Positions 1-64,000 of a stretch of 64,000 nucleotides of DNA are shown here, one piece after another; position 1 is the stretch's first letter, and each line of letters starts with the position of its first letter. Where the stretch lies: NCBI RefSeq assembly GCF_000787835.1, contig NZ_BBPP01000022.1:62001-126000 (forward strand), in the 5' to 3' direction. The position numbers and the translations under genes are program-made. The notes below the pieces were generated by a model that did not search any database, was not told the origin of the DNA, and saw only the letters and a program-made list of their open reading frames with translations. The stretch is from Streptacidiphilus melanogenes. GTDB taxonomy: Bacteria; Actinomycetota; Actinomycetes; Streptomycetales; Streptomycetaceae.

Positions 1-1
1 G

Positions 2-676
2 GCGACGGCACTGCAGGACTGGGCCCTGGCCCGGCGCGCGTGGCAGGCGTACGGGCTGCGCGTGCCCGCCGGGGACGGGCCCGTGAGCCTGGATCTGGGC
101 ACGACGCCCGTCCGGCTCTCCCCCGAGGGGGAGTCCGAGGTCGTGTGGGGCCGAAGACTGGACCCGGCCAGAGTGGAGGTGCTGAGCATCCCGCTGCCGT
201 CCTCCGGACGGCGCTGGGGCGAGGTCGTCCTCCACGACGGCTCCGCGCACGGCGAGCGGGTCGCGGACGGCGTGCCGTACCCCGTCTTCGACGAGATCGA
301 GCTGTGGGCGCCGTCGCCCGTTCCGACGCACGTCGTGCTGCTCCAGGCGACGACGGAGGGCGACCGGGACGAGCTGGAGCGGTTGGTCTCGGAGGCCGGT
401 TACGCGGCGGAGGACTGGACCTCGTCCGTGCGGCTGCTGTGCCGGGCGTGCAGTGAGAGCCGGATGGCCGCCGACGACGGCCACAGCGGTGCGCACGACC
501 CGCACGACGACGGCCCGCTGGGCCGGTTGAGCCACCACGCCCAGGGGGAGCTGTGGGTGCCCGAACGGGAGTGCGGCCTCGCCGCGCCGGCGGGACTGGT
601 GGGGGAGCTGCTGGACCGCTGGGTGATGGCGGCGCCCGCCCGGAGGGCCTACCGGGATCTTGAGGAAGTCTGCTGA
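2..676 (+). CDS. Hypothetical protein, 3' part (5' end outside window)
   Basis: The reading frame is open from the first bases of the window to a TGA, so only the last 224 residues or so are visible. The visible part has no membrane segment or signal peptide. It ends in a mixed acidic and histidine-rich stretch with a CxxC pair (LLCRAC), a DDGHSGAHDPHDDG segment, and a later Cys in WVPERECG, which could bind a metal. The gene lies 51 nt upstream of the deformylase start on the same strand. I do not recognise the family. Streptomyces genomes often carry a tetratricopeptide-type protein upstream of this deformylase, but no such repeat can be seen here. Confidence 0.7.
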   Translation, partial: ATALQDWALARRAWQAYGLRVPAGDGPVSLDLGTTPVRLSPEGESEVVWGRRLDPARVEVLSIPLPSSGRRWGEVVLHDGSAHGERVADGVPYPVFDEIELWAPSPVPTHVVLLQATTEGDRDELERLVSEAGYAAEDWTSSVRLLCRACSESRMAADDGHSGAHDPHDDGPLGRLSHHAQGELWVPERECGLAAPAGLVGELLDRWVMAAPARRAYRDLEEVC

Positions 677-727
677 CGCGCCACGTACCCTTTGACGGAA
701 GAGCTGAGCACAGTCGAAGGCGAGAGC

Positions 728-1327
728 ATGTCGGAAGAGCAGTTGGAAGCGCCGCAGCAGGTGATCGGTGAGGAGCCGGACACCTCGCGCGGCACCGTGC
801 GGCCCATCACCGTGGTCGGGAACCCGGTCCTGCACCACCCGTGTGCCACGGTGACCGAGTTCGGCCCCGAGCTGCACGCGCTGATCGACGACATGTTCGT
901 CAGCATGTACGCCGCCGAGGGCGTGGGCCTGGCGGCGAACCAGATCGGGGTCGGCCAGCGGGTCTTCGTCTACGACTGCCCGGACGACGACAACGTCCGC
1001 CACATCGGCGTCGTGGTGAACCCAGTGCTGGACGACCTCGAGCCGTCCCAGCGGAACCTGGACGACGGCAACGAGGGCTGCCTGTCCGTGCCGGGCGCCT
1101 ACGCCGAGCTGCCGCGCCCGGACTTCGCCGTGGTGCGCGGGCAGGACAAGGACGGCAAGGACATCGCCGTCGAGGGCACCGGTTTCTTCGCCCGCTGCCT
1201 GCAGCACGAGACCGATCACCTGAACGGCTACCTGTACATCGACCGGCTCTCCAAGCGCGACCGCAAGGACGCCCTGCGGCAGATGGAGGAGAAGACGCCG
1301 CGGTACGAGGTCGTTCCGAACGAGTGA
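728..1327 (+). CDS. def: Peptide deformylase
   Basis: Removes the N-formyl group from the initiator methionine of nascent proteins in the cytoplasm, using a bound metal (Fe2+ in vivo). All three family motifs are present: [10 protein letters not shown] (motif 1), EGCLSVPG with metal ligand Cys118, and QHETDH with His160, Glu161 and His164. At 199 residues it is slightly long for the family because of a 30-residue N-terminal extension. I chose the ATG at 728 because an AAGGCGAG-type ribosome site precedes it; a TTG 12 codons upstream is the only alternative. The gene converges on nrdB across a 17-bp hairpin. It is a complete and presumably active enzyme. Confidence 0.95.
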
Positions 1328-1340
1328 CAGCGTTCACCGC

Positions 1341-1378
1341 ACGGAGGGCGTTCACCCGCCAGGGTGAACGCCCTCCGT
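1341..1378. terminator. Bidirectional hairpin between def and nrdB
   Basis: A perfect 17-bp inverted repeat with a 4-nt loop (arms 1341-1357 and 1362-1378) fills the gap between two convergent genes. There is no T-run, as is common for actinobacterial terminators. It can serve both strands. Confidence 0.8.
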
Positions 1379-1408
1379 CGTGACCGGAACGTCGTGCCCG
1401 GAGCGTGC

Positions 1409-2434
1409 CTAGAAGTCGTCGTCGAAGGAGACGGAGCCCTCGACAGCGATCTGGTAGGCGGAGACCCGGCGCTCGAAGAAGTTCGTCAGCTCCTGGACGT
1501 TCTGCAGCTCCATGAAGGCGAACGGGTTCTCCGAGCCGTAGCGGATCGGCAGGCCGAGGCGGGCGAGGCGCTGGTCGGCGACGCACTCGAGGTACTGGCG
1601 CATGGACTCGGTGTTCATGCCCGGCAGGCCCTCGCCGCACAGGTCGCGGGCGAACTGGAGCTCGGCCTCGACGGCCTCCTCCAGCATCGCGGTGACCCGC
1701 TGGCCCATCTCCTCGTCCCACAGCTCGGGCTCCTCGGCCCGCACGGTGTCGACGACGCGGAAGGCGAAGTCCATGTGCATGGACTCGTCGCGGAAGACCC
1801 AGTTGGTGCCGGTCGCCAGGCCGTGCAGCAGGCCGCGCGAGCGGAACCAGTAGACGTACGCGAAGGCGCCGTAGAAGAACAGGCCCTCGATGCACGCCGC
1901 GAAGCAGATCAGGTTGAGCAGGAAGCGGCGACGGTCGTCCTTGGTCTCCAGCTGGTCCAGCTTCTCGACGCTGTCCATCCAGCGGAAGCAGAACTGCGCC
2001 TTCTCGCGGATGGAGGGGATGTTCTCCACCGCCGCGAAGGCGGCCGTGCGGTCCTCCGGGTCGGGCAGGTAGGTGTCCAGCAGGGTCAGGTAGAACTGGA
2101 CGTGCACGGCCTCCTCGAAGAGCTGGCGCGACAGGTACAGGCGCGCCTCCGGGGAGTTGATGTGCTTGTAGAGCGTCAGCACCAGGTTGTTGGAGACGAT
2201 CGAGTCGCCGGTCGCGAAGAACGCGACCAGGCGGCCGATCATGTGGCGCTCGCCCTCGCTGAGCTTGGCCAGGTCCGCGACGTCGGAGTGGAGGTCGACC
2301 TCCTCCACGGTCCAGGTGTTCTTGATGGCGTTGCGGTAGTGCTCGTAGAAGTCCGGGTACCGCATCGGGCGGAGCGTCAGCTCGAAGCCCGGGTCCAGGA
2401 TGTTCTTCTTCTTGGCGTCGGGGGTGGTGGTCAT
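1409..2434 (-). CDS. nrdB: Ribonucleotide reductase class I, radical-bearing small subunit (R2)
   Basis: R2 subunit that houses the diiron-tyrosyl radical cofactor and passes the radical to NrdA for reduction of ribonucleoside diphosphates. At 341 residues it has the usual length. The first iron-ligand set is visible as Asp77, then EAVHVQFY with Glu108 and His111, with Tyr115 in the radical position (E-x2-H-x3-Y as in E. coli R2). The second set is EGLFFY and DESMH. The C-terminal tail SVSFDDDF is acidic and would dock on R1. The start ATG shares one base with the nrdA stop (TAATG), so translation is coupled. The nrdS regulator that I recall following nrdB in S. coelicolor is absent; def lies there instead. 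Confidence 0.96.
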   Translation of the reverse strand: MTTTPDAKKKNILDPGFELTLRPMRYPDFYEHYRNAIKNTWTVEEVDLHSDVADLAKLSEGERHMIGRLVAFFATGDSIVSNNLVLTLYKHINSPEARLYLSRQLFEEAVHVQFYLTLLDTYLPDPEDRTAAFAAVENIPSIREKAQFCFRWMDSVEKLDQLETKDDRRRFLLNLICFAACIEGLFFYGAFAYVYWFRSRGLLHGLATGTNWVFRDESMHMDFAFRVVDTVRAEEPELWDEEMGQRVTAMLEEAVEAELQFARDLCGEGLPGMNTESMRQYLECVADQRLARLGLPIRYGSENPFAFMELQNVQELTNFFERRVSAYQIAVEGSVSFDDDF

Positions 2435-4800
2435 TACTGGCAGGCCTCGCAGGACTCGGGGTTCTCCAGGGAGCAGGCGACGGCTTCCGCCTCCGCCACC
2501 ACCTGGGTGGTGGCCGCGCGGGCGATCCGGGTCGCCGGGCGCGAGCGCAGGTAGTAGGTGGTCTTCAGGCCGACCTTCCAGGCGTACGCGTACATCGAGC
2601 TGAGCTTGCCGATGGTGGGCGCGGCCATGAAGAGGTTCAGCGACTGGCTCTGGTCCAGGTACGGCATCCGGGCCGCGGCCAGGTCGATGAGCGCGCGCTG
2701 CGGCAGCTCCCAGGCCGTCCGGTAGAGGCGCTTGTACTCCTCCGGCAGGTCGGTGATCTCCTGGGCGGAGCCGTTGCCCTCGCGCAGTTCCTCGCGCGTG
2801 ATCGCGTTCCACAGGCCGAGCTTCTTCAGGTCGGCCACCAGGTACGGGTTGACCTGGAGGAACTCGCCGGAGAGGGTCTCGCGCTTGAAGAGGTTGGAGA
2901 CCTGCGGCTCGATGCACTCGTAAACGCCGGCGATGGAGGCGATGGTCGCGGTCGGCGCGACGGCCAGCAGCAGCGCGTTGCGCAGACCCGTCTCGGCGAC
3001 GCGGGCGCGCAGGGCGTCCCAGCGCTCCGGCCACTCGGTGGTCACCGCGAAGTGGTCGATGTGGAGCTGACCGCGGGCGGCGCGGGTCTCCGCGTAGGCC
3101 TCGTGGCGGCCGAGGCGCTCGGCGAGGTCGCAGCTGGTCTCGTAGGCGGCCAGCATGATCCGCTCGGACAGCTTCGTCGACAGCGCCTTGGCCTCGGCGG
3201 AGTCGAAGTCCAGGCGGAGCTTGAAGAACACGTCCTGCAGGCCCATCATGCCCAGGCCCACCGGGCGCCAGCGGGAGTTGGACGCGCCGGCCTCGGGGGT
3301 CGGGTAGAAGTTGATGTCGATGACCCGGTCGAGGAAGGTCACGGCGGTGCGGACGGTCGCGTCGAGACGCTCCCAGTCGATGTCGCCGTTCTCGGTCACG
3401 TGCGCGCCGAGGTTGACGGAGCCGAGGTTGCAGACGGCCGTCTCGGAGTCGTCGGTGACCTCGAGGATCTCGGTGCACAGGTTGGAGGAGTGGACCGTGC
3501 GGCCGGGCAGTGCGGTCTGGTTGGCGGCGCGGTTGGAGGCGTCCTTGAAGGTCATCCAGCCGTTGCCGGTCTGCGCGAGGGTGCGCATCATCCGGGCGTA
3601 GAGGGTGCGGGCCGCGATGGTGCGGACGGCCTTGCCGGCCTGCTCGGCCTTGACGTAGGCGGCGTCGAACTCGGCGCCCCACAGGTCGACCAGCTCGGGC
3701 ACGTCGCCGGGGGAGAACAGCGACCACTCGGTGTCGGCGTCGACGCGGCGCATGAACTCGTCCGGGATCCAGTGCGCCAGGTTGAGGTTGTGGGTGCGGC
3801 GCGCCTCCTCACCGGTGTTGTCGCGCAGCTCGAGGAACTCCTCGATGTCGGCGTGCCAGGTCTCCAGGTAGACGCAGGCCGCGCCCTTGCGGCGGCCGCC
3901 CTGGTTGACCGCGGCGACGGAGGCGTCGAGGGTGCGCAGGAACGGAACGATGCCGTTGGACTGGCCGTTGGTGCCGCGGATCAGCGAACCACGGGAGCGG
4001 ACGCGGGAGTAGGACAGGCCGATGCCGCCGGCGTGCTTGGACAGGCGGGCGATCTGCGCGTAGCGGTTGTAGATCGAGTCCAGCTCGTCGAGCGGCGAGT
4101 CCAGCAGGTAGCAGGAGGACATCTGCGGATGCCGGGTGCCGGAGTTGAACAGCGTCGGCGAGCTGGGCAGGTAGTCCAGACGGCTCATCAGCCGGTACAG
4201 CTCGGCGACCTCCGCGACGGACTTCTCGTCCCCGCCGACCTCGAGACCGCAGGCGACGCGCAGCATGAACTGCTGCGGGGTCTCGACGACCTGGCGGGTG
4301 ATCGGGTGGCGCAGCAGGTAGCGGGAGTACAGCGTGCGCAGGCCGAAGTACTCGAAGCGGTCGTCGCCGTGCGGGTCGACGACGGCGTCGAGGACGGCGG
4401 CGTGGGCGGCGACGAAGGCGGCGGTGCCGTCGCCGATGAGGCCCTCGCGGTGCCCGACGGCCACGGACGCCGCGAAGCAGGTCGCGCCCTGACCGGCGGC
4501 CTCCTCACGGATCTCCTCGGCCAGCAGGCGGGCGGCGAGGCGGGAGTACTGCGGGTCCTCGGCGATGAGCGCGGCGGCGGCCTCCATGGCGAGGCCGCGC
4601 AACTCCGCGTAGTCGGCCTTGGCGCTGCGGCCGCGCAGCGCGGCGGCGGCGACGCGGCCGGGGTCGACGGCGGTGAGGTCGGTGGAGCGCTCGGTCAGGG
4701 TGACCAGCAGTGCGGTGCCGGGGGCGTCCCCTCCCGCGCCGGGTCCGTGGTCGGACTCCCGTGCGGGCTGGGGCAGGGTGGCAACGGCGGTGTCCGTCAT
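2434..4800 (-). CDS. nrdA: Ribonucleotide reductase class I, catalytic large subunit (R1)
   Basis: Catalytic subunit of the aerobic class I reductase, 788 residues. Visible catalytic elements are SSCYLL carrying the first redox cysteine, NLCTEI carrying the Asn, radical Cys and Glu of the active site, CNLGSVNL with the second redox cysteine, and a C-terminal CEAC pair that shuttles electrons from thioredoxin. The first 90 residues contain no clear ATP-cone, so allosteric overall-activity control is doubtful. The ATG at 4800 is preceded by GAGGAGC at good spacing; longer in-frame starts would run into the riboswitch leader. The gene is first in the nrdAB operon and is expected to be repressed by adenosylcobalamin through the leader. 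Confidence 0.96.
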   Translation of the reverse strand: MTDTAVATLPQPARESDHGPGAGGDAPGTALLVTLTERSTDLTAVDPGRVAAAALRGRSAKADYAELRGLAMEAAAALIAEDPQYSRLAARLLAEEIREEAAGQGATCFAASVAVGHREGLIGDGTAAFVAAHAAVLDAVVDPHGDDRFEYFGLRTLYSRYLLRHPITRQVVETPQQFMLRVACGLEVGGDEKSVAEVAELYRLMSRLDYLPSSPTLFNSGTRHPQMSSCYLLDSPLDELDSIYNRYAQIARLSKHAGGIGLSYSRVRSRGSLIRGTNGQSNGIVPFLRTLDASVAAVNQGGRRKGAACVYLETWHADIEEFLELRDNTGEEARRTHNLNLAHWIPDEFMRRVDADTEWSLFSPGDVPELVDLWGAEFDAAYVKAEQAGKAVRTIAARTLYARMMRTLAQTGNGWMTFKDASNRAANQTALPGRTVHSSNLCTEILEVTDDSETAVCNLGSVNLGAHVTENGDIDWERLDATVRTAVTFLDRVIDINFYPTPEAGASNSRWRPVGLGMMGLQDVFFKLRLDFDSAEAKALSTKLSERIMLAAYETSCDLAERLGRHEAYAETRAARGQLHIDHFAVTTEWPERWDALRARVAETGLRNALLLAVAPTATIASIAGVYECIEPQVSNLFKRETLSGEFLQVNPYLVADLKKLGLWNAITREELREGNGSAQEITDLPEEYKRLYRTAWELPQRALIDLAAARMPYLDQSQSLNLFMAAPTIGKLSSMYAYAWKVGLKTTYYLRSRPATRIARAATTQVVAEAEAVACSLENPESCEACQ

Positions 4801-4949
4801 GTACGCGCTCGCTCCTCGTTGGCGGCCGGTGTCTGAGGGGTGCTCAGTCGGACCGCGTGAGAAGGCAGGCGGGAACAGGGCAGCGCGAAGCCAACCCGTC
4901 GGCCCACCCACGAGGCCCGGCGTTGCAGCGCCCGCGGCCGGGCAGGCCG

Positions 4950-5085
4950 GGGCGTGCTGACGGCAGGTACTCGGACTTGCGGGCAGGCCAGTTGTCGTGC
5001 AGGCCGTGGCAGCCGCTCACCGTTGCGGGGCAGTCCCGGACTCGCACCGGGTTCCCCTGCGTCGACAGCGAGCATGAGCATACAT
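4950..5085 (-). promoter_or_regulatory. Adenosylcobalamin riboswitch in the nrdAB leader
   Basis: Read on the minus strand, the leader carries the hallmark core of cobalamin aptamers. There is a GGGAACCCGGTGCGAGTCC block, followed by ACTGCCCCGCAACGGTGA (the conserved CCCGCNACNGT element), and after a variable stem AGTCCGAGTACCTGCCGTC (the B12-box side). About 150 nt separate the aptamer from the nrdA start, room for an expression platform. A B12 riboswitch repressing nrdABS is established in S. coelicolor, where the B12-dependent NrdJ enzyme is the alternative. The same logic is inferred here. Confidence 0.93.
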
Positions 5086-5122
5086 CTAGGGGCGAGCGCG
5101 TCGTGCAGCACCAGATGTTGTG
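5076..5122 (-). promoter_or_regulatory. Probable pair of NrdR boxes at the nrdAB promoter
   Basis: Two 16-nt elements, at 5107-5122 (ACACAACATCTGGTGC on the minus strand) and about 5076-5091 (CCCTAGATGTATGCTC), resemble the ACACTATATATTGTGT-type NrdR box. Their centres are 31 bp apart, the three-turn spacing typical of NrdR. They lie just upstream of the aptamer and would overlap the promoter. The first box is the better match and the second is diverged. Confidence 0.55.
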
Positions 5123-5177
5123 TCGCCGCGTGATTCGTTCGAGTAACCGTTCGATCACCCGGGCGGGTCGGCAGCCG

Positions 5178-5693
5178 TCACGCAGGCGAGCCGTCCAGCT
5201 CCAGGGCGTAGGTGAAGAGGTCCATGCCGGGCACCGGCGACCAGTCCCGCGCGGGGGTGCGGACGAAGCCGAGCCGCTCGTAGATGCGGTGGGCGTAGGT
5301 CATGCTCTGCTGCGAGGACATGACGATCCGGGACAGTCCGAGCTCCGCGGCGCGGGCTATGACCGCACGCACCATCAGTTCCCCGATGCCGCGTCCGCGG
5401 GCGGCCGGCTCGGGGGCGACGGCGAGCATCCGGAACTCGCCCTCGCGGCCCTCGGCGAGGTCGGCGTAGGGGGAGCCGGGCGGCGCGAAGGTGACCGAGC
5501 CGAGGACGACGCCGGTCTCCTCGTCGACGGCGACGAGCAGCTCCGCCCTCTCGGCCCGGTCCCGGGGATCGCGCAGCAGTTTGGCGTAGTCGCCGTCACG
5601 CTGGGTGTGGCCGCCGCTGATGAAGGCCTCGGCGACGAGGTGACCTGCGGCGTCGTATTCGGAAGGGCGGGCGGGGCGGACGACGATGCTCAT
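5178..5693 (-). CDS. GNAT-family N-acetyltransferase
   Basis: A 171-residue protein covering one GNAT domain. The acetyl-CoA pyrophosphate loop is visible as ARGRGIGELMV (R-x-x-G-x-G/A) after VAPEPA, and the C-terminal half has YERLGFVRT as in many family members. The substrate cannot be told. The start is the ATG in MSIVVRPARPSEY; the longer frame upstream is out-of-frame noise from the neighbouring gene. It is transcribed alone, ends about 90 nt beyond the nrd promoter region, and is divergent from the secreted protein that follows. Confidence 0.88.
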   Translation of the reverse strand: MSIVVRPARPSEYDAAGHLVAEAFISGGHTQRDGDYAKLLRDPRDRAERAELLVAVDEETGVVLGSVTFAPPGSPYADLAEGREGEFRMLAVAPEPAARGRGIGELMVRAVIARAAELGLSRIVMSSQQSMTYAHRIYERLGFVRTPARDWSPVPGMDLFTYALELDGSPA

Positions 5694-5789
5694 CCCTGAA
5701 GTGTGCCCGACGCTCCCGGAGCGACCGAGCGGCGTCCGGGCGGAGGCCGCCGGAGGGCGCGACGGACCGTCACATGCCATCGTCGATGA

Positions 5790-6485
5790 GTGATGAACTG
5801 GCGACGGAGCGGACGAGACAGCAGTCGGAGCGGCGGACGGGACGGTCGTCGGAGTGGCGGACGGCGCGGGGCCACAGGACTGGCGGCGGGGGCGATCTGC
5901 GCGGCGATCGGCCTGGCCGGATCGGTCGCGCTGCCGGCGACGGCGGCGCGGGCGGCGACCCATGCCGCCACCAGGCCCGGAGCCTGCGCGGGGGCGACGC
6001 GGTCCACCCCGGTGGTGGTGACGCTCAGGGGCGTCCGCTCGGTGTACGCGGCCGGCGGCCGCTGGTCGACGCTGCGGCTGACCGTTCACAACGGCACCCG
6101 GACCGTCTGCCGCCGGCTCCGGCCGGTCCTCGTCTACGGCGCGCGCAACCGCACGCTGCGCGTGGACGCGGTGCGGCTGGAGACCCGCCTCGGCGGGCAC
6201 TGGCGAGCGGTCCCGCTCAGCGCCGCGCTGGGCGAGCTGACCGGCGCGGTCGGCCCGGCGGCGGGCCTGCGGCTGCACTCCGGGCAGACGACCACCCTCA
6301 CCCTCCGCATGCGCCTCGCGCGAGGCGCCCCGCACGGCGAGTGGCTCTCCCTCGCGGTCGCCTACGCGCCCGTGCCGCACCAGGGCACGACGGTGATCTG
6401 GCCGGTCGGCGTCACCAACCCGGCCTACTTCCGCGTCGTCCCGAAACGCCCCGCCGCCCGCGCCACGCCCTTCCACTCCGGCTAA
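5790..6485 (+). CDS. Secreted hypothetical protein (DUF4232-like)
   Basis: A protein of about 231 residues with an arginine-rich start followed by a hydrophobic stretch of roughly 22 residues and ATAARAA, which looks like a signal peptide with an Ala-x-Ala cleavage site near residue 57. Twin arginines (GGRRGATGL) precede the hydrophobic core, so Tat export is possible. The mature part has two cysteines (GACAG and RTVCRR), beta-rich sequence and a PVGVTNPAYFRV ending, reminiscent of the DUF4232 family of exported actinobacterial proteins. Start codons GTG (5790) and ATG (5793) are adjacent and no strong ribosome site is seen. No function can be assigned. Confidence 0.7.
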   Translation: MMNWRRSGRDSSRSGGRDGRRSGGRRGATGLAAGAICAAIGLAGSVALPATAARAATHAATRPGACAGATRSTPVVVTLRGVRSVYAAGGRWSTLRLTVHNGTRTVCRRLRPVLVYGARNRTLRVDAVRLETRLGGHWRAVPLSAALGELTGAVGPAAGLRLHSGQTTTLTLRMRLARGAPHGEWLSLAVAYAPVPHQGTTVIWPVGVTNPAYFRVVPKRPAARATPFHSG

Positions 6486-6516
6486 CCTGTCGCTCCGCCT
6501 GGCCTAGGTGCCCGGC

Positions 6517-7299
6517 CTAGGTGTGGGCCAGGTGGGGGAGGATGTTCCAGCAGTCGAGGGTCAGGGCGCCCTTGGCGTCGCGGAGCCAGCGGGTGACGGA
6601 GGTGTTGGCGACGGCGCCGGTGCGGGCGAGGTCGGCGAGTTCGCCCTCCTGGAGGTCGTCGATGACGTGGCGGAGCAGCATCACCACCGCGTCGTGGGCG
6701 ACGATCAGGACGCGGCGGTCCGGTTCCGTCTCGTACAGGTCGCGCAGCGCGCTGCGCAGGCGCAACGACACGTCGGAGTAGGACTCGCCGCCCGGAGGGC
6801 GCCAGCGGAGCTCGCCGAGGAGGCGTCTGCGGGCGGCCTCCTCGGGGTGGCGCAGTTCGATCGCCGCGGAGGTGAGCATCTCCAGCAGGCCGAGCTCGCG
6901 GTCCCGCAGCCGTTCGTCGGTGCAGAGTTCCGGCAGGGGCAGGCCCGCACGGTCCAGCTCCTCGACGATGAGCTCGGCGGTCTGCTGCGTGCGCAGGTAG
7001 GGGGAGACCCAGAGGCTGTGCGGCAGGTCCTCGCCGCTGCGGGAGGCGATCCAGCGGCCGAGCGCGCGGGCCTCCTCGCGGCCCTGCGCGGTGAGCGACA
7101 GGTCGGCGTCGCGGCAGCTGATGCCCACGTCGAGCGCGCCCACCGCCTCGGCGGCGTGGAAGGCCGCGTTCGCGGTGCTCTGGCCGTGCCGGACCGCGGT
7201 CAGCGACAGCGGGCCGGGCAGCGCGGGGAAGAGCCGCCGGGGCGCTGTTCGCAGGGCCCTCACGTGCTGGTCGTTCGGTGCCTGGTCGGTCAGTGCCAC
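6517..7299 (-). CDS. Histidine phosphatase family protein
   Basis: A 260-residue member of the phosphoglycerate-mutase-like superfamily. The phosphohistidine motif AVRHGQST is followed by LTAQGREEARALG, SPYLRTQQTAE and the second catalytic histidine in IVAHDAVVMLLRH. This set is typical of phosphatases of the SixA/CobC/GpmB type rather than of true glycolytic mutase, and the substrate is unknown. Translation starts at a GTG. The gene converges with the secreted protein upstream across a 31-nt gap containing two CCTAGG inverted copies. Confidence 0.88.
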   Translation of the reverse strand: MALTDQAPNDQHVRALRTAPRRLFPALPGPLSLTAVRHGQSTANAAFHAAEAVGALDVGISCRDADLSLTAQGREEARALGRWIASRSGEDLPHSLWVSPYLRTQQTAELIVEELDRAGLPLPELCTDERLRDRELGLLEMLTSAAIELRHPEEAARRRLLGELRWRPPGGESYSDVSLRLRSALRDLYETEPDRRVLIVAHDAVVMLLRHVIDDLQEGELADLARTGAVANTSVTRWLRDAKGALTLDCWNILPHLAHT

Positions 7300-7339
7300 G
7301 GGTCGCCCCCTGGGATCGACTGGCCCGCCGCGGAAGTGC

Positions 7340-7382
7340 GAACGGGCCGCCGTTCCAGTGTGCGGGAGCGGGCGGCCCGTTC
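7340..7382 (-). terminator. Terminator of the symporter operon
   Basis: A perfect 12-bp inverted repeat (GAACGGGCCGCC and its complement, 7340-7351 and 7371-7382) with a 19-nt loop begins 10 nt after the symporter stop codon on the minus strand. Confidence 0.7.
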
Positions 7383-7392
7383 TAAGGGCGCA

Positions 7393-9042
7393 TCAGGTGG
7401 TGACGGGAGCGATCACGTCCCTGCCGTGCTCCGGTCCCTCCGTGTCGCTGTCGGCCGGAGCGTCCCCGACGTCGGCGACGTAGTCGGCGGCGACGGTCTC
7501 GTCGACGCCCTCGGGGGCCTTCGCGGCCTTCAGGACCAGGGTGAGCACGACCGCCACGGCGAGGTTGAGCACCAGCGCGGTGACGCCGATGTAGCCGATC
7601 TGGCCGATCACCGGGATGTTCGCCGAGCTGCCGCCGAAGTGCGAGCCGGGCTTTCCGGCCGCGGCGACGCCGTAGGCCTTCCAGGTGCCGTAGGCCATGC
7701 CCGCCGCCCAGCCGGCCAGCAGCGCCCAGCGGTGGAACCAGCGGACGAACAGGCCGCCGACGATCGCCGGGAAGGTCTGCAGGATCCAGATGCCGCCGAG
7801 CAGTTGCAGGTTGATCGAGAACTGCTTGTCGATGCCGAGCACGAAGCCGAGCGCGCCGAGTTTGACCACCAGGGAGACCAGCTTGGCCACCTTGGTCTCC
7901 TCCGCGGGGGTGGCGTCCGGCTTGAGCAGGTCCTTGTAGATGTTCCTGGTGAACAGGTTGGCCGCGGCGATCGACATGATCGCTGCGGGCACCAGGGCGC
8001 CGATTCCGATCGCGGCGAAGGCCACGCCGGCGAACCAGCTCGGGAACATCTGCTGGAACAGCTGCGGGATCGCCAGCTGCGAGTTGTAGCCCTTGACGCC
8101 CTTGCCGACGCCGGCCGAGACGGCCATGAAGCCGAGCAGCGAGAGCAGGCCGAGCATCAGCGAGTAGGCCGGCATGACCGCGAGGTTGCGGCGGACGGTG
8201 AGCCGGTCCTTGGCGGCCATCACGCCGGTCGCCGAGTGCGGGTACATGAACAGCGCCATCGCCGAGCCGAGAGCGAGGGTGGCGTAGGCCCACTGCGCCT
8301 GCGCGCCGGGGACCATCGAGCCGCGCGGCTTGCCGGTGGCCGGGTTGGTCTTGGCCATGGCCCCGGCCGCGTCGTGGAAGATGTGGCCGTAGCCGCCGAG
8401 CCGGATCGGGATGTAGATGATCGCGACCAGGACGACGACATAGACCAGCGTGTCCTTGACGAACGCGATCAGCGCGGGCGCGCGCAGGCCGGAGCTGTAG
8501 GTGTAGGCCGCGAGCACCGCGAAGGCGATCAGCAGCGGCAGGTCCTTGCCGAAGCTGCTGCCGCCGCCGACGTGCAGGGTGTCCAGGACGGCCTGGATGC
8601 CCACGAGTTGCAGCGCGATGTAGGGCATGGTGGCGAGGATGCCGGTGAGGGCGACGGCCACCGCGACGCTCTTGCTGCCGTAGCGGCCGCGGGCGAAGTC
8701 GGCCAGCGTGACGTAGCCCTTGCTGCGGGCGACCGACCAGAGCCTGGGCAGGAACAGGAAGACCAGCGGCCAGGCGATGATCGTGTAGGGCACCGCGTAG
8801 AAGCCCTGCGCGCCCACGCCGTAGATCAGCGCCGGGACGGCGATGAAGGTGTAGGCGGTGTAGAGGTCCCCGCCGAGCAGGAACCAGCTGACCACGGTGC
8901 CGAAGGAGCGTCCGCCGAGGCCCCACTCGTCCAGGTGCTGGGCGTCGGTCGCCCTGCGCCAGCGTGCGGCGACGAAGCCGATCACGGTGACCAGCAGGAA
9001 GAAGAGGACGAAGACGAAGAGCGCGGTCCAGTCGGTCTTCAC
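7393..9042 (-). CDS. Sodium:solute symporter family permease
   Basis: A 549-residue integral membrane protein with about 13 hydrophobic segments starting at residue 8. The SSS-family signature region is GWGGRSFG-like (LGGRSFGTVVSWFLLGGDLYTAYTF), with AMPYIALQL-type helices and a long hydrophilic C-terminus. Pairing with a DUF3311 protein is typical of the MctP-like and PanF-like branch that takes up monocarboxylates or pantothenate-like acids; the actual substrate is not deducible. The start ATG overlaps the DUF3311 stop by 4 nt (ATGA), so the two are co-translated. Confidence 0.9.
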   Translation of the reverse strand: MKTDWTALFVFVLFFLLVTVIGFVAARWRRATDAQHLDEWGLGGRSFGTVVSWFLLGGDLYTAYTFIAVPALIYGVGAQGFYAVPYTIIAWPLVFLFLPRLWSVARSKGYVTLADFARGRYGSKSVAVAVALTGILATMPYIALQLVGIQAVLDTLHVGGGSSFGKDLPLLIAFAVLAAYTYSSGLRAPALIAFVKDTLVYVVVLVAIIYIPIRLGGYGHIFHDAAGAMAKTNPATGKPRGSMVPGAQAQWAYATLALGSAMALFMYPHSATGVMAAKDRLTVRRNLAVMPAYSLMLGLLSLLGFMAVSAGVGKGVKGYNSQLAIPQLFQQMFPSWFAGVAFAAIGIGALVPAAIMSIAAANLFTRNIYKDLLKPDATPAEETKVAKLVSLVVKLGALGFVLGIDKQFSINLQLLGGIWILQTFPAIVGGLFVRWFHRWALLAGWAAGMAYGTWKAYGVAAAGKPGSHFGGSSANIPVIGQIGYIGVTALVLNLAVAVVLTLVLKAAKAPEGVDETVAADYVADVGDAPADSDTEGPEHGRDVIAPVTT

Positions 9043-9311
9043 GCCTGCTCACCCCCGCGGGCGGGGCGCTGGGCCTTGCGCTGCTTCTCCTCGCGCGTGA
9101 ACAGGACGTAGGCGAGTCCGGTCATCAGCGCCGACAGGACCACCCACAGGAGTTGGTACCAGTAGAAGAACGGGATCCCGGCGAGTGCGGGCTTGTCGGT
9201 CGCGTAGGAGTCGACCCAGAGCAGGGCCACGAAGGGTGCGGCCAGGAGCACTGCGCAGACCACGCGCACGGGCGTGACCAGCGGCAGGCGCGGTGCGGAG
9301 GGTTCGGACAT
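9039..9311 (-). CDS. DUF3311 small membrane protein, symporter partner
   Basis: A 90-residue protein with two predicted transmembrane helices (about residues 15-32 and 47-70) joined by a loop with IPFFYWYQLLW, the recognisable DUF3311 core. The C-terminus is basic and cytoplasmic. It is the first gene of a two-gene operon with the symporter and probably acts as an accessory subunit, as similar small proteins do in other SSS transport pairs (inference). A 10-bp palindrome lies 35 nt upstream of its start. Confidence 0.85.
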   Translation of the reverse strand: MSEPSAPRLPLVTPVRVVCAVLLAAPFVALLWVDSYATDKPALAGIPFFYWYQLLWVVLSALMTGLAYVLFTREEKQRKAQRPARGGEQA

Positions 9312-9345
9312 GGACGGCGGCTCCCCCTTGCGTCGTTGACGGTTT

Positions 9346-9355
9346 GTTGATCAAC
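9346..9355. promoter_or_regulatory. Palindrome upstream of the DUF3311-symporter operon
   Basis: GTTGATCAAC is a perfect 10-bp palindrome in an A+T-richer patch 35 nt before the operon start, with a related GTTGAC just downstream. It is a candidate operator; the binding protein is unknown. Confidence 0.35.
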
Positions 9356-9449
9356 GGAACAAGGGGAATCTAACCCCTTGCCGCGGCCACGTCACGAGTT
9401 CGGGTTGTGGTGGGGTCGTGCAGATGCGCCGGAGGAGAGCGCCGCGCAA

Positions 9450-9482
9450 CAAAACGAGCGCCCCGCGGTCGTGCGGGGCGCT
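9450..9482 (-). terminator. Rho-independent terminator of dasR
   Basis: A 10-bp GC stem (AGCGCCCCGC and its complement, 9457-9466 and 9473-9482) with a 6-nt loop is followed on the minus strand by CGTTTTGTTG. It is one of the few U-tailed terminators in the window. Confidence 0.8.
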
Positions 9483-9519
9483 GTCGCGTGCGCGTGCGCC
9501 TGTGGCGCGCCGTCCGGGC

Positions 9520-10290
9520 TTACGCCTCCGGGCGGCGCAGGCGGGTGGTGAACTTGTAGCGGTCGCCGCGGTAGACCGAGCGGACCCACTCGACGGGCTC
9601 GCCGCCCGCGTCGAACGAGTGACGCGAGAGCAGCAGCATCGGCAGGCCGACGTCGGTGCCGAGCACGCCCGCCTCGCGCGGGGTGGCCAGCGAGGTCTCG
9701 ATGGTCTCCTCGGCCTCGACGACGTGCACGCCGTAGACCTCGGTCAGCGCGGTGTAGAGCGAGTTGTACTTGACCAGGTTCCGGCGCAGCGCCGGGAAGC
9801 GCTTGGCGCTCAGGTGCGCGGTCTCGATGGCCATCGGGTCGCCGTTGGCCAGGCGCAGGCGCTCGACCCGCAGCACGCGGCCGCCGGGGCGGATGTCGAG
9901 CAGCTCGGCGAGCCGGTCGTCGGCGGTGATGTAGCCGACCTCCAGCAGCCGCGAGGTCGGCTCCAGGCCCTGGGCGCGCATGTCCTCGGTGTAGGACGTG
10001 AGCTGGAGCGCCTGGGAGACCTTGGGCTTGGCGACGAAGGTGCCCTTGCCCTGGATCCGCTCCAGCCGTCCCTCGACCACCAGCTCCTGCAGTGCCTGCC
10101 GCACCGTGGTGCGCGAGGTCTCGAACTCGAGCGCCAGCGTGCGCTCCGGCGGGACGGGCGTGCCCGGCGCCTGCGTCTGGGTGATCTGCAGCAGGTGGCG
10201 CTTGAGGCGGTAGTACTTCGGGACGCGGGCCGTGCCGCCGTTCTCCTGCGTCTGGGGCGCTTCCACGCCCACGCCCCCATCCGTCGTCAT
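9520..10290 (-). CDS. dasR: GntR/HutC-family regulator, DasR
   Basis: A 256-residue regulator with an N-terminal winged helix (residues about 25-95: [22 protein letters not shown] is the DNA-reading helix-turn-helix) and a UTRA ligand domain after residue 105. Sequence and length agree with DasR, the global N-acetylglucosamine regulator, which releases dre operators when it binds glucosamine-6-phosphate. It directly follows the GH3 gene of the chitobiose cluster, and five dre-like sites lie within 8 kb, which supports the call. In S. coelicolor dasR is divergent from dasABC; here it is at the distal end and co-directional. No clear dre is seen in its own 141-nt upstream gap, only a half-site. 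Confidence 0.88.
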
Positions 10291-10431
10291 CGCGGGTTCT
10301 CGTTCCTTTCGGTGGGGTCCTCGCCCGGTCGCCGGTGCCGTCGTCGGCAGGCTGCTGCGGGACCAATGGTGGCACGTCGGCGCAACCCGGCAAGCATTGC
10401 CGAGACTACTGGCGGCACGGGCGCCGACCGC

Positions 10432-12009
10432 TCAGGCGATCCGGACGACCTGCGCACCCGGGCCCGCCAGTGCCTCCGCCGCGGCGACGCCGCAGACGCG
10501 GGCGCCACCGAAGGTGGTCAAGGTGGTGACGCCACGATCGGCCAGCACCGAGTCGACCCCGTAGGCGGTGCCGATCTCGACGACGACGGCGTCCGGCCGG
10601 GCGGCCGTCAGCTCCAGCGTCGCCCGCTGCATCCACGGGTGGCGGTGCAGGTCCCGCACAACGATCACCAGCGGACGCCCCACGGCCGCGCCCAGCAGCG
10701 GCTCGGTGTCGACCCGTCCGTCCGCGGCGTCGACCGCGGTGCGGATCAGGCCGGCCGTCTCCAGCCGGGCGACCGGGGCGCCGACGCGGGCGGCGGTGGT
10801 GCCCGGCAGGAACTCGCTCAGCGGCCCGGCGACACCCCACGGCGTCTCGGAGCCGACGGCGAAGTTGGCGGCCGGGGAGAACTCCACCACGTGCGGCACA
10901 CCGTGCAGCGGCGCGAGCGTCCCGTGGACGCGCAGGGCGCGCCGCGCCGCCGTCAGCCCGATGCCGGGGGCGGCGGCCGCCTTCGTCTCGCGGCGCAGCT
11001 CCGCCGACCAGCGGGCGACGGCCCGGTTGCGTTCGGCGGCCTCGTGCAGCCGCTCCTCCGACAGTCGGCCCTCGCGGACCGCCCAGAGCAGCGCGTCGCG
11101 CAGGTAGCGGAAGGTGGCCTCGTCCTCCAGTCCGCCGCCGACGCAGATGGTGTCGGCGCCGACCGCGATGGCCTTGACCGTGCCCTCGGCGATGCCGTGC
11201 GTGCCGGAGATGGCGCCCATCTCGATGCCGTCGGTGACGATCAGTCCCTGGTAGCCCAGCTCGTTGCGGAGCAGGTCGTGCAGGATCGCCCGGGACATGG
11301 TGGCCGGCAGGTCGGGGTCGTAGGCGGGGAAGAGGATGTGCGCGGTCATGATCCCCTTGACGCCCGCGGCAACCGCGGCCTTGAACGGGACCAGGTGCTC
11401 GTCGAAGCCGTCGGCGGTCAGGTCGATGCGCGGCAGGCCCAGGTGGGAGTCGGCCGCGGTGTCGCCGTGTCCGGGGAAGTGCTTGGCGCAGGCGGCCACC
11501 CCGGCCGACTGGACGCCGCGCACGTAGGCGGCGGTGTGCCGGGCGGCCAGCTCGCCGTCGCCGCCGAAGGAGCGGACGCCGATGACGGGGTTGTCCGGGT
11601 TGGTGTTGACGTCCGCGTCCGGCGCGTAGTTGAGGTTGATGCCGGCGGCGGCGAGGTCGAAGCCGATGGACCGGGCGACCTCCTCGGTGAGCGCCACGTC
11701 GTCAACGGCGCCGAGCGCCAGGTTGCCGGGGTAGGAGGAGCCGCTGACAGCCTCCAGACGGGTGACGTCGCCGCCCTCCTCGTCGGTCGCGATCAGCACG
11801 TCGGGGTTGAGTGCGTAGAGCGAGGAGGTGAGCGCGGCGACCTGGTCCGGGTCGGCGATGTTGCGTCCGAAGAGCGCCACGCCGCCCAGCTCCCCCGAGT
11901 CGAGGTGGCGGCGCACCCAGTCGGGAGCCGTCAGACCGGAGAAGCCTGGCTGGAGCACCGCACCGGCGTCTGCGAGCAGTTGGACGGTGTCCGGGCCGGG
12001 GTTGGTCAT
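10432..12009 (-). CDS. dasD: Glycoside hydrolase family 3 beta-N-acetylhexosaminidase
   Basis: A 525-residue GH3 enzyme expected to split N,N'-diacetylchitobiose or GlcNAc-terminated oligomers after uptake. The NagZ-type signature is complete: IATDEEGG, then KHFPGHGDT followed by DSH (the Asp-His acid/base dyad that marks N-acetylglucosaminidases), and LIVTDGIEM carrying the nucleophilic Asp. There is no signal peptide, so it acts in the cytoplasm. The residues after about 350 form the GH3 C-terminal region. The ATG at 12009 has AAGGAACC upstream. It lies 118 nt after dasC and is followed by dasR, and probably belongs to the same transcript. Confidence 0.9.
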   Translation of the reverse strand: MTNPGPDTVQLLADAGAVLQPGFSGLTAPDWVRRHLDSGELGGVALFGRNIADPDQVAALTSSLYALNPDVLIATDEEGGDVTRLEAVSGSSYPGNLALGAVDDVALTEEVARSIGFDLAAAGINLNYAPDADVNTNPDNPVIGVRSFGGDGELAARHTAAYVRGVQSAGVAACAKHFPGHGDTAADSHLGLPRIDLTADGFDEHLVPFKAAVAAGVKGIMTAHILFPAYDPDLPATMSRAILHDLLRNELGYQGLIVTDGIEMGAISGTHGIAEGTVKAIAVGADTICVGGGLEDEATFRYLRDALLWAVREGRLSEERLHEAAERNRAVARWSAELRRETKAAAAPGIGLTAARRALRVHGTLAPLHGVPHVVEFSPAANFAVGSETPWGVAGPLSEFLPGTTAARVGAPVARLETAGLIRTAVDAADGRVDTEPLLGAAVGRPLVIVVRDLHRHPWMQRATLELTAARPDAVVVEIGTAYGVDSVLADRGVTTLTTFGGARVCGVAAAEALAGPGAQVVRIA

Positions 12010-12127
12010 GGTTCCTTCCCTCACGGGGTCTTGAAGCGTCCCCTGGCGGGGTCTCGAAGCGTCGGAGCGCGGTCGGGGGTGCGCTGAGCGGGCTGAGCGG
12101 GACATGCCCTGCGCACCCCCGGGCGCG

Positions 12128-13033
12128 TCAGCCCTTGACCGCGCCGGCGGTCAGGCCGGAGGCGACGCGACGCTGGAAGATGACGAACAGGATGATCACC
12201 GGCAGGGAGACCATCAGTGCGCCGGCCATCTGGGAGCCGTAGTCGGCACCGTGGGTCGGGGTCGAGGAGAAGCCGGTCAGCCACACCATCGCGGTCTGCT
12301 GGTCGTTGCTGGAGAGCAGGATGTTGGCGATGACGAACTCGTTCCACGCCTGGATCCAGCAGAAGACGCCGGTGGTGATCAGGCCGGGGACGGTCAGCGG
12401 CAGGATGACGCGCATGAAGGCGCCCCAGCGGGTGCAGCCGTCGACCAGGGCAGCCTCGTCGAGCTCTCTCGGGATGTTGACGATGAAGGACCGCAGCGTC
12501 CACACCACGTAGGGGATGGTGAAGACCAGGTAGGCCAGGATGACGCCGAAGCCCTGGTCGTACAGGCCGATGTTCTTCAGGATGAAGAACATCGGGATGA
12601 CCAGCGAGAGCAGCGGGACCATCTGCACCACGAGCATGGCCGCGATGAAGAAGTTGCGGCCCGTGAACCGGAACCGGGCGACCGCGACGGCGCCGAGGAA
12701 GCCCACGGCCAGGCCCATGACGACCGCGCCGACGGTGATGATCGCGACGTTGCGCATGTCGGGCAGGAAGTTCGGGTCGGTGAAGACCGTCTTGAAGCTG
12801 GCGGTGCTGAAGCCGGTCGGCCAGAACGTCGGGTCGACGCTCAGCAGGTCCTTGCCGGTCTTGATCGGCGTGATGATCATCCAGTAGATCGGGAAGAACA
12901 TCACCACCGCGAAGGCGACGGCGACGGCGTTCCAGATCGGCGTCGCCCACCGGCGGCGGCCGACCGCGTCGTCCTCGCGGCTGCGCCTGAGGCCATCGGG
13001 CCGGACGCGGGCGCCCTTGATGCTGAGTGCCAT
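12128..13033 (-). CDS. dasC: Carbohydrate ABC transporter permease (MalG type)
   Basis: A 301-residue inner-membrane permease with six hydrophobic segments from residue 32. The EAA loop that contacts the ATPase reads ELDEAALVDGCTRWGAFMRVILP. The start overlaps the dasB stop (TGATG). No ATPase gene is in the cluster, as in other Streptomyces sugar importers that share the multitask ATPase MsiK encoded elsewhere (established for Das in S. coelicolor, inferred here). It forms the translocation pore with DasB. Confidence 0.9.
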   Translation of the reverse strand: MALSIKGARVRPDGLRRSREDDAVGRRRWATPIWNAVAVAFAVVMFFPIYWMIITPIKTGKDLLSVDPTFWPTGFSTASFKTVFTDPNFLPDMRNVAIITVGAVVMGLAVGFLGAVAVARFRFTGRNFFIAAMLVVQMVPLLSLVIPMFFILKNIGLYDQGFGVILAYLVFTIPYVVWTLRSFIVNIPRELDEAALVDGCTRWGAFMRVILPLTVPGLITTGVFCWIQAWNEFVIANILLSSNDQQTAMVWLTGFSSTPTHGADYGSQMAGALMVSLPVIILFVIFQRRVASGLTAGAVKG

Positions 13034-14013
13034 CAGTCCTGCTCTCCGATCTTGATGACCTGGCGGATGTAGAAGATGAGGACCGCCAGCATGAGCAGGA
13101 TCATCAGGATCGAGATGACGGCGCTGGTGCTGTAGTGCGAACTGCCCAGACCCTGCTGGTAGAGGTAGATGCCGAGAACGCGGTAGCCCTCCTCGGGGGC
13201 GTTCTGGCGCAGCGCCCAGATCTGGCCGAAGACCTGGAAGTCCCAGATGAAGCTGAGGGCGGTGCACAGCACCAGGAAGGGCTTGATCACCGGCAGCACC
13301 ACGTTCCGGAAGGTCTGCCAGCCGTTCGCGCCGTCCAGCTTCGACGCCTCGACGAGTTCCTTGGGCACCTGCGTCATCGCCGCGTTGATGCCGATCACCA
13401 GGAACGGCAGCGCGCCCCAGAGCACCGCCAGCGCGACCACGACGTACAGGCCCTGGTTCGAGTCGGCGAACCAGTCGTGCGTCCGCCAGCCCTTGTTCCC
13501 GGTCACCTGGTACAGGAGGTAGTCGACGACGCCGCCGGTGTTGGCGAAGAGCCAGCGGAAGACGGTGCCGGTGACGATCTGCGGGATGGCCCAGACGAAC
13601 ATCAGCGCGGTGACGACGGTGACCTTGGCCCAGTTGGAGACCCGCTGCAGCAGCAGGCCGAAGAGGAGGGCGAGCACGATGGAGGCGGTGACGACCTCCA
13701 GCGTGAACAGCACGGTCCGCTCGGTCGACTGCCAGAACTCGGCGCTGGAGAGCACCTTGGTGAAGCCGTCGAAGCCGATGAACTTCACCAGCGACGGCGC
13801 CGACAGGTGGAGGTAGTCGTTCACGTTCTGGAAGGCCAGAACGAACAGGTCCACCAGGGGGTAGGCCAGCACGCCCACCAGGACCACCACGGCAGGGGCG
13901 ATCAGCACATAGGGGACGTAGTTCCCACGGATGCGCACGCCCCTGCGTGCCGCCTTCGGGGCCTTCGGCTCGTCGGCGGCGTCCGGCACGCGGTCGCTTT
14001 CGATCACACTCAT
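13033..14013 (-). CDS. dasB: Carbohydrate ABC transporter permease (MalF type)
   Basis: A 326-residue permease with a 30-residue charged N-terminal tail and six membrane segments beginning YVPYVLIAPAVVVLVGVLAY. The EAA-type loop is ELVEASKLDGANGWQTFRNVVLP. The ATG at 14013 is preceded by AGGAAGG. It partners with DasC, and the stop and start codons of the two genes overlap. A strong hairpin separates it from dasA upstream, which probably lowers its expression relative to the binding protein. Confidence 0.9.
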   Translation of the reverse strand: MSVIESDRVPDAADEPKAPKAARRGVRIRGNYVPYVLIAPAVVVLVGVLAYPLVDLFVLAFQNVNDYLHLSAPSLVKFIGFDGFTKVLSSAEFWQSTERTVLFTLEVVTASIVLALLFGLLLQRVSNWAKVTVVTALMFVWAIPQIVTGTVFRWLFANTGGVVDYLLYQVTGNKGWRTHDWFADSNQGLYVVVALAVLWGALPFLVIGINAAMTQVPKELVEASKLDGANGWQTFRNVVLPVIKPFLVLCTALSFIWDFQVFGQIWALRQNAPEEGYRVLGIYLYQQGLGSSHYSTSAVISILMILLMLAVLIFYIRQVIKIGEQD

Positions 14014-14052
14014 CTTCAGGTCCTTCCTCACCCTTCCTCACCCGCCCGGGCG

Positions 14053-14089
14053 GAGCGGGCAACCGGCGAGGTGCTCCGGTTGCCCGCTC
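14053..14089 (-). terminator. Intercistronic hairpin between dasA and dasB
   Basis: A perfect 14-bp stem (GAGCGGGCAACCGG and its complement) with a 9-nt loop lies 26 nt after dasA. Hairpins at this place usually stabilise or terminate the binding-protein mRNA, giving an excess of binding protein over permeases. Confidence 0.7.
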
Positions 14090-14114
14090 GGTGCGAGATC
14101 CGAGATCCGGTCGC

Positions 14115-15440
14115 TCAGCCCGCGTTCAGGTCGGCGAGGATGGTCGTCTGCGCCGTGGTGAGCTCGCTGTTCGCGTCCTTGCCGGTGGCGATGTCGCTCA
14201 GCGCGTTCTGCAGCGCGACCTCGTCGGAGGCCTGGCTCCAGTAGGGGCTGTTGGGGATGAACCAGGTCTTGCCCATGGCCGCCTCACCGGTGGCCTTGTT
14301 GGCGGGGGACGCCGCCTCGTAGGCCGGGACGAGGGTCTTGTTGTTCGGGATCGCGAACTTGGCCAGCGCGGTCTGCTGGGCGGTGTTGGTGAAGATGCGC
14401 AGGAACTCGGCTCCCAGGCCCGGGTTGGCGGCGTGGCTCGGGACGGCCAGGTCGGAACCGCCGAGGAAGGCCGGGGTCGGGGCGTCGGCGGTGGCTCCGG
14501 GGAGCGGGACCTCGCCGAGGACGTTGGCCAGGGCCGGGTTCCCGCCCTGTGCGGCCGGGGCGGCGACCGAGCCGGCCTCCCAGCCGTTGCCCACGATGGC
14601 GGCGATGTTGCCCTTGGCCATCAGCGCGTCCTGGTTGTTCTCGTCGACGGTCTGACCGCCCACCGAGTAGTTCTTCTGCAGGTCGGCCCAGGTCTGGATG
14701 CCCTTGACGAAGTTCGGGTCGGTCAGCGTGCCGGACCACTTGCCGCTGCTGCTCTTGGCTATGACACCGGCGGTGCCGAAGTCCGCCGCACCGAAGGAGA
14801 CTGCGGTGTACCAGTCCTTGCCCGGCAGGTAGAGCGCGGAGAAGTTCGGGTTGGAGGCGTTCTTGGCCTTGACCTTGGCGAGGTCCGCCTGGAGCTCGTC
14901 CAGGGTGGTGGGCGGCGTGGTGACGCCGGCCGCGGCGAAGAGGTCCTTGCGGTAGATCAGGACGCGGGAGCCGGCGTAGTACGGGATGGCGTAGGTCTTG
15001 GTGCCGTCGCCGTTCTGGCCGGAGGCGGCCAGGGAGTCCAGCCAGGAAGAGGAGTTGTCGAACTTGTCCTTGACCGAGGTCAGGTCGACGAAGGAGCCGG
15101 CCGCGATGTACTTGGCGGTCTGGGTGTTGCCCAGCTCCAGCGCGTCGGGGGCGTTGCCGGAGAGCAGGGCCGTGTCCAGCTTGGTGCTGTAGTTCGGCCA
15201 GTTCTGCCACTCGATGTTGACCTTGGCACCGGTCTCGTCCTGGAACTGCTTGACCGCCGCGTTGACCACACCCGGCCAGCCCTTCTGGGCGTCCTGCATG
15301 ATCCAGACGGTGATCGTCTTGCCCTTGCCGTCCGTGGAGAGCGTGCCCTGGGAGGACGAGCCGGTCGAGGACGAAGAGGAGCAGGCAGCCACGGACAGAA
15401 CGGTCGCCAGTGCGGCGGCTGCAGCGATCTTGCGCTTCAA
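14115..15440 (-). CDS. dasA: Sugar-binding lipoprotein of the chitobiose ABC transporter
   Basis: A 441-residue extracellular solute-binding protein (cluster B, MalE-like). The lipoprotein signal is KRKIAAAAALATVLSVAAC with the lipobox Cys at residue 20, followed by a serine-rich linker. The mature protein begins GKTITVWIMQDAQKG and contains ELGNTQTAKYIAAG and the IPYYAGSRVLIYRKDLF segment found in amino-sugar binding proteins. The start is the TTG at 15440, chosen because AGGAGG lies 6 nt upstream and the signal peptide begins there. It is the first gene of dasABCDR. Two dre-like sites lie 125-165 nt upstream. The binding specificity (chitobiose rather than GlcNAc) is inferred from the cluster. 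Confidence 0.9.
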   Translation of the reverse strand: MKRKIAAAAALATVLSVAACSSSSSTGSSSQGTLSTDGKGKTITVWIMQDAQKGWPGVVNAAVKQFQDETGAKVNIEWQNWPNYSTKLDTALLSGNAPDALELGNTQTAKYIAAGSFVDLTSVKDKFDNSSSWLDSLAASGQNGDGTKTYAIPYYAGSRVLIYRKDLFAAAGVTTPPTTLDELQADLAKVKAKNASNPNFSALYLPGKDWYTAVSFGAADFGTAGVIAKSSSGKWSGTLTDPNFVKGIQTWADLQKNYSVGGQTVDENNQDALMAKGNIAAIVGNGWEAGSVAAPAAQGGNPALANVLGEVPLPGATADAPTPAFLGGSDLAVPSHAANPGLGAEFLRIFTNTAQQTALAKFAIPNNKTLVPAYEAASPANKATGEAAMGKTWFIPNSPYWSQASDEVALQNALSDIATGKDANSELTTAQTTILADLNAG

Positions 15441-15565
15441 AACTTCCTCCTGAGGGAGAAGCGAGTGGCACCGGCTGTTCTCGGAGGAGTTCCGATGCTT
15501 GACCGTGCCGGAAGTGGGGGTGCGGGTGGAGGCGCTAGCGCCCAACGCTCCGACGCAGCTACCCG

Positions 15566-15581
15566 ATTGGTGTAGACCAGT
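15566..15581. promoter_or_regulatory. dre-like DasR operator upstream of dasA
   Basis: ATTGGTGTAGACCAGT matches the dre consensus around TGGTCTAGACCA at 11 of 12 core positions. Confidence 0.75.
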
Positions 15582-15589
15582 GAACGGAG

Positions 15590-15605
15590 ATTGGCATGGA
15601 CCAAT
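15590..15605. promoter_or_regulatory. Second, weaker dre-like site upstream of dasA
   Basis: ATTGGCATGGACCAAT keeps the ATTGG and CCAAT palindromic arms and GGACCA, but the centre is diverged. It is 24 bp from the first site, about two helical turns. Confidence 0.6.
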
Positions 15606-15838
15606 GAGCACCGTCAAGGCCTCTCGGTGGAGCACTTCCAAGCCGTTATCAATGCTTGACATGGGGTCGGCCCGGCTGCGCGCGGTCATGTCAGGACTGG
15701 ACCATTACCCTCCGGGAAATCCCCCGAATCCGGGCCTATGCGGGCGAGTCCGCCGCTGGGTGACGGTCTGATAACGGCTCACCCGGTATCTCTCCTCCGC
15801 CCTTGACGGCCGCTTCCGGGCACCGTGAGACTCCCGCA

Positions 15839-15854
15839 ATTGGTCGAGACCATT
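15839..15854. promoter_or_regulatory. dre operator of the divergent binding-protein gene
   Basis: ATTGGTCGAGACCATT is an almost perfect dre (TGGTCnAGACCA) and ends 18 nt before the ATG at 15873. It should block transcription or initiation when DasR is bound. Confidence 0.85.
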
Positions 15855-15872
15855 GGGGAGAGTGGTGCGAAC

Positions 15873-17162
15873 ATGAGACGTCGTGGCGTCGCTGCCGGGA
15901 TCTATTCGACCGTCGCCGCCTTCGGCCTGAGCGCCTGCGCGCTGGTCGGCGCGGGGGCCGCCGGGCACGGCAGGCCCTCGCCGACCAGCTGGCACGGGAA
16001 GACCCTGGTCGTCTGGCTGATGCAGGGCGACAACCAGCAGGCCTGGATGACCTCCGTCCAGCAGGAGTTCCAGCGTGACTACCCCGGGGCCAAGGTCGAC
16101 TTCGAGGTCCAGGACTGGGCCGGCATCCAGCAGAAGGTGACCGATGCGCTCGCGCAGGTGAACCCGCCGGACGTGATCGACATCGGCAACACGCAGACCC
16201 CCTACTACGCCGCCAACGGCGGGCTGCTCCAGCTCACCCCCTATCTCGCCGAGCTCGGCGCGAGCGGTTGGACCAGGTCGATGAACGCCTCGACGCTGTT
16301 CCGGGGCAAGCAGTACGCGGCGCCGTGGTACGCGGGCAATCGCGTGGTGATGTACAACAAGCTGCTCTGGAAGCGGGCCGGTCTCGGCGCCCCGCCGCAG
16401 ACCGTGGAGGAGTGGGAGAGCGATCTCGCCAGGCTGCAGAACACCAGCGGCGTCTCCTCCGCGCTGTGGCTTCCCGGTCAGAACTGGTACGCCTTCGACG
16501 GCTTCCTGCAGGACGAGGGCGCGCAGATCGTCAAGCAGTCGGACGGTGTCTGGGAGGGCGAGCTCGACAGCCCGGCGGCCCTGAAGGCCGCGGCACTCTT
16601 CAAGAAGCTCCAGGCCTTCGGGCGCGCCCCGGTGGACGGCAATGAGGCGAACCAGGCCAAGGACTTCGCCAAGGGCGACGTCGGCTGCATGATCGCCATG
16701 GGCTACGAGGGCGCCGAGGTCGTCGCGGCCAACCCGTCCCTGAACGGCCAGATCGGCTGGTTCCCCATCCCCGGCGCCACCGCGGGCCGGCCGGCCAAGA
16801 CCTTCCTCGGCGGCTCGGACCTGACGATCTCGCAGAACACCCCGAACAAGGACCTCGCGATCGGCTTCCTGAAGGTCGCCCTGGACGACGCGAACGAGGC
16901 GCTGATGGCCAAGTCCTCGGGCTTCCTGCCGAACCGCGCGAGCCTGTATCCGGCGCTGGCCGGCAACGCGTACGCCCAGGCCGCGGCGAAGTCCGTCCCG
17001 TACGCCGGCTACACGCCCCTGCTGCCGACCTGGGGCAACGTGGAGACGGCCCCGAACCCGGTGATCACCCTCTTCCTCACCCCGTTCCTCGAGGGCAAGG
17101 ACCCCGACACCGCCGCCCGGGCGGCGGACATGGAGATGAGCAACCGGCTGAGCTGGAACTGA
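15873..17162 (+). CDS. Second DasA-like sugar-binding lipoprotein
   Basis: A 429-residue extracellular binding protein, paralogous to the dasA product. Shared landmarks are LVVWLMQGD against ITVWIMQDA, DIGNTQTPYY against ELGNTQTAKY, and PWYAGNRVVMYNK against PYYAGSRVLIYRK. The signal peptide ends in a FGLSAC lipobox (Cys near residue 22). The ATG at 15873 was chosen over an upstream TTG because the signal peptide starts there and the dre lies just before it. No permease or ATPase follows, so the protein would feed the DasBC channel or another transporter (inference). It may bind a related sugar such as GlcNAc or longer chito-oligomers, or serve as a high-affinity reserve. Confidence 0.88.
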   Translation: MRRRGVAAGIYSTVAAFGLSACALVGAGAAGHGRPSPTSWHGKTLVVWLMQGDNQQAWMTSVQQEFQRDYPGAKVDFEVQDWAGIQQKVTDALAQVNPPDVIDIGNTQTPYYAANGGLLQLTPYLAELGASGWTRSMNASTLFRGKQYAAPWYAGNRVVMYNKLLWKRAGLGAPPQTVEEWESDLARLQNTSGVSSALWLPGQNWYAFDGFLQDEGAQIVKQSDGVWEGELDSPAALKAAALFKKLQAFGRAPVDGNEANQAKDFAKGDVGCMIAMGYEGAEVVAANPSLNGQIGWFPIPGATAGRPAKTFLGGSDLTISQNTPNKDLAIGFLKVALDDANEALMAKSSGFLPNRASLYPALAGNAYAQAAAKSVPYAGYTPLLPTWGNVETAPNPVITLFLTPFLEGKDPDTAARAADMEMSNRLSWN

Positions 17163-17180
17163 GGCCTTGAGGGGCCGAGA

Positions 17181-17244
17181 CGGCGAAAGGCCGCGAGTGC
17201 CGGGGGCGGGACCCTCAACCCGCGCCGGCACCGCGGCCTTCGGC
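17181..17244 (+). terminator. Hairpin downstream of the second binding-protein gene
   Basis: A long imperfect inverted repeat (arms around 17182-17203 and 17222-17244, GGCGAAAGGCCGCGAGTGCC against its near complement) starts 19 nt after the stop codon. Confidence 0.65.
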
Positions 17245-17385
17245 CTCGTCGGAGGAGGAGTCCGCCGGAGGCGTTCACGGGTGTGCGGGCCCGTGGCGCG
17301 GCGGCGGATCGACCGACGGTGGGGAGCGGTGGCCGCGCGGTCAGGGCAGATGCGCGAGGCGGTCGCTCCTTGGTGCTGGTTCGAT

Positions 17386-17420
17386 TGTGGACTAGACCAT
17401 TCTTTGTTGTCCAGACCAAT
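17386..17420. promoter_or_regulatory. Two dre-like sites before the histidine kinase gene
   Basis: TGTGGACTAGACCATT (17386-17401) and TGTTGTCCAGACCAAT (17405-17420) each keep an intact right dre arm (AGACCA) and a partial left arm. They lie 19 bp apart and 83-117 nt before the next start codon, in a 340-nt gap that otherwise holds only the terminator and a promoter. They match the consensus worse than the site at 15839. Confidence 0.5.
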
Positions 17421-17490
17421 GCCGGTGACAATCCGCGGAATCCCCGGCCGCCCGAAATCGCCCGGTCCGGCCCGGCGGCTGTGAGGCGGT

Positions 17491-17496
17491 TACCCT
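17491..17496 (+). promoter_or_regulatory. -10 element for a leaderless transcript (histidine kinase)
   Basis: TACCCT fits the TAnnnT -10 pattern and ends 6 nt before the ATG, so transcription probably begins at the start codon. No ribosome binding site is present, which agrees. Confidence 0.55.
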
Positions 17497-17502
17497 CGGG
17501 CC

Positions 17503-18963
17503 ATGCCTTCCCTGAACGAGCTGGTGCGCCACCACACCTCGCTGGAACCCGCCGACGTGGAGTGGATCCACCTGCTGGTCTCCGAATGGCAGCTGCTCTC
17601 GGACCTGTCCTTCGCCGACCTCGTGCTCTGGGTTCCGACCCGGGACGGCACCCGCTACGTCTCCCTGGCCCAGATGCGGCCCAACACCGGCCCGACCTCC
17701 TACCAGGACGACATGGTCGGCCACCTCGTGCCGCGGGGCCGCAGACCGCTGCTGGACATGGCGCTCGACGAGGGCAGGATCGTCCGTGAGGGTGACCCCG
17801 AGTGGCGCGAGGACGTACCCGTTCGGGTGGAGTCGATCCCGGTCCGCCGGGAGGGGCGCATCCTCGGCGTGATCGCCCGCAACACCAACCTGCTGACCGT
17901 GCGCACGCCCAGCCGGCTGGAGCTCACCTATCTGCAGAGCGCCTCCGACCTGGCCCAGATGATCGCCAACGGCACCTTCCCCTTCCTGGGGGAGCAGGTG
18001 GACATGGACGCCTCGCCCCGCGCCGGCGACGGACTGATCCGGCTCGACGCCGACGGCGTCGTCACCTACGCCAGCCCCAACGCGCTCTCCGCCTACCACC
18101 GGCTCGGCCTCAACTCCGACCTGGTCGGACTGAACCTCGGCAAGACCACCGCCGACCTGATCCCGCCCACCCGCGGCCCGGTCGACGAGGCGCTGGTCAA
18201 ACTGGCCAGCGGCTGGGCCCCGCGGCAGACCGAGATCGAGCACCCCGAGGCCGTGGTCCAGCTGCGCACCATCCCGCTCAAGCCCAAGGGCGAGACCATC
18301 GGCTCACTGGTGCTGTTGCGCGACGTCACCGAGCTGCGCCGCCGCGAGCGCGAGCTGATGACCAAGGACGCGACGATCCGGGAGATCCACCACCGGGTCA
18401 AGAACAACCTGCAGACCGTCGCCGCGCTGCTGCGCCTCCAGTCGCGCCGGATGGACTCCGACCCCGCCCGGGCCGCGCTCGACGAGGCGGTGCGCCGCGT
18501 CGGCTCGATCGCGATCGTCCACGAGACGCTGTCGATGGCTCTGGACGAGCGGGTCGCCTTCGACGAGATCGCCGACCGGGTGCTGGCCATGGTGATGGAG
18601 CTCTCGCCCGACGGCCGGGTGACCGCGCGGCGCGACGGAAGCTTCGGGATCCTCTCCGCGGAGGTGGCCACGCCGCTGTCGATGATCCTCACGGAGATCC
18701 TGCAGAACGCGCTCGAGCACGCCTACGGCCCCAAGGCGGGCGGTGTGGTGGAGGTCGCGGCCCGCCGTGAGGACGGTGTGTTGCACATCACCGTCACCGA
18801 CGACGGCTCCGGACTGCCCGAGGGCTTCGATCCGCAGACCGCCGGAAACCTGGGTCTCCAGATCGTCCGTACGCTTGCGGCCGGGGAGCTGGGCGGGAGC
18901 TTCGACATGAGGCCCGCGCCGCACGGCGGGACCGAGGTAGTCCTCGAAATCCCGTTTGGCTGA
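17503..18963 (+). CDS. pdtaS: PdtaS-like sensor histidine kinase
   Basis: A 486-residue soluble kinase without membrane segments. Order: GAF-like domain (about 1-155), PAS domain (about 165-275), HisKA_2-type phosphoacceptor with EIHHRVKNNLQTVAALLRLQ (His296/297), and a HATPase domain with the N-box EILQNALEHAY and glycine boxes DDGSGLPEGF and GNLGLQI. This is the layout of mycobacterial PdtaS (Rv3220c), which phosphorylates the RNA-binding antiterminator PdtaR. In Mycobacterium it lies beside whiB1, and I recall the Streptomyces orthologue beside wblE. Here a 4-kb synthetase gene separates them. No PdtaR gene is in the window. Confidence 0.92.
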   Translation: MPSLNELVRHHTSLEPADVEWIHLLVSEWQLLSDLSFADLVLWVPTRDGTRYVSLAQMRPNTGPTSYQDDMVGHLVPRGRRPLLDMALDEGRIVREGDPEWREDVPVRVESIPVRREGRILGVIARNTNLLTVRTPSRLELTYLQSASDLAQMIANGTFPFLGEQVDMDASPRAGDGLIRLDADGVVTYASPNALSAYHRLGLNSDLVGLNLGKTTADLIPPTRGPVDEALVKLASGWAPRQTEIEHPEAVVQLRTIPLKPKGETIGSLVLLRDVTELRRRERELMTKDATIREIHHRVKNNLQTVAALLRLQSRRMDSDPARAALDEAVRRVGSIAIVHETLSMALDERVAFDEIADRVLAMVMELSPDGRVTARRDGSFGILSAEVATPLSMILTEILQNALEHAYGPKAGGVVEVAARREDGVLHITVTDDGSGLPEGFDPQTAGNLGLQIVRTLAAGELGGSFDMRPAPHGGTEVVLEIPFG

Positions 18964-19107
18964 CTGTAGGTCTGTTTTTACCAGTTACACACCCGAGCAG
19001 CGACAACCTCACGGGATGCCGGCTCGTCTACAGTCCCGGACGCCACAAGCGCAGCTCATGGCGCCGAGCAGGACCACCCCTACCCGACGCCCGGCGAGAA
19101 AACCCAA

Positions 19108-22100
19108 GTGGATCAAGAGAACTTCATCGTGCCCGCCAACCCCACCGTCTCGGGCGGGGGAGTCATCACGGCTCCGGCGTGGCAGCAGCGGGACGCGGCC
19201 CGGCCGGCCGCACCGGACTGGTCCGTAGGAGCGGTCTGGCCGACGGCCGACCCGGCTCCGGCCCGGACGCTGCTGGACATCCTGGACGAGACCGCCTGGC
19301 GTCACCCCGACGCCCCGGCCCTGGACACCGGCACCGCCGTCCTCTCCTACCGGCAACTGCTCCACGCCGTCGGCAACCTGGCGGCGGAGCTGGCCGGCTA
19401 CGGCATCGGACCCGGCGACCGCGTCGGTGTCCGCGTGCCCAGCGGCACACCCGAGCTCTACCTCGGCATCCTCGGCGTCCTGCGCGCCGGCGCCGCCTAC
19501 GTCCCCGTCGACGTGGACGACCCGGACGAGCGCGCGGAGATGATCTGGACCGACGCCGGGGTCTGCGCCATCGTCGGCGAAGGTCTGTCCGTCGTCGCCG
19601 GCCCCAGCCCCACCGGCGGGGAGCCAGGCGCAGCGCGCGTCACCGACGACGCCTGGATCATCTTCACCTCCGGCACCACCGGGCGCCCCAAGGGCGTCGC
19701 CGTCACCCACCGCAGCGCCGCCGCCTTCGTCGACGCGGAGGCACGGCTGTTCCTGCGGCAGGCGCCGCTCGGTCCCGGCGACCGTGTGCTGGCCGGTCTC
19801 TCGGTCGCCTTCGACGCCTCCTGCGAGGAGATGTGGCTGGCCTGGCGCCACGGTGCCTGCCTGGTGCCCGCGCCGCGCTCGCTGGTCAAGGCCGGCACCG
19901 ACCTCGGCCCCTGGCTGGTCGAGCGCGGTATCACCGTCGTCTCCACCGTGCCCACCCTGGTCGCGCTCTGGCCCGAGCAGGCGCTGGACCGGGTCCGGCT
20001 GCTGATCGTCGGCGGGGAGGCGTGCCCGCCGGAACTGGTCGAGCGCCTCGCCGTCTCCGGCCGCGAGTTCTGGAACACCTACGGCCCCACCGAGGCCACC
20101 GTCGTCGCCTGCGCCTCGCTGATGCGCGCGGGCGAACCGGTGCGCATCGGCGCGCCGCTGGACGGGTGGGAGCTGGCCGTGGTCGGCTCCGACAACAGGC
20201 CCGTCGCCTGGGGCGAGATCGGCGAGCTGGTCATCGGCGGTGTCGGTACCGCCCGCTACCTCGACCCGGCCAAGGACACCGAGAAGTTCGGCGCCGAGCC
20301 CTGGCACGGCCGTCGCGAACGCGTCTACCGCAGCGGCGACCTGGTCCGCGCCGACCCCGAGGGGCTGGTCTTCGTCGGCCGCGCCGACGAGCAGGTCAAG
20401 CTCGGCGGCCGCCGGATCGAGCTCGGCGAGGTCGACGCGGCGCTGCAGGCGCTGCCGGGCGTCCGCGCGGCGGCCGCCGCCGTCAAGGAGACCCCGGCGG
20501 GCGGCCAGGTGCTGGTCGGCTACCTCGTCCCGGACGGCGCAGGCGAGCCCGAACTGGCCGCGCTGCGAACCCAGTTGCTCGACCGGCTGCCGCAGGCCCT
20601 GGTGCCGGTGCTGGCCGTCGTGTCGGAGCTGCCGACGCGCACCTCCGGCAAGGTCGACCGCAAGGCGCTGCCCTGGCCGCTGCCGGGTGTCGGCACGGAC
20701 GCCGGCGCGGACGCAGGCGGCCCGCTGCACGGCACCGCCGCCTGGCTGGGTGAGCAGTGGCAGGCCGTGCTCGGCGTGCCGGTGGGACCGGAGAGCGACT
20801 TCTTCGCGCTCGGCGGCACCAGCCTCGCTGCGGCCAAGCTCGTGTCGCTGCTGCGGCAGCGCTTCCCCGGCGCGTCCGTGGCCGACCTCTACCAGCAGCC
20901 CCGGCTGCAGTCGCTCGCCGACCACCTCGACGGCGGCGTGATCGAGACGGGGGAGGCGCGCGAGGTCCGGCCGGTGCCGCGCCACGTCGGCCTGTACCAG
21001 GCGCTGGTGCTCGCCGTCCTCTACACCCTCACCGGCCTGCGCTGGGTGCTGGCGCTCGCTGCCGTCGACAACGTCATAGGGCCGCTGCCGTGGGCTCCGC
21101 ACACCTCCTGGACGCTGATCGCTGGCGGCTGGGTGCTGCTCTCCAGCGCCTTCGGCCGCTCCCTCGTCGGGGCCCTCGGCGCCCGGATGCTGACAGCGGG
21201 TCTGAAGCCCGGCAGCTACCGCCGCGGCGGCTGGAACCATCTTCGGCTGTGGACCGCGGAGCGGCTCGTCGGCATGTTCAACGTGGCCGCCGTCATCGGC
21301 ACGCCCATGGCCCGCCGCTACGCGCGCCTGCTCGGCTGCCGCGTCGGCCGTGACGTCGAGCTGCACAGCATGCCGCCGGTCACCGGCATGGCCGTCTACG
21401 GCGACGGCTGCGCCGTGGAGACCGAGGTCGACGCGGCCGGCTGGTGGCTCGACGGCGACGTGCTCCACCTGGGCACGATCCGGATCGGCAAGGGCGCCCG
21501 GGTCGGCACCCGGACCATGCTGATGCCCGGCGCCGAGATCGGCTACGACGCCGAGGTGCTGCCCGGCAGTTGCGTGATCGGCCGCGTTCCGGCCCGCGCC
21601 CGCGTCCACGGCAGCCCGGCCGTCCCGGACGAGCGGCCGGTGCCGGAGCAGGAGCAGTGGCCCGAGCCCGCGCACCGCCGCTCGCGGCTGTGGAACCTGG
21701 CCTTCGCCGTCGCGCTGCCCGGCTTCCAGCTGCTGCCGCTGCTCTCGGCGCTGCCGGCCGTCGTGGTGCTCTGGCTGCTGATCGGCAAGGACCCCTCCTA
21801 CCTCGGCGTCTTCGACCGGATCCTGGTGGCCTCCGTCCCGCTGGCCCTGGTGACCACGGTCCTGTACGCGCTGGCCGTCGTGGTGACGGTCCGGCTGTTC
21901 TCCCTCCCGATCAAGCCGGGCCTGCACCCCGCGCACGGCAAGGTCGGCTTCTGCGTCTGGGCCGTCCACAACCTGATGGGCTCGGCCCGGGTCACCCTCT
22001 TCCCCCTCTACGCCAGCCTGATGACGCCGCTGTGGCTGCGGATGCTCGGCGCGAAGCTCGGCCGCCGGGTCGAGGCGTCGACCGTCATCGGCCTGCCCGG

Positions 22101-23070
22101 CCTGATGCGGGTCGACGACCACGCCTTCCTGGCCGACGACACGATGGTCGGCTCCTTCGCCGTCGGCGGCGGCTGGCTGCGGCTCGGCGTCTCGTCGGTC
22201 GGCAAGCGCTCCTTCGTCGGCAACTCGGGCATCGTCGGTCCCGGCCGGGCGCTGCCGGACGACTCGCTGGTCGGCGTGCTCTCCGACGCGCCGCCCTCGT
22301 CCGAGCCGGGCAGCTCGTGGCTGGGCCGTCCCGGCATGCGCGTGCAGCGCGTCGTCGAGGGCGGCGACGACACCGCCCGCACCTACGACCCGCCGCGCCG
22401 ACTCGTCCGGGCCCGTGCGCTGGTGGAGCTGTGCCGCATCCTGCCGGTGCTGATCACGGTGCTGCTCGGCGACCTGGCCGCGACCGCCCTGCAAGCGCTC
22501 TTCGACTGGGACGGGCTGGCCACCTCCGCCGTGCTGGCGGGCGTGCTGCTGCTGGTCCTCGGGGTGACGGCGTGTCTGATCACCACCCTCGCCAAGTGGT
22601 TGCTGGTGGGCCGCTTCCGTGAGGGGCAGAAGCCGCTGTGGAGCTCCTTCGTGTGGCGCAACGAGCTCTTCGACACCTTTGTCGAGGAGCTGGCGATGCC
22701 GTGGCTGGGCGGAACGCTCGTCGGCACGCCCTTCTTCACCCTGTGGCTGCGCAGCCTGGGCACCCGGATCGGCCGCGGCGTGTGGTGCGAGTCGCACTGG
22801 TTCCCTGAGACGGACCTGATCGGCATCGGTGACGGAGCCACCGTCAACCGCGGTGTGGTGGTGCAGACCCACCTCTTCCACGACCGGCTGATGCGCATGG
22901 ACGCCATCGAGGTGGAGGCGGGGGCGACCATCGGCCCGCACTCGATCGTGCTGCTCGGCTCGACGCTGGGGGAGGGGGCCGTGGTCGGCCCGTCCTCGCT
23001 GGTGATGCGCGGCGAGTCGGTGCCGGCGGGCAGCCGCTGGCTCGGCAACCCGGTGCGCCGCTGGGCGTAG
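19108..23070 (+). CDS. Pls/PosA-family NRPS, candidate poly-lysine-type synthetase
   Basis: A single-module membrane-bound nonribosomal peptide synthetase of 1320 residues. Adenylation domain (about 50-520): TSGTTGRPKGVAVTH, FDASCEEMW, NTYGPTEATV, YRSGDLV, SGKVDRK. Carrier domain: DFFALGGTSL with attachment Ser572. Then three repeats of membrane helices (about 627-690, 861-931, 1105-1165), each followed by a left-handed beta-helix segment (about 792-838, 992-1060, 1235-1320). No condensation or thioesterase domain is seen. This matches epsilon-poly-L-lysine synthetase Pls, which polymerises a basic amino acid through the tandem C-terminal domains. The pocket code from D236, A237, E240, S279, I300, G302, T324, V332, V333 and K515 is DAESIGTVVK, close to the lysine code I remember (DAESIGSVCK). 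The start is a GTG with weak GGCGAG upstream. The product is inferred, not shown. Confidence 0.9.
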   Translation: MDQENFIVPANPTVSGGGVITAPAWQQRDAARPAAPDWSVGAVWPTADPAPARTLLDILDETAWRHPDAPALDTGTAVLSYRQLLHAVGNLAAELAGYGIGPGDRVGVRVPSGTPELYLGILGVLRAGAAYVPVDVDDPDERAEMIWTDAGVCAIVGEGLSVVAGPSPTGGEPGAARVTDDAWIIFTSGTTGRPKGVAVTHRSAAAFVDAEARLFLRQAPLGPGDRVLAGLSVAFDASCEEMWLAWRHGACLVPAPRSLVKAGTDLGPWLVERGITVVSTVPTLVALWPEQALDRVRLLIVGGEACPPELVERLAVSGREFWNTYGPTEATVVACASLMRAGEPVRIGAPLDGWELAVVGSDNRPVAWGEIGELVIGGVGTARYLDPAKDTEKFGAEPWHGRRERVYRSGDLVRADPEGLVFVGRADEQVKLGGRRIELGEVDAALQALPGVRAAAAAVKETPAGGQVLVGYLVPDGAGEPELAALRTQLLDRLPQALVPVLAVVSELPTRTSGKVDRKALPWPLPGVGTDAGADAGGPLHGTAAWLGEQWQAVLGVPVGPESDFFALGGTSLAAAKLVSLLRQRFPGASVADLYQQPRLQSLADHLDGGVIETGEAREVRPVPRHVGLYQALVLAVLYTLTGLRWVLALAAVDNVIGPLPWAPHTSWTLIAGGWVLLSSAFGRSLVGALGARMLTAGLKPGSYRRGGWNHLRLWTAERLVGMFNVAAVIGTPMARRYARLLGCRVGRDVELHSMPPVTGMAVYGDGCAVETEVDAAGWWLDGDVLHLGTIRIGKGARVGTRTMLMPGAEIGYDAEVLPGSCVIGRVPARARVHGSPAVPDERPVPEQEQWPEPAHRRSRLWNLAFAVALPGFQLLPLLSALPAVVVLWLLIGKDPSYLGVFDRILVASVPLALVTTVLYALAVVVTVRLFSLPIKPGLHPAHGKVGFCVWAVHNLMGSARVTLFPLYASLMTPLWLRMLGAKLGRRVEASTVIGLPGLMRVDDHAFLADDTMVGSFAVGGGWLRLGVSSVGKRSFVGNSGIVGPGRALPDDSLVGVLSDAPPSSEPGSSWLGRPGMRVQRVVEGGDDTARTYDPPRRLVRARALVELCRILPVLITVLLGDLAATALQALFDWDGLATSAVLAGVLLLVLGVTACLITTLAKWLLVGRFREGQKPLWSSFVWRNELFDTFVEELAMPWLGGTLVGTPFFTLWLRSLGTRIGRGVWCESHWFPETDLIGIGDGATVNRGVVVQTHLFHDRLMRMDAIEVEAGATIGPHSIVLLGSTLGEGAVVGPSSLVMRGESVPAGSRWLGNPVRRWA

Positions 23071-23077
23071 CGGACGA

Positions 23078-23114
23078 GGAAGCCCCCCGACCGCCGCGCG
23101 GTCGGGGGGCTTCC
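23078..23114 (+). terminator. Terminator of the synthetase gene
   Basis: A perfect 17-bp stem (GGAAGCCCCCCGACCGC and its complement) with a 3-nt loop starts 7 nt after the stop codon. Confidence 0.85.
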
Positions 23115-23163
23115 TTGATGCTCGGAGGCGACGCTCCCCTGACAAAGCTCCGGGGACGAAGCG

Positions 23164-23241
23164 AGGCCCTGCCGAACGGGGGGGAGGTTCGGCAGGGCCT
23201 CTGTCCTGCTCCGGCCGTCGGGGGGAGTCGGCCGGAGCAGG
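23164..23241. other. Tandem G-loop hairpins
   Basis: Two adjacent perfect hairpins: 14 bp with a 9-nt loop (23164-23177 / 23187-23200) and 13 bp with an 11-nt loop (23205-23217 / 23229-23241). Both loops contain GGGGGAG and both are followed within a few bases by CTCTGT. They lie between the synthetase and wblE, which are convergent. The sequence is unlike the single terminators elsewhere in the window and could be an RNA structure or a protein-binding site. Confidence 0.6.
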
Positions 23242-23324
23242 GGCTCTGTGATGACAGTAGCGCTCCGTGCACGGCACGGGCGACTGCCCTCGGCTCCGAC
23301 GGTATCAAATCCTCGGGGCCGTTG

Positions 23325-23348
23325 AGCAATGCACAGGTGTGCATTGCT
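23325..23348. terminator. Palindromic hairpin downstream of wblE
   Basis: AGCAATGCAC and its perfect complement with a 4-nt loop, 88 nt beyond the wblE stop. A second short inverted repeat (GATCAA, GGG, TTGATC; 23386-23400) lies between. Either could end the wblE transcript; the rest of the 365-nt gap shows no gene. Confidence 0.5.
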
Positions 23349-23435
23349 TTGGAAAGTGCTCACACTCGCTGGGAGGTGCGCACTCGATCAAGGGTTGATC
23401 AGAAAGGTGGAACGGTGGTGCGGTTACTCTGCGTG

Positions 23436-23687
23436 TCAGGCGGTGCGGGCACGGTTGCGGGCGGCACGGCGCTTCATCGCGCGACGCTCGTCCTCGCTCA
23501 TGCCACCCCAGACACCGGCGTCCTGGCCCGTCTCCAGCGCCCACTGGAGGCAGCTCTCCATGACCGGGCAGCGACGGCACACGGCCTTCGCCTCCTCGAT
23601 CTGGAGCAGCGCGGGCCCGGTGTTGCCGATCGGGAAGAAAAGCTCGGGGTCCTCTTCCCGGCAGACAGCGCGGTGGCGCCAGTCCAT
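23436..23687 (-). CDS. wblE: WhiB-family iron-sulfur regulator, WblE (WhiB1 orthologue)
   Basis: An 83-residue WhiB-like protein. The four cluster-ligand cysteines are Cys9, Cys37, Cys40 and Cys46 (C-x27-C-x2-C-x5-C), followed by the GVWGG turn and a basic tail (ERRAMKRRAARNRAR) that contacts DNA. The sequence MDWRHRAVCREEDPELFFP is typical of the WhiB1/WblE branch, an essential NO-sensitive partner of sigma factor region 4 in mycobacteria. GAGGAG precedes the ATG. A CRP-like site lies about 60-75 nt upstream of the start. The 334-nt gap to the next gene holds this promoter region and no other gene that I can see. Confidence 0.95.
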   Translation of the reverse strand: MDWRHRAVCREEDPELFFPIGNTGPALLQIEEAKAVCRRCPVMESCLQWALETGQDAGVWGGMSEDERRAMKRRAARNRARTA

Positions 23688-23746
23688 CTTGTCCAACTCC
23701 TCTAAACGGCGGGGATGTCCCACCAGCATCAATGGCAGCTTGTGAA

Positions 23747-23762
23747 TGTGAACGCTTTCACG
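23747..23762. promoter_or_regulatory. CRP-type operator upstream of wblE
   Basis: TGTGA, 6 nt, TCACG matches the CRP/FNR consensus TGTGA-N6-TCACA at 9 of 10 core bases. In M. tuberculosis the whiB1 promoter is controlled by the cAMP receptor protein Rv3676, so the position is meaningful. Confidence 0.6.
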
Positions 23763-24021
23763 AACCCGATGGCAGGCACAGGGCCGACGGGTCGGTCGGC
23801 ACACGGATGCTCGCGGCGTTGCGGGTGGATTCGGGCGCCTCAGGCGGTCTCCGTTACGGACCGTCCCGATCGCCATGTAAAGGTTCGCAAACCTCGACCC
23901 GGGATACAACCCCCTTCGGGTAGGAAATTTTGAATCGTCGGTGTCGCTTGGGTCACACCCTGTACTTCGATGGAGTGAAGCGGCGCGTGCGTTCGAGAAC
24001 AAGGCCAAATGGCCCTCGCGT

Positions 24022-24978
24022 TCACACAATCACACGCAGTGCCCGAGATACGCCTGTGAAGCTGATGGTGTTCCGCTCCCCAAGGTGGTCCCCATCGACC
24101 TGGAACGGCAGCGGTTCCTGCGAATGCAAGGTGAATTCCGGGAGATCGTGGTAAGCGACCACGTGTTTGCCGTGCGGTCCGGCACCCGTCGAGTCCAGCA
24201 GTTGCGGGATCGTGCGCAGAGTCTGAACGAGTGACATCCGGGTCATGCCGAAGAGGTCGAGGCTCGTGTCGAACCCGGCCTCCGGCGAGGCGTAGACGGG
24301 CCGGTTGCCGAGATACGTCCACGGCGAGGTGTTGGAGACTATCGACACCGCGAGGCCCGGGATCGGTTCCATTCCGTCGCTACTGAACGTGATGGGCCCG
24401 TGGCGACGGTGTCTGCCCTCCTCGAAGAACTGCCGCCAGGCCTGACCCACGTACAGGGCGTGCGTCGACCGGCGCCCACCGCGCCGCGCCTGCTCCACGC
24501 GGCCGACGACGCCGGCGTCGAAGCCGAACCCGGCGGTGAAGGTGAACCAGCGGTCGGGGAGTCCCTCGCCACCCGAGCGGCCGAGGCTGATGGCCCGCTG
24601 CCGCGGGGCGCCGGGCCGGGACAGCGCGTCGAGCAGCACGCCGGTCGCCTCGACGGGGTCGTTCGGCAGCCCGAGTGCGCGGGCGAAGACGTTGGTGCTG
24701 CCGCCGGGAACGATCGCGAGTGCGGGCAGCTGTTCGTCGGGTCCGTCGTGGAGCAGCCCGTTGACGACCTCGTTCACCGTCCCGTCGCCGCCGAGGGCGA
24801 CCACGACGTCGTGCGTCCGCTCGCGTGCCGCCTCCCGCGCGAGATCCCGCGCGTGGCCCCGGTAGCCGGTGGCGACCACGTCCAACTTGAGGTCGTGCGA
24901 AAGGGCGTGCGTGAGGACGTCTCGGGTTCGTCCACTGGTGGTGGTCGCTTTGGGATTGACGACCAGGAGCGCACGCAT
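24022..24978 (-). CDS. Diacylglycerol kinase family lipid kinase
   Basis: A 318-residue enzyme of the DAGK catalytic superfamily (DgkB/YegS type). The nucleotide-binding signature is VVVALGGDGTVNEVVNG near residue 65, with VPGGSTNVFARALGLP as the second glycine loop. The N-terminus MRALLVVNPKATTTSG is standard. It phosphorylates diacylglycerol or a related membrane lipid at the inner face of the membrane. The start lies 7 nt after a TACGCT -10 element, so the mRNA is probably leaderless. Confidence 0.9.
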   Translation of the reverse strand: MRALLVVNPKATTTSGRTRDVLTHALSHDLKLDVVATGYRGHARDLAREAARERTHDVVVALGGDGTVNEVVNGLLHDGPDEQLPALAIVPGGSTNVFARALGLPNDPVEATGVLLDALSRPGAPRQRAISLGRSGGEGLPDRWFTFTAGFGFDAGVVGRVEQARRGGRRSTHALYVGQAWRQFFEEGRHRRHGPITFSSDGMEPIPGLAVSIVSNTSPWTYLGNRPVYASPEAGFDTSLDLFGMTRMSLVQTLRTIPQLLDSTGAGPHGKHVVAYHDLPEFTLHSQEPLPFQVDGDHLGERNTISFTGVSRALRVIV

Positions 24979-24985
24979 GCTGGTA

Positions 24986-24991
24986 AGCGTA
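24986..24991 (-). promoter_or_regulatory. -10 element of the lipid kinase gene
   Basis: TACGCT (minus strand) ends 7 nt before the ATG, with no ribosome site between. Confidence 0.5.
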
Positions 24992-25078
24992 CCTACGGGG
25001 CGCGGCCGGGACCCCGTGAGGGGCGCGGGAGCCGTGCGCCCCGGGGCGGGTGGTGCCGGTGATCCACAGGGCAGAAGC

Positions 25079-25084
25079 TAGCCT
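25079..25084 (+). promoter_or_regulatory. -10 element of the small membrane protein gene
   Basis: TAGCCT ends 6 nt before the GTG at 25091, which fits a leaderless transcript. Confidence 0.5.
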
Positions 25085-25090
25085 GGACCG

Positions 25091-25516
25091 GTGACCGTGA
25101 ATGCCGCCGTGCCCGCTGCCGCCGCCCCCGTGCGTCCGAGGACGCTGACCACCGGAGCGTGGCTCTCCATCGCCCAGGGCCTCGTGATCGCCGCCTACGG
25201 CGTCTACGTCGTCGTGGCGCCGCTGGTCGCCACCACCAAGACCGGCATCGGCATGGCCGAGTTCGCCGGCGTGCTGCTGCTCCTCATGGGCCTGCTCCCG
25301 CTCGCCGCGGGCCGCGCGCTGCTGCGGCTGAAGAAGTGGGGACGCAGTCCGGCGGTGATGATGGACACCCTCTGCCTGGCGGTCGCGTACTTCGCCTGCG
25401 AGAACGGCGGCGCGTTCGTCGCCCTCGGGGTGGCCGTGGGCCTGGTCGGGATCGCCGGAGCCGTGCTGCTCCTGCACCCGAGGACCACCGCCGCGCTGTG
25501 GCCCTCGGGTCAGTGA
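25091..25516 (+). CDS. Small integral membrane protein
   Basis: A 141-residue protein with four predicted transmembrane helices (about 23-47, 54-78, 87-105 and 107-128) and a proline/alanine-rich N-terminus. No catalytic motif is visible and no function is known to me. It converges on the sigma factor gene with only 12 nt between the stop codons. Translation starts at GTG, directly after the -10 element. Confidence 0.8.
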   Translation: MTVNAAVPAAAAPVRPRTLTTGAWLSIAQGLVIAAYGVYVVVAPLVATTKTGIGMAEFAGVLLLLMGLLPLAAGRALLRLKKWGRSPAVMMDTLCLAVAYFACENGGAFVALGVAVGLVGIAGAVLLLHPRTTAALWPSGQ

Positions 25517-25528
25517 GGCCGGGAACTC

Positions 25529-26632
25529 CTACTCCTCGATGAGGAGCTTCTCCCGCAGCTGAGCCAGCGTGCGGGCGAGCAACCGGGAGACGTGCATCTG
25601 CGAGATGCCGACCTCGGCCGCGATCTGCGACTGCGTCATGTTGCGGAAGAACCGCAGCACCAGGATCCGCTGCTCGCGCTGCGGCAGCTGCGCCAGCAGC
25701 GGCTTCAGGGACTCCCGGTACTCGACGCCCTCCAGGGCGTCGTCCTCCGCGCCGAGTGTGTCCGCGACCGCGGGCGACTCGTCGTCGGTGTCCGGGACGT
25801 CCAGCGAGAGCGTGCTGTACGCGTTCGCGGACTCCAGGCCCTCCAGCACCTCCTCCTCGGAGATGCCGAGGTGCTCCGCCAGCTCGTGCACCGTCGGCGA
25901 GCGCCCGTGCCGCTGGGAGAGCTCGCTCGTCGCCGTGGTGAGCGAGAGCCGCAGCTCCTGGAGGCGGCGCGGGACCCGGACGGCCCAGCCCTTGTCACGG
26001 AAGTGGCGCTTGATCTCGCCGACGATCGTCGGGGTCGCGTAGGTGGAGAACTCGACGCCGCGCTCCGGGTCGAACCGGTCCACCGACTTGATCAGGCCGA
26101 TGGTGGCGACCTGCGTCAGGTCGTCCAGCGGTTCGCCGCGGTTGCGGAAGCGGCGGGCCAGGTGCTCGACCAGCGGGATGTGCATGCGCACCAGCTGGTT
26201 CCGCAGTTCCACCCGCTCCGGGGACCCCTCGGGCAGCTGTGCGAGCCGCACGAAGAGGGCGCGGGCGGCCTCGCGGTCCGGCGCGCTGTGACGCTGCGGC
26301 GCGGCCGTGCGCGCACCGCCGGGACCCCACGGCTCGGCCGGCTTCCCGTCCCCGCCCTCGACGCCGCCCTCGGCGTCGTCCTCGTGGTCCTCGTGCACGA
26401 GGAGGACGTCGTCGGTGTCCTCCGCGCCTTCGGTGTCCTCGGTTTCGAGCTCCACATCGGCCGGCCCGTCGTCGGCGGGCCGCGCCTGCTCGGCCTCGGG
26501 GGCCGGGCGGGCGTCGGCGCGCTCGGGGTCGTCCGCGAACACCCTTGCCTCCGTCTGCTTCTGGTCGCTGGCGTCCGCCTGGGCGGGCACGTGGGCCCGG
26601 TCCGTTCCGGGCCGGTGGTTGAGGTCTCTCAC
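25529..26632 (-). CDS. sigH: SigB/SigF-type stress sigma factor, SigH-like
   Basis: A 367-residue group 3 sigma factor. Residues about 1-110 are a long acidic, low-complexity extension. Region 2 follows (LTQVATIGLIKSVDRFDPERGVEFSTYATPTIVGEIKRHFRDKGW, residues roughly 170-210), then region 3 (VPRRLQELRLSL) and region 4 with the helix-turn-helix MTQSQIAAEVGISQMHVSRLLA. The long extension and the anti-sigma gene just upstream agree with S. coelicolor SigH, made in several forms during osmotic stress and differentiation. Starts at GTG 26632; internal starts within the extension could give shorter forms. Confidence 0.9.
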   Translation of the reverse strand: MRDLNHRPGTDRAHVPAQADASDQKQTEARVFADDPERADARPAPEAEQARPADDGPADVELETEDTEGAEDTDDVLLVHEDHEDDAEGGVEGGDGKPAEPWGPGGARTAAPQRHSAPDREAARALFVRLAQLPEGSPERVELRNQLVRMHIPLVEHLARRFRNRGEPLDDLTQVATIGLIKSVDRFDPERGVEFSTYATPTIVGEIKRHFRDKGWAVRVPRRLQELRLSLTTATSELSQRHGRSPTVHELAEHLGISEEEVLEGLESANAYSTLSLDVPDTDDESPAVADTLGAEDDALEGVEYRESLKPLLAQLPQREQRILVLRFFRNMTQSQIAAEVGISQMHVSRLLARTLAQLREKLLIEE

Positions 26633-26660
26633 GGCGATCCCCCGCTCCCGTCTCCTCGCG

Positions 26661-27212
26661 TCACGGCTGGCCGGGGCCGGCCCCGCGCTTCTTGTGCAGG
26701 CTGATGGTCACCGTCTTGTCCGGCTCGACGGTCGACTCCACCTCGCCGGCCAGCGCGGAGAGCACCGTCCAGGCGAAGGTGTCGCGTTCGGGCGCGCGCC
26801 CGTCCGTCGTCGGGGCGGAGACGGTCACCTTGAGCGAGTCGCCGACCAGTCTGAACATGCAGCTGAGGACCGAGCCGGGCACGGCCTGCTGGAGCAGGAT
26901 CGCGCAGGCCTCGTCCACCGCGATGCGCAGGTCCTCGATCTCGTCGAGCGTGAAGTCGAGCCGAGCCGCGAGACCGGCCGTCGCGGTTCGCAGAACCGAG
27001 AGGTAGGCGCCCGCCGCGGGCAGTCGGACCTCGACGAAGTCCTGCGCGTCGGGCTCGCCGTCGATCTGGGACACCCTCACCTCCGAGCTGTTCCGTGCCG
27101 TGCTGTGCATGTGGCTGTCCGTATGGCTGATTGGTGCCGTGACCGGTGACGCTACCGCGATCGCGAGCGTCGTGTCGCCCATCCGGCTACCCCGGGCTTG
27201 CTGGTGACTCAT
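26661..27212 (-). CDS. RsbW-like anti-sigma factor (PrsH/UshX type)
   Basis: A 183-residue protein with a GHKL-like fold: VEVRLPAAGAYLSVLRT (strand-helix start), LDEIEDLRIAVDEACAILLQQ (degenerate N-box) and a C-terminal TVTISLHKKRG strand. The Asn expected in the N-box (ExxxN) and the glycine-rich ATP lid are not evident, so kinase activity is doubtful, while sigma binding may be kept. It is 28 nt upstream of sigH on the same strand, as I recall for the S. coelicolor prsH-sigH pair. The ATG at 27212 is preceded by GGAGA; internal methionines at MGDTTLA and MHSTARN are alternatives. Confidence 0.85.
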   Translation of the reverse strand: MSHQQARGSRMGDTTLAIAVASPVTAPISHTDSHMHSTARNSSEVRVSQIDGEPDAQDFVEVRLPAAGAYLSVLRTATAGLAARLDFTLDEIEDLRIAVDEACAILLQQAVPGSVLSCMFRLVGDSLKVTVSAPTTDGRAPERDTFAWTVLSALAGEVESTVEPDKTVTISLHKKRGAGPGQP

Positions 27213-27265
27213 AGTAGGTCTCCATATACGCACCGTGGCAATGGTGGTGGCGAAATCAGGAGAAA

Positions 27266-27736
27266 TCAGCTGCCGAGCTCGGCCAGGGCCGCCCCGCTCA
27301 GCCGGTACACCGTCCACTCGTCCATGGGCGCCGCGCCCAGCGACCGGTAGAACGCGATCGAGGGCTCGTTCCAGTCCAGCACCGACCACTCCAGCCGCCC
27401 GTAGCCGCGTTCCACGCAGATGCGGGCCAGCTCCGTCAGCAGGGCCCTGCCGTGGCCGCCGCCGCGCGCCTGGGGGCGGACGTAGAGGTCCTCCAGGTAG
27501 ACGCCGTGGGTCCCCGTCCAGGTGGAGAAGTTCCGGAACCAGAGCGCGAACCCGACCGTCCGGCCCGACTCGTCCTCGGCGACGTGCGCGAACGCGGCGG
27601 GGTGCGCGCAGAACAGCGCGTCGTGCAACTGCTGCTCCGTGGCCTTCGCCTCGGCGAGCGACTTCTCGTAGTCCGCGAGCTCGCGCACCATCGCGTGGAT
27701 CTCGGGGACGTCGGCGGGGACGGCGGGTCGGATCAT
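27266..27736 (-). CDS. GNAT acetyltransferase, SSAT/thialysine-type
   Basis: A 156-residue acetyltransferase. The order YEKSLAEAK, YLEDLYVRPQARGGGHGRALL and VLDWNEPSIAFYRSLGA closely follows the spermidine/spermine and thialysine N-acetyltransferase family (SAT1/SAT2 in animals). It probably acetylates a primary amine such as a diamine or lysine analogue. A TAGGCT -10 element ends 6 nt before the ATG. Confidence 0.9.
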   Translation of the reverse strand: MIRPAVPADVPEIHAMVRELADYEKSLAEAKATEQQLHDALFCAHPAAFAHVAEDESGRTVGFALWFRNFSTWTGTHGVYLEDLYVRPQARGGGHGRALLTELARICVERGYGRLEWSVLDWNEPSIAFYRSLGAAPMDEWTVYRLSGAALAELGS

Positions 27737-27742
27737 GTCTGA

Positions 27743-27748
27743 AGCCTA
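27743..27748 (-). promoter_or_regulatory. -10 element of the SSAT-like gene
   Basis: TAGGCT (minus strand) ends 6 nt before the ATG at 27736. Confidence 0.5.
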
Positions 27749-27802
27749 AGCGAGGGGACTGACGGAGCGGACCGACGCGGAGGAGCGGATGGGAGCCGGC
27801 GC

Positions 27803-28072
27803 TCAGACGAGCCGCTGGTCCTCGTAACACCAGCGCCAGCTCTCCCCGGGCTCGTGGCTGCGCATGACCGCGTGCCCGGTCCGCCGGTGGTGCTCGGCAG
27901 CCCAGCGTCCCGGCGTGGAGTCGCAGCAGCCGACGTGCCCGCAGTGCAGGCACAGGCGCAACGCGACGGAGCGCTGCCCGAGCTCCGCGCAGTGCGGACA
28001 GCCGTCGGTCGCCGCCGCCGGCTCGGGGGCCGGCAGCTCCGCGAGGTGCGTGCAGGGGCGGGAGGGGGACAT
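27803..28072 (-). CDS. UBP-type zinc finger protein
   Basis: An 89-residue protein made of one zf-UBP domain. The zinc ligands are arranged as CTHL, CPHC, CLHCGHVGCCDS, then HHRRTGHAVMRS and a C-terminal WRWCYED. In eukaryotes this fold binds ubiquitin tails. In actinobacteria it stands alone, and its role is unknown to me. The ATG at 28072 is preferred over a GTG 10 codons upstream because TACCCT lies 7 nt before it. It is divergent from the antiporter gene. Confidence 0.85.
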   Translation of the reverse strand: MSPSRPCTHLAELPAPEPAAATDGCPHCAELGQRSVALRLCLHCGHVGCCDSTPGRWAAEHHRRTGHAVMRSHEPGESWRWCYEDQRLV

Positions 28073-28079
28073 GGCCTCC

Positions 28080-28085
28080 AGGGTA
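28080..28085 (-). promoter_or_regulatory. -10 element of the zinc finger gene
   Basis: TACCCT (minus strand) ends 7 nt before the ATG at 28072. Confidence 0.45.
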
Positions 28086-28122
28086 CGGGGCCGGGTGCGC
28101 ACCGGTGTGGTTCTGTGTCGCT

Positions 28123-29730
28123 ATGTCCCTGAGCAGTCCCAGCGCCCTCTTCGTTCTGGTCGCGGGCAGCACCGCGGTCGCGGGCGTGGCCCGCCGGTAC
28201 CGGCTCTCCGCGCCGTTGCTGCTCGTGGTGGCCGGCCTGGTCGCCTCCGAGGTGCCGGGCGTCCCGGACTACACGCTCGACCCGGAGATCGTGCTGCCGC
28301 TGGTGCTGCCACCGCTTCTCTACACCTCCGCCCAGGAGGCGTCCTACACCAGCATCCGCGCCAATCTGCGGCCGGTCGCGTTCCTGTCGGTCGGCTACGT
28401 CCTGTTCAGCACCGTGGCGATGGGCCTGGTCGCCCACGCGCTGATCCCGGCGATGCCGCTGCCGGTGGCCTTCGTCCTGGGCGCGGTGATCGCCCCGCCC
28501 GACGCGGTGGCGGCGACGGCCATCGCCCGCCGGGTCGGGCTGCCGGGCCGGCTCGTCTCGATCCTCCAGGGCGAGAGCCTCGTCAACGACGCGACCGCGA
28601 TCACCGCCTATCGGGTGGCGCTCGCGGCAGCGGTGGGTGAGGGCTTCTCCTTCGGCAGCGCGGTCGGCGAGTTCCTGCTGGCCGCACTGGGCGGGACGGC
28701 GGTCGGGCTGGTCCTGATGTGGCCGTTGCAGCGGCTGCGCGAACGGCTCGGCGACCCCCTGCTGAGCAACACCTTCTCCCTGCTCGTCCCCTTTGCCGCC
28801 TATGCGGCTGCGGAGGCGTTCCACGCCTCGGGCGTGATCGCGGTCGTGGTCGTCGGCCTCTACCTCGGCCACTACGCCAACTGCGTCGACTTCGCGCTGC
28901 GGCTGCAGGAGGAGGCGGTCTGGAAGATGGTGTCCTTCGTCCTGGAATCCGCGGTCTTCGCCCTGATCGGGCTGCAACTGCCGGTGGTCGTCCGCCAGTT
29001 GAACGGCTATTCGGTCGGGCAGCTGACCCTGTGGACGGCGGTGCTGCTGATCGCGTTGATCGGGCTGCGCTTCGTCTGGTCCTGGCCCGCGACGTACCTG
29101 CCGAGCCTGCTGAGTCGCCGCGTGCGCGAACGGGAGGGGCGACCGTCGTGGACCCGGCCGTTCGTCATCTCCTGGGCGGGCATGCGCGGCGTCGTCTCGC
29201 TGGCGGTGGCCTTCTCGATCCCGCTGACCACGCACGACGGCGCGCCCTTCCCGGAGCGCGACCTGGTGCTCTTCCTCGTGTTCGCGCTGGTGATCGGCAC
29301 CCTGCTGGTGCAGGGGCTGACCCTGCCCGCCGTCGTCCGCCACCTGCCGTTGGCGCCGTCGGACCCGGCGGCGGAGACCCTGCGCGAGGCGCAGGCCCAG
29401 TACGAGGCCTCGACCGCGGCGGAGGCCCGCCTGGACGAGCTCCTGCGGGATCCGCGCAACCGGGTCCCCCAGGTCCTGGAGTCCCGCCTCCGCAGGCTGC
29501 TGGAGCGCAGGCGCAACGCGGTCTGGGAACGCATGGGCGCGCCGGTCCACGAGGCGACGGGGGAGTCGGTGGACTCCGCGTTCCGCAGACTCGCCCGCGA
29601 GACCCTCGCCACGGAGCGCCGCGCCCTGGTCGCGCAGCGCGCGACGGGCCGCGTCGACGACGAACTGCTGCGCAAACTGGTACGCCGCCTGGACTTCGAG
29701 GAGGCCCTCCTGGAGCACACGGAGGAGTAG
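28123..29730 (+). CDS. Na+/H+ antiporter, CPA1 family
   Basis: A 535-residue protein with about 12 membrane helices in the first 400 residues and a 130-residue cytoplasmic tail rich in Arg and Glu. CPA1 landmarks are GAVIAPPDAVAATAIARR, QGESLVNDATAITAYRVAL and WAGMRGVVSLAVAFSIP. It exchanges cytoplasmic Na+ or K+ for protons, for pH and ion homeostasis. The ATG at 28123 begins the first helix; the in-frame GTG at 28105 adds MWFCVA and is less likely. It is monocistronic and followed by an intergenic palindrome element. Confidence 0.9.
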   Translation: MSLSSPSALFVLVAGSTAVAGVARRYRLSAPLLLVVAGLVASEVPGVPDYTLDPEIVLPLVLPPLLYTSAQEASYTSIRANLRPVAFLSVGYVLFSTVAMGLVAHALIPAMPLPVAFVLGAVIAPPDAVAATAIARRVGLPGRLVSILQGESLVNDATAITAYRVALAAAVGEGFSFGSAVGEFLLAALGGTAVGLVLMWPLQRLRERLGDPLLSNTFSLLVPFAAYAAAEAFHASGVIAVVVVGLYLGHYANCVDFALRLQEEAVWKMVSFVLESAVFALIGLQLPVVVRQLNGYSVGQLTLWTAVLLIALIGLRFVWSWPATYLPSLLSRRVREREGRPSWTRPFVISWAGMRGVVSLAVAFSIPLTTHDGAPFPERDLVLFLVFALVIGTLLVQGLTLPAVVRHLPLAPSDPAAETLREAQAQYEASTAAEARLDELLRDPRNRVPQVLESRLRRLLERRRNAVWERMGAPVHEATGESVDSAFRRLARETLATERRALVAQRATGRVDDELLRKLVRRLDFEEALLEHTEE

Positions 29731-29750
29731 CGGGACCGTCAGTGCAGCCC

Positions 29751-29910
29751 TCAGGGGCGCGAGGAGCTGCGCGACAGGCCACCGACGAGCAGACGGTCCT
29801 CAATGCACAGGGCCTTCCGCACGCCGGTGGTTGCTCGCGCCCACGCTGGGCGCGCCTCCCGGCCGAAGGCGGGGGAGGAGCCGCAAGTCGGCACGGCCCC
29901 GCGCCCCTGA
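29751..29910. repeat. Intergenic palindromic element, copy A
   Basis: A 160-nt element bounded by perfect 10-bp inverted ends (TCAGGGGCGC and GCGCCCCTGA). An inner imperfect palindrome is centred near 29806 (CCACCG ... CCGGTGG). It lies 20 nt after the antiporter stop. Related copies are at 35635, 39082 and 52864. Confidence 0.7.
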
Positions 29911-30018
29911 GGTGGTGCATGGCCCGGTGCGCGCGCGGTGCGTGCGCGGTCAGGGGGTGGGGCGAGTGTCGTTCCTGTGAGCGCCGCAGCCCGCAGCGCC
30001 AGGGACGAGGAGCCTGCC

Positions 30019-31251
30019 ATGGACCGCAGCATGCCGAAGAAGAAGATCCTGATCTCCGGTGCCAGCATTGCCGGGCCCGCACTCGCGCTGTGGCTGGGGC
30101 GGTGCGGTCACGACGTCACCGTCGTGGAGCGGGCCGCGGCCTTCCGTGAGGGTGGGGGTGCGGTCGACTACCGGGGGCGCGTGCACCGCACGGTGCTCGA
30201 GCGGATGGGCGTGCTCGACACGCTCCGCGGGCTGGACACGGGGATGGGCGAGCAGAGCCTGCTCGACCGGAGTGGACGCGAACTCCTGCGGCTCCCTGCC
30301 TCGTTCATGAGCGGGGAGCTGGAGGTGACCCGCGGCGACCTGGCCCGGACCCTCTACGAGGCGAGCCTGCCGGTCGCCCGGTACGTCTTCGGCGACACCG
30401 TCCGGGCCCTGACCGAGCACCCCGCCGGGGTCACCGTCGAGTTCGAGCGCGGTGAGACGCGGGAGTTCGACCTGGTGGTGGGCGCGGACGGGATCCACTC
30501 CACGACCCGTCGCCTGGTCTTCGGACCGGAGGAGCGCTTCCGCCGGGACTCCGGCTGGTACGTCGCGACCTTCTCCACCACCGCGCCGGCGCACCTCGGG
30601 CTGCGCGACCGGGGTGTGCTGTGGAACGACCCGGGGCGGATGGTCGGGCTGTCGAACCTCCTGGGCGAGGACGGCGCGATGATGGTCTTCCACGCGCCCG
30701 GGTTGGGGTTCGACCACCGGGACACCGCCCGTCAGCGGGAGATCGTCCGCGAGCGCTACGCGGACGCCGGATGGGAGGTCCCGTCGCTGCTGCCCTCGGC
30801 GGCGACCGCGCCGGACTTCTACTTCGACTCGCTCAGCCAGATCGTCATGGATCGCTGGTCCCACGGCCGGGTGGTGCTGCTCGGTGACGCGGCCTGGGCG
30901 CCGGCGCCGGGTGGGATGGGCAACGGCTTGGCCGTCGTGGGCGCCTACGTCCTGGCGGGCGAGCTGGCGACGGCACCCGACCACGCGACGGCGTTCGCCC
31001 GTTACGAGGAGCGAATGCGACCGTATGTGGCGAAGTGCCAGAAGCAGGGCGCGGGCGCGGGACGGTTCCTGGCGCCGGTCACGGGGAGGCAGCTGAAGCA
31101 GCGGAACCGCGTCTACCGTATGCTCTGCCACCGAACGATGCAGTCGTTCTTTGCGCGGCTGACGGTGAAGGCGGCCGAGGCCATCGAGCTTCCGGCGTAC
31201 GGGCTTCCGCTCCAGAGCCGACCCACGGCCGGGGTTGTCCCACAGTCGTAG
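30019..31251 (+). CDS. FAD-dependent monooxygenase (aromatic hydroxylase type)
   Basis: A 410-residue group A flavoprotein monooxygenase. The dinucleotide-binding loop is ILISGASIAGPALALWLGR, the middle motif is LVVGADGIHSTTRR, and the second FAD motif is VVLLGDAAWAPAPGGMGNGLA. The substrate is not predictable. Relatives include TetX-like and salicylate-hydroxylase-like enzymes and tailoring oxygenases. GAGGAG lies 7 nt before the ATG at 30019; an upstream in-frame GTG was rejected because it lacks a ribosome site. No biosynthetic partners are adjacent. Confidence 0.9.
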   Translation: MDRSMPKKKILISGASIAGPALALWLGRCGHDVTVVERAAAFREGGGAVDYRGRVHRTVLERMGVLDTLRGLDTGMGEQSLLDRSGRELLRLPASFMSGELEVTRGDLARTLYEASLPVARYVFGDTVRALTEHPAGVTVEFERGETREFDLVVGADGIHSTTRRLVFGPEERFRRDSGWYVATFSTTAPAHLGLRDRGVLWNDPGRMVGLSNLLGEDGAMMVFHAPGLGFDHRDTARQREIVRERYADAGWEVPSLLPSAATAPDFYFDSLSQIVMDRWSHGRVVLLGDAAWAPAPGGMGNGLAVVGAYVLAGELATAPDHATAFARYEERMRPYVAKCQKQGAGAGRFLAPVTGRQLKQRNRVYRMLCHRTMQSFFARLTVKAAEAIELPAYGLPLQSRPTAGVVPQS

Positions 31252-31435
31252 ACGAACCCTCAATCCCCCGGGCGGGGGACGCAGAAACCACCGAACGGCG
31301 GGCTACGCGCGTAAGAGCGCGCTGAGCTCGCCGTTTGTTCATCTGGAGGCCGCATCGGGGTCGGCTCCCTGTGAATCCGCTATTGACCTTGATTCGTCAA
31401 CCCTGGTTTGCTTTCGCCCCAGGTCGACCAGCAAC

Positions 31436-31449
31436 CACCACTAGTGGTG
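31436..31449. promoter_or_regulatory. 14-bp palindrome in the promoter region of the secreted protein
   Basis: CACCACTAGTGGTG is a perfect palindrome inside the 332-nt gap 31252-31583. The same gap holds TTGATTCGTCAA (31389-31400) and is A+T-richer than its surroundings. Besides this putative promoter and operator, I see nothing in the gap. The palindrome lies about 135 nt upstream of the start codon. Confidence 0.35.
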
Positions 31450-31583
31450 ACACCCAGCCAATTCTGTTCAGTGCGCGTTGAGTTGGCAGGGGTGGTCTGG
31501 GCAGGCCTGCGAGTTCTCCCAGGGCAAGCGGACGCGCGTCCCCAGCTTCACCGCGTCCGCGACAAGAGAGGATCACTCCCCAC

Positions 31584-33371
31584 ATGCGCAACTCCCGCTT
31601 CCGAGGCCCGGCGCTCGCCGGCATAGCCTCGCTGTCCCTCGCCGCGGCAGGGCTTGCCCTCGCCGCCTCGCCGGCGCAGGCCTCCAGCGGTGGTCACCGG
31701 GTCTCCGGCCAGGCTCACCACAACGCGGCGATGGTCGGCGCCAACGCCGCCATCAACAACGAGTTCAACCCGTTCAGCTCCTCGCTCAACACCAGCAAGG
31801 TCCCGGGCATCAAGCAGTACGAGGCCAAGCAGCGCAACCGCATCGCGCACCAGGCGACCGCGGCGGCCACCGGCCAGGAGACCCTCTCCTACGGCGGCGG
31901 CACCGACGGCGTCGGCGTGATGGACAGTCACGTCAAGGTCTACCTGGTCTACTACGGCACCCAGTGGGGCACCCAGAGCACCAACAGCAGCGGCGACTCC
32001 ACCTTCAGCGGTGACGTCGACGGCGCCGCTCCGGTCGCCCAGGAGATGTTCAAGGGCATCGGCACCGGTGGCGAGACCTGGTCGGCCGACCTGACGCAGT
32101 GGTGCGACGGTCCGAACGTCTCCTCCGGCGCGACCTCCTGCCCGAGCAACGCCAGCTTCGTGCCGTACCAGAGCGGTGGCGTGCTGTCCGGCGTCTGGTA
32201 CGACAACTCGGGCGCCGAGCCGACCAACGCGACCGGCAACCAGCTGGCCCAGGAGGCCGTCAAGGCCGCCGGCCACTTCGGCAACACGACCTCCGCGTCG
32301 AACCGCTACTCGTACTACGTGATCCTCTCGCCCCACGGCACCGACCCGGACGGCTACCAGGACCCGAACACCGGCTACTGCGCCTGGCACGACTACAACG
32401 GTGACACCACCCTCACCGGTGGCGCGGCCTCGTCGCCCTACGGCGACATCGCCTTCTCCAACCAGCCGTACAACATGGACGCCGGCCAGAACTGCGGCGT
32501 CGGCTTCGTCAACGGCTCGGGCTCGGCCGGTGAGCTGGACGGCTACACGATGACCCTGGGTCACGAGTGGCACGAGATGATGTCGGACACGTACCCGGCG
32601 GGTGGTTGGACCAACCACGTCTCCGGCTCGTCCTACAACGGCCAGGAGAACTCCGACGAGTGCGCGTGGCTGCAGCCCGGCACCACCGGCGGCGCCGCCG
32701 ACGTGACCATGGGCACCGGCACCTTCGCCGAGCAGGCCAGCTGGTCGAACGACACCAACTCCTGCGCCATCTCGCACACCATCCTCACCCACGGTGGCGG
32801 CACCACCAACACCGTCACGGTGACCAACCCGGGCACCCAGACCGGCACCGTCGGCACCGCCGCCTCGCTGCAGATCAGCGGCTCCGACTCGGCCTCGGGC
32901 CAGACCCTGACCTACTCCGCGACCGGTCTCCCGGCCGGCCTGTCGATCTCCTCGACCGGCCTGATCTCCGGCACCCCGACCACCGCGGGCACCTCCTCGG
33001 TGACCGTCACGGCGAAGGACACCACGGGCGCCACCGGCACCACCACCTTCTCCTGGACCGAGAACAGCTCGGGCGGCACGGGCGGCTGCACCAGCACCGG
33101 CCAGAAGCTGGGCAACCCCGGCTTCGAGACCGGCACCGCCTCGCCGTGGACACCACCTCCGGCGTCGTCAGCAACTCCAGCTCCGAGCCCGCCCACTCCG
33201 GCAGCTGGGACGCCTGGATGGACGGCTACGGCTCCACCCACACCGACACGGTCGCCCAGTCGGTTGCCGTCCCGGCCGGCTGCAGCGCGAACTTCTCGTT
33301 CTACCTGCACGTCGACACCGCCGAGACCACCAAGACCACGGCCTACGACACCCTCAAGGTCCAGGTCCTGA
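31584..33371 (+). CDS. Large secreted protein with putative Ig domain, frameshifted near its 3' end
   Basis: As it reads, 595 residues. A signal peptide ends near AQASSGG (about residue 34). The central domain contains [25 protein letters not shown] and ENSDECAW, which resembles secreted proteins with a putative metal site of the HEWAE...DKCAW kind; the HEWH spacing is one residue shorter than HExxH, so protease activity is uncertain. It is followed by a He_PIG-type Ig domain ([17 protein letters not shown]). At about base 33150 one base appears to be missing: the frame switches from ...[12 protein letters not shown] into proline-rich nonsense, while the proper continuation ([11 protein letters not shown]) is in the +2 frame. 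The native length would be about 659 residues. Confidence 0.75.
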
Positions 33372-33562
33372 ACAGCCCCGGCACCGTGCTGAGCACCCTG
33401 GCGACCTACTCCAACCTGAACGCCGCCTCGGGCTACACCCAGCACTCCTTCGACCTGTCCAGCTACGCCGGACAGACCGTCACCCTGAAGTTCACCGGCA
33501 GCGAGGACTCCAGCGCCCAGACCAGCTTCGTCCTCGACGACACCGCGCTGAACGCCTCCTGA
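33150..33562 (+). pseudogene. Out-of-frame C-terminal jelly-roll domain of the secreted protein
   Basis: In the shifted frame the sequence reads on as [16 protein letters not shown], then [19 protein letters not shown], and ends [13 protein letters not shown] at a TGA. This is the usual C-terminal beta-sandwich (carbohydrate-binding-like) domain of secreted actinobacterial hydrolases, and it matches the NPGFETG start of the domain in the upstream frame. One inserted C in TGGAC(C)ACCACC would restore the gene. A real mutation, programmed shift or sequencing error cannot be told apart here. Confidence 0.7.
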
Positions 33563-33607
33563 GCTGACTGAGTCGCCACTGCTGTAACGGTTGTACGGTT
33601 CCAACGC

Positions 33608-33643
33608 GCGAGCGGAGACCGCCTGGGGGCGGCCTCCGCTCGC
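33608..33643. terminator. Bidirectional terminator
   Basis: A stem of 10 bp plus 5 bp with one mismatch (GCGAGCGGAG ... CTCCGCTCGC) lies between the convergent secreted-protein and Mak_N-cap genes. Confidence 0.75.
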
Positions 33644-33675
33644 TGCGTTTCCCGGGCCTTCTCCGGGACGCTCTC

Positions 33676-34230
33676 TCAGGCCCGCACCAGCACGCCGCGG
33701 ACGGCGGTGCCGTCGGCGAGCGTCCAGTCGGCGGTCACGGACCCGAGGGCGTCCGCCGGGGCCGCGCCCGCCTTCGGGACCCGCACGATCGCGACCGTGG
33801 GCTCCTGCTGCGCCTCGTCGGCCAGCTCGCTCGCCACGTTCGGATCCGCGGTGTCGCTCACACCCTGCATCTGCGGCTCGGCCAGGCCGCGCAGCAGCGC
33901 GGCCAACTGGGCCTGCAGCACCGGGTCGTGGACACCGTCGTAGAGCCAGCGGGTGCCGAGCACGCCGTGCTCGGAGGTGCCGATCAGCGCGTGCTCCGCG
34001 CCCGCCAGCGGCGCGCCGCGGTAGGTCATCGGCACGTGGTAGGCGGTCGGACCGTCGGTCACCACCATGAACTCGATCCCGACCTCACCCTCGGGGTCGT
34101 CGAGCCGGAATCCGCCGGCCCTGCGCAGGTCGGTCGTGCCGTCGCCCTGGTACCAGGGCTGCCGGGGCAGCCACTGCGCGAGCAGCTCCAGCTTGGTCGG
34201 GGTCATCGTGGTGTGGTGGATCATGGCCAT
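33676..34230 (-). CDS. Maltokinase N-terminal cap-like domain protein
   Basis: A 184-residue protein that looks like the cap domain of actinobacterial maltokinase standing alone: KLELLAQWLPRQPWYQG, the GIEFMVVTDG region, MTYRGAPLAGAEHALIGTSEHGVLGTRWLYDG. No kinase domain follows, so it cannot phosphorylate maltose by itself; the role is unknown. Starts at the ATG of MAMIHHTT. Confidence 0.85.
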   Translation of the reverse strand: MAMIHHTTMTPTKLELLAQWLPRQPWYQGDGTTDLRRAGGFRLDDPEGEVGIEFMVVTDGPTAYHVPMTYRGAPLAGAEHALIGTSEHGVLGTRWLYDGVHDPVLQAQLAALLRGLAEPQMQGVSDTADPNVASELADEAQQEPTVAIVRVPKAGAAPADALGSVTADWTLADGTAVRGVLVRA

Positions 34231-34473
34231 ACGTGTGCTCCTCGGTGTTCGAAGACGGGGCGAGGACAGGGTGGCGGCTGGGCGACGACAGGATGACTGC
34301 CACGTGATGACGGGGAAGGGCCCGACCGACTGCGCGGCCGAGCCCTTGGTTGCGACGTTCGAGGGCCGCAGCTCCGTGTCGACGCCTCATCAAGACCCTA
34401 CGCCAGGCCGTCGACGCCAACCAGCATGCCCGGCATGAACCTGACCACAGCGCACGGTCGTCGGGACGCGGAA

Positions 34474-34546
34474 AGGGCCCAGCCGGAGAACGGCTGAGCC
34501 CCTGCGCTGACTGCCCCTGGGCTGCGCGAGGACCGCCCTCGCGCAG
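34474..34546 (-). terminator. Two hairpins downstream of sodN
   Basis: A 10-bp perfect stem (CTGCGCGAGG and complement, 34522-34546) and a 10-bp stem with one mismatch (34475-34502) follow the sodN stop. The rest of the 338-nt gap down to 34231 shows no gene. Confidence 0.65.
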
Positions 34547-34568
34547 ACCTGGGTTCGAGACCGGAAGG

Positions 34569-34964
34569 TCAGGCCTTCTTGGTCTCCCAGAAGATCTTGT
34601 CGATCTCGGCGATCAGGTCGAGCGCCTTCTGGCCGGTCGCCGGGTCGGTGGACGCCTTGGCGGCGGACAGCGCCTTCAGGGTGTCGTTCACCAGCTGGTG
34701 CAGCTGCGGGTACTTCTCGAAGTGGGGCGCCTTGAAGTAGTCGCTCCAGAGGACGGAGACGTGGTGCTTGGCCATCTCCGCGCGCTCCTCCTTGATGACG
34801 GTGGCGCGAGCGCGGAAGTGCGGGTCCTCGTTGGCCTGGTACTTCTCCTGGACGGCCTTGACGGACTCAGCCTCGATACGGGCCTGGGCCGGGTCGTAGA
34901 CGCCGCAGGGCAGGTCGCAGTGAGCGTGGACGGTAACCCGCGGAGCAAAGAGCCGAGAGAACAT
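34569..34964 (-). CDS. sodN: Nickel superoxide dismutase precursor
   Basis: A 131-residue precursor. The nickel hook HCDLPCGVYDPAQARIEAES starts at His15, so a 14-residue propeptide (MFSRLFAPRVTVHA) must be removed, leaving the standard 117-residue mature enzyme. It disproportionates superoxide as a hexamer. AGGAAGGA precedes the ATG. The maturation protease gene sodX is divergent and adjacent. In S. coelicolor sodN is favoured when nickel is present and the Fe-enzyme is repressed through Nur. No Nur site was identified here. Confidence 0.97.
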   Translation of the reverse strand: MFSRLFAPRVTVHAHCDLPCGVYDPAQARIEAESVKAVQEKYQANEDPHFRARATVIKEERAEMAKHHVSVLWSDYFKAPHFEKYPQLHQLVNDTLKALSAAKASTDPATGQKALDLIAEIDKIFWETKKA

Positions 34965-35146
34965 GGGAGTCCTTCCTGTGATCGTCTTCCCAGGAGGAGG
35001 TTACCGCCGAAAGCGCGTCGCTTCGCGTCCACCCCGAGGGCTTAGGACAAAGGTCGTAGCAGTCCCGTCAACGATGATGGACTTGCCCAGTGCGCTTGCG
35101 AAGATGGAAGCGGACGGAGCCGCGAGCAGGGGCGAGGTTGAAGGGG

Positions 35147-35602
35147 ATGGCCGAGCGGATGGGTGACCGCGACGCGCGGGCGCAGTTGCAGGAGCCCCCC
35201 GAGGGGGGGCCGGTGACCGGGAGGTTCGGAGTTCTGCTGGTCGACGGGCCGTCGATGGCGCCCACCCTGTCGCACGGGGACCGGCTGCTCTGCCACTACG
35301 GCGCGCGCGTGCGCGCGGGCTCCGTCGTGGTGGCCCAGCACCCTCTGCGCCAGGACCTTCTCGTGGTCAAACGCGCGGTCGAACGCCGCGCCGCGGGCTG
35401 GTGGCTCCTCTCGGACAACAGCGGGGTCGAGAGCGACAGCCGCGACTACGGGCCGGTGCCCGACGACCTCATCCTCGGCCGCGTCCTGCTCCGCTACACC
35501 CCGAAGCCGGCGTGGCTCGCCCCGCCCCCGTGGTGCCACGGCGCCCTCCGCGTGATGCCTTACGGCATGGCCCGCAGGCTCGGCGACTTCCGCCGGGCGT
35601 GA
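35147..35602 (+). CDS. sodX: Nickel superoxide dismutase maturation protease (S26 family)
   Basis: A 151-residue signal-peptidase-like serine protease that trims the SodN propeptide. The catalytic Ser region is VDGPSMAPTLSHGDRLLC and the catalytic Lys is in DLLVVKRAVE. The GWWLLSDN and DSRDYGPVPDDLILGRVLLRY boxes of type I signal peptidases are intact. There is no membrane anchor, in keeping with a cytoplasmic substrate. The start is uncertain: ATG 35147, ATG 35159 and GTG 35090 are all in frame, and I prefer one of the ATGs because the sequence before them lacks coding character. It is divergent from sodN. Confidence 0.88.
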   Translation: MAERMGDRDARAQLQEPPEGGPVTGRFGVLLVDGPSMAPTLSHGDRLLCHYGARVRAGSVVVAQHPLRQDLLVVKRAVERRAAGWWLLSDNSGVESDSRDYGPVPDDLILGRVLLRYTPKPAWLAPPPWCHGALRVMPYGMARRLGDFRRA

Positions 35603-35634
35603 GCTTCCGCTCCCGCAGGTGGTGGCACTCTGCC

Positions 35635-35740
35635 AGGGGCGCGGCGAACTGCGCGGGCAACCACCGGCGTGCGGATGGCCCCGCGCGTTCGGCGCGCCAC
35701 CTGAGTGGTGAGTGGCTTGTCGCGCAGCCCCCGCGCCCCT
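35635..35740. repeat. Intergenic palindromic element, copy B
   Basis: Starts AGGGGCGCGGCGAACTGCGC and ends GCAGCCCCCGCGCCCCT, with an inner CCACCGGCGTGCGGATGGCC as in the other copies. It lies 32 nt after sodX and just before the 3' end of the convergent CGNR gene. Confidence 0.65.
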
Positions 35741-35746
35741 CGTCGG

Positions 35747-36316
35747 CTACGCCGATGCGGCCTCGCGCTTGCGGGCGCGGTAGGCGGCGACGTTGGCGCG
35801 GGTGGCGCAGCGGTCGCTGCAGTAGCGGCGGCTGCGGTTGGTGGAGGTGTCGAGGTACGCGTTGCGGCAGGGCGCCGCCTGGCAGATGCCGAGGCGGTCC
35901 ACGCCGTGCGCGGTGAGGTGCATGGCCAGGCCCATGCTGGCCAGCGCGGCGTACAGCGCGGTGGCGGTGGGGGCGTTCTCCGCCAGATGCATGTGCCACA
36001 GCGGCGCACCGGTCTCGTCCAGCAGGTCGTGGCCGGAGATGATCGGGCTGACCGGGAACTCGATCAGGAGGCCGTTCAGGAGGCCGACGGCGTGCTCCTG
36101 CTCGCCCTCCGCCGCGGACTCGAAGACGCTGCGCAGACGGGCGCGCACCGCGCGCAGACGGCTGACGTCCGCCTCCTCCGCCAGCTTCACGCCCCGGCCG
36201 CCGGGGCTGAAGATGCGGCGGACCTCCTCGACGTTGGTGAGGACGTCCTTTCCGCGTTCCGGCTCCTCGGTGTTGACCAGCCGGACGGCGAAGTCCGCGT
36301 AGGTGGTGAGTTCCAT
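35747..36316 (-). CDS. CGNR zinc finger regulator (ABATE domain)
   Basis: A 189-residue predicted regulator. The N-terminal ABATE domain begins MELTTYADFAVRLVNTEEPERG. The C-terminal treble-clef CGNR-type finger is GICQAAPCRNAYLDTSTNRSRRYCSDRCATRANVAAYRARK; the eponymous CGNR reads PCRNAYLD here. It likely binds DNA in response to a small ligand. A TGCTAGCA palindrome at 36370-36377, flanked by GTAAT/ATTAC arms, lies 54-61 nt upstream of its start and may be its own operator. Confidence 0.88.
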   Translation of the reverse strand: MELTTYADFAVRLVNTEEPERGKDVLTNVEEVRRIFSPGGRGVKLAEEADVSRLRAVRARLRSVFESAAEGEQEHAVGLLNGLLIEFPVSPIISGHDLLDETGAPLWHMHLAENAPTATALYAALASMGLAMHLTAHGVDRLGICQAAPCRNAYLDTSTNRSRRYCSDRCATRANVAAYRARKREAASA

Positions 36317-36813
36317 GGTCGTCGTCCTAGGGCCAAGAGGGACGGGGAGGAGAACCGGGTAATGAGCCTTGCTAGCACCAGGGTATTACGCTTCCAGGGT
36401 GTGTGTGATGTACCCGACCGAAAGCCGGAACGGGCTCCGCTGCCCACCACGGCACGAGGTGTGCCAAAATCGGCACACGGGTGACCCCCGTCAGTCGAGC
36501 AGGCCCACCGGTTCGGGACCGATCCGGACGTGTGTGCGACCGGAAGCCAGGACAGCGCTCCGGATCGGCATGCACCATTCGCACTCCGGCCGCTCGCCGT
36601 TCGCTCTCGAGTGCTGTTCTGCACCGTTGCATGTGGACGTGATCCGGTCTGTGCGGGCGGATCTCACGACACAACGGAGGAGAAAGCCCCTCCCACCGGG
36701 ACAAAAAGACGAAGCAGCGGCGGCTCGGCCCGGACTAGTGTCGTGACCGGCACGGAACCGGACGCAGAACCAGCTCACCCAAACCCTCAAAGAACGACGA
36801 CGAAGAGGTCCTC
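36317..36813. other. 497-nt intergenic region before malic enzyme
   Basis: Holds the CGNR promoter side (36317-36390) and the malic-enzyme promoter side. A minus-strand frame, 36491-36667, has coding-like third positions over its last 37 codons (PECEWCMPIRSAVLASGRTH, then ending PVGLLD). It is followed 12 nt later by a 7-bp hairpin (GTGTGCC/GGCACAC, 36459-36478). No ribosome site supports a start, so it is not called as a gene. Confidence 0.4.
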
Positions 36814-38007
36814 GTGGCAGCCGAGATCATCAGCCCCCGCTCCATCGACCAGGAGCCGCTCGACCCCGCCTTCGCCCTGCACCGCGGCGGCAAGATGGAG
36901 ATTCGTGCGACGGTCCCGGTCCGTGACGCGGACGACCTTTCTCTCGCCTACACCCCCGGCGTGGCCCGTGTCTGCACGGCCATCGCCGAGCAGCCGGAGC
37001 TGGTCAACGACTACACCTGGAAGTCCAAGGTGGTCGCCGTCGTGACCGACGGCACCGCGGTGCTGGGCCTCGGGGACATCGGTCCGGAGGCGTCCCTGCC
37101 CGTCATGGAGGGCAAGGCGATCCTGTTCAAGCAGTTCGGCGGCGTCGACGCGGTGCCGATCGCGCTGGACACCAAGGACGTGGACGAGATCATCGAGACG
37201 GTCGTCCGCCTCGCTCCGTCCTTCGGCGGGGTGAACCTGGAGGACATCTCCGCCCCGCGCTGCTTCGAGATCGAGCGCCGCCTGCAGGAGGCGCTGGACA
37301 TCCCGATTTTCCACGACGACCAGCACGGCACCGCCGTGGTCACCCTGGCCGCGCTGCGCAACGCCGCCAAGCTGACCGGTCGCACCCTGGCCGACCTCCG
37401 CGCTGTCATCTCCGGCGCCGGCGCGGCAGGCATCGCCATCGCCAAGATCCTCGTCGGGGCCGGCATCGGCGACGTCGCCCTCTGCGACCGCCAGGGCGTC
37501 GTGCACGTCGGCCGCACCGACCTGACCGACGTCAAGCGCGAGATCGCCGAGCTCACCAACCGCGGCGGTCTGACCGGCTCGCTCGCGGACGTGCTCGAGG
37601 GCGCGGACGTCTTCATCGGCGTCTCCGGCGGCACCGTGCCGGAGGAGGCCGTCGCGAAGATGGCGAAGGACTGCTTCGTCTTCGCCATGGCCAACCCGAA
37701 CCCCGAGGTTCACCCGGACGTGGCGCACAAGTACGCCGCGGTGGTTGCCACCGGTCGCTCGGACTACCCGAACCAGATCAACAACGTGCTGGCGTTCCCG
37801 GGCATCTTCGCCGGCGCGCTCCAGGTGCGGGCGTCCCGCATCACCGAGGGCATGAAGATCGCCGCGGCCGACGCACTGGCCGGCCTGGTCGGTGAGGAGC
37901 TCTCCGCCGCCAAGGTCATCCCGAGCCCCTTCGACGAGCGCGTCGCCCCGGCCGTCACCAAGGCCGTCGCCGAGGCCGCCCGCGCCGAGGGCGTCGCCCG
38001 GATCTGA
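36814..38007 (+). CDS. NAD(P)-dependent malic enzyme
   Basis: A 397-residue bacterial short-form malic enzyme that decarboxylates malate to pyruvate. The malic N-domain has [12 protein letters not shown] and the catalytic Lys in [22 protein letters not shown]. The metal-binding acidic pair is in [11 protein letters not shown] and [12 protein letters not shown]. The nucleotide-binding fold is [16 protein letters not shown]. From memory this corresponds to the NADP-type enzyme SCO5261; the cofactor cannot be settled by eye. Starts at a GTG with GAAGAGG upstream. Confidence 0.93.
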
Positions 38008-38094
38008 CCGCTCCTTCTACAGGTTCACTCACTCGCCCGTCGCGGAGCCATAGATCACACTGTGGCGCGGTTCCGTGGCGGGCGAGCGCGGTTC

Positions 38095-38100
38095 TAGGGT
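38095..38100 (+). promoter_or_regulatory. -10 element of the oxidoreductase gene
   Basis: TAGGGT ends 6 nt before the ATG at 38107; TTCCGT lies 18 nt further upstream. This is a leaderless arrangement. Confidence 0.55.
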
Positions 38101-38106
38101 CGAGGC

Positions 38107-39069
38107 ATGTTCGCCGCCTATGCCGCACGTATCGCCCCGGACGACCCGCTCAGCGGCCTGGAGCTCGGGGAGCGCCCCGAGCCGGAGGCCCGGCCTGGGT
38201 GGAGTGTCGTCACCGTCAAGGCCGCCTCGCTCAACCACCACGACCTGTGGTCGCTGCGCGGCGTCGGCCTGCCGGCAGAGAAGCTGCCGATGATCCTCGG
38301 GTGCGACGCCGCGGGCTTCGACGAGGACGGCAACGAGGTCGTCCTGCACTCCGTCATCGGCCAGACCGGTCACGGAGTCGGCCCCAAGGAGCCCCGCTCG
38401 ATCCTGACCGAGCACTACCAGGGCAGCTTCGCCGAGAAGGTCGCCGTGCCGACCTGGAACCTGCTGCCCAAGCCGGCCGGGCTCTCCTTCGAGGAGGCCG
38501 CGTGCCTGCCGACGGCGTGGCTGACGGCGTACCGGATGCTCTTCACCAACGCGGGCGTGAAGCCCGGTGACACCGTCCTGGTGCAGGGCGCGGGCGGCGG
38601 CGTCGCCACCGCGCTGATCGTTCTCGGCAAGGCGGCCGGGCTGCGGGTCTGGGCCACCAGCCGCGACGAGGCCAAGGGCGCCCGCGCCGTGGAAACGGGG
38701 GCGGACGCCTGGTTCCCCAGCGGCGCGCGGCTGCCGGAGCGCGTGGACGCCGTGATGGAGACCGTGGGCGCGGCCACCTGGTCCCACTCCATCAAGTCGC
38801 TGCGCCCGGGCGGCACGCTGGTCATCTCCGGCGCGACGAGCGGCCCCAACCCGCCCGCGGCGGAGCTGACGCGGATCTTCTTCCTGGAGCTGAAGGTCGT
38901 CGGCTCGACCATGGGCACGAAGGAGGAGCTGGCACAGCTCCTGTCCTTCTGCCAGACGACGGGCGTCCGCCCGGTCATCGACTCCGTCCTCCCGCTGGCC
39001 GAGGCCCGCGAGGGCTTCGCCCGCATCGAGAAGGGCGACGTCTTCGGCAAGATCGTGCTGAAGCCGTAG
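38107..39069 (+). CDS. Zinc-independent quinone oxidoreductase-like alcohol dehydrogenase
   Basis: A 320-residue MDR-superfamily protein. The GroES-like half contains VKAASLNHHDLWSLRG and LGCDAAGF; the nucleotide-binding half has VLVQGAGGGVATALIVLGKAAG and a LVISGATSG turn. The four-Cys structural zinc lobe and the usual catalytic-zinc Cys are missing, which points to the quinone/enone-reductase branch using NADPH. It lies 99 nt after the malic enzyme, with its own probable promoter. Confidence 0.9.
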   Translation: MFAAYAARIAPDDPLSGLELGERPEPEARPGWSVVTVKAASLNHHDLWSLRGVGLPAEKLPMILGCDAAGFDEDGNEVVLHSVIGQTGHGVGPKEPRSILTEHYQGSFAEKVAVPTWNLLPKPAGLSFEEAACLPTAWLTAYRMLFTNAGVKPGDTVLVQGAGGGVATALIVLGKAAGLRVWATSRDEAKGARAVETGADAWFPSGARLPERVDAVMETVGAATWSHSIKSLRPGGTLVISGATSGPNPPAAELTRIFFLELKVVGSTMGTKEELAQLLSFCQTTGVRPVIDSVLPLAEAREGFARIEKGDVFGKIVLKP

Positions 39070-39081
39070 ACCGCACATCCC

Positions 39082-39190
39082 TGAGGGGCGCGGGGAACCG
39101 CGCGAGCAACCACCCGTGTGCTGATGGCCCTGCTCGCTCAGCGAGTTCGCCACGCAGGGCGGCGTGTCCCGCAGTTTCCCGCGCCCCCGG
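39082..39190. repeat. Intergenic palindromic element, copy C
   Basis: Starts TGAGGGGCGCGGGGAACCGC and ends TTTCCCGCGCCCCCGG, 12 nt after the oxidoreductase stop and 9 nt before the stop of the convergent PadR gene. The inner palindrome (CCACCC ... GATGGCCC) is degenerate. Confidence 0.65.
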
Positions 39191-39199
39191 GGAGTGCGA

Positions 39200-40204
39200 C
39201 TACCGCCTGCGGAGACGCGCTGCCGCGTCGGCCAGGACCGTGCGGGCGTGCTGGAGGGATTCCGGGGTTACGCCCGTGTCGCGGGCGGCGTCGCGGACCT
39301 CGTCGCGGAAGCGGTCCAGCAGGCCGGAGAGCTCGCGCAGCGGCTCGCCCTGGGCGTCGACCCGCGTCCACGGCGGGAGGTCCTGCGGCGTGGTGTCGTG
39401 GGGCGTTGTGTCGTGGGGTGTGGCGTCCTGCGGGGCGCCGTTGCCCGGTGTGGTCGGTGGCGGCGCGTCGGTCGGCGCACCCGCCGGCGGTGTCCAACGG
39501 GACGGATCCGCAAGGCCGCTGAGGGTCTTGGTGAGCTCGGAGAGCCCCTCGGACAGGCCCGAGGGCCAGTCGCCGGTGCGGACGTGCGCCTTGATCTGTT
39601 CGCCGATCCGCTGGGCCTCGCGCCGGGCCTGCTCGCGCACCGCGCGGGCCTGCTCCTTGGCCTGTCGGGCCTCCTCCTTCGCGGAGCGGGCCTGCTCCTT
39701 GGCCTCGCGCGTCTGCTCCGTGGCCTGCTCCTTGGCCTCGCGCCACTCCTCCTTGGCACGCTGCCAGGCCTCGCGGTCGGTGCGCCAGTTGTCCTCGCCG
39801 AAGCGGGTCTGACGGCGCGACTCCCGGGCGGCGCGGCGCATCTCCTCGCGCAGATCCTGCGCGGAGTCGCGGACGTCCTCGCGGATCTGGTCGGCGAGTT
39901 GGGAGACGGAGTCGTGGATCTCGGCCTCCAGCTCGGCGAGTTCGACCGCACGGGCCTCCAACTCGGCGTGGCCGGCCGCGGTGATCCGGTAGACCTTGCG
40001 GCCGCCCTCCATCGAGTGCTCGACCAGGCCCTCCTGCTCCAGCTTGGCCAGGCGCGGGTAGACCGTCCCGGCGGAGGGGGCGTAGAGCCCGTGGAAGCGC
40101 TCCTCCAGTAGCCGTATCACCTCGTAGCCGTGGCGCGGCGCCTCGTCCAGGAGCTTGAGCAGGTACAGGCGCAGGCGCCCATGGGCGAACACGGGGCGGC
40201 TCAT
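39200..40204 (-). CDS. PadR-family regulator with long coiled coil
   Basis: A 334-residue regulator, about three times the size of a minimal PadR. The winged helix (about 1-85: LYLLKLLDEAPRHGYEVIRLLEE and YPRLAKLEQEGLVEH) is followed by a very long charged coiled coil (about 90-220, EAKEQA-type heptads), a proline/threonine linker with PHDTTPHDTTPQD repeats, and a short C-terminal helical part. The ATG overlaps the stop of the DUF4097 gene (ATGA), so the two are one operon with the DUF4097 gene first. It probably represses the operon from the tandem TATATCGCG sites upstream. Confidence 0.9.
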   Translation of the reverse strand: MSRPVFAHGRLRLYLLKLLDEAPRHGYEVIRLLEERFHGLYAPSAGTVYPRLAKLEQEGLVEHSMEGGRKVYRITAAGHAELEARAVELAELEAEIHDSVSQLADQIREDVRDSAQDLREEMRRAARESRRQTRFGEDNWRTDREAWQRAKEEWREAKEQATEQTREAKEQARSAKEEARQAKEQARAVREQARREAQRIGEQIKAHVRTGDWPSGLSEGLSELTKTLSGLADPSRWTPPAGAPTDAPPPTTPGNGAPQDATPHDTTPHDTTPQDLPPWTRVDAQGEPLRELSGLLDRFRDEVRDAARDTGVTPESLQHARTVLADAAARLRRR

Positions 40205-41130
40205 GCCTCGTCAGCCCCCTTCTGGTGGTCGATCGCAAGCGGGGCGGAGTCGGAGGGCGTGGCGTCCGTGGGCGTGCCGTCGGTGGGCGTCGCGTCCTGC
40301 GGGCCGTCCTCGTCGTCAGGGCGGCGCAGCACCGCGACGGAACCGGAGACCGTGGTGATCTTCAGGCGGCTGGTGCCCGAGCCCAGGGTGCCGGTGATGC
40401 GCTTGGCCCCCCAGTTGCTGCTGACCTGGAGCTGGTCGAAGGAGGAGGAGACGGAGCCGCTGGTGGTGTCGGCCCGGACCTGCGTGTCTGCGGGGGCGGG
40501 GATGCGGACGGCCACCTCGCCGGAGACATTGGTGAGCTCCACGTCGGCGGCCGCCGGACGGTCGAGGTCGACCGTCATCGCGCCGCTGACGCTGTTGGCC
40601 TTCAGCGCGCCGCTGGTTCCGGCGAAGACGGTGAGCGCGCCGGAGACAGTGTTGATCTTAAGCCCTCCGGAGGTCCCGTGGGCCTCGACCGTGCCGGAAA
40701 CCGTGTTCGCGTCGACCGGACCGCTCACCCGGACCAGCGTGACGCCACCGCTGGCGGTGTTGGCGTGGACCCGGCCGGCGATGCCGGACACGACTGTGTC
40801 GGACGAGGCCGAGCCGACCTCGACGTCGACGCCCGCGGGGACGACGAGGGAGACCACGGCCCGGCGCTTCTGGCGCCAGCCCTCGATCAAGCGGGTGAGG
40901 GACTTCCACTGGAAGTCCTTCCACTGGAGATCCTCGTACGTGATCAACAACTCCCCGTCGTCCACCGTGACCTCGAGCGGAGCGCCGTCGATCTCCGAGA
41001 CCTCCAGCCGGGCCGGCGCCTCGCCGGCCACGACGTTGACCGCGCCGGCGAGTGTGCGCACCTTGACCCGTCGCACCGGCTCGCCGAAGGTGATCTTCTG
41101 CGGCGTGCTGACGGTCCACTTCTCGGACAT
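40201..41130 (-). CDS. DUF4097 beta-strand repeat protein
   Basis: A 309-residue protein with the repeating beta-strand pattern of DUF4097 (successive NTVSGxxxV, NSVSGAMTV, NVSGEVAV, DTTSGSVSS units, residues about 110-270). This predicts a right-handed beta-solenoid like bactofilin/LiaG-type adhesin folds. The C-terminus has TPTDGTPTDATPSD repeats similar in style to those in its PadR partner. No signal peptide is seen. GGGGAG precedes the ATG. DUF4097 with PadR is a common actinobacterial pair of unknown function, possibly tied to envelope stress (inference). Confidence 0.88.
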   Translation of the reverse strand: MSEKWTVSTPQKITFGEPVRRVKVRTLAGAVNVVAGEAPARLEVSEIDGAPLEVTVDDGELLITYEDLQWKDFQWKSLTRLIEGWRQKRRAVVSLVVPAGVDVEVGSASSDTVVSGIAGRVHANTASGGVTLVRVSGPVDANTVSGTVEAHGTSGGLKINTVSGALTVFAGTSGALKANSVSGAMTVDLDRPAAADVELTNVSGEVAVRIPAPADTQVRADTTSGSVSSSFDQLQVSSNWGAKRITGTLGSGTSRLKITTVSGSVAVLRRPDDEDGPQDATPTDGTPTDATPSDSAPLAIDHQKGADEA

Positions 41131-41171
41131 GCCTGACTCCCCGTGGAACGACTGATGGATGCCTGTCGTTA

Positions 41172-41213
41172 TTCACGATATATCGCGCCGGTGGAGAGTC
41201 AAGCTATATCGCG
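41172..41213. promoter_or_regulatory. Tandem TATATCGCG operator of the DUF4097-PadR operon
   Basis: TATATCGCG occurs twice (41179-41187 and 41205-41213), 26 bp apart; the first copy is part of the CGATATATCG palindrome. This A+T-rich patch sits 42-83 nt before the operon start in otherwise GC-rich DNA, as expected for PadR autoregulation. Confidence 0.6.
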
Positions 41214-41251
41214 AAACTCAGGGTCGCGTCCGGGTAGACCCTTACTCGTCC

Positions 41252-41434
41252 CTACTCGTCGTCGTCCTCGTCGTCGAGCCGGGCCAGCCAGGTGGCCAGG
41301 CGCTCGACCGGCACCTCGAACTCGGGGTTGATGTCGACGAACTCCTGCAGCCGGTCGGCCAGCCAGTCGAAGCTGACCTCCTCCTCGCCACGGCGGCTCT
41401 GCAGTTCCTCGATGCCTCGGTCGGTGAAGTACAC
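41252..41434 (-). CDS. DUF6104-type small protein
   Basis: A 60-residue acidic protein: MYFTDRGIEELQSRRGEEEV, then FDWLADRLQEFVDINPEFE, and a DDEDDDE end. AGGAGAG is well placed before the ATG. It is a small conserved actinobacterial protein that I recall as DUF6104, of unknown function. There is no membrane segment. Confidence 0.8.
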   Translation of the reverse strand: MYFTDRGIEELQSRRGEEEVSFDWLADRLQEFVDINPEFEVPVERLATWLARLDDEDDDE

Positions 41435-41537
41435 GTGGTCTCTCCTGCGAAAACGGATACTGGCCGAAGCGTACGTCAGACGGCGCCCAGGCCGGTCCCG
41501 GACTGATGGGTCTCCTGTTGGACAGCCCTGCCGTCGC

Positions 41538-42128
41538 TCAGCCCCGGGCCCTGCGGGCGAGGGCCTCGTAGCGCTCCTGCGCCTCTGTCAGCGCGGCCCG
41601 GGCCGGGCGCTCCTCCGGGAGGTCGCGTCCGAGGGACACCCCGGGGAGCCAGGACAGCACGAAGCCGAACGCCACCGGGCCGGTCACCGGAAGCAGCAGC
41701 AGGAGGAGGATGATCCGCAGCCTGAGCAGCCGGAACAGCCAGGGTCGGCGGCTGATCACGGCCGCCCGCTGGGCGCGCAGCTCCTCCCGGGTCAGCGTGC
41801 TGCGGTTCAGGGCCAGCGCCTCGCGGACGCCGAAGCCGAAACCCACCACTGCCAGCGCGCCCATGCCGGCGAAGGTCGCCGTGCGGGCGCCGGAGGACAG
41901 GTGCGAGGCGGCCACCGCGTAGAAGGCGGATCCCGCGAACACGGCCAGCAGCAGCACGATGAAGCAGCGCCCCACGAAGAGCAGCACCCGCCGGGTCCAG
42001 TAGGCGGGGCCCCGCTCAACCCAGGTCGTGCCGAGGTACTGCACCCGCTTCGGCTCCGGGGCGGGCAGGCCCGCCAGGCCCGCGGTGCCGGTGCGGCCCG
42101 CGTGGTCAGAAGAGGCTGGTGACGCCAT
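41538..42128 (-). CDS. Membrane protein of unknown function
   Basis: A 196-residue protein with three predicted transmembrane segments: RRVLLFVGRCFIVLLLAVFAG (about 47-70), a middle segment around ATFAGMGALAVVGFGFG, and LLRLRIILLLLLLPVTGPV. The flanks are basic and the C-terminus is charged (TEAQERYEALARRARG). The start is the ATG at 42128, inside the end of the next upstream gene (23 nt overlap). No family is recognised. Confidence 0.75.
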   Translation of the reverse strand: MASPASSDHAGRTGTAGLAGLPAPEPKRVQYLGTTWVERGPAYWTRRVLLFVGRCFIVLLLAVFAGSAFYAVAASHLSSGARTATFAGMGALAVVGFGFGVREALALNRSTLTREELRAQRAAVISRRPWLFRLLRLRIILLLLLLPVTGPVAFGFVLSWLPGVSLGRDLPEERPARAALTEAQERYEALARRARG

Positions 42129-42354
42129 GCCAGAGTCCCTTCGCGTCATCGGCGATGCTTTTGCCCGTTCCCTTGACGACATCCCAGCTACCGTGGGCCA
42201 GTGCGGCGTGCGTCCAGGACCAACCCTCGTCATGGTCCAGCTTGGCCTCGAAGCCGGCGCCCACGAGCGCGGCCGCCACATCCACGACGGGCGTGTCCAT
42301 GAGAAAGTCCGGAGCATAAGCCATCTGATGGGCCGTCGACCCGCTCGTGGTCAT
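42106..42354 (-). CDS. Small hypothetical protein
   Basis: An 82-residue reading frame: MTTSGSTAHQMAYAPDFLMD, VVDVAAALVGAGFEAKLDHD, ending SIADDAKGLWHGVTSLF. Its composition is lower in GC than its neighbours, but the sequence looks protein-like (a hydrophobic helix, Trp residues and an amphipathic end). It overlaps the following membrane protein gene by 23 nt, suggesting coupling. AGGGAG lies 11 nt before the ATG. No homologue is known to me. Confidence 0.55.
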   Translation of the reverse strand: MTTSGSTAHQMAYAPDFLMDTPVVDVAAALVGAGFEAKLDHDEGWSWTHAALAHGSWDVVKGTGKSIADDAKGLWHGVTSLF

Positions 42355-42515
42355 GCGCGCGTCACTCCCTGCCGTGTTCAGCTCCTCGCACGATCGATGC
42401 TATCCACGGCGTATGAGCCGGAAGGTAAGAGCCGCCCCACGCGGCCCCGGGAACGCAAGGGCCCCGGCCACCCGAGGGGTGACCGGGGCCGGATGCCAGG
42501 CCTCAGCGGGCTACG

Positions 42516-45500
42516 TCAGAGCGAGAACACCTCGTCGACCAGCGCGGCCTGCTCCGCCGCGTGGCGCTTGGCCGAGCCGACCGCCGGGGCCGAGGAGGCC
42601 GGGCGGGCGACGCGACGCAGACGGCCGCGGTCGGCGGAGGGGCCGACGACGACGTCGAGGTGGTCGACCAGGTTGAGCGCGATGAACGGCCAGGCGCCCT
42701 GGTTGGACGGCTCCTCCTGCGCCCAGACGTACTGGACGTTGGTGCCGTAGCGCTTCAGCTCCTCCTGGAGCTCCGCGACCGGGAGCGGGTAGAGGCGCTC
42801 GACGCGGACGATCGCCGTGTCGGTGATGCCGCGCTCGGTGCGGGCCGCCTCCAGGTCGTAGTAGAACTTGCCCGCCGTGATGACGACCTTGCGGACGTTG
42901 GCCGGGTCGACCGTGGTGTCGCCGATGACCGGGCGGAAGCCGCCGGACAGGAACTCCTCGGTCTTGGACGCCGCCGCCTTCAGACGCAGCATCGACTTCG
43001 GGGTGAAGACGATGAGCGGCTTGTGGTGCGGGTTGTGCGTCTGCCAGCGCAGCAGGTGGAAGTAGTTCGACGGCAGCGTCGGCATGGCGACCGTCATGTT
43101 GTTGTCCGCGCACAGCTGCAGGAAGCGCTCCGGGCGGGCGGACGAGTGGTCCGGGCCCTGGCCCTCGTAGCCGTGCGGGAGCAGCAGGGTGACGCCGGAC
43201 GTCTGGCCCCACTTGGTCTCCGAGGAGGAGATGAACTCGTCCACGACGGTGGAGGCGCCGTTGACGAAGTCGCCGAACTGGGCCTCCCACATCACCAGCG
43301 CGTCCGGACGGGCCAGCGAGTAGCCGTACTCGAAGCCCATCGCCGCGTACTCGGACAGCAGCGAGTCGTAGACGGTGTAGCGGGCCTGGTCCTCCGTCAG
43401 GTACAGCAGCGGGGTGTAGTCCTCGGCGGTCTTGTTGTCGACCAGCACCGCGTGGCGCTGACCGAAGGTGCCGCGGCGGCTGTCCTGGCCGGCCAGGCGC
43501 ACCGGGTGGCCCTCCATCAGCAGCGAGCCGATGGCGAGGGTCTCGCCCATGGCCCAGTCGATGGTGCCGTCCTCGACCATGGTGGCGCGGCGCTGCAGCT
43601 GCGGCAGCAGGCGCGGGTGCACGGTCAGCCAGTCCGGCAGGGCGACCTGGGACTCGGCGATGCGCTTGACCATCTCCTGGGAGATGCCCGTCTGCACCGC
43701 GACCGGGAAGGTGGCCTGGGGCCGCTCGGAGACGGCCGGGCTGGGCACCGTCGCCGCCGCGCGGACCTCGGTGAAGACCTTCTCCAGCTGGTCCTGGTAG
43801 TCCTTGAGCGCCTGCTCGGCCTCTTCCAGGGTGATGTCGCCGCGACCGATCAGGCCCTCGGTGTAGAGCTTGCGCACCGAGCGCTTCTTGTCGATCAGCT
43901 CGTACATCAGCGGCTGGGTGAACGACGGGTTGTCGGCCTCGTTGTGACCGCGGCGGCGGTAGCAGATGAGGTCGATCACGACGTCCTTGTGGAACGCCTG
44001 GCGGAACTCGAAGGCGAGCCGCGCGACGCGGACCACGGCCTCCGGGTCGTCGCCGTTCACGTGGAAGATCGGCGCCTCGACCATGCGGGCCACGTCGGTG
44101 CAGTACGTGCTGGACCGCGACGCCGTCGGCGCGGCGGTGAAGCCGACCTGGTTGTTGATGACGACGTGCACGGTGCCGCCGGTGCGGTAGCCGCGCAGCT
44201 GCGACATGTTCAGCGTCTCCGCGACGACGCCCTGGCCGGCGAAGGCCGCGTCGCCGTGGATCTGCAGCGGCAGCACGTCGAACGAGTCGCCGGCCTTGTC
44301 GAGGATGTCCTGCTTGGCGCGGGCGATGCCCTCGACGATCGGGTCGACCGCCTCCAGGTGGGAGGGGTTGGCCGCGAGGGAGACCTTGAGGGTCTCGCCG
44401 TCCAGGCCGGTGAAGGTGCCCTCGGAGCCGAGGTGGTACTTCACGTCGCCGGAGCCGTGCATCGACTTCGGGTCGAGGTTGCCCTCGAACTCGCGGAAGA
44501 TCTGCGCGTAGGACTTGCCGACGATGTTGGCCAGCACGTTCAGGCGGCCGCGGTGGGCCATGCCGATGACGGCCTCTTCGAGGTGCGCCTTGGCGGCCGA
44601 GTCGAGGACGGCGTCCAGCAGCGGGATGACGGACTCGCCGCCCTCCAGCGAGAAGCGCTTCTGGCCGACGTACTTGGTCTGCAGGAAGGTCTCGAACGCC
44701 TCGGCGGCGTTCAGGCGGCGCAGGATGCGCAGCTGCTCCTCGCGCTCCGGACGGTCGGTGCCGCGCTCGACGCGGGCCTGGATCCACCGGCGCTGCTTCG
44801 GGTCCTGGATGTGCATGTACTCGATGCCGACGGTGCGGCAGTACGAGTCGCGCAGCACGCCGAGGATGTCGCGCAGCTTCATCATGGTGTGGCCGGCGAA
44901 GCCGCCCACCGCGAACTCGCGCTCGAGGTCCCACAGCGTCAGGTCGTGCGCCTGGACGTCGAGGTCCGGGTGCTTGCGCTGCTTGTACTCCAGCGGGTCG
45001 GTGTCGGCCATCAGGTGACCGCGCACGCGGAAGGAGTGGATCAGCTCCATCACGCGGGCGGTCTTGTTGACCTCGTTGTCGTGGGTACGGGCGACGTCCG
45101 TGGCCCAGCGCACCGGCTCGTAGGGGATGCGCAGCGACTCGAAGATCTTGTCGTAGAACTCGCCCTTGCCCAGCAGCAGCTGGTGGATCGTGCGCAGGAA
45201 CTCGCCCGACTGGGCGCCCTGGATGACCCGGTGGTCGTACGTCGAGGTCAGCGTCATCACCTTGGAGACGCCCATGGCGGCCAGGGTCTCCTCGGCGGAG
45301 CCCTGGAACTCGGCCGGGTACTCCATCGAACCGACGCCGAGGATGGTGCCCTGTCCGGGCATCAGGCGCGGGACGGAGTGGACGGTGCCGATGCCGCCGG
45401 GGTTGGTCAGCGAGCAGGTGACGCCGGTGAAGTCGTCGACCGTGAGCTTGTTCTGCCGGGCGCGGCGGACGATGTCCTCGTAGGCCTGCCAGAAGCCGAA

Positions 45501-46355
45501 GAAGTCGAGGGTCTCGGCCTTCTTGATGGCCGCGACGACCAGCTGGCGGTCGCCGTTCGGCTTGGTCAGGTCGATCGCCAGGCCGAGGTTGATGTGCTCG
45601 GGCTTGACCAGGAAGGGCTTGCCGTCCTTCTCCTGGAAGCCGTGGTTCATCGCCGGCATCGACTTGATCGCCTGGACCATGGCGTAGCCGATGAGGTGCG
45701 TGAAGGAGACCTTGCCACCGCGGGCGCGCTTCAGGTGGTTGTTGATGACGATGCGGTTGTCGATCAGCAGCTTCGCGGGGACGGCGCGGACGCTGGTCGC
45801 GGTGGGCATCGAGAGCGAGGCGTCCATGTTCGCCACGATCCGGGCGCTCGGGCCCTTCAACGCGACGAGCTCGGGTCCTGACGGGGCCTCGGCGGGGGCG
45901 GTCACAGTGGTGCTGTCCTTAACGGTGTCGGCAGGTTGGGCCGGAGCAGCGGCACGCGGGGTCTGCGTGGGCGCTGCGGGCTTGGGAGTCAGCGGAGCGG
46001 CGGGGGCCGGAGCGGCGGCCGGAGCCTTGGCCGCCGGGGCGGCCGCGGGTGCGGCGGCCGGCGCGGGGACCGCTGCCGCTGCCGGGGCCACGGGCGTCTT
46101 GGGCGCCGCGGTCACGGCGACGGCGGGAGCACCCGGGCTCTGGGTCGCCTGAGCGGGCTGCGCCGTCGGTGCGGTCTGGGTGTGCTTGTAGTCGGCGAAG
46201 AAATCCCACCAGGCCCGGTCGACCGAGTTCGGGTCCTGGAGGTACTGCTGGTAGATCTCGTCCACGAGCCACTCGTTGGGGCCGAACGCGGCTCCCGGGC
46301 CGACCTCGGCCGTAGTGGCAGGTGAGCTGTTCGTGTTTGGGGACTGTGGAGACAC
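42516..46355 (-). CDS. kgd: Fused E2-E1 2-oxoglutarate dehydrogenase/decarboxylase
   Basis: A 1279-residue multifunctional 2-oxoglutarate enzyme of the actinobacterial KGD/OdhA type. Residues about 1-45 form the E1 N-terminal helix, then a long Ala/Pro linker (about 55-170), an E2-like acyltransferase domain whose active site reads [13 protein letters not shown], and an E1 domain with [13 protein letters not shown], the thiamine diphosphate motif around GDAAFAGQG, and [12 protein letters not shown]. It feeds succinyl-CoA into the citric acid cycle with separate E2 and E3 proteins. Starts at the GTG of [11 protein letters not shown]; upstream frame is not coding-like. There is no lipoyl domain, as usual for this class. 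Confidence 0.95.
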
Positions 46356-46578
46356 GGCGGCAACCGCCCTCTTCCGCTTCCGTGTGGATGGTGGACAGCG
46401 GGTAGTAAGGCTACGCCTCCGCCGCACGTCCGCGCAGGTCCCGCAGACCAAGGGTCGCCCAGATCACAGTCCGGCCGCAAACAATGGCCGGAAACCGAGG
46501 TTAGAACTCGGGCGTGATGGGGGAGAACGAAGGGTTGTTCGTTCGGCCCCCGCCGTCCTTTCCGGCCATTCTTCCGGT

Positions 46579-47733
46579 TCAGGGGTGGCCGTGCGAAACG
46601 ATCGCCGCAGGGCGGCGCGGTCCCGGGAGTTCGACGCGGATCAGACAGCCGAGCGGTGAGTCGGCGACGGCGATCGTCCCCTCGTGCAGCTCGACCGCCC
46701 AGCGTGCGATGGCGAGACCCAGCCCCGTGCCGCCGTCGGAGCCGGGGCCCTGTGCGGTGGCGCTGCTGCCGCGGCCGAAGCGCTCGAAGACCCGCGCGCG
46801 GTCCTCCGGGGAGATGCCGGGCCCCTCGTCGGCCACGTCCACCTGGAGGCCGCCGCCCTGGGCCGGGCGGGCGCGCACGGTGACCGTGCCGTCCTGTGGG
46901 CTGTGGCGGCAGGCGTTGTCGACGAGGTTGGCGACGACCTGGTGCAGCCGCTCCGGGTCGGCGGTGCCGGTGAGTCCGGGGGCGACGTCGAGGCGTAGCG
47001 AGACGTCCGTGCGGCGTTTGCTCGCGCCGCCGGACACGGAGCCGTCCACGGTCAGGCCGCGCAGCACCGCGGCCAGGAACGGCTCGACGTCGAAGGCGCG
47101 CAGCTCCAGCGAGTCCGCGCCGTCGGCCAGCTTGGACAGGTCCAGCAGGTGGGCGACGAGCCGGCCGAGCCGCTCGGTCTGCTCGAGCGCGGCGGCCATG
47201 GTGGCCGGCTCGGGGGTCACCACCCCGTCGACCACGTTCTCCAGCACCGCGCGGAGCGCGGCTATGGGGGTGCGCAGTTCGTGCGAGACGTTGGCGATCA
47301 GCTCGCGGCGCTGCCGGTCGGCGGCGTCGAGGTCGTCGGCCATGGTGTTGAAGGCGTGGGCGAGCTCGCCGACCTCGTCGAGCGAGCGGGTGTGCACGCG
47401 CCGGGTGTAGTCCCCGGCCGCCATGGCCCGCGCGGCCGCCGTCATCTCCCGCAGACCCGAGGTCATGCTGTGCGCGAGGAACTGCGTGACCAGCAGCGAG
47501 GCGATCACGGAGAAGACCATGACCACCCGGATCTGGGTGGACGAGTTCAGCGCCAGCACCACCATCAGCGTGGAGATGCAGACCGAGATCAGCACCACCA
47601 CGTTGAGCTTGGCCTTGACCGAGCGCAGCGGGTCGAGCGGACGCAGCCCCGCCCAGAACCGCTCGGCGCGGGTCACCTCGATGGGCGGTGGCGCGATCGT
47701 GCGGCCCTGTCGGGCGGGGGTGCGGCGGCTCAC
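46579..47733 (-). CDS. Sensor histidine kinase of a two-component system
   Basis: A 384-residue membrane kinase. Two transmembrane helices (about 32-55 and 62-85: LNVVVLISVCISTLMVVLALN and VVMVFSVIASLLVTQFL) with almost no external loop precede a HAMP domain (TSGLREMTAAARAMAAGDYTR), the HisKA box NVSHELRTPIAALRAVLE, and a HATPase domain (NLVDNACRHSP, DEGPGISPE, GGTGLGLAIAR). The short loop suggests it senses a membrane or intracellular signal. The GTG start overlaps the regulator stop (GTGA). Confidence 0.92.
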   Translation of the reverse strand: MSRRTPARQGRTIAPPPIEVTRAERFWAGLRPLDPLRSVKAKLNVVVLISVCISTLMVVLALNSSTQIRVVMVFSVIASLLVTQFLAHSMTSGLREMTAAARAMAAGDYTRRVHTRSLDEVGELAHAFNTMADDLDAADRQRRELIANVSHELRTPIAALRAVLENVVDGVVTPEPATMAAALEQTERLGRLVAHLLDLSKLADGADSLELRAFDVEPFLAAVLRGLTVDGSVSGGASKRRTDVSLRLDVAPGLTGTADPERLHQVVANLVDNACRHSPQDGTVTVRARPAQGGGLQVDVADEGPGISPEDRARVFERFGRGSSATAQGPGSDGGTGLGLAIARWAVELHEGTIAVADSPLGCLIRVELPGPRRPAAIVSHGHP

Positions 47734-48464
47734 GGTGTCGGGGCCTCCAGGGCGTAGCCGACGCCGTGCACGGTGCGGATCCAGGCGGCGCCGATCTTCC
47801 GGCGCAGCGCCTTGACGTGGCTGTCGACGGTGCGGGTGCCGGACGCGTCGGTCCAGTCCCACACCTCGGCCAGCAGCTGCTCGCGGGTGAGCACCGCGCG
47901 CGGCTGCTGCGCCAGGCAGACCAGCAGGTCGAACTCGGTCGGGGTCAGGTGCACGTCGTCGCCGGAGACCCGGACGCGGCGCTGCACGTGGTCGATCTCC
48001 AGCTCACCGAGACGCAGCGTGCCGCCGGCGGGCGCCCGGGCCGCGAGCTGCGCGCGCTCGACGCGGCGCAGCAGCACGTTGACCCGGGCCGCGAGCTCGC
48101 GCATGGAGAAGGGCTTGGTCATGTAGTCGTCCGCGCCGACGCCGAGTCCGACCAGCATGTCGGTCTCGTCGTCACGCGCGGTGAGCATCAGCACGGGCAC
48201 CGGGCGCTGCGCCTGGATGCGGCGACAGACCTCCAGCCCGTCGAAGCCGGGCAGCATCACGTCGAGCACGACCAGGTCGGGCTGCCAGGTCTGGAAGCAG
48301 TCCACCGCCGTCGGGCCGTCGTGCGAGACCGCCACGCGGAAGCCCTCGGCGCCGAGACGCGCCGCGATCGACTCGGCGATCGTCGGCTCGTCCTCCACAA
48401 CCAGGACTCTGCGCTGGTTTCCCAGGCCATTGTTTGTCTGCTGCTGTACATCCGTCACGGTCAC
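47730..48464 (-). CDS. OmpR-family response regulator
   Basis: A 244-residue regulator. The receiver domain has VVEDEPTIAE (acidic pocket), the phosphoacceptor Asp in LVVLDVMLPGFDG, the LTA switch and the KPF lysine (DYMTKPFSMREL). A winged-helix output follows (LTPTEFDLLVCLAQQ and RTVDSHVKALRRKIG, then VHGVGYALE). It starts at GTG and is translationally coupled to the kinase. In S. coelicolor the equivalent pair lies next to kgd, from memory. Targets are unknown. Confidence 0.93.
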   Translation of the reverse strand: MTVTDVQQQTNNGLGNQRRVLVVEDEPTIAESIAARLGAEGFRVAVSHDGPTAVDCFQTWQPDLVVLDVMLPGFDGLEVCRRIQAQRPVPVLMLTARDDETDMLVGLGVGADDYMTKPFSMRELAARVNVLLRRVERAQLAARAPAGGTLRLGELEIDHVQRRVRVSGDDVHLTPTEFDLLVCLAQQPRAVLTREQLLAEVWDWTDASGTRTVDSHVKALRRKIGAAWIRTVHGVGYALEAPTP

Positions 48465-48676
48465 GCCACCGCCCCCAGGGCCTCGCGTTCTCCGGCCCGA
48501 GCTTGTTCAGGCCTTCCGGGTCGTACGGTTCGTACGGTGCCCCCGCCCCTTCCCTTTCAGTCCGCTACTTTGCCGCCGTTCGGCAGCGTAGGGACAGGGC
48601 GGCCGCTGTGGTGGGCCGACGTCGGATAAACCGACCCTTCGGGGGGTGGCACGGGCAGGACCATACCGTGAGTAAC

Positions 48677-49387
48677 CTAGCCGCGCGAGGACAGGTACAC
48701 GACATCGGGAACCCCTCGTTCCACATGTACCGGTACCTCTATCACCTCAATTCGGGCGAATCGGGCGCGGAGTCGGGCTTCGAAAGCGGGGGAATGTGCC
48801 GCGCTCCACACTGCGAGCACCCCGCCGTCGGCGAGGGTCCGCGTCAGCAGGTCCAGGCCCGCGCCTGAGTAGAGCGAGTCGTTCGAATCGGTGACGGTCC
48901 AGTCCGGCCCGTTGTCGATGTCGAGGCAGAGCGCGTCGTAGCGGTCCCCGGTGGTTCGCAGGTGTTCCAGCAGGTCCGCGTGCACGATCTCGGTCCGCGG
49001 ATCGGCGTGGCCGGTGCCCGCGAACGCGGCGAGCGGGGCCTCGTCGCGGGTGTGCCAGTCGATGATCGCCCGTTCCCGCTCGACGACGGTGATCCGTCCG
49101 GGCCGCCGGTCCTGCGCGGCCTCCGCGAGCGAGAAGCCGACACCGAGCCCGCCGATCAGCAGGTGCGCTCCGCGTGCGCCGTCGAGGGCGTCCAGGGCGG
49201 CGCTGACCAGCAGTCGCTCGGAACGCCCGTCGGAGGTGTCCATCAGGAACGTCCCGTTGGCGATGATCTCGAAGTGCGCGCCGCGACGGCGCAGGGCGAC
49301 CTCGCCGAACGGACCTTCGCGACGGTCGAGCAGTTCGGGCGTGTCGGAGTGCTGGACGGGCGGCGTGTCGGCGTGAGGGGTGGACAT
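48677..49387 (-). CDS. Spermidine synthase-like methyltransferase-fold protein
   Basis: A 236-residue protein with a Rossmann-type fold: [17 protein letters not shown] (nucleoside-binding glycine loop), [14 protein letters not shown] (acidic end of strand 2), [14 protein letters not shown] and [11 protein letters not shown]. It lacks the N-terminal beta-barrel domain and part of the catalytic loop of true spermidine synthases, so it may be a methyltransferase or a degenerate homologue. CACGAT sits 7 nt before the ATG, a near -10 element of the kind seen at other leaderless genes here. Confidence 0.8.
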
Positions 49388-49469
49388 GGGCACCATCGTG
49401 CCCGAGCCGGAGGAAGGCGCCGCAGGAAATCGATGGCCCGGTCCGGCGTGGGGGAGCAGGCTGCCGCGC

Positions 49470-50204
49470 ATGACCTTCTCCGTGATCGCACATGACCCGG
49501 TGAGCGGATGGACCGGGGTCGCGGTGGCGAGCTGCGTCCTGGCCGTGGGCGCGCGGGTCGCCACGGCCAGGCGGGGCGTCGGCGTCGCGGTCGGCCAGGC
49601 CTCCTCACCACTGTGGCACCGGGAAGCGGTGCTCGACCTGCTGGCGCGGGGCGCGGCCCCGAAGGAGGCGGTGGCGGCGGTGGCCGCCCTGCCGGACGCG
49701 GACGACCGGCAGCTCGCCGTGGTCGACGCGAGCGGCCGCGTCGCCGCGTGGACGGGGCCGGGCTGCGACGGCGAAGCCGGTCACCGCCTCGGCGAACACG
49801 TCTCGGTCCAGGGCAACACCCTGGCGGACGGCGTGGTCGACGCGCTGTGGGCGGGGTGGACGGTGAACCCCGCGGAGCCGCTGGCGGAACGCCTGCTCGC
49901 GGCGCTGGCGGCAGGCGAGGCGGCAGGCGGGGACCGGCGCGGACGCCAGTCGGCGGCGCTGTTCGTCGTCGGCGGCGACGAGCCGGTCGACCTGCGCGTG
50001 GACGATGCGGAGGCGCCGGTGGCCGAGCTCGGCCGGCTGCTGACCGTGGACCGCGCGCACCGGCTGTTCCGCGAGGCCTACGGCTGCTGGCGGAAGGGCG
50101 ATGCGGGCGAGGCCGTGCCGCTGCTGCGCCGGGCGCAGGAGCTCGCCCCGGGCGACGGGCTCATCGCCGCCTGGGCGCCCCGGATCCTCGGCGTCGAGGA
50201 CTGA
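49470..50204 (+). CDS. DUF1028 (Ntn-hydrolase-like) protein
   Basis: A 244-residue protein starting [21 protein letters not shown], the DUF1028 signature, with [10 protein letters not shown] and [10 protein letters not shown] further on. DUF1028 proteins have an N-terminal-nucleophile-type fold. The C-terminal 40 residues ([20 protein letters not shown]) resemble half a tetratricopeptide repeat. Function unknown. It is divergent from the spermidine-synthase-like gene. Confidence 0.85.
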
Positions 50205-50251
50205 TCGCTCACAGCGAACAGTGAGCGGGGAACATTATCGGGGTCATGAAC

Positions 50252-50272
50252 CTTTAGTCCGTGTAACTCAAC
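50252..50272. promoter_or_regulatory. HAIR element (HspR operator) upstream of lon
   Basis: CTTTAGT, 7 nt, ACTCAAC matches the HspR consensus CTTGAGT-N7-ACTCAAG at 12 of 14 bases and ends 21 nt before the lon ATG. Repression of lon by HspR is known in Streptomyces. Confidence 0.85.
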
Positions 50273-50293
50273 TTGCATGACCGGGGAGAAATC

Positions 50294-52741
<2,448 letters not shown>

Positions 52742-52863
52742 GCCGCACGTCGGCTCCCGCCTGACGTCGCACCGTCCCAGGGGCGTGGGGCTGTGCTCGA
52801 TTCGCGGCTCCGCCGCGGGGGCGCGACCGGTCTCGGTTTCGCTCCCGCCCGACGTTGCACGAC

Positions 52864-52970
52864 CCAGGGCGCGGGGCACTGCGCGACAAGCCACCGGCGA
52901 GCGGATGGTCCTCAACGAACAGGGCCATCCGCCTGTCGCCGGTTTCTCGCGCGGTTCCCCGCGCCCCTGG
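52864..52970. repeat. Intergenic palindromic element, copy D
   Basis: The best-preserved copy. Left arm CCAGGGCGCGGGG and right arm CCCCGCGCCCCTGG enclose a second inner palindrome (CCGGCGAGCGGATGGTCCT against AGGGCCATCCGC, GTCGCCGG), together a nested hairpin of about 107 nt. A truncated left end of another copy (CCAGGGGCGTGGGGCTGTGC) lies at about 52777-52796. The whole 251-nt gap between lon and the VOC gene is made of this material. Confidence 0.75.
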
Positions 52971-52992
52971 CGTGCTGCAACTGACCCGTGGG

Positions 52993-53715
52993 CTAGAGGC
53001 GGCCCGTCGCCGGGTTGCGGGCCGTGAGGCAGTAGGTGCCGCCCGCCGGGTCGCGCATGACGGTCCAGTGGCCGTGTTCGGCGACGAGCGTCGCCCCCAG
53101 CTGCTCGTGCTCCTCCCGCGTGGCGCTTCGGTCCGTGCAGGCGAAGTCGAGGTGCGCGCTGGTCGGGCGGGGTTCGTCGAGGCGGTGCAGGAGGAGCCGG
53201 AACGGCAGGTCCGCCGGGGACTGAACGACCCGGAACTCGGGGCGGGAGCCCCGGTCCACCGTCCAGCCGGTGAGCTCGGTCCAGAACTCGATCTCCGCCT
53301 CGTAGGCCTCGGCCGGGATGTCGATCGCGATCTGGTCCAGCCGTGTGCCTGCGACGACCGGCGGGCGGCGGTACTCGCGGTGCCAGGGGACCACGCAGAA
53401 CAGCTGGCCGGCCGGCGAGCGCAGGACGAGCCACGAGCCGTGCTCCGCGACCACCTCCGCGCCCAGCGCCACCGCGTCGTCCGCAAGGGCACGCGGACGC
53501 TCGACCGCCAGGTCGAAGTGGCTGCCGTTGCCCTCGTGCACGCCCTGCAGCTTCAGGCAGGCGTCCTCGCCGCCGCTCGGCAGGAACGTCGCGAACTCGC
53601 CGTCCTCCCCGCGCGGCGCGGACAGTGAGGTGTCCGTCACCGCCGTCCAGAACGCGGCGGCCGCCGCCATGCGGTCACGAGGCCGGTCCACGAACGCGTA
53701 CACCCAGCGGATCAT
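52993..53715 (-). CDS. VOC-family protein with two glyoxalase-like domains
   Basis: A 240-residue protein with two related halves (about 1-118 and 119-240), each with FWTxxTG/D and a SWLVLRSPAGQLFCVV or HWTVMRDPAGGTYCLT ending. Each half is a glyoxalase/bleomycin-resistance-type module. Metal ligands are not fully clear; His in SHFDLAV and AHLDFAC are candidates. The role (resistance, dioxygenase or isomerase) is unknown. The ATG at 53715 lies 7 nt after a TACGCT -10 element. Confidence 0.85.
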   Translation of the reverse strand: MIRWVYAFVDRPRDRMAAAAAFWTAVTDTSLSAPRGEDGEFATFLPSGGEDACLKLQGVHEGNGSHFDLAVERPRALADDAVALGAEVVAEHGSWLVLRSPAGQLFCVVPWHREYRRPPVVAGTRLDQIAIDIPAEAYEAEIEFWTELTGWTVDRGSRPEFRVVQSPADLPFRLLLHRLDEPRPTSAHLDFACTDRSATREEHEQLGATLVAEHGHWTVMRDPAGGTYCLTARNPATGRL

Positions 53716-53722
53716 GGCTCGC

Positions 53723-53728
53723 AGCGTA
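53723..53728 (-). promoter_or_regulatory. -10 element of the VOC gene
   Basis: TACGCT (minus strand) ends 7 nt before the ATG at 53715. Confidence 0.5.
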
Positions 53729-53853
53729 GCCTGCGTCACACCTGTCACGCGCGGAGAACCGGAGCGCTCGCAGACGCGTTCCCCACCTTGAGACCGGACC
53801 TGCGACAATGCCACGGTTCTCGGAACGTCGGTGAAGTGTTGGGTGGGCAGAAG

Positions 53854-55302
53854 ATGGGCGCACGGAGCTCGCGGAGCGCTGCCGTGGAGGTTGCACCGGG
53901 GGCGAAGCGCAGGCGGAATCTCGAACTGTTCCTGCTGCTCTTCGCCGTCGTCGTGTGCGGCTTCGCCAAGGCCGCCGCTGACCTGGGCCTGACCGGGAAG
54001 CTGTCCAGCGGCTTCGTGGTCGACGTGCTCGGGCTCGGGCTGCTCGCGATGGCCGCGCACCTGGTGGTGCGGCGCTGGGCGCCGTACGCGGACCCGCTGA
54101 TCCTGCCGCTGGCGGTGGTCCTCACCGGAATCGGCCTGGTGCTGATCGACCGGCTCGACCAGTCGTACATCAAGGTCTACGGCTCGACCGCCGCCGCACC
54201 GAACCAGGTGATGTGGACGGTCATAGCCGTCGTCGTCTTCGCGGCCGTGATCGTTCTGGTCAAGCACCACCGGGTGCTCTCCCGGTACACCTACCTCCTG
54301 ATGGCGGTCTCGCTGGTCGCTCTGGTCGCGCCGGCCTTCTTCTCCGGCGACCAGTACGGCGCGCGCCGGTGGATCCACCTGGGTCCGCTGTCGTTCCAGC
54401 CGGGCGAGTTCACCAAGCTTGCGATCATCGTCTTCTTCGCCAGCTATCTGATGGCCAACCGGGACGCACTGGCCCTGGTGGGCCGTAGGTTCATGGGCAT
54501 CGCGCTGCCGCGCGGCCGCAACATGGGCCCGATCCTGGTGGTCTGGGCGGTCAGCCTGGTCGTCCTCGTCTTCGAGTCCGACCTCGGCACCTCGCTGATC
54601 TTCTTCGGCGCGTTCATCATCATGCTGTACGTCGCCACCGAGCGGACCGGATGGGTCGTCCTCGGTGGCCTGATGGCGGTGGGCGGCGCGGTCGCGGCCG
54701 GCACCCTGGTGACGCACGTCAAGTACCGCGTCAACAACTGGCTCGACCCGATGGCGGCCTACCAGCCGAACCCGCCGACCGGTTCCTCGCCGCAGCTCGC
54801 CGAGTCGCTCTTCAGCCTCGGCCACGGCGGTCTGCTCGGTACCGGGCTGGGCCGGGGTGACTCCTGGTTGATCGCCTTCGCCGGCCGCAGCGACTGGATC
54901 CTCGCCACCGTCGGCGAGGAGCTGGGCACCGCCGGGATCATGGTCGTCCTGGTGCTCTACCTGATGCTGGGCCAGCGCGGCATGCGCACGGCGGTCCGGC
55001 TGACCGACCCCTTCGGCAAGCTGCTCGCGGCGGGCCTCGCGGCCGCCCTCGTGCTGCAGGTCTTCGTCGTCGGCGGCGGTGTGCTGGGCCTGATCCCGCA
55101 GACCGGTAAGGCGCTGCCGTTCCTCGCCCAGGGCGGTTCCTCCACGGTGGCCAACTGGTTGATGATCGCCCTGCTGATCAAGCTGAGCGACGCCTCCGGC
55201 CGCGCCGAGATGGAGCCCAAGCCGGACCCGAACGAGACCCTGACCATCTCCGCAGAGGAGATCGCCCGCGCCCAGGCCGAGATGGAGCAGACGGGCAACT
55301 GA
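53854..55302 (+). CDS. FtsW/RodA/SpoVE-family peptidoglycan polymerase
   Basis: A 482-residue SEDS protein with about 10-12 transmembrane helices. Family landmarks are YGARRWIHLGPLSFQPGEFTKLA, ESDLGTSLIFFGAF (catalytic Asp), the LDPMAAYQ loop, GLGRGDSWLIAFAGRSDWILATVGEELG, and FLAQGGSSTVANW near the end. It polymerises lipid II glycan chains with a cognate class B penicillin-binding protein. No PBP gene is adjacent in the window, unlike the dcw and pknAB-type clusters. ATG 53854 was preferred over upstream starts because the charged N-terminus begins there. Confidence 0.92.
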   Translation: MGARSSRSAAVEVAPGAKRRRNLELFLLLFAVVVCGFAKAAADLGLTGKLSSGFVVDVLGLGLLAMAAHLVVRRWAPYADPLILPLAVVLTGIGLVLIDRLDQSYIKVYGSTAAAPNQVMWTVIAVVVFAAVIVLVKHHRVLSRYTYLLMAVSLVALVAPAFFSGDQYGARRWIHLGPLSFQPGEFTKLAIIVFFASYLMANRDALALVGRRFMGIALPRGRNMGPILVVWAVSLVVLVFESDLGTSLIFFGAFIIMLYVATERTGWVVLGGLMAVGGAVAAGTLVTHVKYRVNNWLDPMAAYQPNPPTGSSPQLAESLFSLGHGGLLGTGLGRGDSWLIAFAGRSDWILATVGEELGTAGIMVVLVLYLMLGQRGMRTAVRLTDPFGKLLAAGLAAALVLQVFVVGGGVLGLIPQTGKALPFLAQGGSSTVANWLMIALLIKLSDASGRAEMEPKPDPNETLTISAEEIARAQAEMEQTGN

Positions 55303-55309
55303 GCCACCC

Positions 55310-56518
55310 TCAGCGGAAGACGCCCGTGTGTCCGAGGGAGTACCGCCCGGGCTGCGGGTAGACGCACAGGCCGTGCGGTCCGTCGCCGACGGGGATCTTC
55401 GCCAGCAGTTTGCCGTCCGTCGTCGACATCGCGTAGACGACCGAGTTGTAGCGGCCGGAGAGCCACAGGACCTTGCCGTCGGCGGAGACGCCGCCCATGT
55501 CGGGGCTGCCGCCGCCGGGGATGTACCACTTGTGGATCAGCTTGCCGGTGGCGAAGTCCAGGACGGAGACGGAGCCCTCGCCGCGGTTGGAGACGTAGAG
55601 GTACTTGGAGTCGCGGCTGACGTAGAGGCCGTGCGCGCCGGCGCCGGTCGGCAGCAGGGTGGGCTTGGAGAAGGTGTCGCCGTTCAGCTCCCAGACGCCG
55701 TTCGCGATCATGTCGGCGACGTACCAGACCTTGCCGTCGGGGGAGATCTTCACGTCCTGCGGCATGGAGCCGATGAAGGGGATCTTCTGCTTGGCGACGA
55801 TCTCCATCTTCGCCGTGTCGACCTTCAGCAGGTCGCCGGAGAACTCGCAGGAGACGATGAAGTAACGCCCGTCGGGGGAGAAGTCGGCGTGGTTGACGCC
55901 GTCGCACTGGGACGGAATGGCCTTGACGACCTTCATGGTGTGGGCGTCGCGGAAGACCAGCTGGTGGTCGGCCGAGGCCATCACCACCGCGTACTTGCCG
56001 TCGGGCGTGAAGTAGAGGTTGTACGGGTCGTGCACGTCGACCGTCGGGCCGGCCTTGCCGGTGGCGGGGTCGATCGGGGTGAGGGTGTTGCCGAGGTCGT
56101 TGTTGACCCAGAGGGTCTTCAGGTCCCAGGAGGGGACGACGTGCTGCGGCTCGTTGCCGACCGGGACGGTGCCGATCACCTTGTAGGTGGCCGGGTCGAT
56201 CACGGTGACCGTGTTGGAGAGCGTGTTGGGCACGTACACGCGCGAGGGGAAGTTCTTCACCACCGGCGACATCTGGTTCGGCCGGTCGGCGGCGTAGACG
56301 TCCTTGGGGTCGAGCAGTGGCGGCATGCCCGGGAGGTCCGCGTCGCCGCTCTTGGCCTGCGCCGCGGCCGAGGCGGCCGCGGCGCTGGACGCGGCGGCCT
56401 TCTGCCGGGCGTTGATCGCGTTCGTCTCGGCCGGGCCCCCGGAGGAGCAGGCGGTGGTCACCACCAGCGTGGCGGCGGCGCTCAGGGCGGCGGCGGTGGC
56501 AAGGCGGTGAGTGCGCAT
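55310..56518 (-). CDS. YncE-type beta-propeller lipoprotein
   Basis: A 402-residue exported protein. The signal peptide ends with the lipobox VTTACSSGG (Cys near 24), followed by an alanine-rich tether (about 32-60). From residue 90 on there are about seven repeats of the type VTVIDPATYKVIGTVPVGNEP and FSPDGRYFIVSC, a YncE/YVTN seven-bladed propeller. Such proteins bind partners or ligands rather than catalyse. The ATG overlaps the stop of the deacetylase-like gene (TGATG), so the two products are probably needed together outside the cell. Confidence 0.87.
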   Translation of the reverse strand: MRTHRLATAAALSAAATLVVTTACSSGGPAETNAINARQKAAASSAAAASAAAQAKSGDADLPGMPPLLDPKDVYAADRPNQMSPVVKNFPSRVYVPNTLSNTVTVIDPATYKVIGTVPVGNEPQHVVPSWDLKTLWVNNDLGNTLTPIDPATGKAGPTVDVHDPYNLYFTPDGKYAVVMASADHQLVFRDAHTMKVVKAIPSQCDGVNHADFSPDGRYFIVSCEFSGDLLKVDTAKMEIVAKQKIPFIGSMPQDVKISPDGKVWYVADMIANGVWELNGDTFSKPTLLPTGAGAHGLYVSRDSKYLYVSNRGEGSVSVLDFATGKLIHKWYIPGGGSPDMGGVSADGKVLWLSGRYNSVVYAMSTTDGKLLAKIPVGDGPHGLCVYPQPGRYSLGHTGVFR

Positions 56519-57330
56519 CAGCTCAGCAGCTCCGAGGTCGTGACAGCGTGGAGACCGCGCTGCCGGAGGCCGTCAAGGATCGCGGGCAGCGCGGCGACGG
56601 TGCCGCTGTGCCCGAAGTGCATCGACACCACCGACCCGGCGCGCGCCTGGCTGAGCACGGTGTGCGTGACGGCGCTCGCGCCGGGGTCGGTGTAGTCGAG
56701 GGAGTCCAGGTCGTAGGAGAGGCAGTGCGCGTAACCCGCCCGGCGGGCCTGGGCGGCGACGACCGCCGTGCAGTCCTGGGCCTGCGAGGGGCGGAACCAG
56801 GCGCCGATCGAGCCCGTCAGCTGACGCAGCCGCTGCGCGCAGCGCTCGATCTCGGTGTAGGCCGCGTCCGCGGAGAGCGTGGAGATCGCGACGTGGTTCT
56901 GCGTGTGGTTGCCCAGCTCGTGGCCGCCGTCGAGGACGCGCCCGGCCATGTCGGGGTAGCTGTCCAGCCAGCTGCCCACGGCCATCACGGTGATCCTCGC
57001 GCTTGCCCGCTCCGCCTCGGTGAGCAGCGAGCGGGCGATCGCCGGGTCCCCCTGGCCGTGGAAGGTGAGCGCCACCCGGCCGGTGGTGGTCGGCCCGGAG
57101 TGGATCTCGAACGGCAGCCCGGCGGCCGGTGAGGCGACGCCACCCGGTGACGCGACGGCGCTCCGCGACGGCGTCGGGGTCGTCGTCGCGGCGGCCGAGG
57201 GCAGGGCGTCGGTGCCGCCGGCACCGCCGGCGTTCGTGGACTTGGCGCCACTGCCACAGGCACCCAGCATGGACGCGGCGGCACCGAGCGTGGCGGCGCG
57301 GAGGACGTGGCGGCGGTCCAAGGGGCTCAC
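56518..57330 (-). CDS. Polysaccharide deacetylase-fold lipoprotein lacking the catalytic Asp pair
   Basis: A 270-residue exported protein. A twin-arginine-like DRRHVLRAATLGAAASMLGAC signal with a lipobox Cys is followed by a Ser/Thr/Pro linker and a NodB domain. The second metal motif is intact (GNHTQNH), as is WFRPSQAQ (motif 3 region), but the first motif, normally TFDDGP with catalytic base and metal ligand, reads TFHGQGDP. The enzyme may be inactive or use altered chemistry. Starts at GTG 57330. It is the first gene of the pair with the beta-propeller lipoprotein. Confidence 0.87.
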   Translation of the reverse strand: MSPLDRRHVLRAATLGAAASMLGACGSGAKSTNAGGAGGTDALPSAAATTTPTPSRSAVASPGGVASPAAGLPFEIHSGPTTTGRVALTFHGQGDPAIARSLLTEAERASARITVMAVGSWLDSYPDMAGRVLDGGHELGNHTQNHVAISTLSADAAYTEIERCAQRLRQLTGSIGAWFRPSQAQDCTAVVAAQARRAGYAHCLSYDLDSLDYTDPGASAVTHTVLSQARAGSVVSMHFGHSGTVAALPAILDGLRQRGLHAVTTSELLS

Positions 57331-57432
57331 CGTCCCGACGGTATGCGGAACGTCACATATCCGCGCGCCGAGACTCTGACGGACGATCGGAGTCGGCAGT
57401 TCGGCGGAACACAGGCGGAACAAGGAGATCAG

Positions 57433-58230
57433 GTGCTCACAACCGACCGGAAAGAGCTCCCTTTCGGCGTGCCGGGATTGCGCGCCTTCCTGGGGGACGA
57501 CGGGGTCGCCGTCCTGCTCCTGGACCGGCCGGAGAAGAAGAACGCGCTGACGCGCGCCCAGTGGGAGGCCCTGCCCGGCGTGCTCGCCGGCCTGGCGGCG
57601 GAGCCCGGTCTGCGGGTGCTGCTGCTGACCGGCGCGGGTGGCGCGTTCTCCGCCGGCGCGGACATCGGCGAGCTGGCCGACGTCTACGCGAGCCCCGAGG
57701 CGGCCGACGAGTACCACGCCGTCAACGTCGACGCGGAGTCGGCACTCGCGGCCTTCCCGCACCCGACGCTGGCGGTCGTGGACGGCCCGTGCGTGGGCGG
57801 CGGCTGCCAGCTCGCCGTCGCCTGCGACCTGCGGTTCGCCGCGCGCGGAGCCCGGTTCGGGATCACCCCGGCCAAACTCGGCATCGTCTACCCCTCCGTG
57901 CCGACGGCGCGCCTGGCCCGACTGCTCGGCCCTGCGCGTGCGAAGTATCTGCTCTACTCCGCCGAACTGGTGACGGCGGACCAGGCGCTGGTCTACGGCC
58001 TGGTCGACGAGGTCGCCGACGACGTCCACGAGCGCGCGCTCGCCTTCGCCCGGGTGCTGGCGTCGCGCTCCGCGCAGACGCAGGGGGCGGTCAAGGCCGT
58101 CGTGGACGCGGTGGTGACGGGCGGGGACCCGCAGGCCGCCGCCGAGCCGTGGGAGCGCGCGTCACGGACCACGCCGGACGTGCGCGAGGGGTTGGCCGCG
58201 TTCCTGGAGCGGCGCGCACCGCGCTTCTGA
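57433..58230 (+). CDS. Enoyl-CoA hydratase/isomerase family protein
   Basis: A 265-residue crotonase-fold enzyme. Landmarks are LLLDRPEKKNALTRAQWEAL, the oxyanion-hole segments GAGGAFSAGADI and DGPCVGGGCQLAVACDLRFAARGARFGITPAKLGI, and the LVDEV turn. The catalytic Glu positions of true hydratases are not both obvious, so it could be an isomerase. AAGGAG is 6 nt before the GTG at 57433. It is divergent from the deacetylase-like gene; no other beta-oxidation genes are near. Confidence 0.88.
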   Translation: MLTTDRKELPFGVPGLRAFLGDDGVAVLLLDRPEKKNALTRAQWEALPGVLAGLAAEPGLRVLLLTGAGGAFSAGADIGELADVYASPEAADEYHAVNVDAESALAAFPHPTLAVVDGPCVGGGCQLAVACDLRFAARGARFGITPAKLGIVYPSVPTARLARLLGPARAKYLLYSAELVTADQALVYGLVDEVADDVHERALAFARVLASRSAQTQGAVKAVVDAVVTGGDPQAAAEPWERASRTTPDVREGLAAFLERRAPRF

Positions 58231-58345
58231 CCTGTAGGCCCGGGCCGGCACGCGCTTCTGGTCGGCGCGTGGTCGGCGCGTGGTTCCGGGCTGCGCGGCC
58301 CCGGCGCGCCTGCTCCGACGCACGCGGTCCGGAAAATAGCTTGAT

Positions 58346-58373
58346 GTCCGTTTCATTCCTGACCGGAACGGAC
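58346..58373. promoter_or_regulatory. Inverted repeat before the Pip-like gene
   Basis: GTCCGTT and AACGGAC, 14 nt apart, end 7 nt before the start codon and would overlap the ribosome site. It could be a TetR-type operator. A 12-nt tandem (GGTCGGCGCGTG twice, near 58260-58283) lies upstream. Confidence 0.4.
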
Positions 58374-58380
58374 GGACCTG

Positions 58381-59490
58381 ATGGCCAGTGGAGTGACCGG
58401 AAGCAGGGGCGAAGCCAGCGACCACGGATTCCTCGCGGAGCTCAAGGACGCCGTCAACGGCCGCACCGCGCTGCTCGTCGTCGCGGTGCTCGGGCTCCAG
58501 CTGGGCTTCATCGTGTCCTACATCGGCGCCCTGCATCACCCCTACCCGTACAAGGCCTCCATCGGCGTTGTCGCCCCGCCGCAGGCGAGCGCGCAGGCGG
58601 TGGCGGGTCTCAACGGGCTGCCCAACCACGTCCTGGACGCCAGGCCCGTCGCCGACGAGGCGACGGCCGTCCAGCAGATCAAGGACCAGAAGCTCTACAC
58701 CGCGCTGGTCATCGACCCGGCCGGCACCCGGGACACGCTGCTCGTGGCCAACGCCTCCGGCCCGGCGCTGGCCACCGCGGTCACGCAGATCGTCACCCAG
58801 GCCGAGGCGCAGCAGGGCCGCACGGTCGTGGTCCAGGACGTCGTGCCGCTGGCGCCGGGCGACGCGGAGGGGCTCTCGTCCTTCTACCTCGCGGTCGGCT
58901 GGTGCGTGGGCGGCTATCTGGTGGCCTCGCTGCTCGGCATCAGCGCGGGCACGCGCCCGGCGAACGTCCCACGGGCGATCATCCGGCTGGGCTCGCTGCT
59001 GCTGTTCTCGCTCGCGGCGGGTCTCGGCGGCGCGCTGATCGCCGGCCCGATCCTCGACGCGCTGCCCGGGAAGATCGTCGCACTGTGGGGCGTCGGCACG
59101 ATGGTGGTCTTCGCCGTGGGTGCGGTGACCATGGCCCTGGAGTGCTTCTTCGACGTCATCGGCATCGGCATCGCGGTGCTGCTCTTCGTGATCCTGGGCA
59201 ACCCGAGTGCGGGCGGGGTCTTCCCGCCTCCGCTGATGCCGCCCTTCTGGCGGACCATCGGCCCCTGGCTCCCCAACGGTGCGGGCACGGACCTCAACCG
59301 CTCGATCGCGTACTTCCACGGCACGGACATCCTCCGGCCGCTGCTGGTCCTGTCGGTGTGGATCGTCCTCGGCGTCGGGCTCACCCTGCTCGCCTCCGCC
59401 CTTCGCAGGGGCTCCGGCCGCCCCGATCTCCCCACCGTGCAGTCCGCAGCGTCGGCCCAGGCCTCGGGCACGACCCCGGAGACAAGCTGA
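58381..59490 (+). CDS. YhgE/Pip-like (DUF3533-type) membrane protein
   Basis: A 369-residue protein: one transmembrane helix near the N-terminus (LLVVAVLGLQLGFIVSYIGAL, about 33-53), an external domain of about 120 residues, then five or six helices from about residue 160 on. This layout and the IKDQKLYTALVIDPAG region fit the Pip/YhgE and SNG1-like group, which resembles ABC-2 export permeases without an ATPase. Such genes are often under TetR control and induced by drugs; no regulator is adjacent. Starts at ATG 58381 with GGACGGACC upstream. Confidence 0.82.
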   Translation: MASGVTGSRGEASDHGFLAELKDAVNGRTALLVVAVLGLQLGFIVSYIGALHHPYPYKASIGVVAPPQASAQAVAGLNGLPNHVLDARPVADEATAVQQIKDQKLYTALVIDPAGTRDTLLVANASGPALATAVTQIVTQAEAQQGRTVVVQDVVPLAPGDAEGLSSFYLAVGWCVGGYLVASLLGISAGTRPANVPRAIIRLGSLLLFSLAAGLGGALIAGPILDALPGKIVALWGVGTMVVFAVGAVTMALECFFDVIGIGIAVLLFVILGNPSAGGVFPPPLMPPFWRTIGPWLPNGAGTDLNRSIAYFHGTDILRPLLVLSVWIVLGVGLTLLASALRRGSGRPDLPTVQSAASAQASGTTPETS

Positions 59491-59526
59491 CGCGCGCCCC
59501 GGCCGAAAGGCCGGAGCGCGCGTCAG
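59487..59526. terminator. Terminator after the Pip-like gene
   Basis: An 18-bp stem with one mismatch and a GAAA tetraloop (CTGACGCGCGC ... GCGCGCGTCAG) overlaps the stop codon. It lies between convergent genes and can serve both. Confidence 0.85.
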
Positions 59527-59551
59527 GTCGTCGTGTGAACGAGTGCGACCG

Positions 59552-59770
59552 CTACTTGTGCCCGATGAGGTAGAACCCGTACCCCACCGCGCTCGCACAT
59601 AGCGCGAAGCTGAGGACGGCGGCGCTCAGGGAGGCGACGGCCGCCCCTCCGGTGGTGCGCTCGCGGCGCGACAGCGCCGTCATGCCGAGGCAGAACGCGC
59701 CGACCACGGCGACGGTGATGAGGACGCTCGCGCCGAACGTGCTGCCGAGCGCGGACCAGTTGATGTTCAT
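59552..59770 (-). CDS. Small membrane protein next to the phosphate transporter
   Basis: A 72-residue protein with two transmembrane helices (about 10-32 and 45-68) joined by SRRERTTGG. It ends FYLIGHK. It starts 11 nt after the Pit transporter stop, so the two are probably co-transcribed. Possibly an accessory subunit; no family is recognised. Confidence 0.8.
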   Translation of the reverse strand: MNINWSALGSTFGASVLITVAVVGAFCLGMTALSRRERTTGGAAVASLSAAVLSFALCASAVGYGFYLIGHK

Positions 59771-59781
59771 CGTGCTGCTCC

Positions 59782-60948
59782 TCAGGCCGCGACGGGCGCG
59801 GTCGGGGCCGCCGGGACGGACGGCTCGGCGGACGGCAGGGTGATCTCGTGCGGCACCACGTTGGTCGCGTCGACCTTCTGGCGGCGGGACAGGACGAAGA
59901 CGGTCGCCGCCACACCCGCGCCGATCAGGCCGAGCGCGATCTCGCCCCACGCGCCCTGGTCGGCCAGCAGCACGCCGAGGCCGGCGACGAGGCCCGCGGC
60001 CGGGAGGGTGAGCAGCCACGCGTACGCCATCCGGCGGGCGGTGGACCAGTGCACGACGCCGTCGGCGCGGCCCTTGCCGGAGCCCATGATGCCGCCGGAG
60101 CAGACGTGCGTGGTGGAGAGGCCGAAGCCCATGTGGGAGGAGGTCAGGATGACCGTCGCCGCCGCGCTCTGCGCGGTGAGGCCCTGGGCGGGCTCGATCT
60201 CGGAGATGCCGGTGCCCATGGTGCGGATGATGCGCCAGCCGCCGACGTAGGTGCCCAGCGCCATGGCGAGGCCCGCGGCCAGGATCACCCAGAGCGGCGG
60301 GTTGGAGCCCGGGGCCAGTGAGCCGGCAGTGATCAGGGTCAGCGTGATGACGCCCATCGTCTTCTGGCCGTCGCTGGTTCCGTGCGCGACGGAGACCAGC
60401 ATCGCGGAGGTGACCTGTCCGGCCTTGAACCCCCTGGAGTTCACCTTCTCGTCACCGTTGCGGGTCATCCGGTAGGCGATCTTGGTGGCGGCCCAGGCCG
60501 CCGCGCCGGCGACGATCGGCGAGGCGACGGCCGGGATGAGGATCTTCGTCATCACGACGTCGAAGTGGACGCCGTGGGTGCCGACGGCGAACAGCGTCGC
60601 GCCGATCAGACCGCCGTACAGGGCGTGCGAGGAGCTGGACGGGATGCCGCGCAGCCAGGTGACGAGGTTCCAGACGATGGCGCCGATCAGGGCCGCGAAG
60701 ACGATCTGCGGCTTGAGTCCGGCCTTCTCGTCGAGGATGCCGCCGGAGATGGTCTTGGCGACGGCGACCGACAGGAAGGCGCCCGCGAGGTTGAGGACCG
60801 CCGAGATGGCGACGGCGACCTTGGGCCGCAGCGCTCCGGTGGCGATCGAGGTGGCCATCGAGTTGGCCGTGTCGTGGAAGCCGTTGGTGAAGTCGAAGGC
60901 GAGAGCCGTGATCACTACGGCGGTCACCAGGAACGATACGTGTTCCAT
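59782..60948 (-). CDS. pit: Low-affinity inorganic phosphate transporter (PiT family)
   Basis: A 388-residue proton- or cation-coupled phosphate (probably metal-phosphate) permease with about 10 helices. The duplicated family signature is visible as ALAFDFTNGFHDTANSMATS near the N-terminus and SSHMGFGLSTTHVCSGGIMG in the second half; IPSSSSHALYGGLIGA is also typical. The N-terminal ATG at 60948 was chosen over a TTG two codons upstream. The PHO box upstream predicts PhoP control, as reported for pit genes in S. coelicolor. Confidence 0.93.
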   Translation of the reverse strand: MEHVSFLVTAVVITALAFDFTNGFHDTANSMATSIATGALRPKVAVAISAVLNLAGAFLSVAVAKTISGGILDEKAGLKPQIVFAALIGAIVWNLVTWLRGIPSSSSHALYGGLIGATLFAVGTHGVHFDVVMTKILIPAVASPIVAGAAAWAATKIAYRMTRNGDEKVNSRGFKAGQVTSAMLVSVAHGTSDGQKTMGVITLTLITAGSLAPGSNPPLWVILAAGLAMALGTYVGGWRIIRTMGTGISEIEPAQGLTAQSAAATVILTSSHMGFGLSTTHVCSGGIMGSGKGRADGVVHWSTARRMAYAWLLTLPAAGLVAGLGVLLADQGAWGEIALGLIGAGVAATVFVLSRRQKVDATNVVPHEITLPSAEPSVPAAPTAPVAA

Positions 60949-61014
60949 GCCCAAACAATCGTCTCAGCGGAGGCGTGCACGGCGGTCGCCGCGATCGTGA
61001 CCGTAGGGAGCCCG

Positions 61015-61039
61015 AGTGAACGGAAGGTTAACTACGAAC
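61015..61039 (-). promoter_or_regulatory. PHO box (PhoP-binding direct repeats) of the pit operon
   Basis: On the minus strand GTTAACC and GTTCACT start 11 nt apart, matching the two 11-nt direct repeat units (GTTCACC plus 4) of the Streptomyces PHO box; a third, GTTCGTA, abuts them upstream. The site is 67-91 nt before the pit ATG. The rest of the 418-nt gap to 61366 shows no gene or riboswitch that I can identify. Confidence 0.8.
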
Positions 61040-61366
61040 CGATTTGGGGTTGATGGGGGAGCGGAAGCATGACAAAAGGGTCCCAAGCCGACGTCTGCTG
61101 ACACGGCCCGCCCTTGCGGCGGTTGGGCTCTCGCGTTCACGGCGTGTTCGTCTCGCCCTGTGGTGAGCGGTGCGTCACATTCACGCCTGCGCGATCCTCT
61201 GGGCCCTCGGGTGTGAGTGCTCTCAGAATCGGCCGGAACGGCGGGTGCCTACTGCCGAGTTCTGACGTGGCATGGGAGGATCACCCGTGCACGCACCGGG
61301 GGGTGTCTGCGGGGCGAAGTCGGGGTGTGCCGCGGGGAGCGGCGCAGGACGAAGGGGCTGGGGCGA

Positions 61367-62833
61367 GTGCTGAGCATCGGCGGCATGGAACGGCGTCCGT
61401 GGTTGCGCGGGGTCCTGCGCTGCGGACTGATGCTCGCGGCGGCGTCGCTCGCGGTGCTGCCGGCCGCCGGGACGGCGGCCGCCGCGCCCGTCGGCGGCGT
61501 CGGAGGCACCTCGGGCACCGGCTCGATCACCGGGCAGGCCGGACTCGCCAACCTCACCCAGGCCGAGAAGGCGCTGCTGCCGATCCTGACCCGGCTGCAC
61601 AACCTCTACCAGCAGGTGGAGGCGGCCACGCAGCAGTACGACTCGCTCTCCGAGCAGCTGAGCCAGGCTCAGACGAACGTCATGGAGATCGACGTCCAGG
61701 TGACCGACGCGAAGAGCCAGGTCGCCGCCGGCACGGAGCTGGCCGGCGAGTTCGCCTCGCAGCAGTACCGCGACGGCGGGCTCTCCCAGATCGCCCAGAT
61801 CGTCTTCGCCAACGATCCGGACGCCGCGATCCACGGCAAGGAGCTGCTGGACGCGGCGGCCCGTTCCCAGGCGGACCTGCTGCACCAGCTCGCCGACGAC
61901 CAGGCCGCCCTGACCCTCTCGGAGACCGCGGCGAAGGCCGCGCAGTCCCGGGTCGCCCAGCTCGTCGCCGCGCAGGGCAAGCAGAAGGACACCGTCAACA
62001 AGGAGCTGACCGGCCTGGAGCAGCTCGTCTCCGGGCTGACGGGCGCGCAGCGGGACCTGCTGTCGCAGCTGGAGCAGAAGGAGGCCAACGCGGCGCAGCT
62101 CGCGCTGCTGGCCTCCGGCGTGCTCGGCAAGGGTGGCGAGAAGCCGTCCGCGGCGGGCGCCGCGGCGGTGGCCTTCGCCTTCGCGCAGCTCGGCAAGCCG
62201 TATGTCTGGGGCGGCGACGGGCCCAAGGTCTTCGACTGCTCGGGCCTCACCTCGCAGGCCTGGCTCGCCGCGGGCGTCCCGATCCCGCGCACCAGCCAGG
62301 AGCAGTGGGCCCAGCTCACCCATATCTCGCTGGACCAGCTGCGCCCCGGCGACCTGATCATCTACTTCCAGGGCGCCACGCACGTCGCGATCTACATCGG
62401 CGGCGGCATGGTCATCCAGGCCCCGCACCCCGGCGCGTTCGTGGACATCGCGCCGATCGCTCAGAACCCGATCCTGGGCGCGGTGCGCCCCGACCCCCAG
62501 GACTCCTCGCTCGGCAGCTACACCCCGCCGACGGCTCCCTCGGGTTCGCAGAACCCCCAGCCGATCGGGCCGACGCTGCCGCCGACCCCGAAGCCCACCC
62601 CCAAGCCGACGCCGAAGCCGACCCCGTCCCCGACCACCGGGCCCACGAAGTCGCCGACGCCCACCCCGACGCCGAGCCCGAGCGGTTCGTCCTCCGGCAG
62701 CCCCACCCCGAGCCCGTCCCCGTCGGTGACTCCGTCGACGTCGGCGTCGGCCTCGACGACGGCCTCGGTCTCGCCCTCGGCGGTGTCCTCCGCGACGACG
62801 AGCACGAAGGTGGCCCTGAGCCCGAAGCCGTAA
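61367..62833 (+). CDS. Secreted NlpC/P60 peptidoglycan endopeptidase
   Basis: A 488-residue cell-wall hydrolase. The signal peptide ends about AGTAAAAPVGG. A coiled-coil region (about 85-240: EQLSQAQTNVMEIDVQVTDA and ARSQADLLHQLADDQAAL) is followed by the NlpC/P60 domain with catalytic Cys291 (VFDCSG) and His339 (THVAIYIG), and then a 110-residue Pro/Thr/Ser tail with PKPTPKPTP and SPTPTPTPSPS runs. It cleaves D-Glu-meso-DAP-type peptide bonds. Having a long tail after the catalytic domain is unusual. The GTG at 61367 (AAGGGG upstream) and the ATG at 61385 are both possible starts. Confidence 0.88.
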   Translation: MLSIGGMERRPWLRGVLRCGLMLAAASLAVLPAAGTAAAAPVGGVGGTSGTGSITGQAGLANLTQAEKALLPILTRLHNLYQQVEAATQQYDSLSEQLSQAQTNVMEIDVQVTDAKSQVAAGTELAGEFASQQYRDGGLSQIAQIVFANDPDAAIHGKELLDAAARSQADLLHQLADDQAALTLSETAAKAAQSRVAQLVAAQGKQKDTVNKELTGLEQLVSGLTGAQRDLLSQLEQKEANAAQLALLASGVLGKGGEKPSAAGAAAVAFAFAQLGKPYVWGGDGPKVFDCSGLTSQAWLAAGVPIPRTSQEQWAQLTHISLDQLRPGDLIIYFQGATHVAIYIGGGMVIQAPHPGAFVDIAPIAQNPILGAVRPDPQDSSLGSYTPPTAPSGSQNPQPIGPTLPPTPKPTPKPTPKPTPSPTTGPTKSPTPTPTPSPSGSSSGSPTPSPSPSVTPSTSASASTTASVSPSAVSSATTSTKVALSPKP

Positions 62834-62862
62834 GGATTCGGGCCCGGGCCTTCAGCCGGTGC

Positions 62863-64000
62863 CTACACCTGCTCGAGACGTATCACGACCGACTTGGACG
62901 TCGGGGTGTTGCTCGTCTCGGCAGTGCTGTCCAGCGGGACCAGGACGTTGGTCTCCGGGTAGTACGCAGCCGCGCAGCCGCGGGTCGTCGGGTAGAGGAC
63001 GACCCGGAAGCGCGGCGCCCGGCGCTCGACACCGTCGCGCCACTCGCTGACCAGGTCCACGAAGGCGCCCTCGGCGACGCCGAAGTCCGCCGCGTCCTCG
63101 GGGTGCAGCAGGACCACCCGGCGGCCGCCGGTGATGCCGCGGTAGCGGTCGTCGAGGCCGTAGATCGTGGTGTTGTACTGGTCGTGCGAGCGCAGCGTCT
63201 GGAGCAGCAGGCGGCCCTCCGGCACCTCGGGCGCCGTCATCTCGTTGACGGTGAAGTTCGCCTTGCCCGTGGCGGTCGGGAACGCCCGCTTGTCACGCGG
63301 CCCGTGGGGGAGGGCGAAGCCGCCGGGGGCCTTGATCTTCGCGTTGTAGTCGTCGAAGCCCGGGATGACCCGGGCGATGCGGTCGCGGATGTTGCTGTAG
63401 GAGGCGTTGAAGTCCTCCCAGGGCACCGTGTTCTGCGGGCCGAGGGTGCGCCGCGCCAGTTTGCAGACGATCGCGACCTCGGAGAGCAGGTCCGCCGCCG
63501 GGGGCTTCAGCGCGCCGCGCGAGGCGTGGACCATGCCCATCGAGTCCTCGACGGTGACCTCCTGCGGGCCGGAGGCCTGGCGGTCGAGGTCGGTGCGGCC
63601 GAGCGTCGGCAGGATCAGCGCGCGGGCGCCGGTGACCACGTGCGAGCGGTTGAGCTTGGTCGAGACGTGCACGGTGAGGCGGCAGTTGCGCATGGCCGCC
63701 TCGGTGACCTCCGTGTCCGGCGTCGCCGCGACGAAGTTGCCGCCCATCGCGAAGAAGACCCGCACCTTGCCGTCGCGCATGCCGCGGATGGAGTCGACCA
63801 CGTCCATGCCGTGCTCGCGCGGCGGGTCGAAGTGGAACTCCCGGCCGAGCGAGTCCAGGAACGCGGCGGCGGGGCGCTCGAAGATGCCCATGGTGCGGTC
63901 GCCCTGCACGTTGCTGTGGCCGCGCACGGGGCAGACGCCGGCCCCCGGCCTGCCGACGTTGCCGCGCAGCAGCAGGAAGTTGACGACCTCGCGGATGGTG
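62863..64000 (-). CDS. FdhF/YdeP-family molybdopterin oxidoreductase, C-terminal part
   Basis: The frame is open to the end of the window, so the N-terminal half with the cofactor-contacting and possible Fe-S motifs is outside. Visible parts are FLLLRGNVGRPGAGVCPVRG, HSNVQGDRTMG, VRVFFAMGGNFVAATPD, and a C-terminal MopB_CT-like barrel (YNTTIYGLDDRYRGITGGR, VVLLHPEDA, ending SKSVVIRLEQV). This is the FdhF/YdeP group, formate-dehydrogenase-like but of uncertain substrate in actinobacteria. Converges on the endopeptidase gene with 29 nt between. Confidence 0.9.
   Translation of the reverse strand, partial: TIREVVNFLLLRGNVGRPGAGVCPVRGHSNVQGDRTMGIFERPAAAFLDSLGREFHFDPPREHGMDVVDSIRGMRDGKVRVFFAMGGNFVAATPDTEVTEAAMRNCRLTVHVSTKLNRSHVVTGARALILPTLGRTDLDRQASGPQEVTVEDSMGMVHASRGALKPPAADLLSEVAIVCKLARRTLGPQNTVPWEDFNASYSNIRDRIARVIPGFDDYNAKIKAPGGFALPHGPRDKRAFPTATGKANFTVNEMTAPEVPEGRLLLQTLRSHDQYNTTIYGLDDRYRGITGGRRVVLLHPEDAADFGVAEGAFVDLVSEWRDGVERRAPRFRVVLYPTTRGCAAAYYPETNVLVPLDSTAETSNTPTSKSVVIRLEQV

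What the first reader, a model, noticed from the sequence alone, without database searches (positions are those of the whole stretch)
19108..23070. Complete Pls/PosA-type synthetase with a lysine-like pocket: candidate cationic homopolymer pathway
The protein has the exact order A domain, carrier domain, then three membrane/left-handed-helix repeats, without condensation or thioesterase domains, and at 1320 residues is the size of epsilon-poly-L-lysine synthetase. The selectivity code read off the sequence is DAESIGTVVK. The acidic Glu in the third position (E240) and the overall match to the lysine code I recall (DAESIGSVCK) point to Lys, or possibly Orn or another diamino acid. The three C-terminal modules are the part known to make the isopeptide bonds. 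The organism may thus secrete a poly-lysine-type antimicrobial not previously assigned to it.
Basis: partly seen in the sequence, partly recalled or inferred. Interest (0 to 1): 0.85.

Follow-up and report, generated by a model that had tools for sequence, protein, structure and literature searches.

The report
Extra poly-lysine synthetase without its peptidase
This gene encodes a complete epsilon-poly-L-lysine synthetase, the known enzyme type that makes a cationic antimicrobial used as a food preservative; it is one of three such genes in this acid-loving actinomycete, and unlike the classical one it has no polymer-cutting peptidase gene beside it.

Summary
Window 19108-23070 (+) encodes a 1320-residue A-PCP-(TM/left-handed beta-helix)x3 protein of the Pls/PosA family (TIGR02353, 648.8 bits, cut-off 423.1). 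Poly-diaminopropionate/diaminobutyrate-type relatives have Phe at position 2 and are only 30-37% identical. An AlphaFold2 model of the C-terminal half (pLDDT 89.9) shows three TM/beta-helix repeats. So it is a new member of a known kind, predicted to make ePL.

The surroundings add more. The genome holds three lysine-type synthetases. Only one has the M1 (PldII-type) peptidase gene of the canonical operon; the window copy has none. In the host genus, which includes Streptacidiphilus carbonis, this copy sits between pdtaS and wblE in 13 of 14 genomes, under purifying selection; nine other-genus genomes have no pls there. Nearly all multi-copy genomes of the family have exactly one peptidase-coupled copy. 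Peptidase-free copies therefore look like satellite ePL synthetases. Whether they make a different ePL is untested.

The parts
19108..23070 (+). pls-type gene: epsilon-poly-L-lysine synthetase, 1320 aa (A-PCP-C1/C2/C3)
   Evidence: ORF and translation; TIGR02353 648.8 bits; 7wew E 7e-206; dN/dS 0.13-0.25 among orthologues
19267..20652 (+). adenylation domain (about residues 54-515), specificity code DAESIGTVVK
   Evidence: Pfam AMP-binding and AMP-binding_C; code identical to 7WEW, 90 of 113 residues identical over the pocket-lining region 228-340
20743..20928 (+). peptidyl carrier domain (residues 546-607), LGGTS motif, attachment Ser572
   Evidence: Pfam PP-binding 7e-12; GGTS at residues 569-572
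20995..23055 (+). NRPS_term_dom: three TM-helix-pair / left-handed beta-helix repeats (about residues 612-850, 852-1091, 1092-1320)
   Evidence: TIGR02353 630-1316; AlphaFold2 pLDDT 89.9; internal repeats by hhalign; acetyltransferase/gamma-carbonic-anhydrase beta-helix matches
22864..22887 (+). QTHLFHDR (residues 1253-1260) in repeat 3, candidate catalytic motif
   Evidence: invariant in 194 of 194 lysine-type sequences, QTHLFEDR in 7 of 8 Phe-code relatives; the catalytic role is inferred
18964..19107 (+). pdtaS-pls intergenic region with a conserved ECF-type promoter-like element (AACC-N16-CGTCTA) and an upstream TTTACC block
   Evidence: alignment of 12 genus members; strict pattern AAC[CT]N16CGT[CG] in 8 of 12 syntenic copies against about 0.015 expected per sequence; function inferred
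23075..23117 (+). 20-bp hairpin straight after the pls stop codon, probable terminator
   Evidence: minimum free energy -45.3 kcal/mol, z -6.7; no T-run, so the consensus scan did not call it
17503..18963 (+). upstream neighbour: PdtaS-type sensor histidine kinase (core gene; marks the insertion site)
   Evidence: Pfam GAF_PdtaS 3e-57 and HisKA_2; synteny
23436..24029 (-). downstream neighbour: WhiB-family regulator (WblE-like); the other side of the insertion site; start codon not settled
   Evidence: Pfam Whib 1e-27; synteny
24022..24978 (-). diacylglycerol-kinase-type protein, conserved next to the WhiB gene
   Evidence: Pfam DAGK_cat 3.5e-29; synteny

Best explanation
The gene encodes a membrane-bound epsilon-poly-L-lysine synthetase. 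The A domain activates L-lysine with ATP and loads it on the carrier domain Ser572; the C-terminal domain, one pseudo-threefold unit of three TM/left-handed-beta-helix repeats, joins successive lysines through their epsilon-amino groups and hands the short polycation to the outside. It is a peptidase-uncoupled satellite copy: an ancient extra Pls placed between pdtaS and wblE in the ancestor of the host genus, kept under selection, transcribed on its own (promoter-like element before it, hairpin after it). The canonical peptidase-coupled Pls, and in this genome a third uncoupled copy, lie elsewhere. Shown: architecture, code identity, gene order, conservation, selection. Inferred: lysine as substrate, ePL as product, secretion, separate regulation. 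Not known: whether the three copies make polymers that differ in length, timing or location.
For: TIGR02353 over its cut-off; 7WEW match, 69% identity, same code; Ala at code position 2 and Glu at position 3 as in Lys-activating members (PMC10522769); tree groups it with lysine-type Pls, the Phe-code enzymes forming a separate clade; C. variabile Pls, reported at 51% identity to Streptomyces Pls, made ePL when expressed (PMC8117764); AlphaFold2 model and three internal repeats; three copies in the genome; M1 peptidase only beside C102; genus-wide synteny and an empty pdtaS-wblE junction in 9 of 9 other-genus genomes; dN/dS 0.13-0.25; conserved upstream element; 3' hairpin.
Against: No biochemistry on any copy. 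The specificity code alone does not prove the substrate. ePL synthetase genes can be silent: C. variabile made no detectable ePL natively (PMC8117764). The canonical operon partner is missing at this locus. The ECF-type promoter is a pattern match in related sequences.
Confidence: 0.87

Rival explanations
1. A cationic homopolymer synthetase for a different diamino acid (ornithine, diaminobutyrate, diaminopropionate or beta-lysine).
For: The family includes such enzymes, and the tools found Phe-code relatives in the same bacterial family.
Against: The code is identical to 7WEW at all ten positions. Phe-code relatives are 30-37% identical to the window protein and form a separate clade. PosA has Met at position 2 and its M218A change raised lysine use about tenfold (PMC10522769).
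Confidence: 0.06
2. A decaying duplicate with no remaining function, since a canonical pls-peptidase pair is present elsewhere in the genome.
For: The genome has two other copies; third copies in some genus members look broken or partial (L106).
Against: Open reading frame and invariant motifs intact; dN/dS 0.13-0.25; syntenic copy found in 13 of 14 genus members.
Confidence: 0.04
3. A lysine polymerase whose product is not a secreted antimicrobial but a short or surface-retained polycation (for example for the envelope of an acidophile), which would explain why no PldII-type peptidase is needed beside it. This is a refinement of the best explanation, not an exclusive alternative.
For: Absence of the adjacent peptidase in the whole clade; distinct upstream element; chain length is reported to be set by the synthetase itself (PMC9205021).
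Against: Nothing here measures product length or location; a peptidase encoded elsewhere in the genome could act on all ePL.
Confidence: 0.2

Closest known systems
Pls, epsilon-poly-L-lysine synthetase of Streptomyces albulus (A domain PDB 7WEW)
   Same: A-PCP-(TM/beta-helix)x3 order, size, identical ten-residue code, A domain 69% identical
   Different: S. albulus pls is coupled to the adjacent peptidase gene pldII (PMC9223678, PMC8117764); the window gene has no peptidase beside it, sits between pdtaS and wblE, and coexists with two other lysine-type copies
Pls of Corynebacterium variabile (ePL shown by expression in S. coelicolor, PMC8117764)
   Same: family architecture, lysine-type enzyme
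   Different: peptidase-coupled; reported at 51% identity to Streptomyces Pls, against 69% over the A domain between the window protein and 7WEW
PosA, delta-poly-L-ornithine synthetase of Acinetobacter baumannii (PMC10522769)
   Same: family, domain order, Asp and Glu at code positions 1 and 3
   Different: code DMEHNGTVSK with Met at position 2; its A domain is reported as 36% identical to the ePL synthetase
Poly-diaminopropionate / poly-diaminobutyrate synthetases
   Same: TIGR02353 terminal domain; QTHLF(H/E)DR motif shared by the Phe-code relatives found here
   Different: Phe at code position 2 (DFECLS..; PMC10522769), 30-37% identity to the window protein, no M1 peptidase alongside

Membership tests
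Pls/PosA cationic homo-poly(amino acid) synthetases (TIGR02353) | C-terminal NRPS_term_dom over the curated cut-off | tested here: met
   648.8 bits against 423.1, residues 630-1316
Pls/PosA cationic homo-poly(amino acid) synthetases (TIGR02353) | A domain and carrier domain upstream, no condensation or thioesterase domain | tested here: met
   Pfam reports only AMP-binding, AMP-binding_C, PP-binding and Hexapep
Pls/PosA cationic homo-poly(amino acid) synthetases (TIGR02353) | three tandem repeats with six TM helices and beta-helix modules | tested here: met
   AlphaFold2 pLDDT 89.9 and pTM 0.90 with three helix-pair/beta-helix repeats; repeats homologous; hydropathy shows five strong TM segments, while TM2 (about residues 668-696) is helical in the model but below threshold
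epsilon-poly-L-lysine synthetase (Pls) | lysine specificity code (Ala2, Glu3; DAESIGTVVK) | tested here: met
   identical to 7WEW and to nearly all of about 195 lysine-type sequences
epsilon-poly-L-lysine synthetase (Pls) | groups with lysine-type Pls and not with the poly-Dap/Dab types | tested here: met
   trees of 83 and 196 sequences; the Phe-code rows form one clade with 100 support
epsilon-poly-L-lysine synthetase (Pls) | activates L-lysine and makes epsilon-linked polymer | not testable with these tools
   needs enzyme assay and mass spectrometry
canonical pls-pldII operon (usual gene context, not a defining feature of the enzyme) | M1-type ePL peptidase gene directly downstream | tested here: not met
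   none in the window; a hairpin and then the WhiB-family gene on the other strand follow; the genome's coupled copy is at C102 (L010)

The most novel reading that the evidence does not exclude
Peptidase-free Pls copies are a functionally distinct class: extra ePL synthetases under their own, possibly envelope-stress, control that make a short or surface-retained lysine polymer, fixed genus-wide in acidophilic actinomycetes at the pdtaS-wblE locus, while the peptidase-coupled copy makes the secreted antimicrobial and supplies the protective peptidase.
Probability: 0.2. Interest if true: 0.6.

Novelty: new member of a known kind. Interest (0 to 1): 0.4.

Why it matters
ePL is a commercial food preservative, and its natural role and the control of its chain length remain open. 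A genus of acidophiles in which every sampled genome carries a peptidase-coupled synthetase and nearly every one a second, syntenic, peptidase-free synthetase gives a natural comparison for asking what extra copies do and whether synthetase or peptidase sets polymer length. It also names a group of likely ePL producers for which no report was found in the searchable literature, and acidic pH is reported to favour ePL production (PMC9205021).

Tried and rejected
Ornithine, Dab or Dap specificity: rejected on the code and the tree. A chance or antisense ORF: the 1422-aa ORF on the opposite strand is a GC-rich shadow frame; the + frame has GC3 0.95 and all the domains. Operon with an M1 peptidase: looked for and absent; the 518-aa gene beside the C97 copy, first taken for a peptidase, is a SpoIIE-type phosphatase. 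Sigma-70 promoter and U-tract terminator scans: none called. The Hamano 2014 paper on Pls linkers and chain length is not held, so chain length could not be predicted from linkers. A family-wide protein search failed on the server and was replaced by a TIGR02353 search. A first statement that all multi-copy genomes have exactly one coupled copy had to be softened: one (G037) has two, and G019 and G097 have only an uncoupled copy.

Full report
What is there. Window 19108-23070 (+) is one open frame of 1320 residues with a GTG start. Profile searches give AMP-binding (60-383), AMP-binding_C (441-515), PP-binding (546-607, GGTS with Ser572) and then the terminal domain TIGR02353, 'Pls/PosA family non-ribosomal peptide synthetase', at 648.8 bits against a cut-off of 423.1, residues 630-1316. 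No condensation or thioesterase domain is reported. The nearest solved structure by sequence is 7wew, the epsilon-poly-L-lysine (ePL) synthetase A domain, E 7e-206; identity is 69%.

Specificity. Read on an alignment with 7WEW, the ten code residues are D236 A237 E240 S279 I300 G302 T324 V332 V333 K515 = DAESIGTVVK in both. Over residues 228-340, which line the pocket, 90 of 113 residues are identical to 7WEW. In PosA (ornithine) position 2 is Met and changing it to Ala raised lysine use about tenfold; Lys enzymes have Ala and Dap/Dab enzymes Phe there (PMC10522769). The Phe-code relatives that the genome search brought in are 30-37% identical to the window protein; the eight in the tree form a separate clade with full support. 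Lysine is therefore the well-supported prediction; it has not been shown biochemically.

C-terminal half. An AlphaFold2 model built on 53 related sequences has pLDDT 89.9 and pTM 0.90 and shows three repeats of a helix pair followed by a left-handed beta-helix. The three thirds are homologous to each other (hhalign probability 98.9-99.7%). Sequence and fold searches find hexapeptide acetyltransferases and gamma-carbonic anhydrases (VIA Z at most 7.9, so a common fold rather than a close relative). Repeat 3 holds QTHLFHDR (1253-1260), invariant in 194 of 194 lysine-type sequences and QTHLFEDR in seven of eight Phe-code relatives. I read it as the likeliest catalytic motif; that is an inference.

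Three copies in the genome. The assembly has the window gene (contig C86), a 70%-identical copy (C97) and a 57%-identical copy (C102), all with the same code. Only the C102 copy is followed directly by an M1 peptidase gene, the arrangement of S. albulus pls-pldII (PMC9223678, PMC8117764). The next-best M1 protein of the genome is 37% identical to that peptidase and lies elsewhere. The window copy is followed by a 20-bp hairpin (-45.3 kcal/mol, z -6.7) and then by a WhiB-family gene on the other strand.

Host and conservation. One genome of the host's genus (G003) contains the very contig deposited as Streptacidiphilus carbonis NBRC 100919 (L017 = L101), so the host belongs to the genus that contains this acidophile. 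All 14 sampled genus members have the family. In 13 of 14 the window copy, in one genome broken into several frames, lies between pdtaS and the WhiB/DAGK genes; in the fourteenth it is on a 4.7-kb contig and its place cannot be seen. All 14 also carry a copy with the M1 peptidase alongside (in G013 broken into several frames). In nine other-genus genomes of the family pdtaS is followed by the WhiB and DAGK genes with no pls between. The gene was therefore most likely placed there once, in the ancestor of the genus, and kept: dN/dS to five orthologues is 0.13-0.25.

Own control region. Between pdtaS and pls (144 bp) the 12 alignable genus members share a TTTACC-type block and, further down, an element with ECF-promoter spacing, AACC-N16-CGTC in the near relatives and looser in the others. 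The strict pattern occurs in 8 of 12 syntenic copies (about 0.015 expected per sequence), against 2 of 26 other uncoupled and 5 of 75 coupled copies. The sequences are related, so this is a lead and not a proof. In S. albulus pls is reported to be controlled by sigma HrdD in response to pH (PMC8994273), so control may differ.

A wider pattern. Of 121 Streptomycetaceae genomes sampled, 84 have a TIGR02353 hit. I fetched the full-length lysine-type genes with flanks. They fall into a large lineage almost always followed by an M1 peptidase and a second lineage, containing S. albulus-like Pls and the window gene, in which most copies lack it. Of 77 genomes with full-length lysine-type genes, 31 have more than one; 30 of these have exactly one coupled copy and one has two. 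36 of 39 uncoupled copies share their genome with a coupled one; one of the three exceptions (G012) has its coupled copy in a frame that the length filter left out (L123), leaving G019 and G097. A label shuffle gives at most 66 genomes with a coupled copy against 74 observed, but the genomes are related, so the p-value should not be taken literally. The simplest reading is that one peptidase per genome suffices and extra synthetases travel without it.

Judgement. The unexpected part is the satellite status of this copy, its genus-wide syntenic conservation and its separate control region. No paper linking Streptacidiphilus with poly-lysine was found, and a genome-mining paper on the genus does not mention it in its main text; subscription journals are largely outside this library. 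Production, polymer length and the role of the three copies are open.

Noticed in passing
L009 (G000:C97:117001-137000), 9773-13690 (-): Third lysine-type Pls of the same genome, also without a peptidase, beside a PAS/SpoIIE-type phosphatase gene; it occurs in only some genus members, sometimes in broken or partial form (L106).
   Followed up: partly
L010 (G000:C102:58001-78000), 9085-14476 (+): Canonical Pls with an M1 peptidase gene directly downstream and a large 1365-aa gene upstream, conserved at 89% or more in six related genomes; the function of the 1365-aa protein was not examined.
   Followed up: partly
G087, G111, G079 and others: TIGR02353 matches in frames of only about 820-1010 residues, up to four per genome; these look like synthetases without their own A domain (A domain perhaps supplied in trans).
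   Followed up: no
window 4945-5091 (-): Cobalamin riboswitch (Rfam RF00174, 43 bits) in front of an ORF (2434-4911 -) that reads as a ribonucleotide reductase large chain; the second ORF (1409-3727 -) overlaps it and its downstream part reads as the small chain, probably from a later start. Probably B12-controlled class I nrdAB.
   Followed up: partly
G019 (L204/L220) and G097 (L211/L226): Two genomes hold only a peptidase-free lysine-type Pls; G097 has no close M1 peptidase at all, an exception to the one-peptidase-per-genome pattern.
   Followed up: partly
L193 and L194 (G098): Two Pls hits of equal score without a peptidase in one chromosome, at 97 kb and 7597 kb of a 7624-kb contig, a recent duplication perhaps in the chromosome arms.
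   Followed up: no
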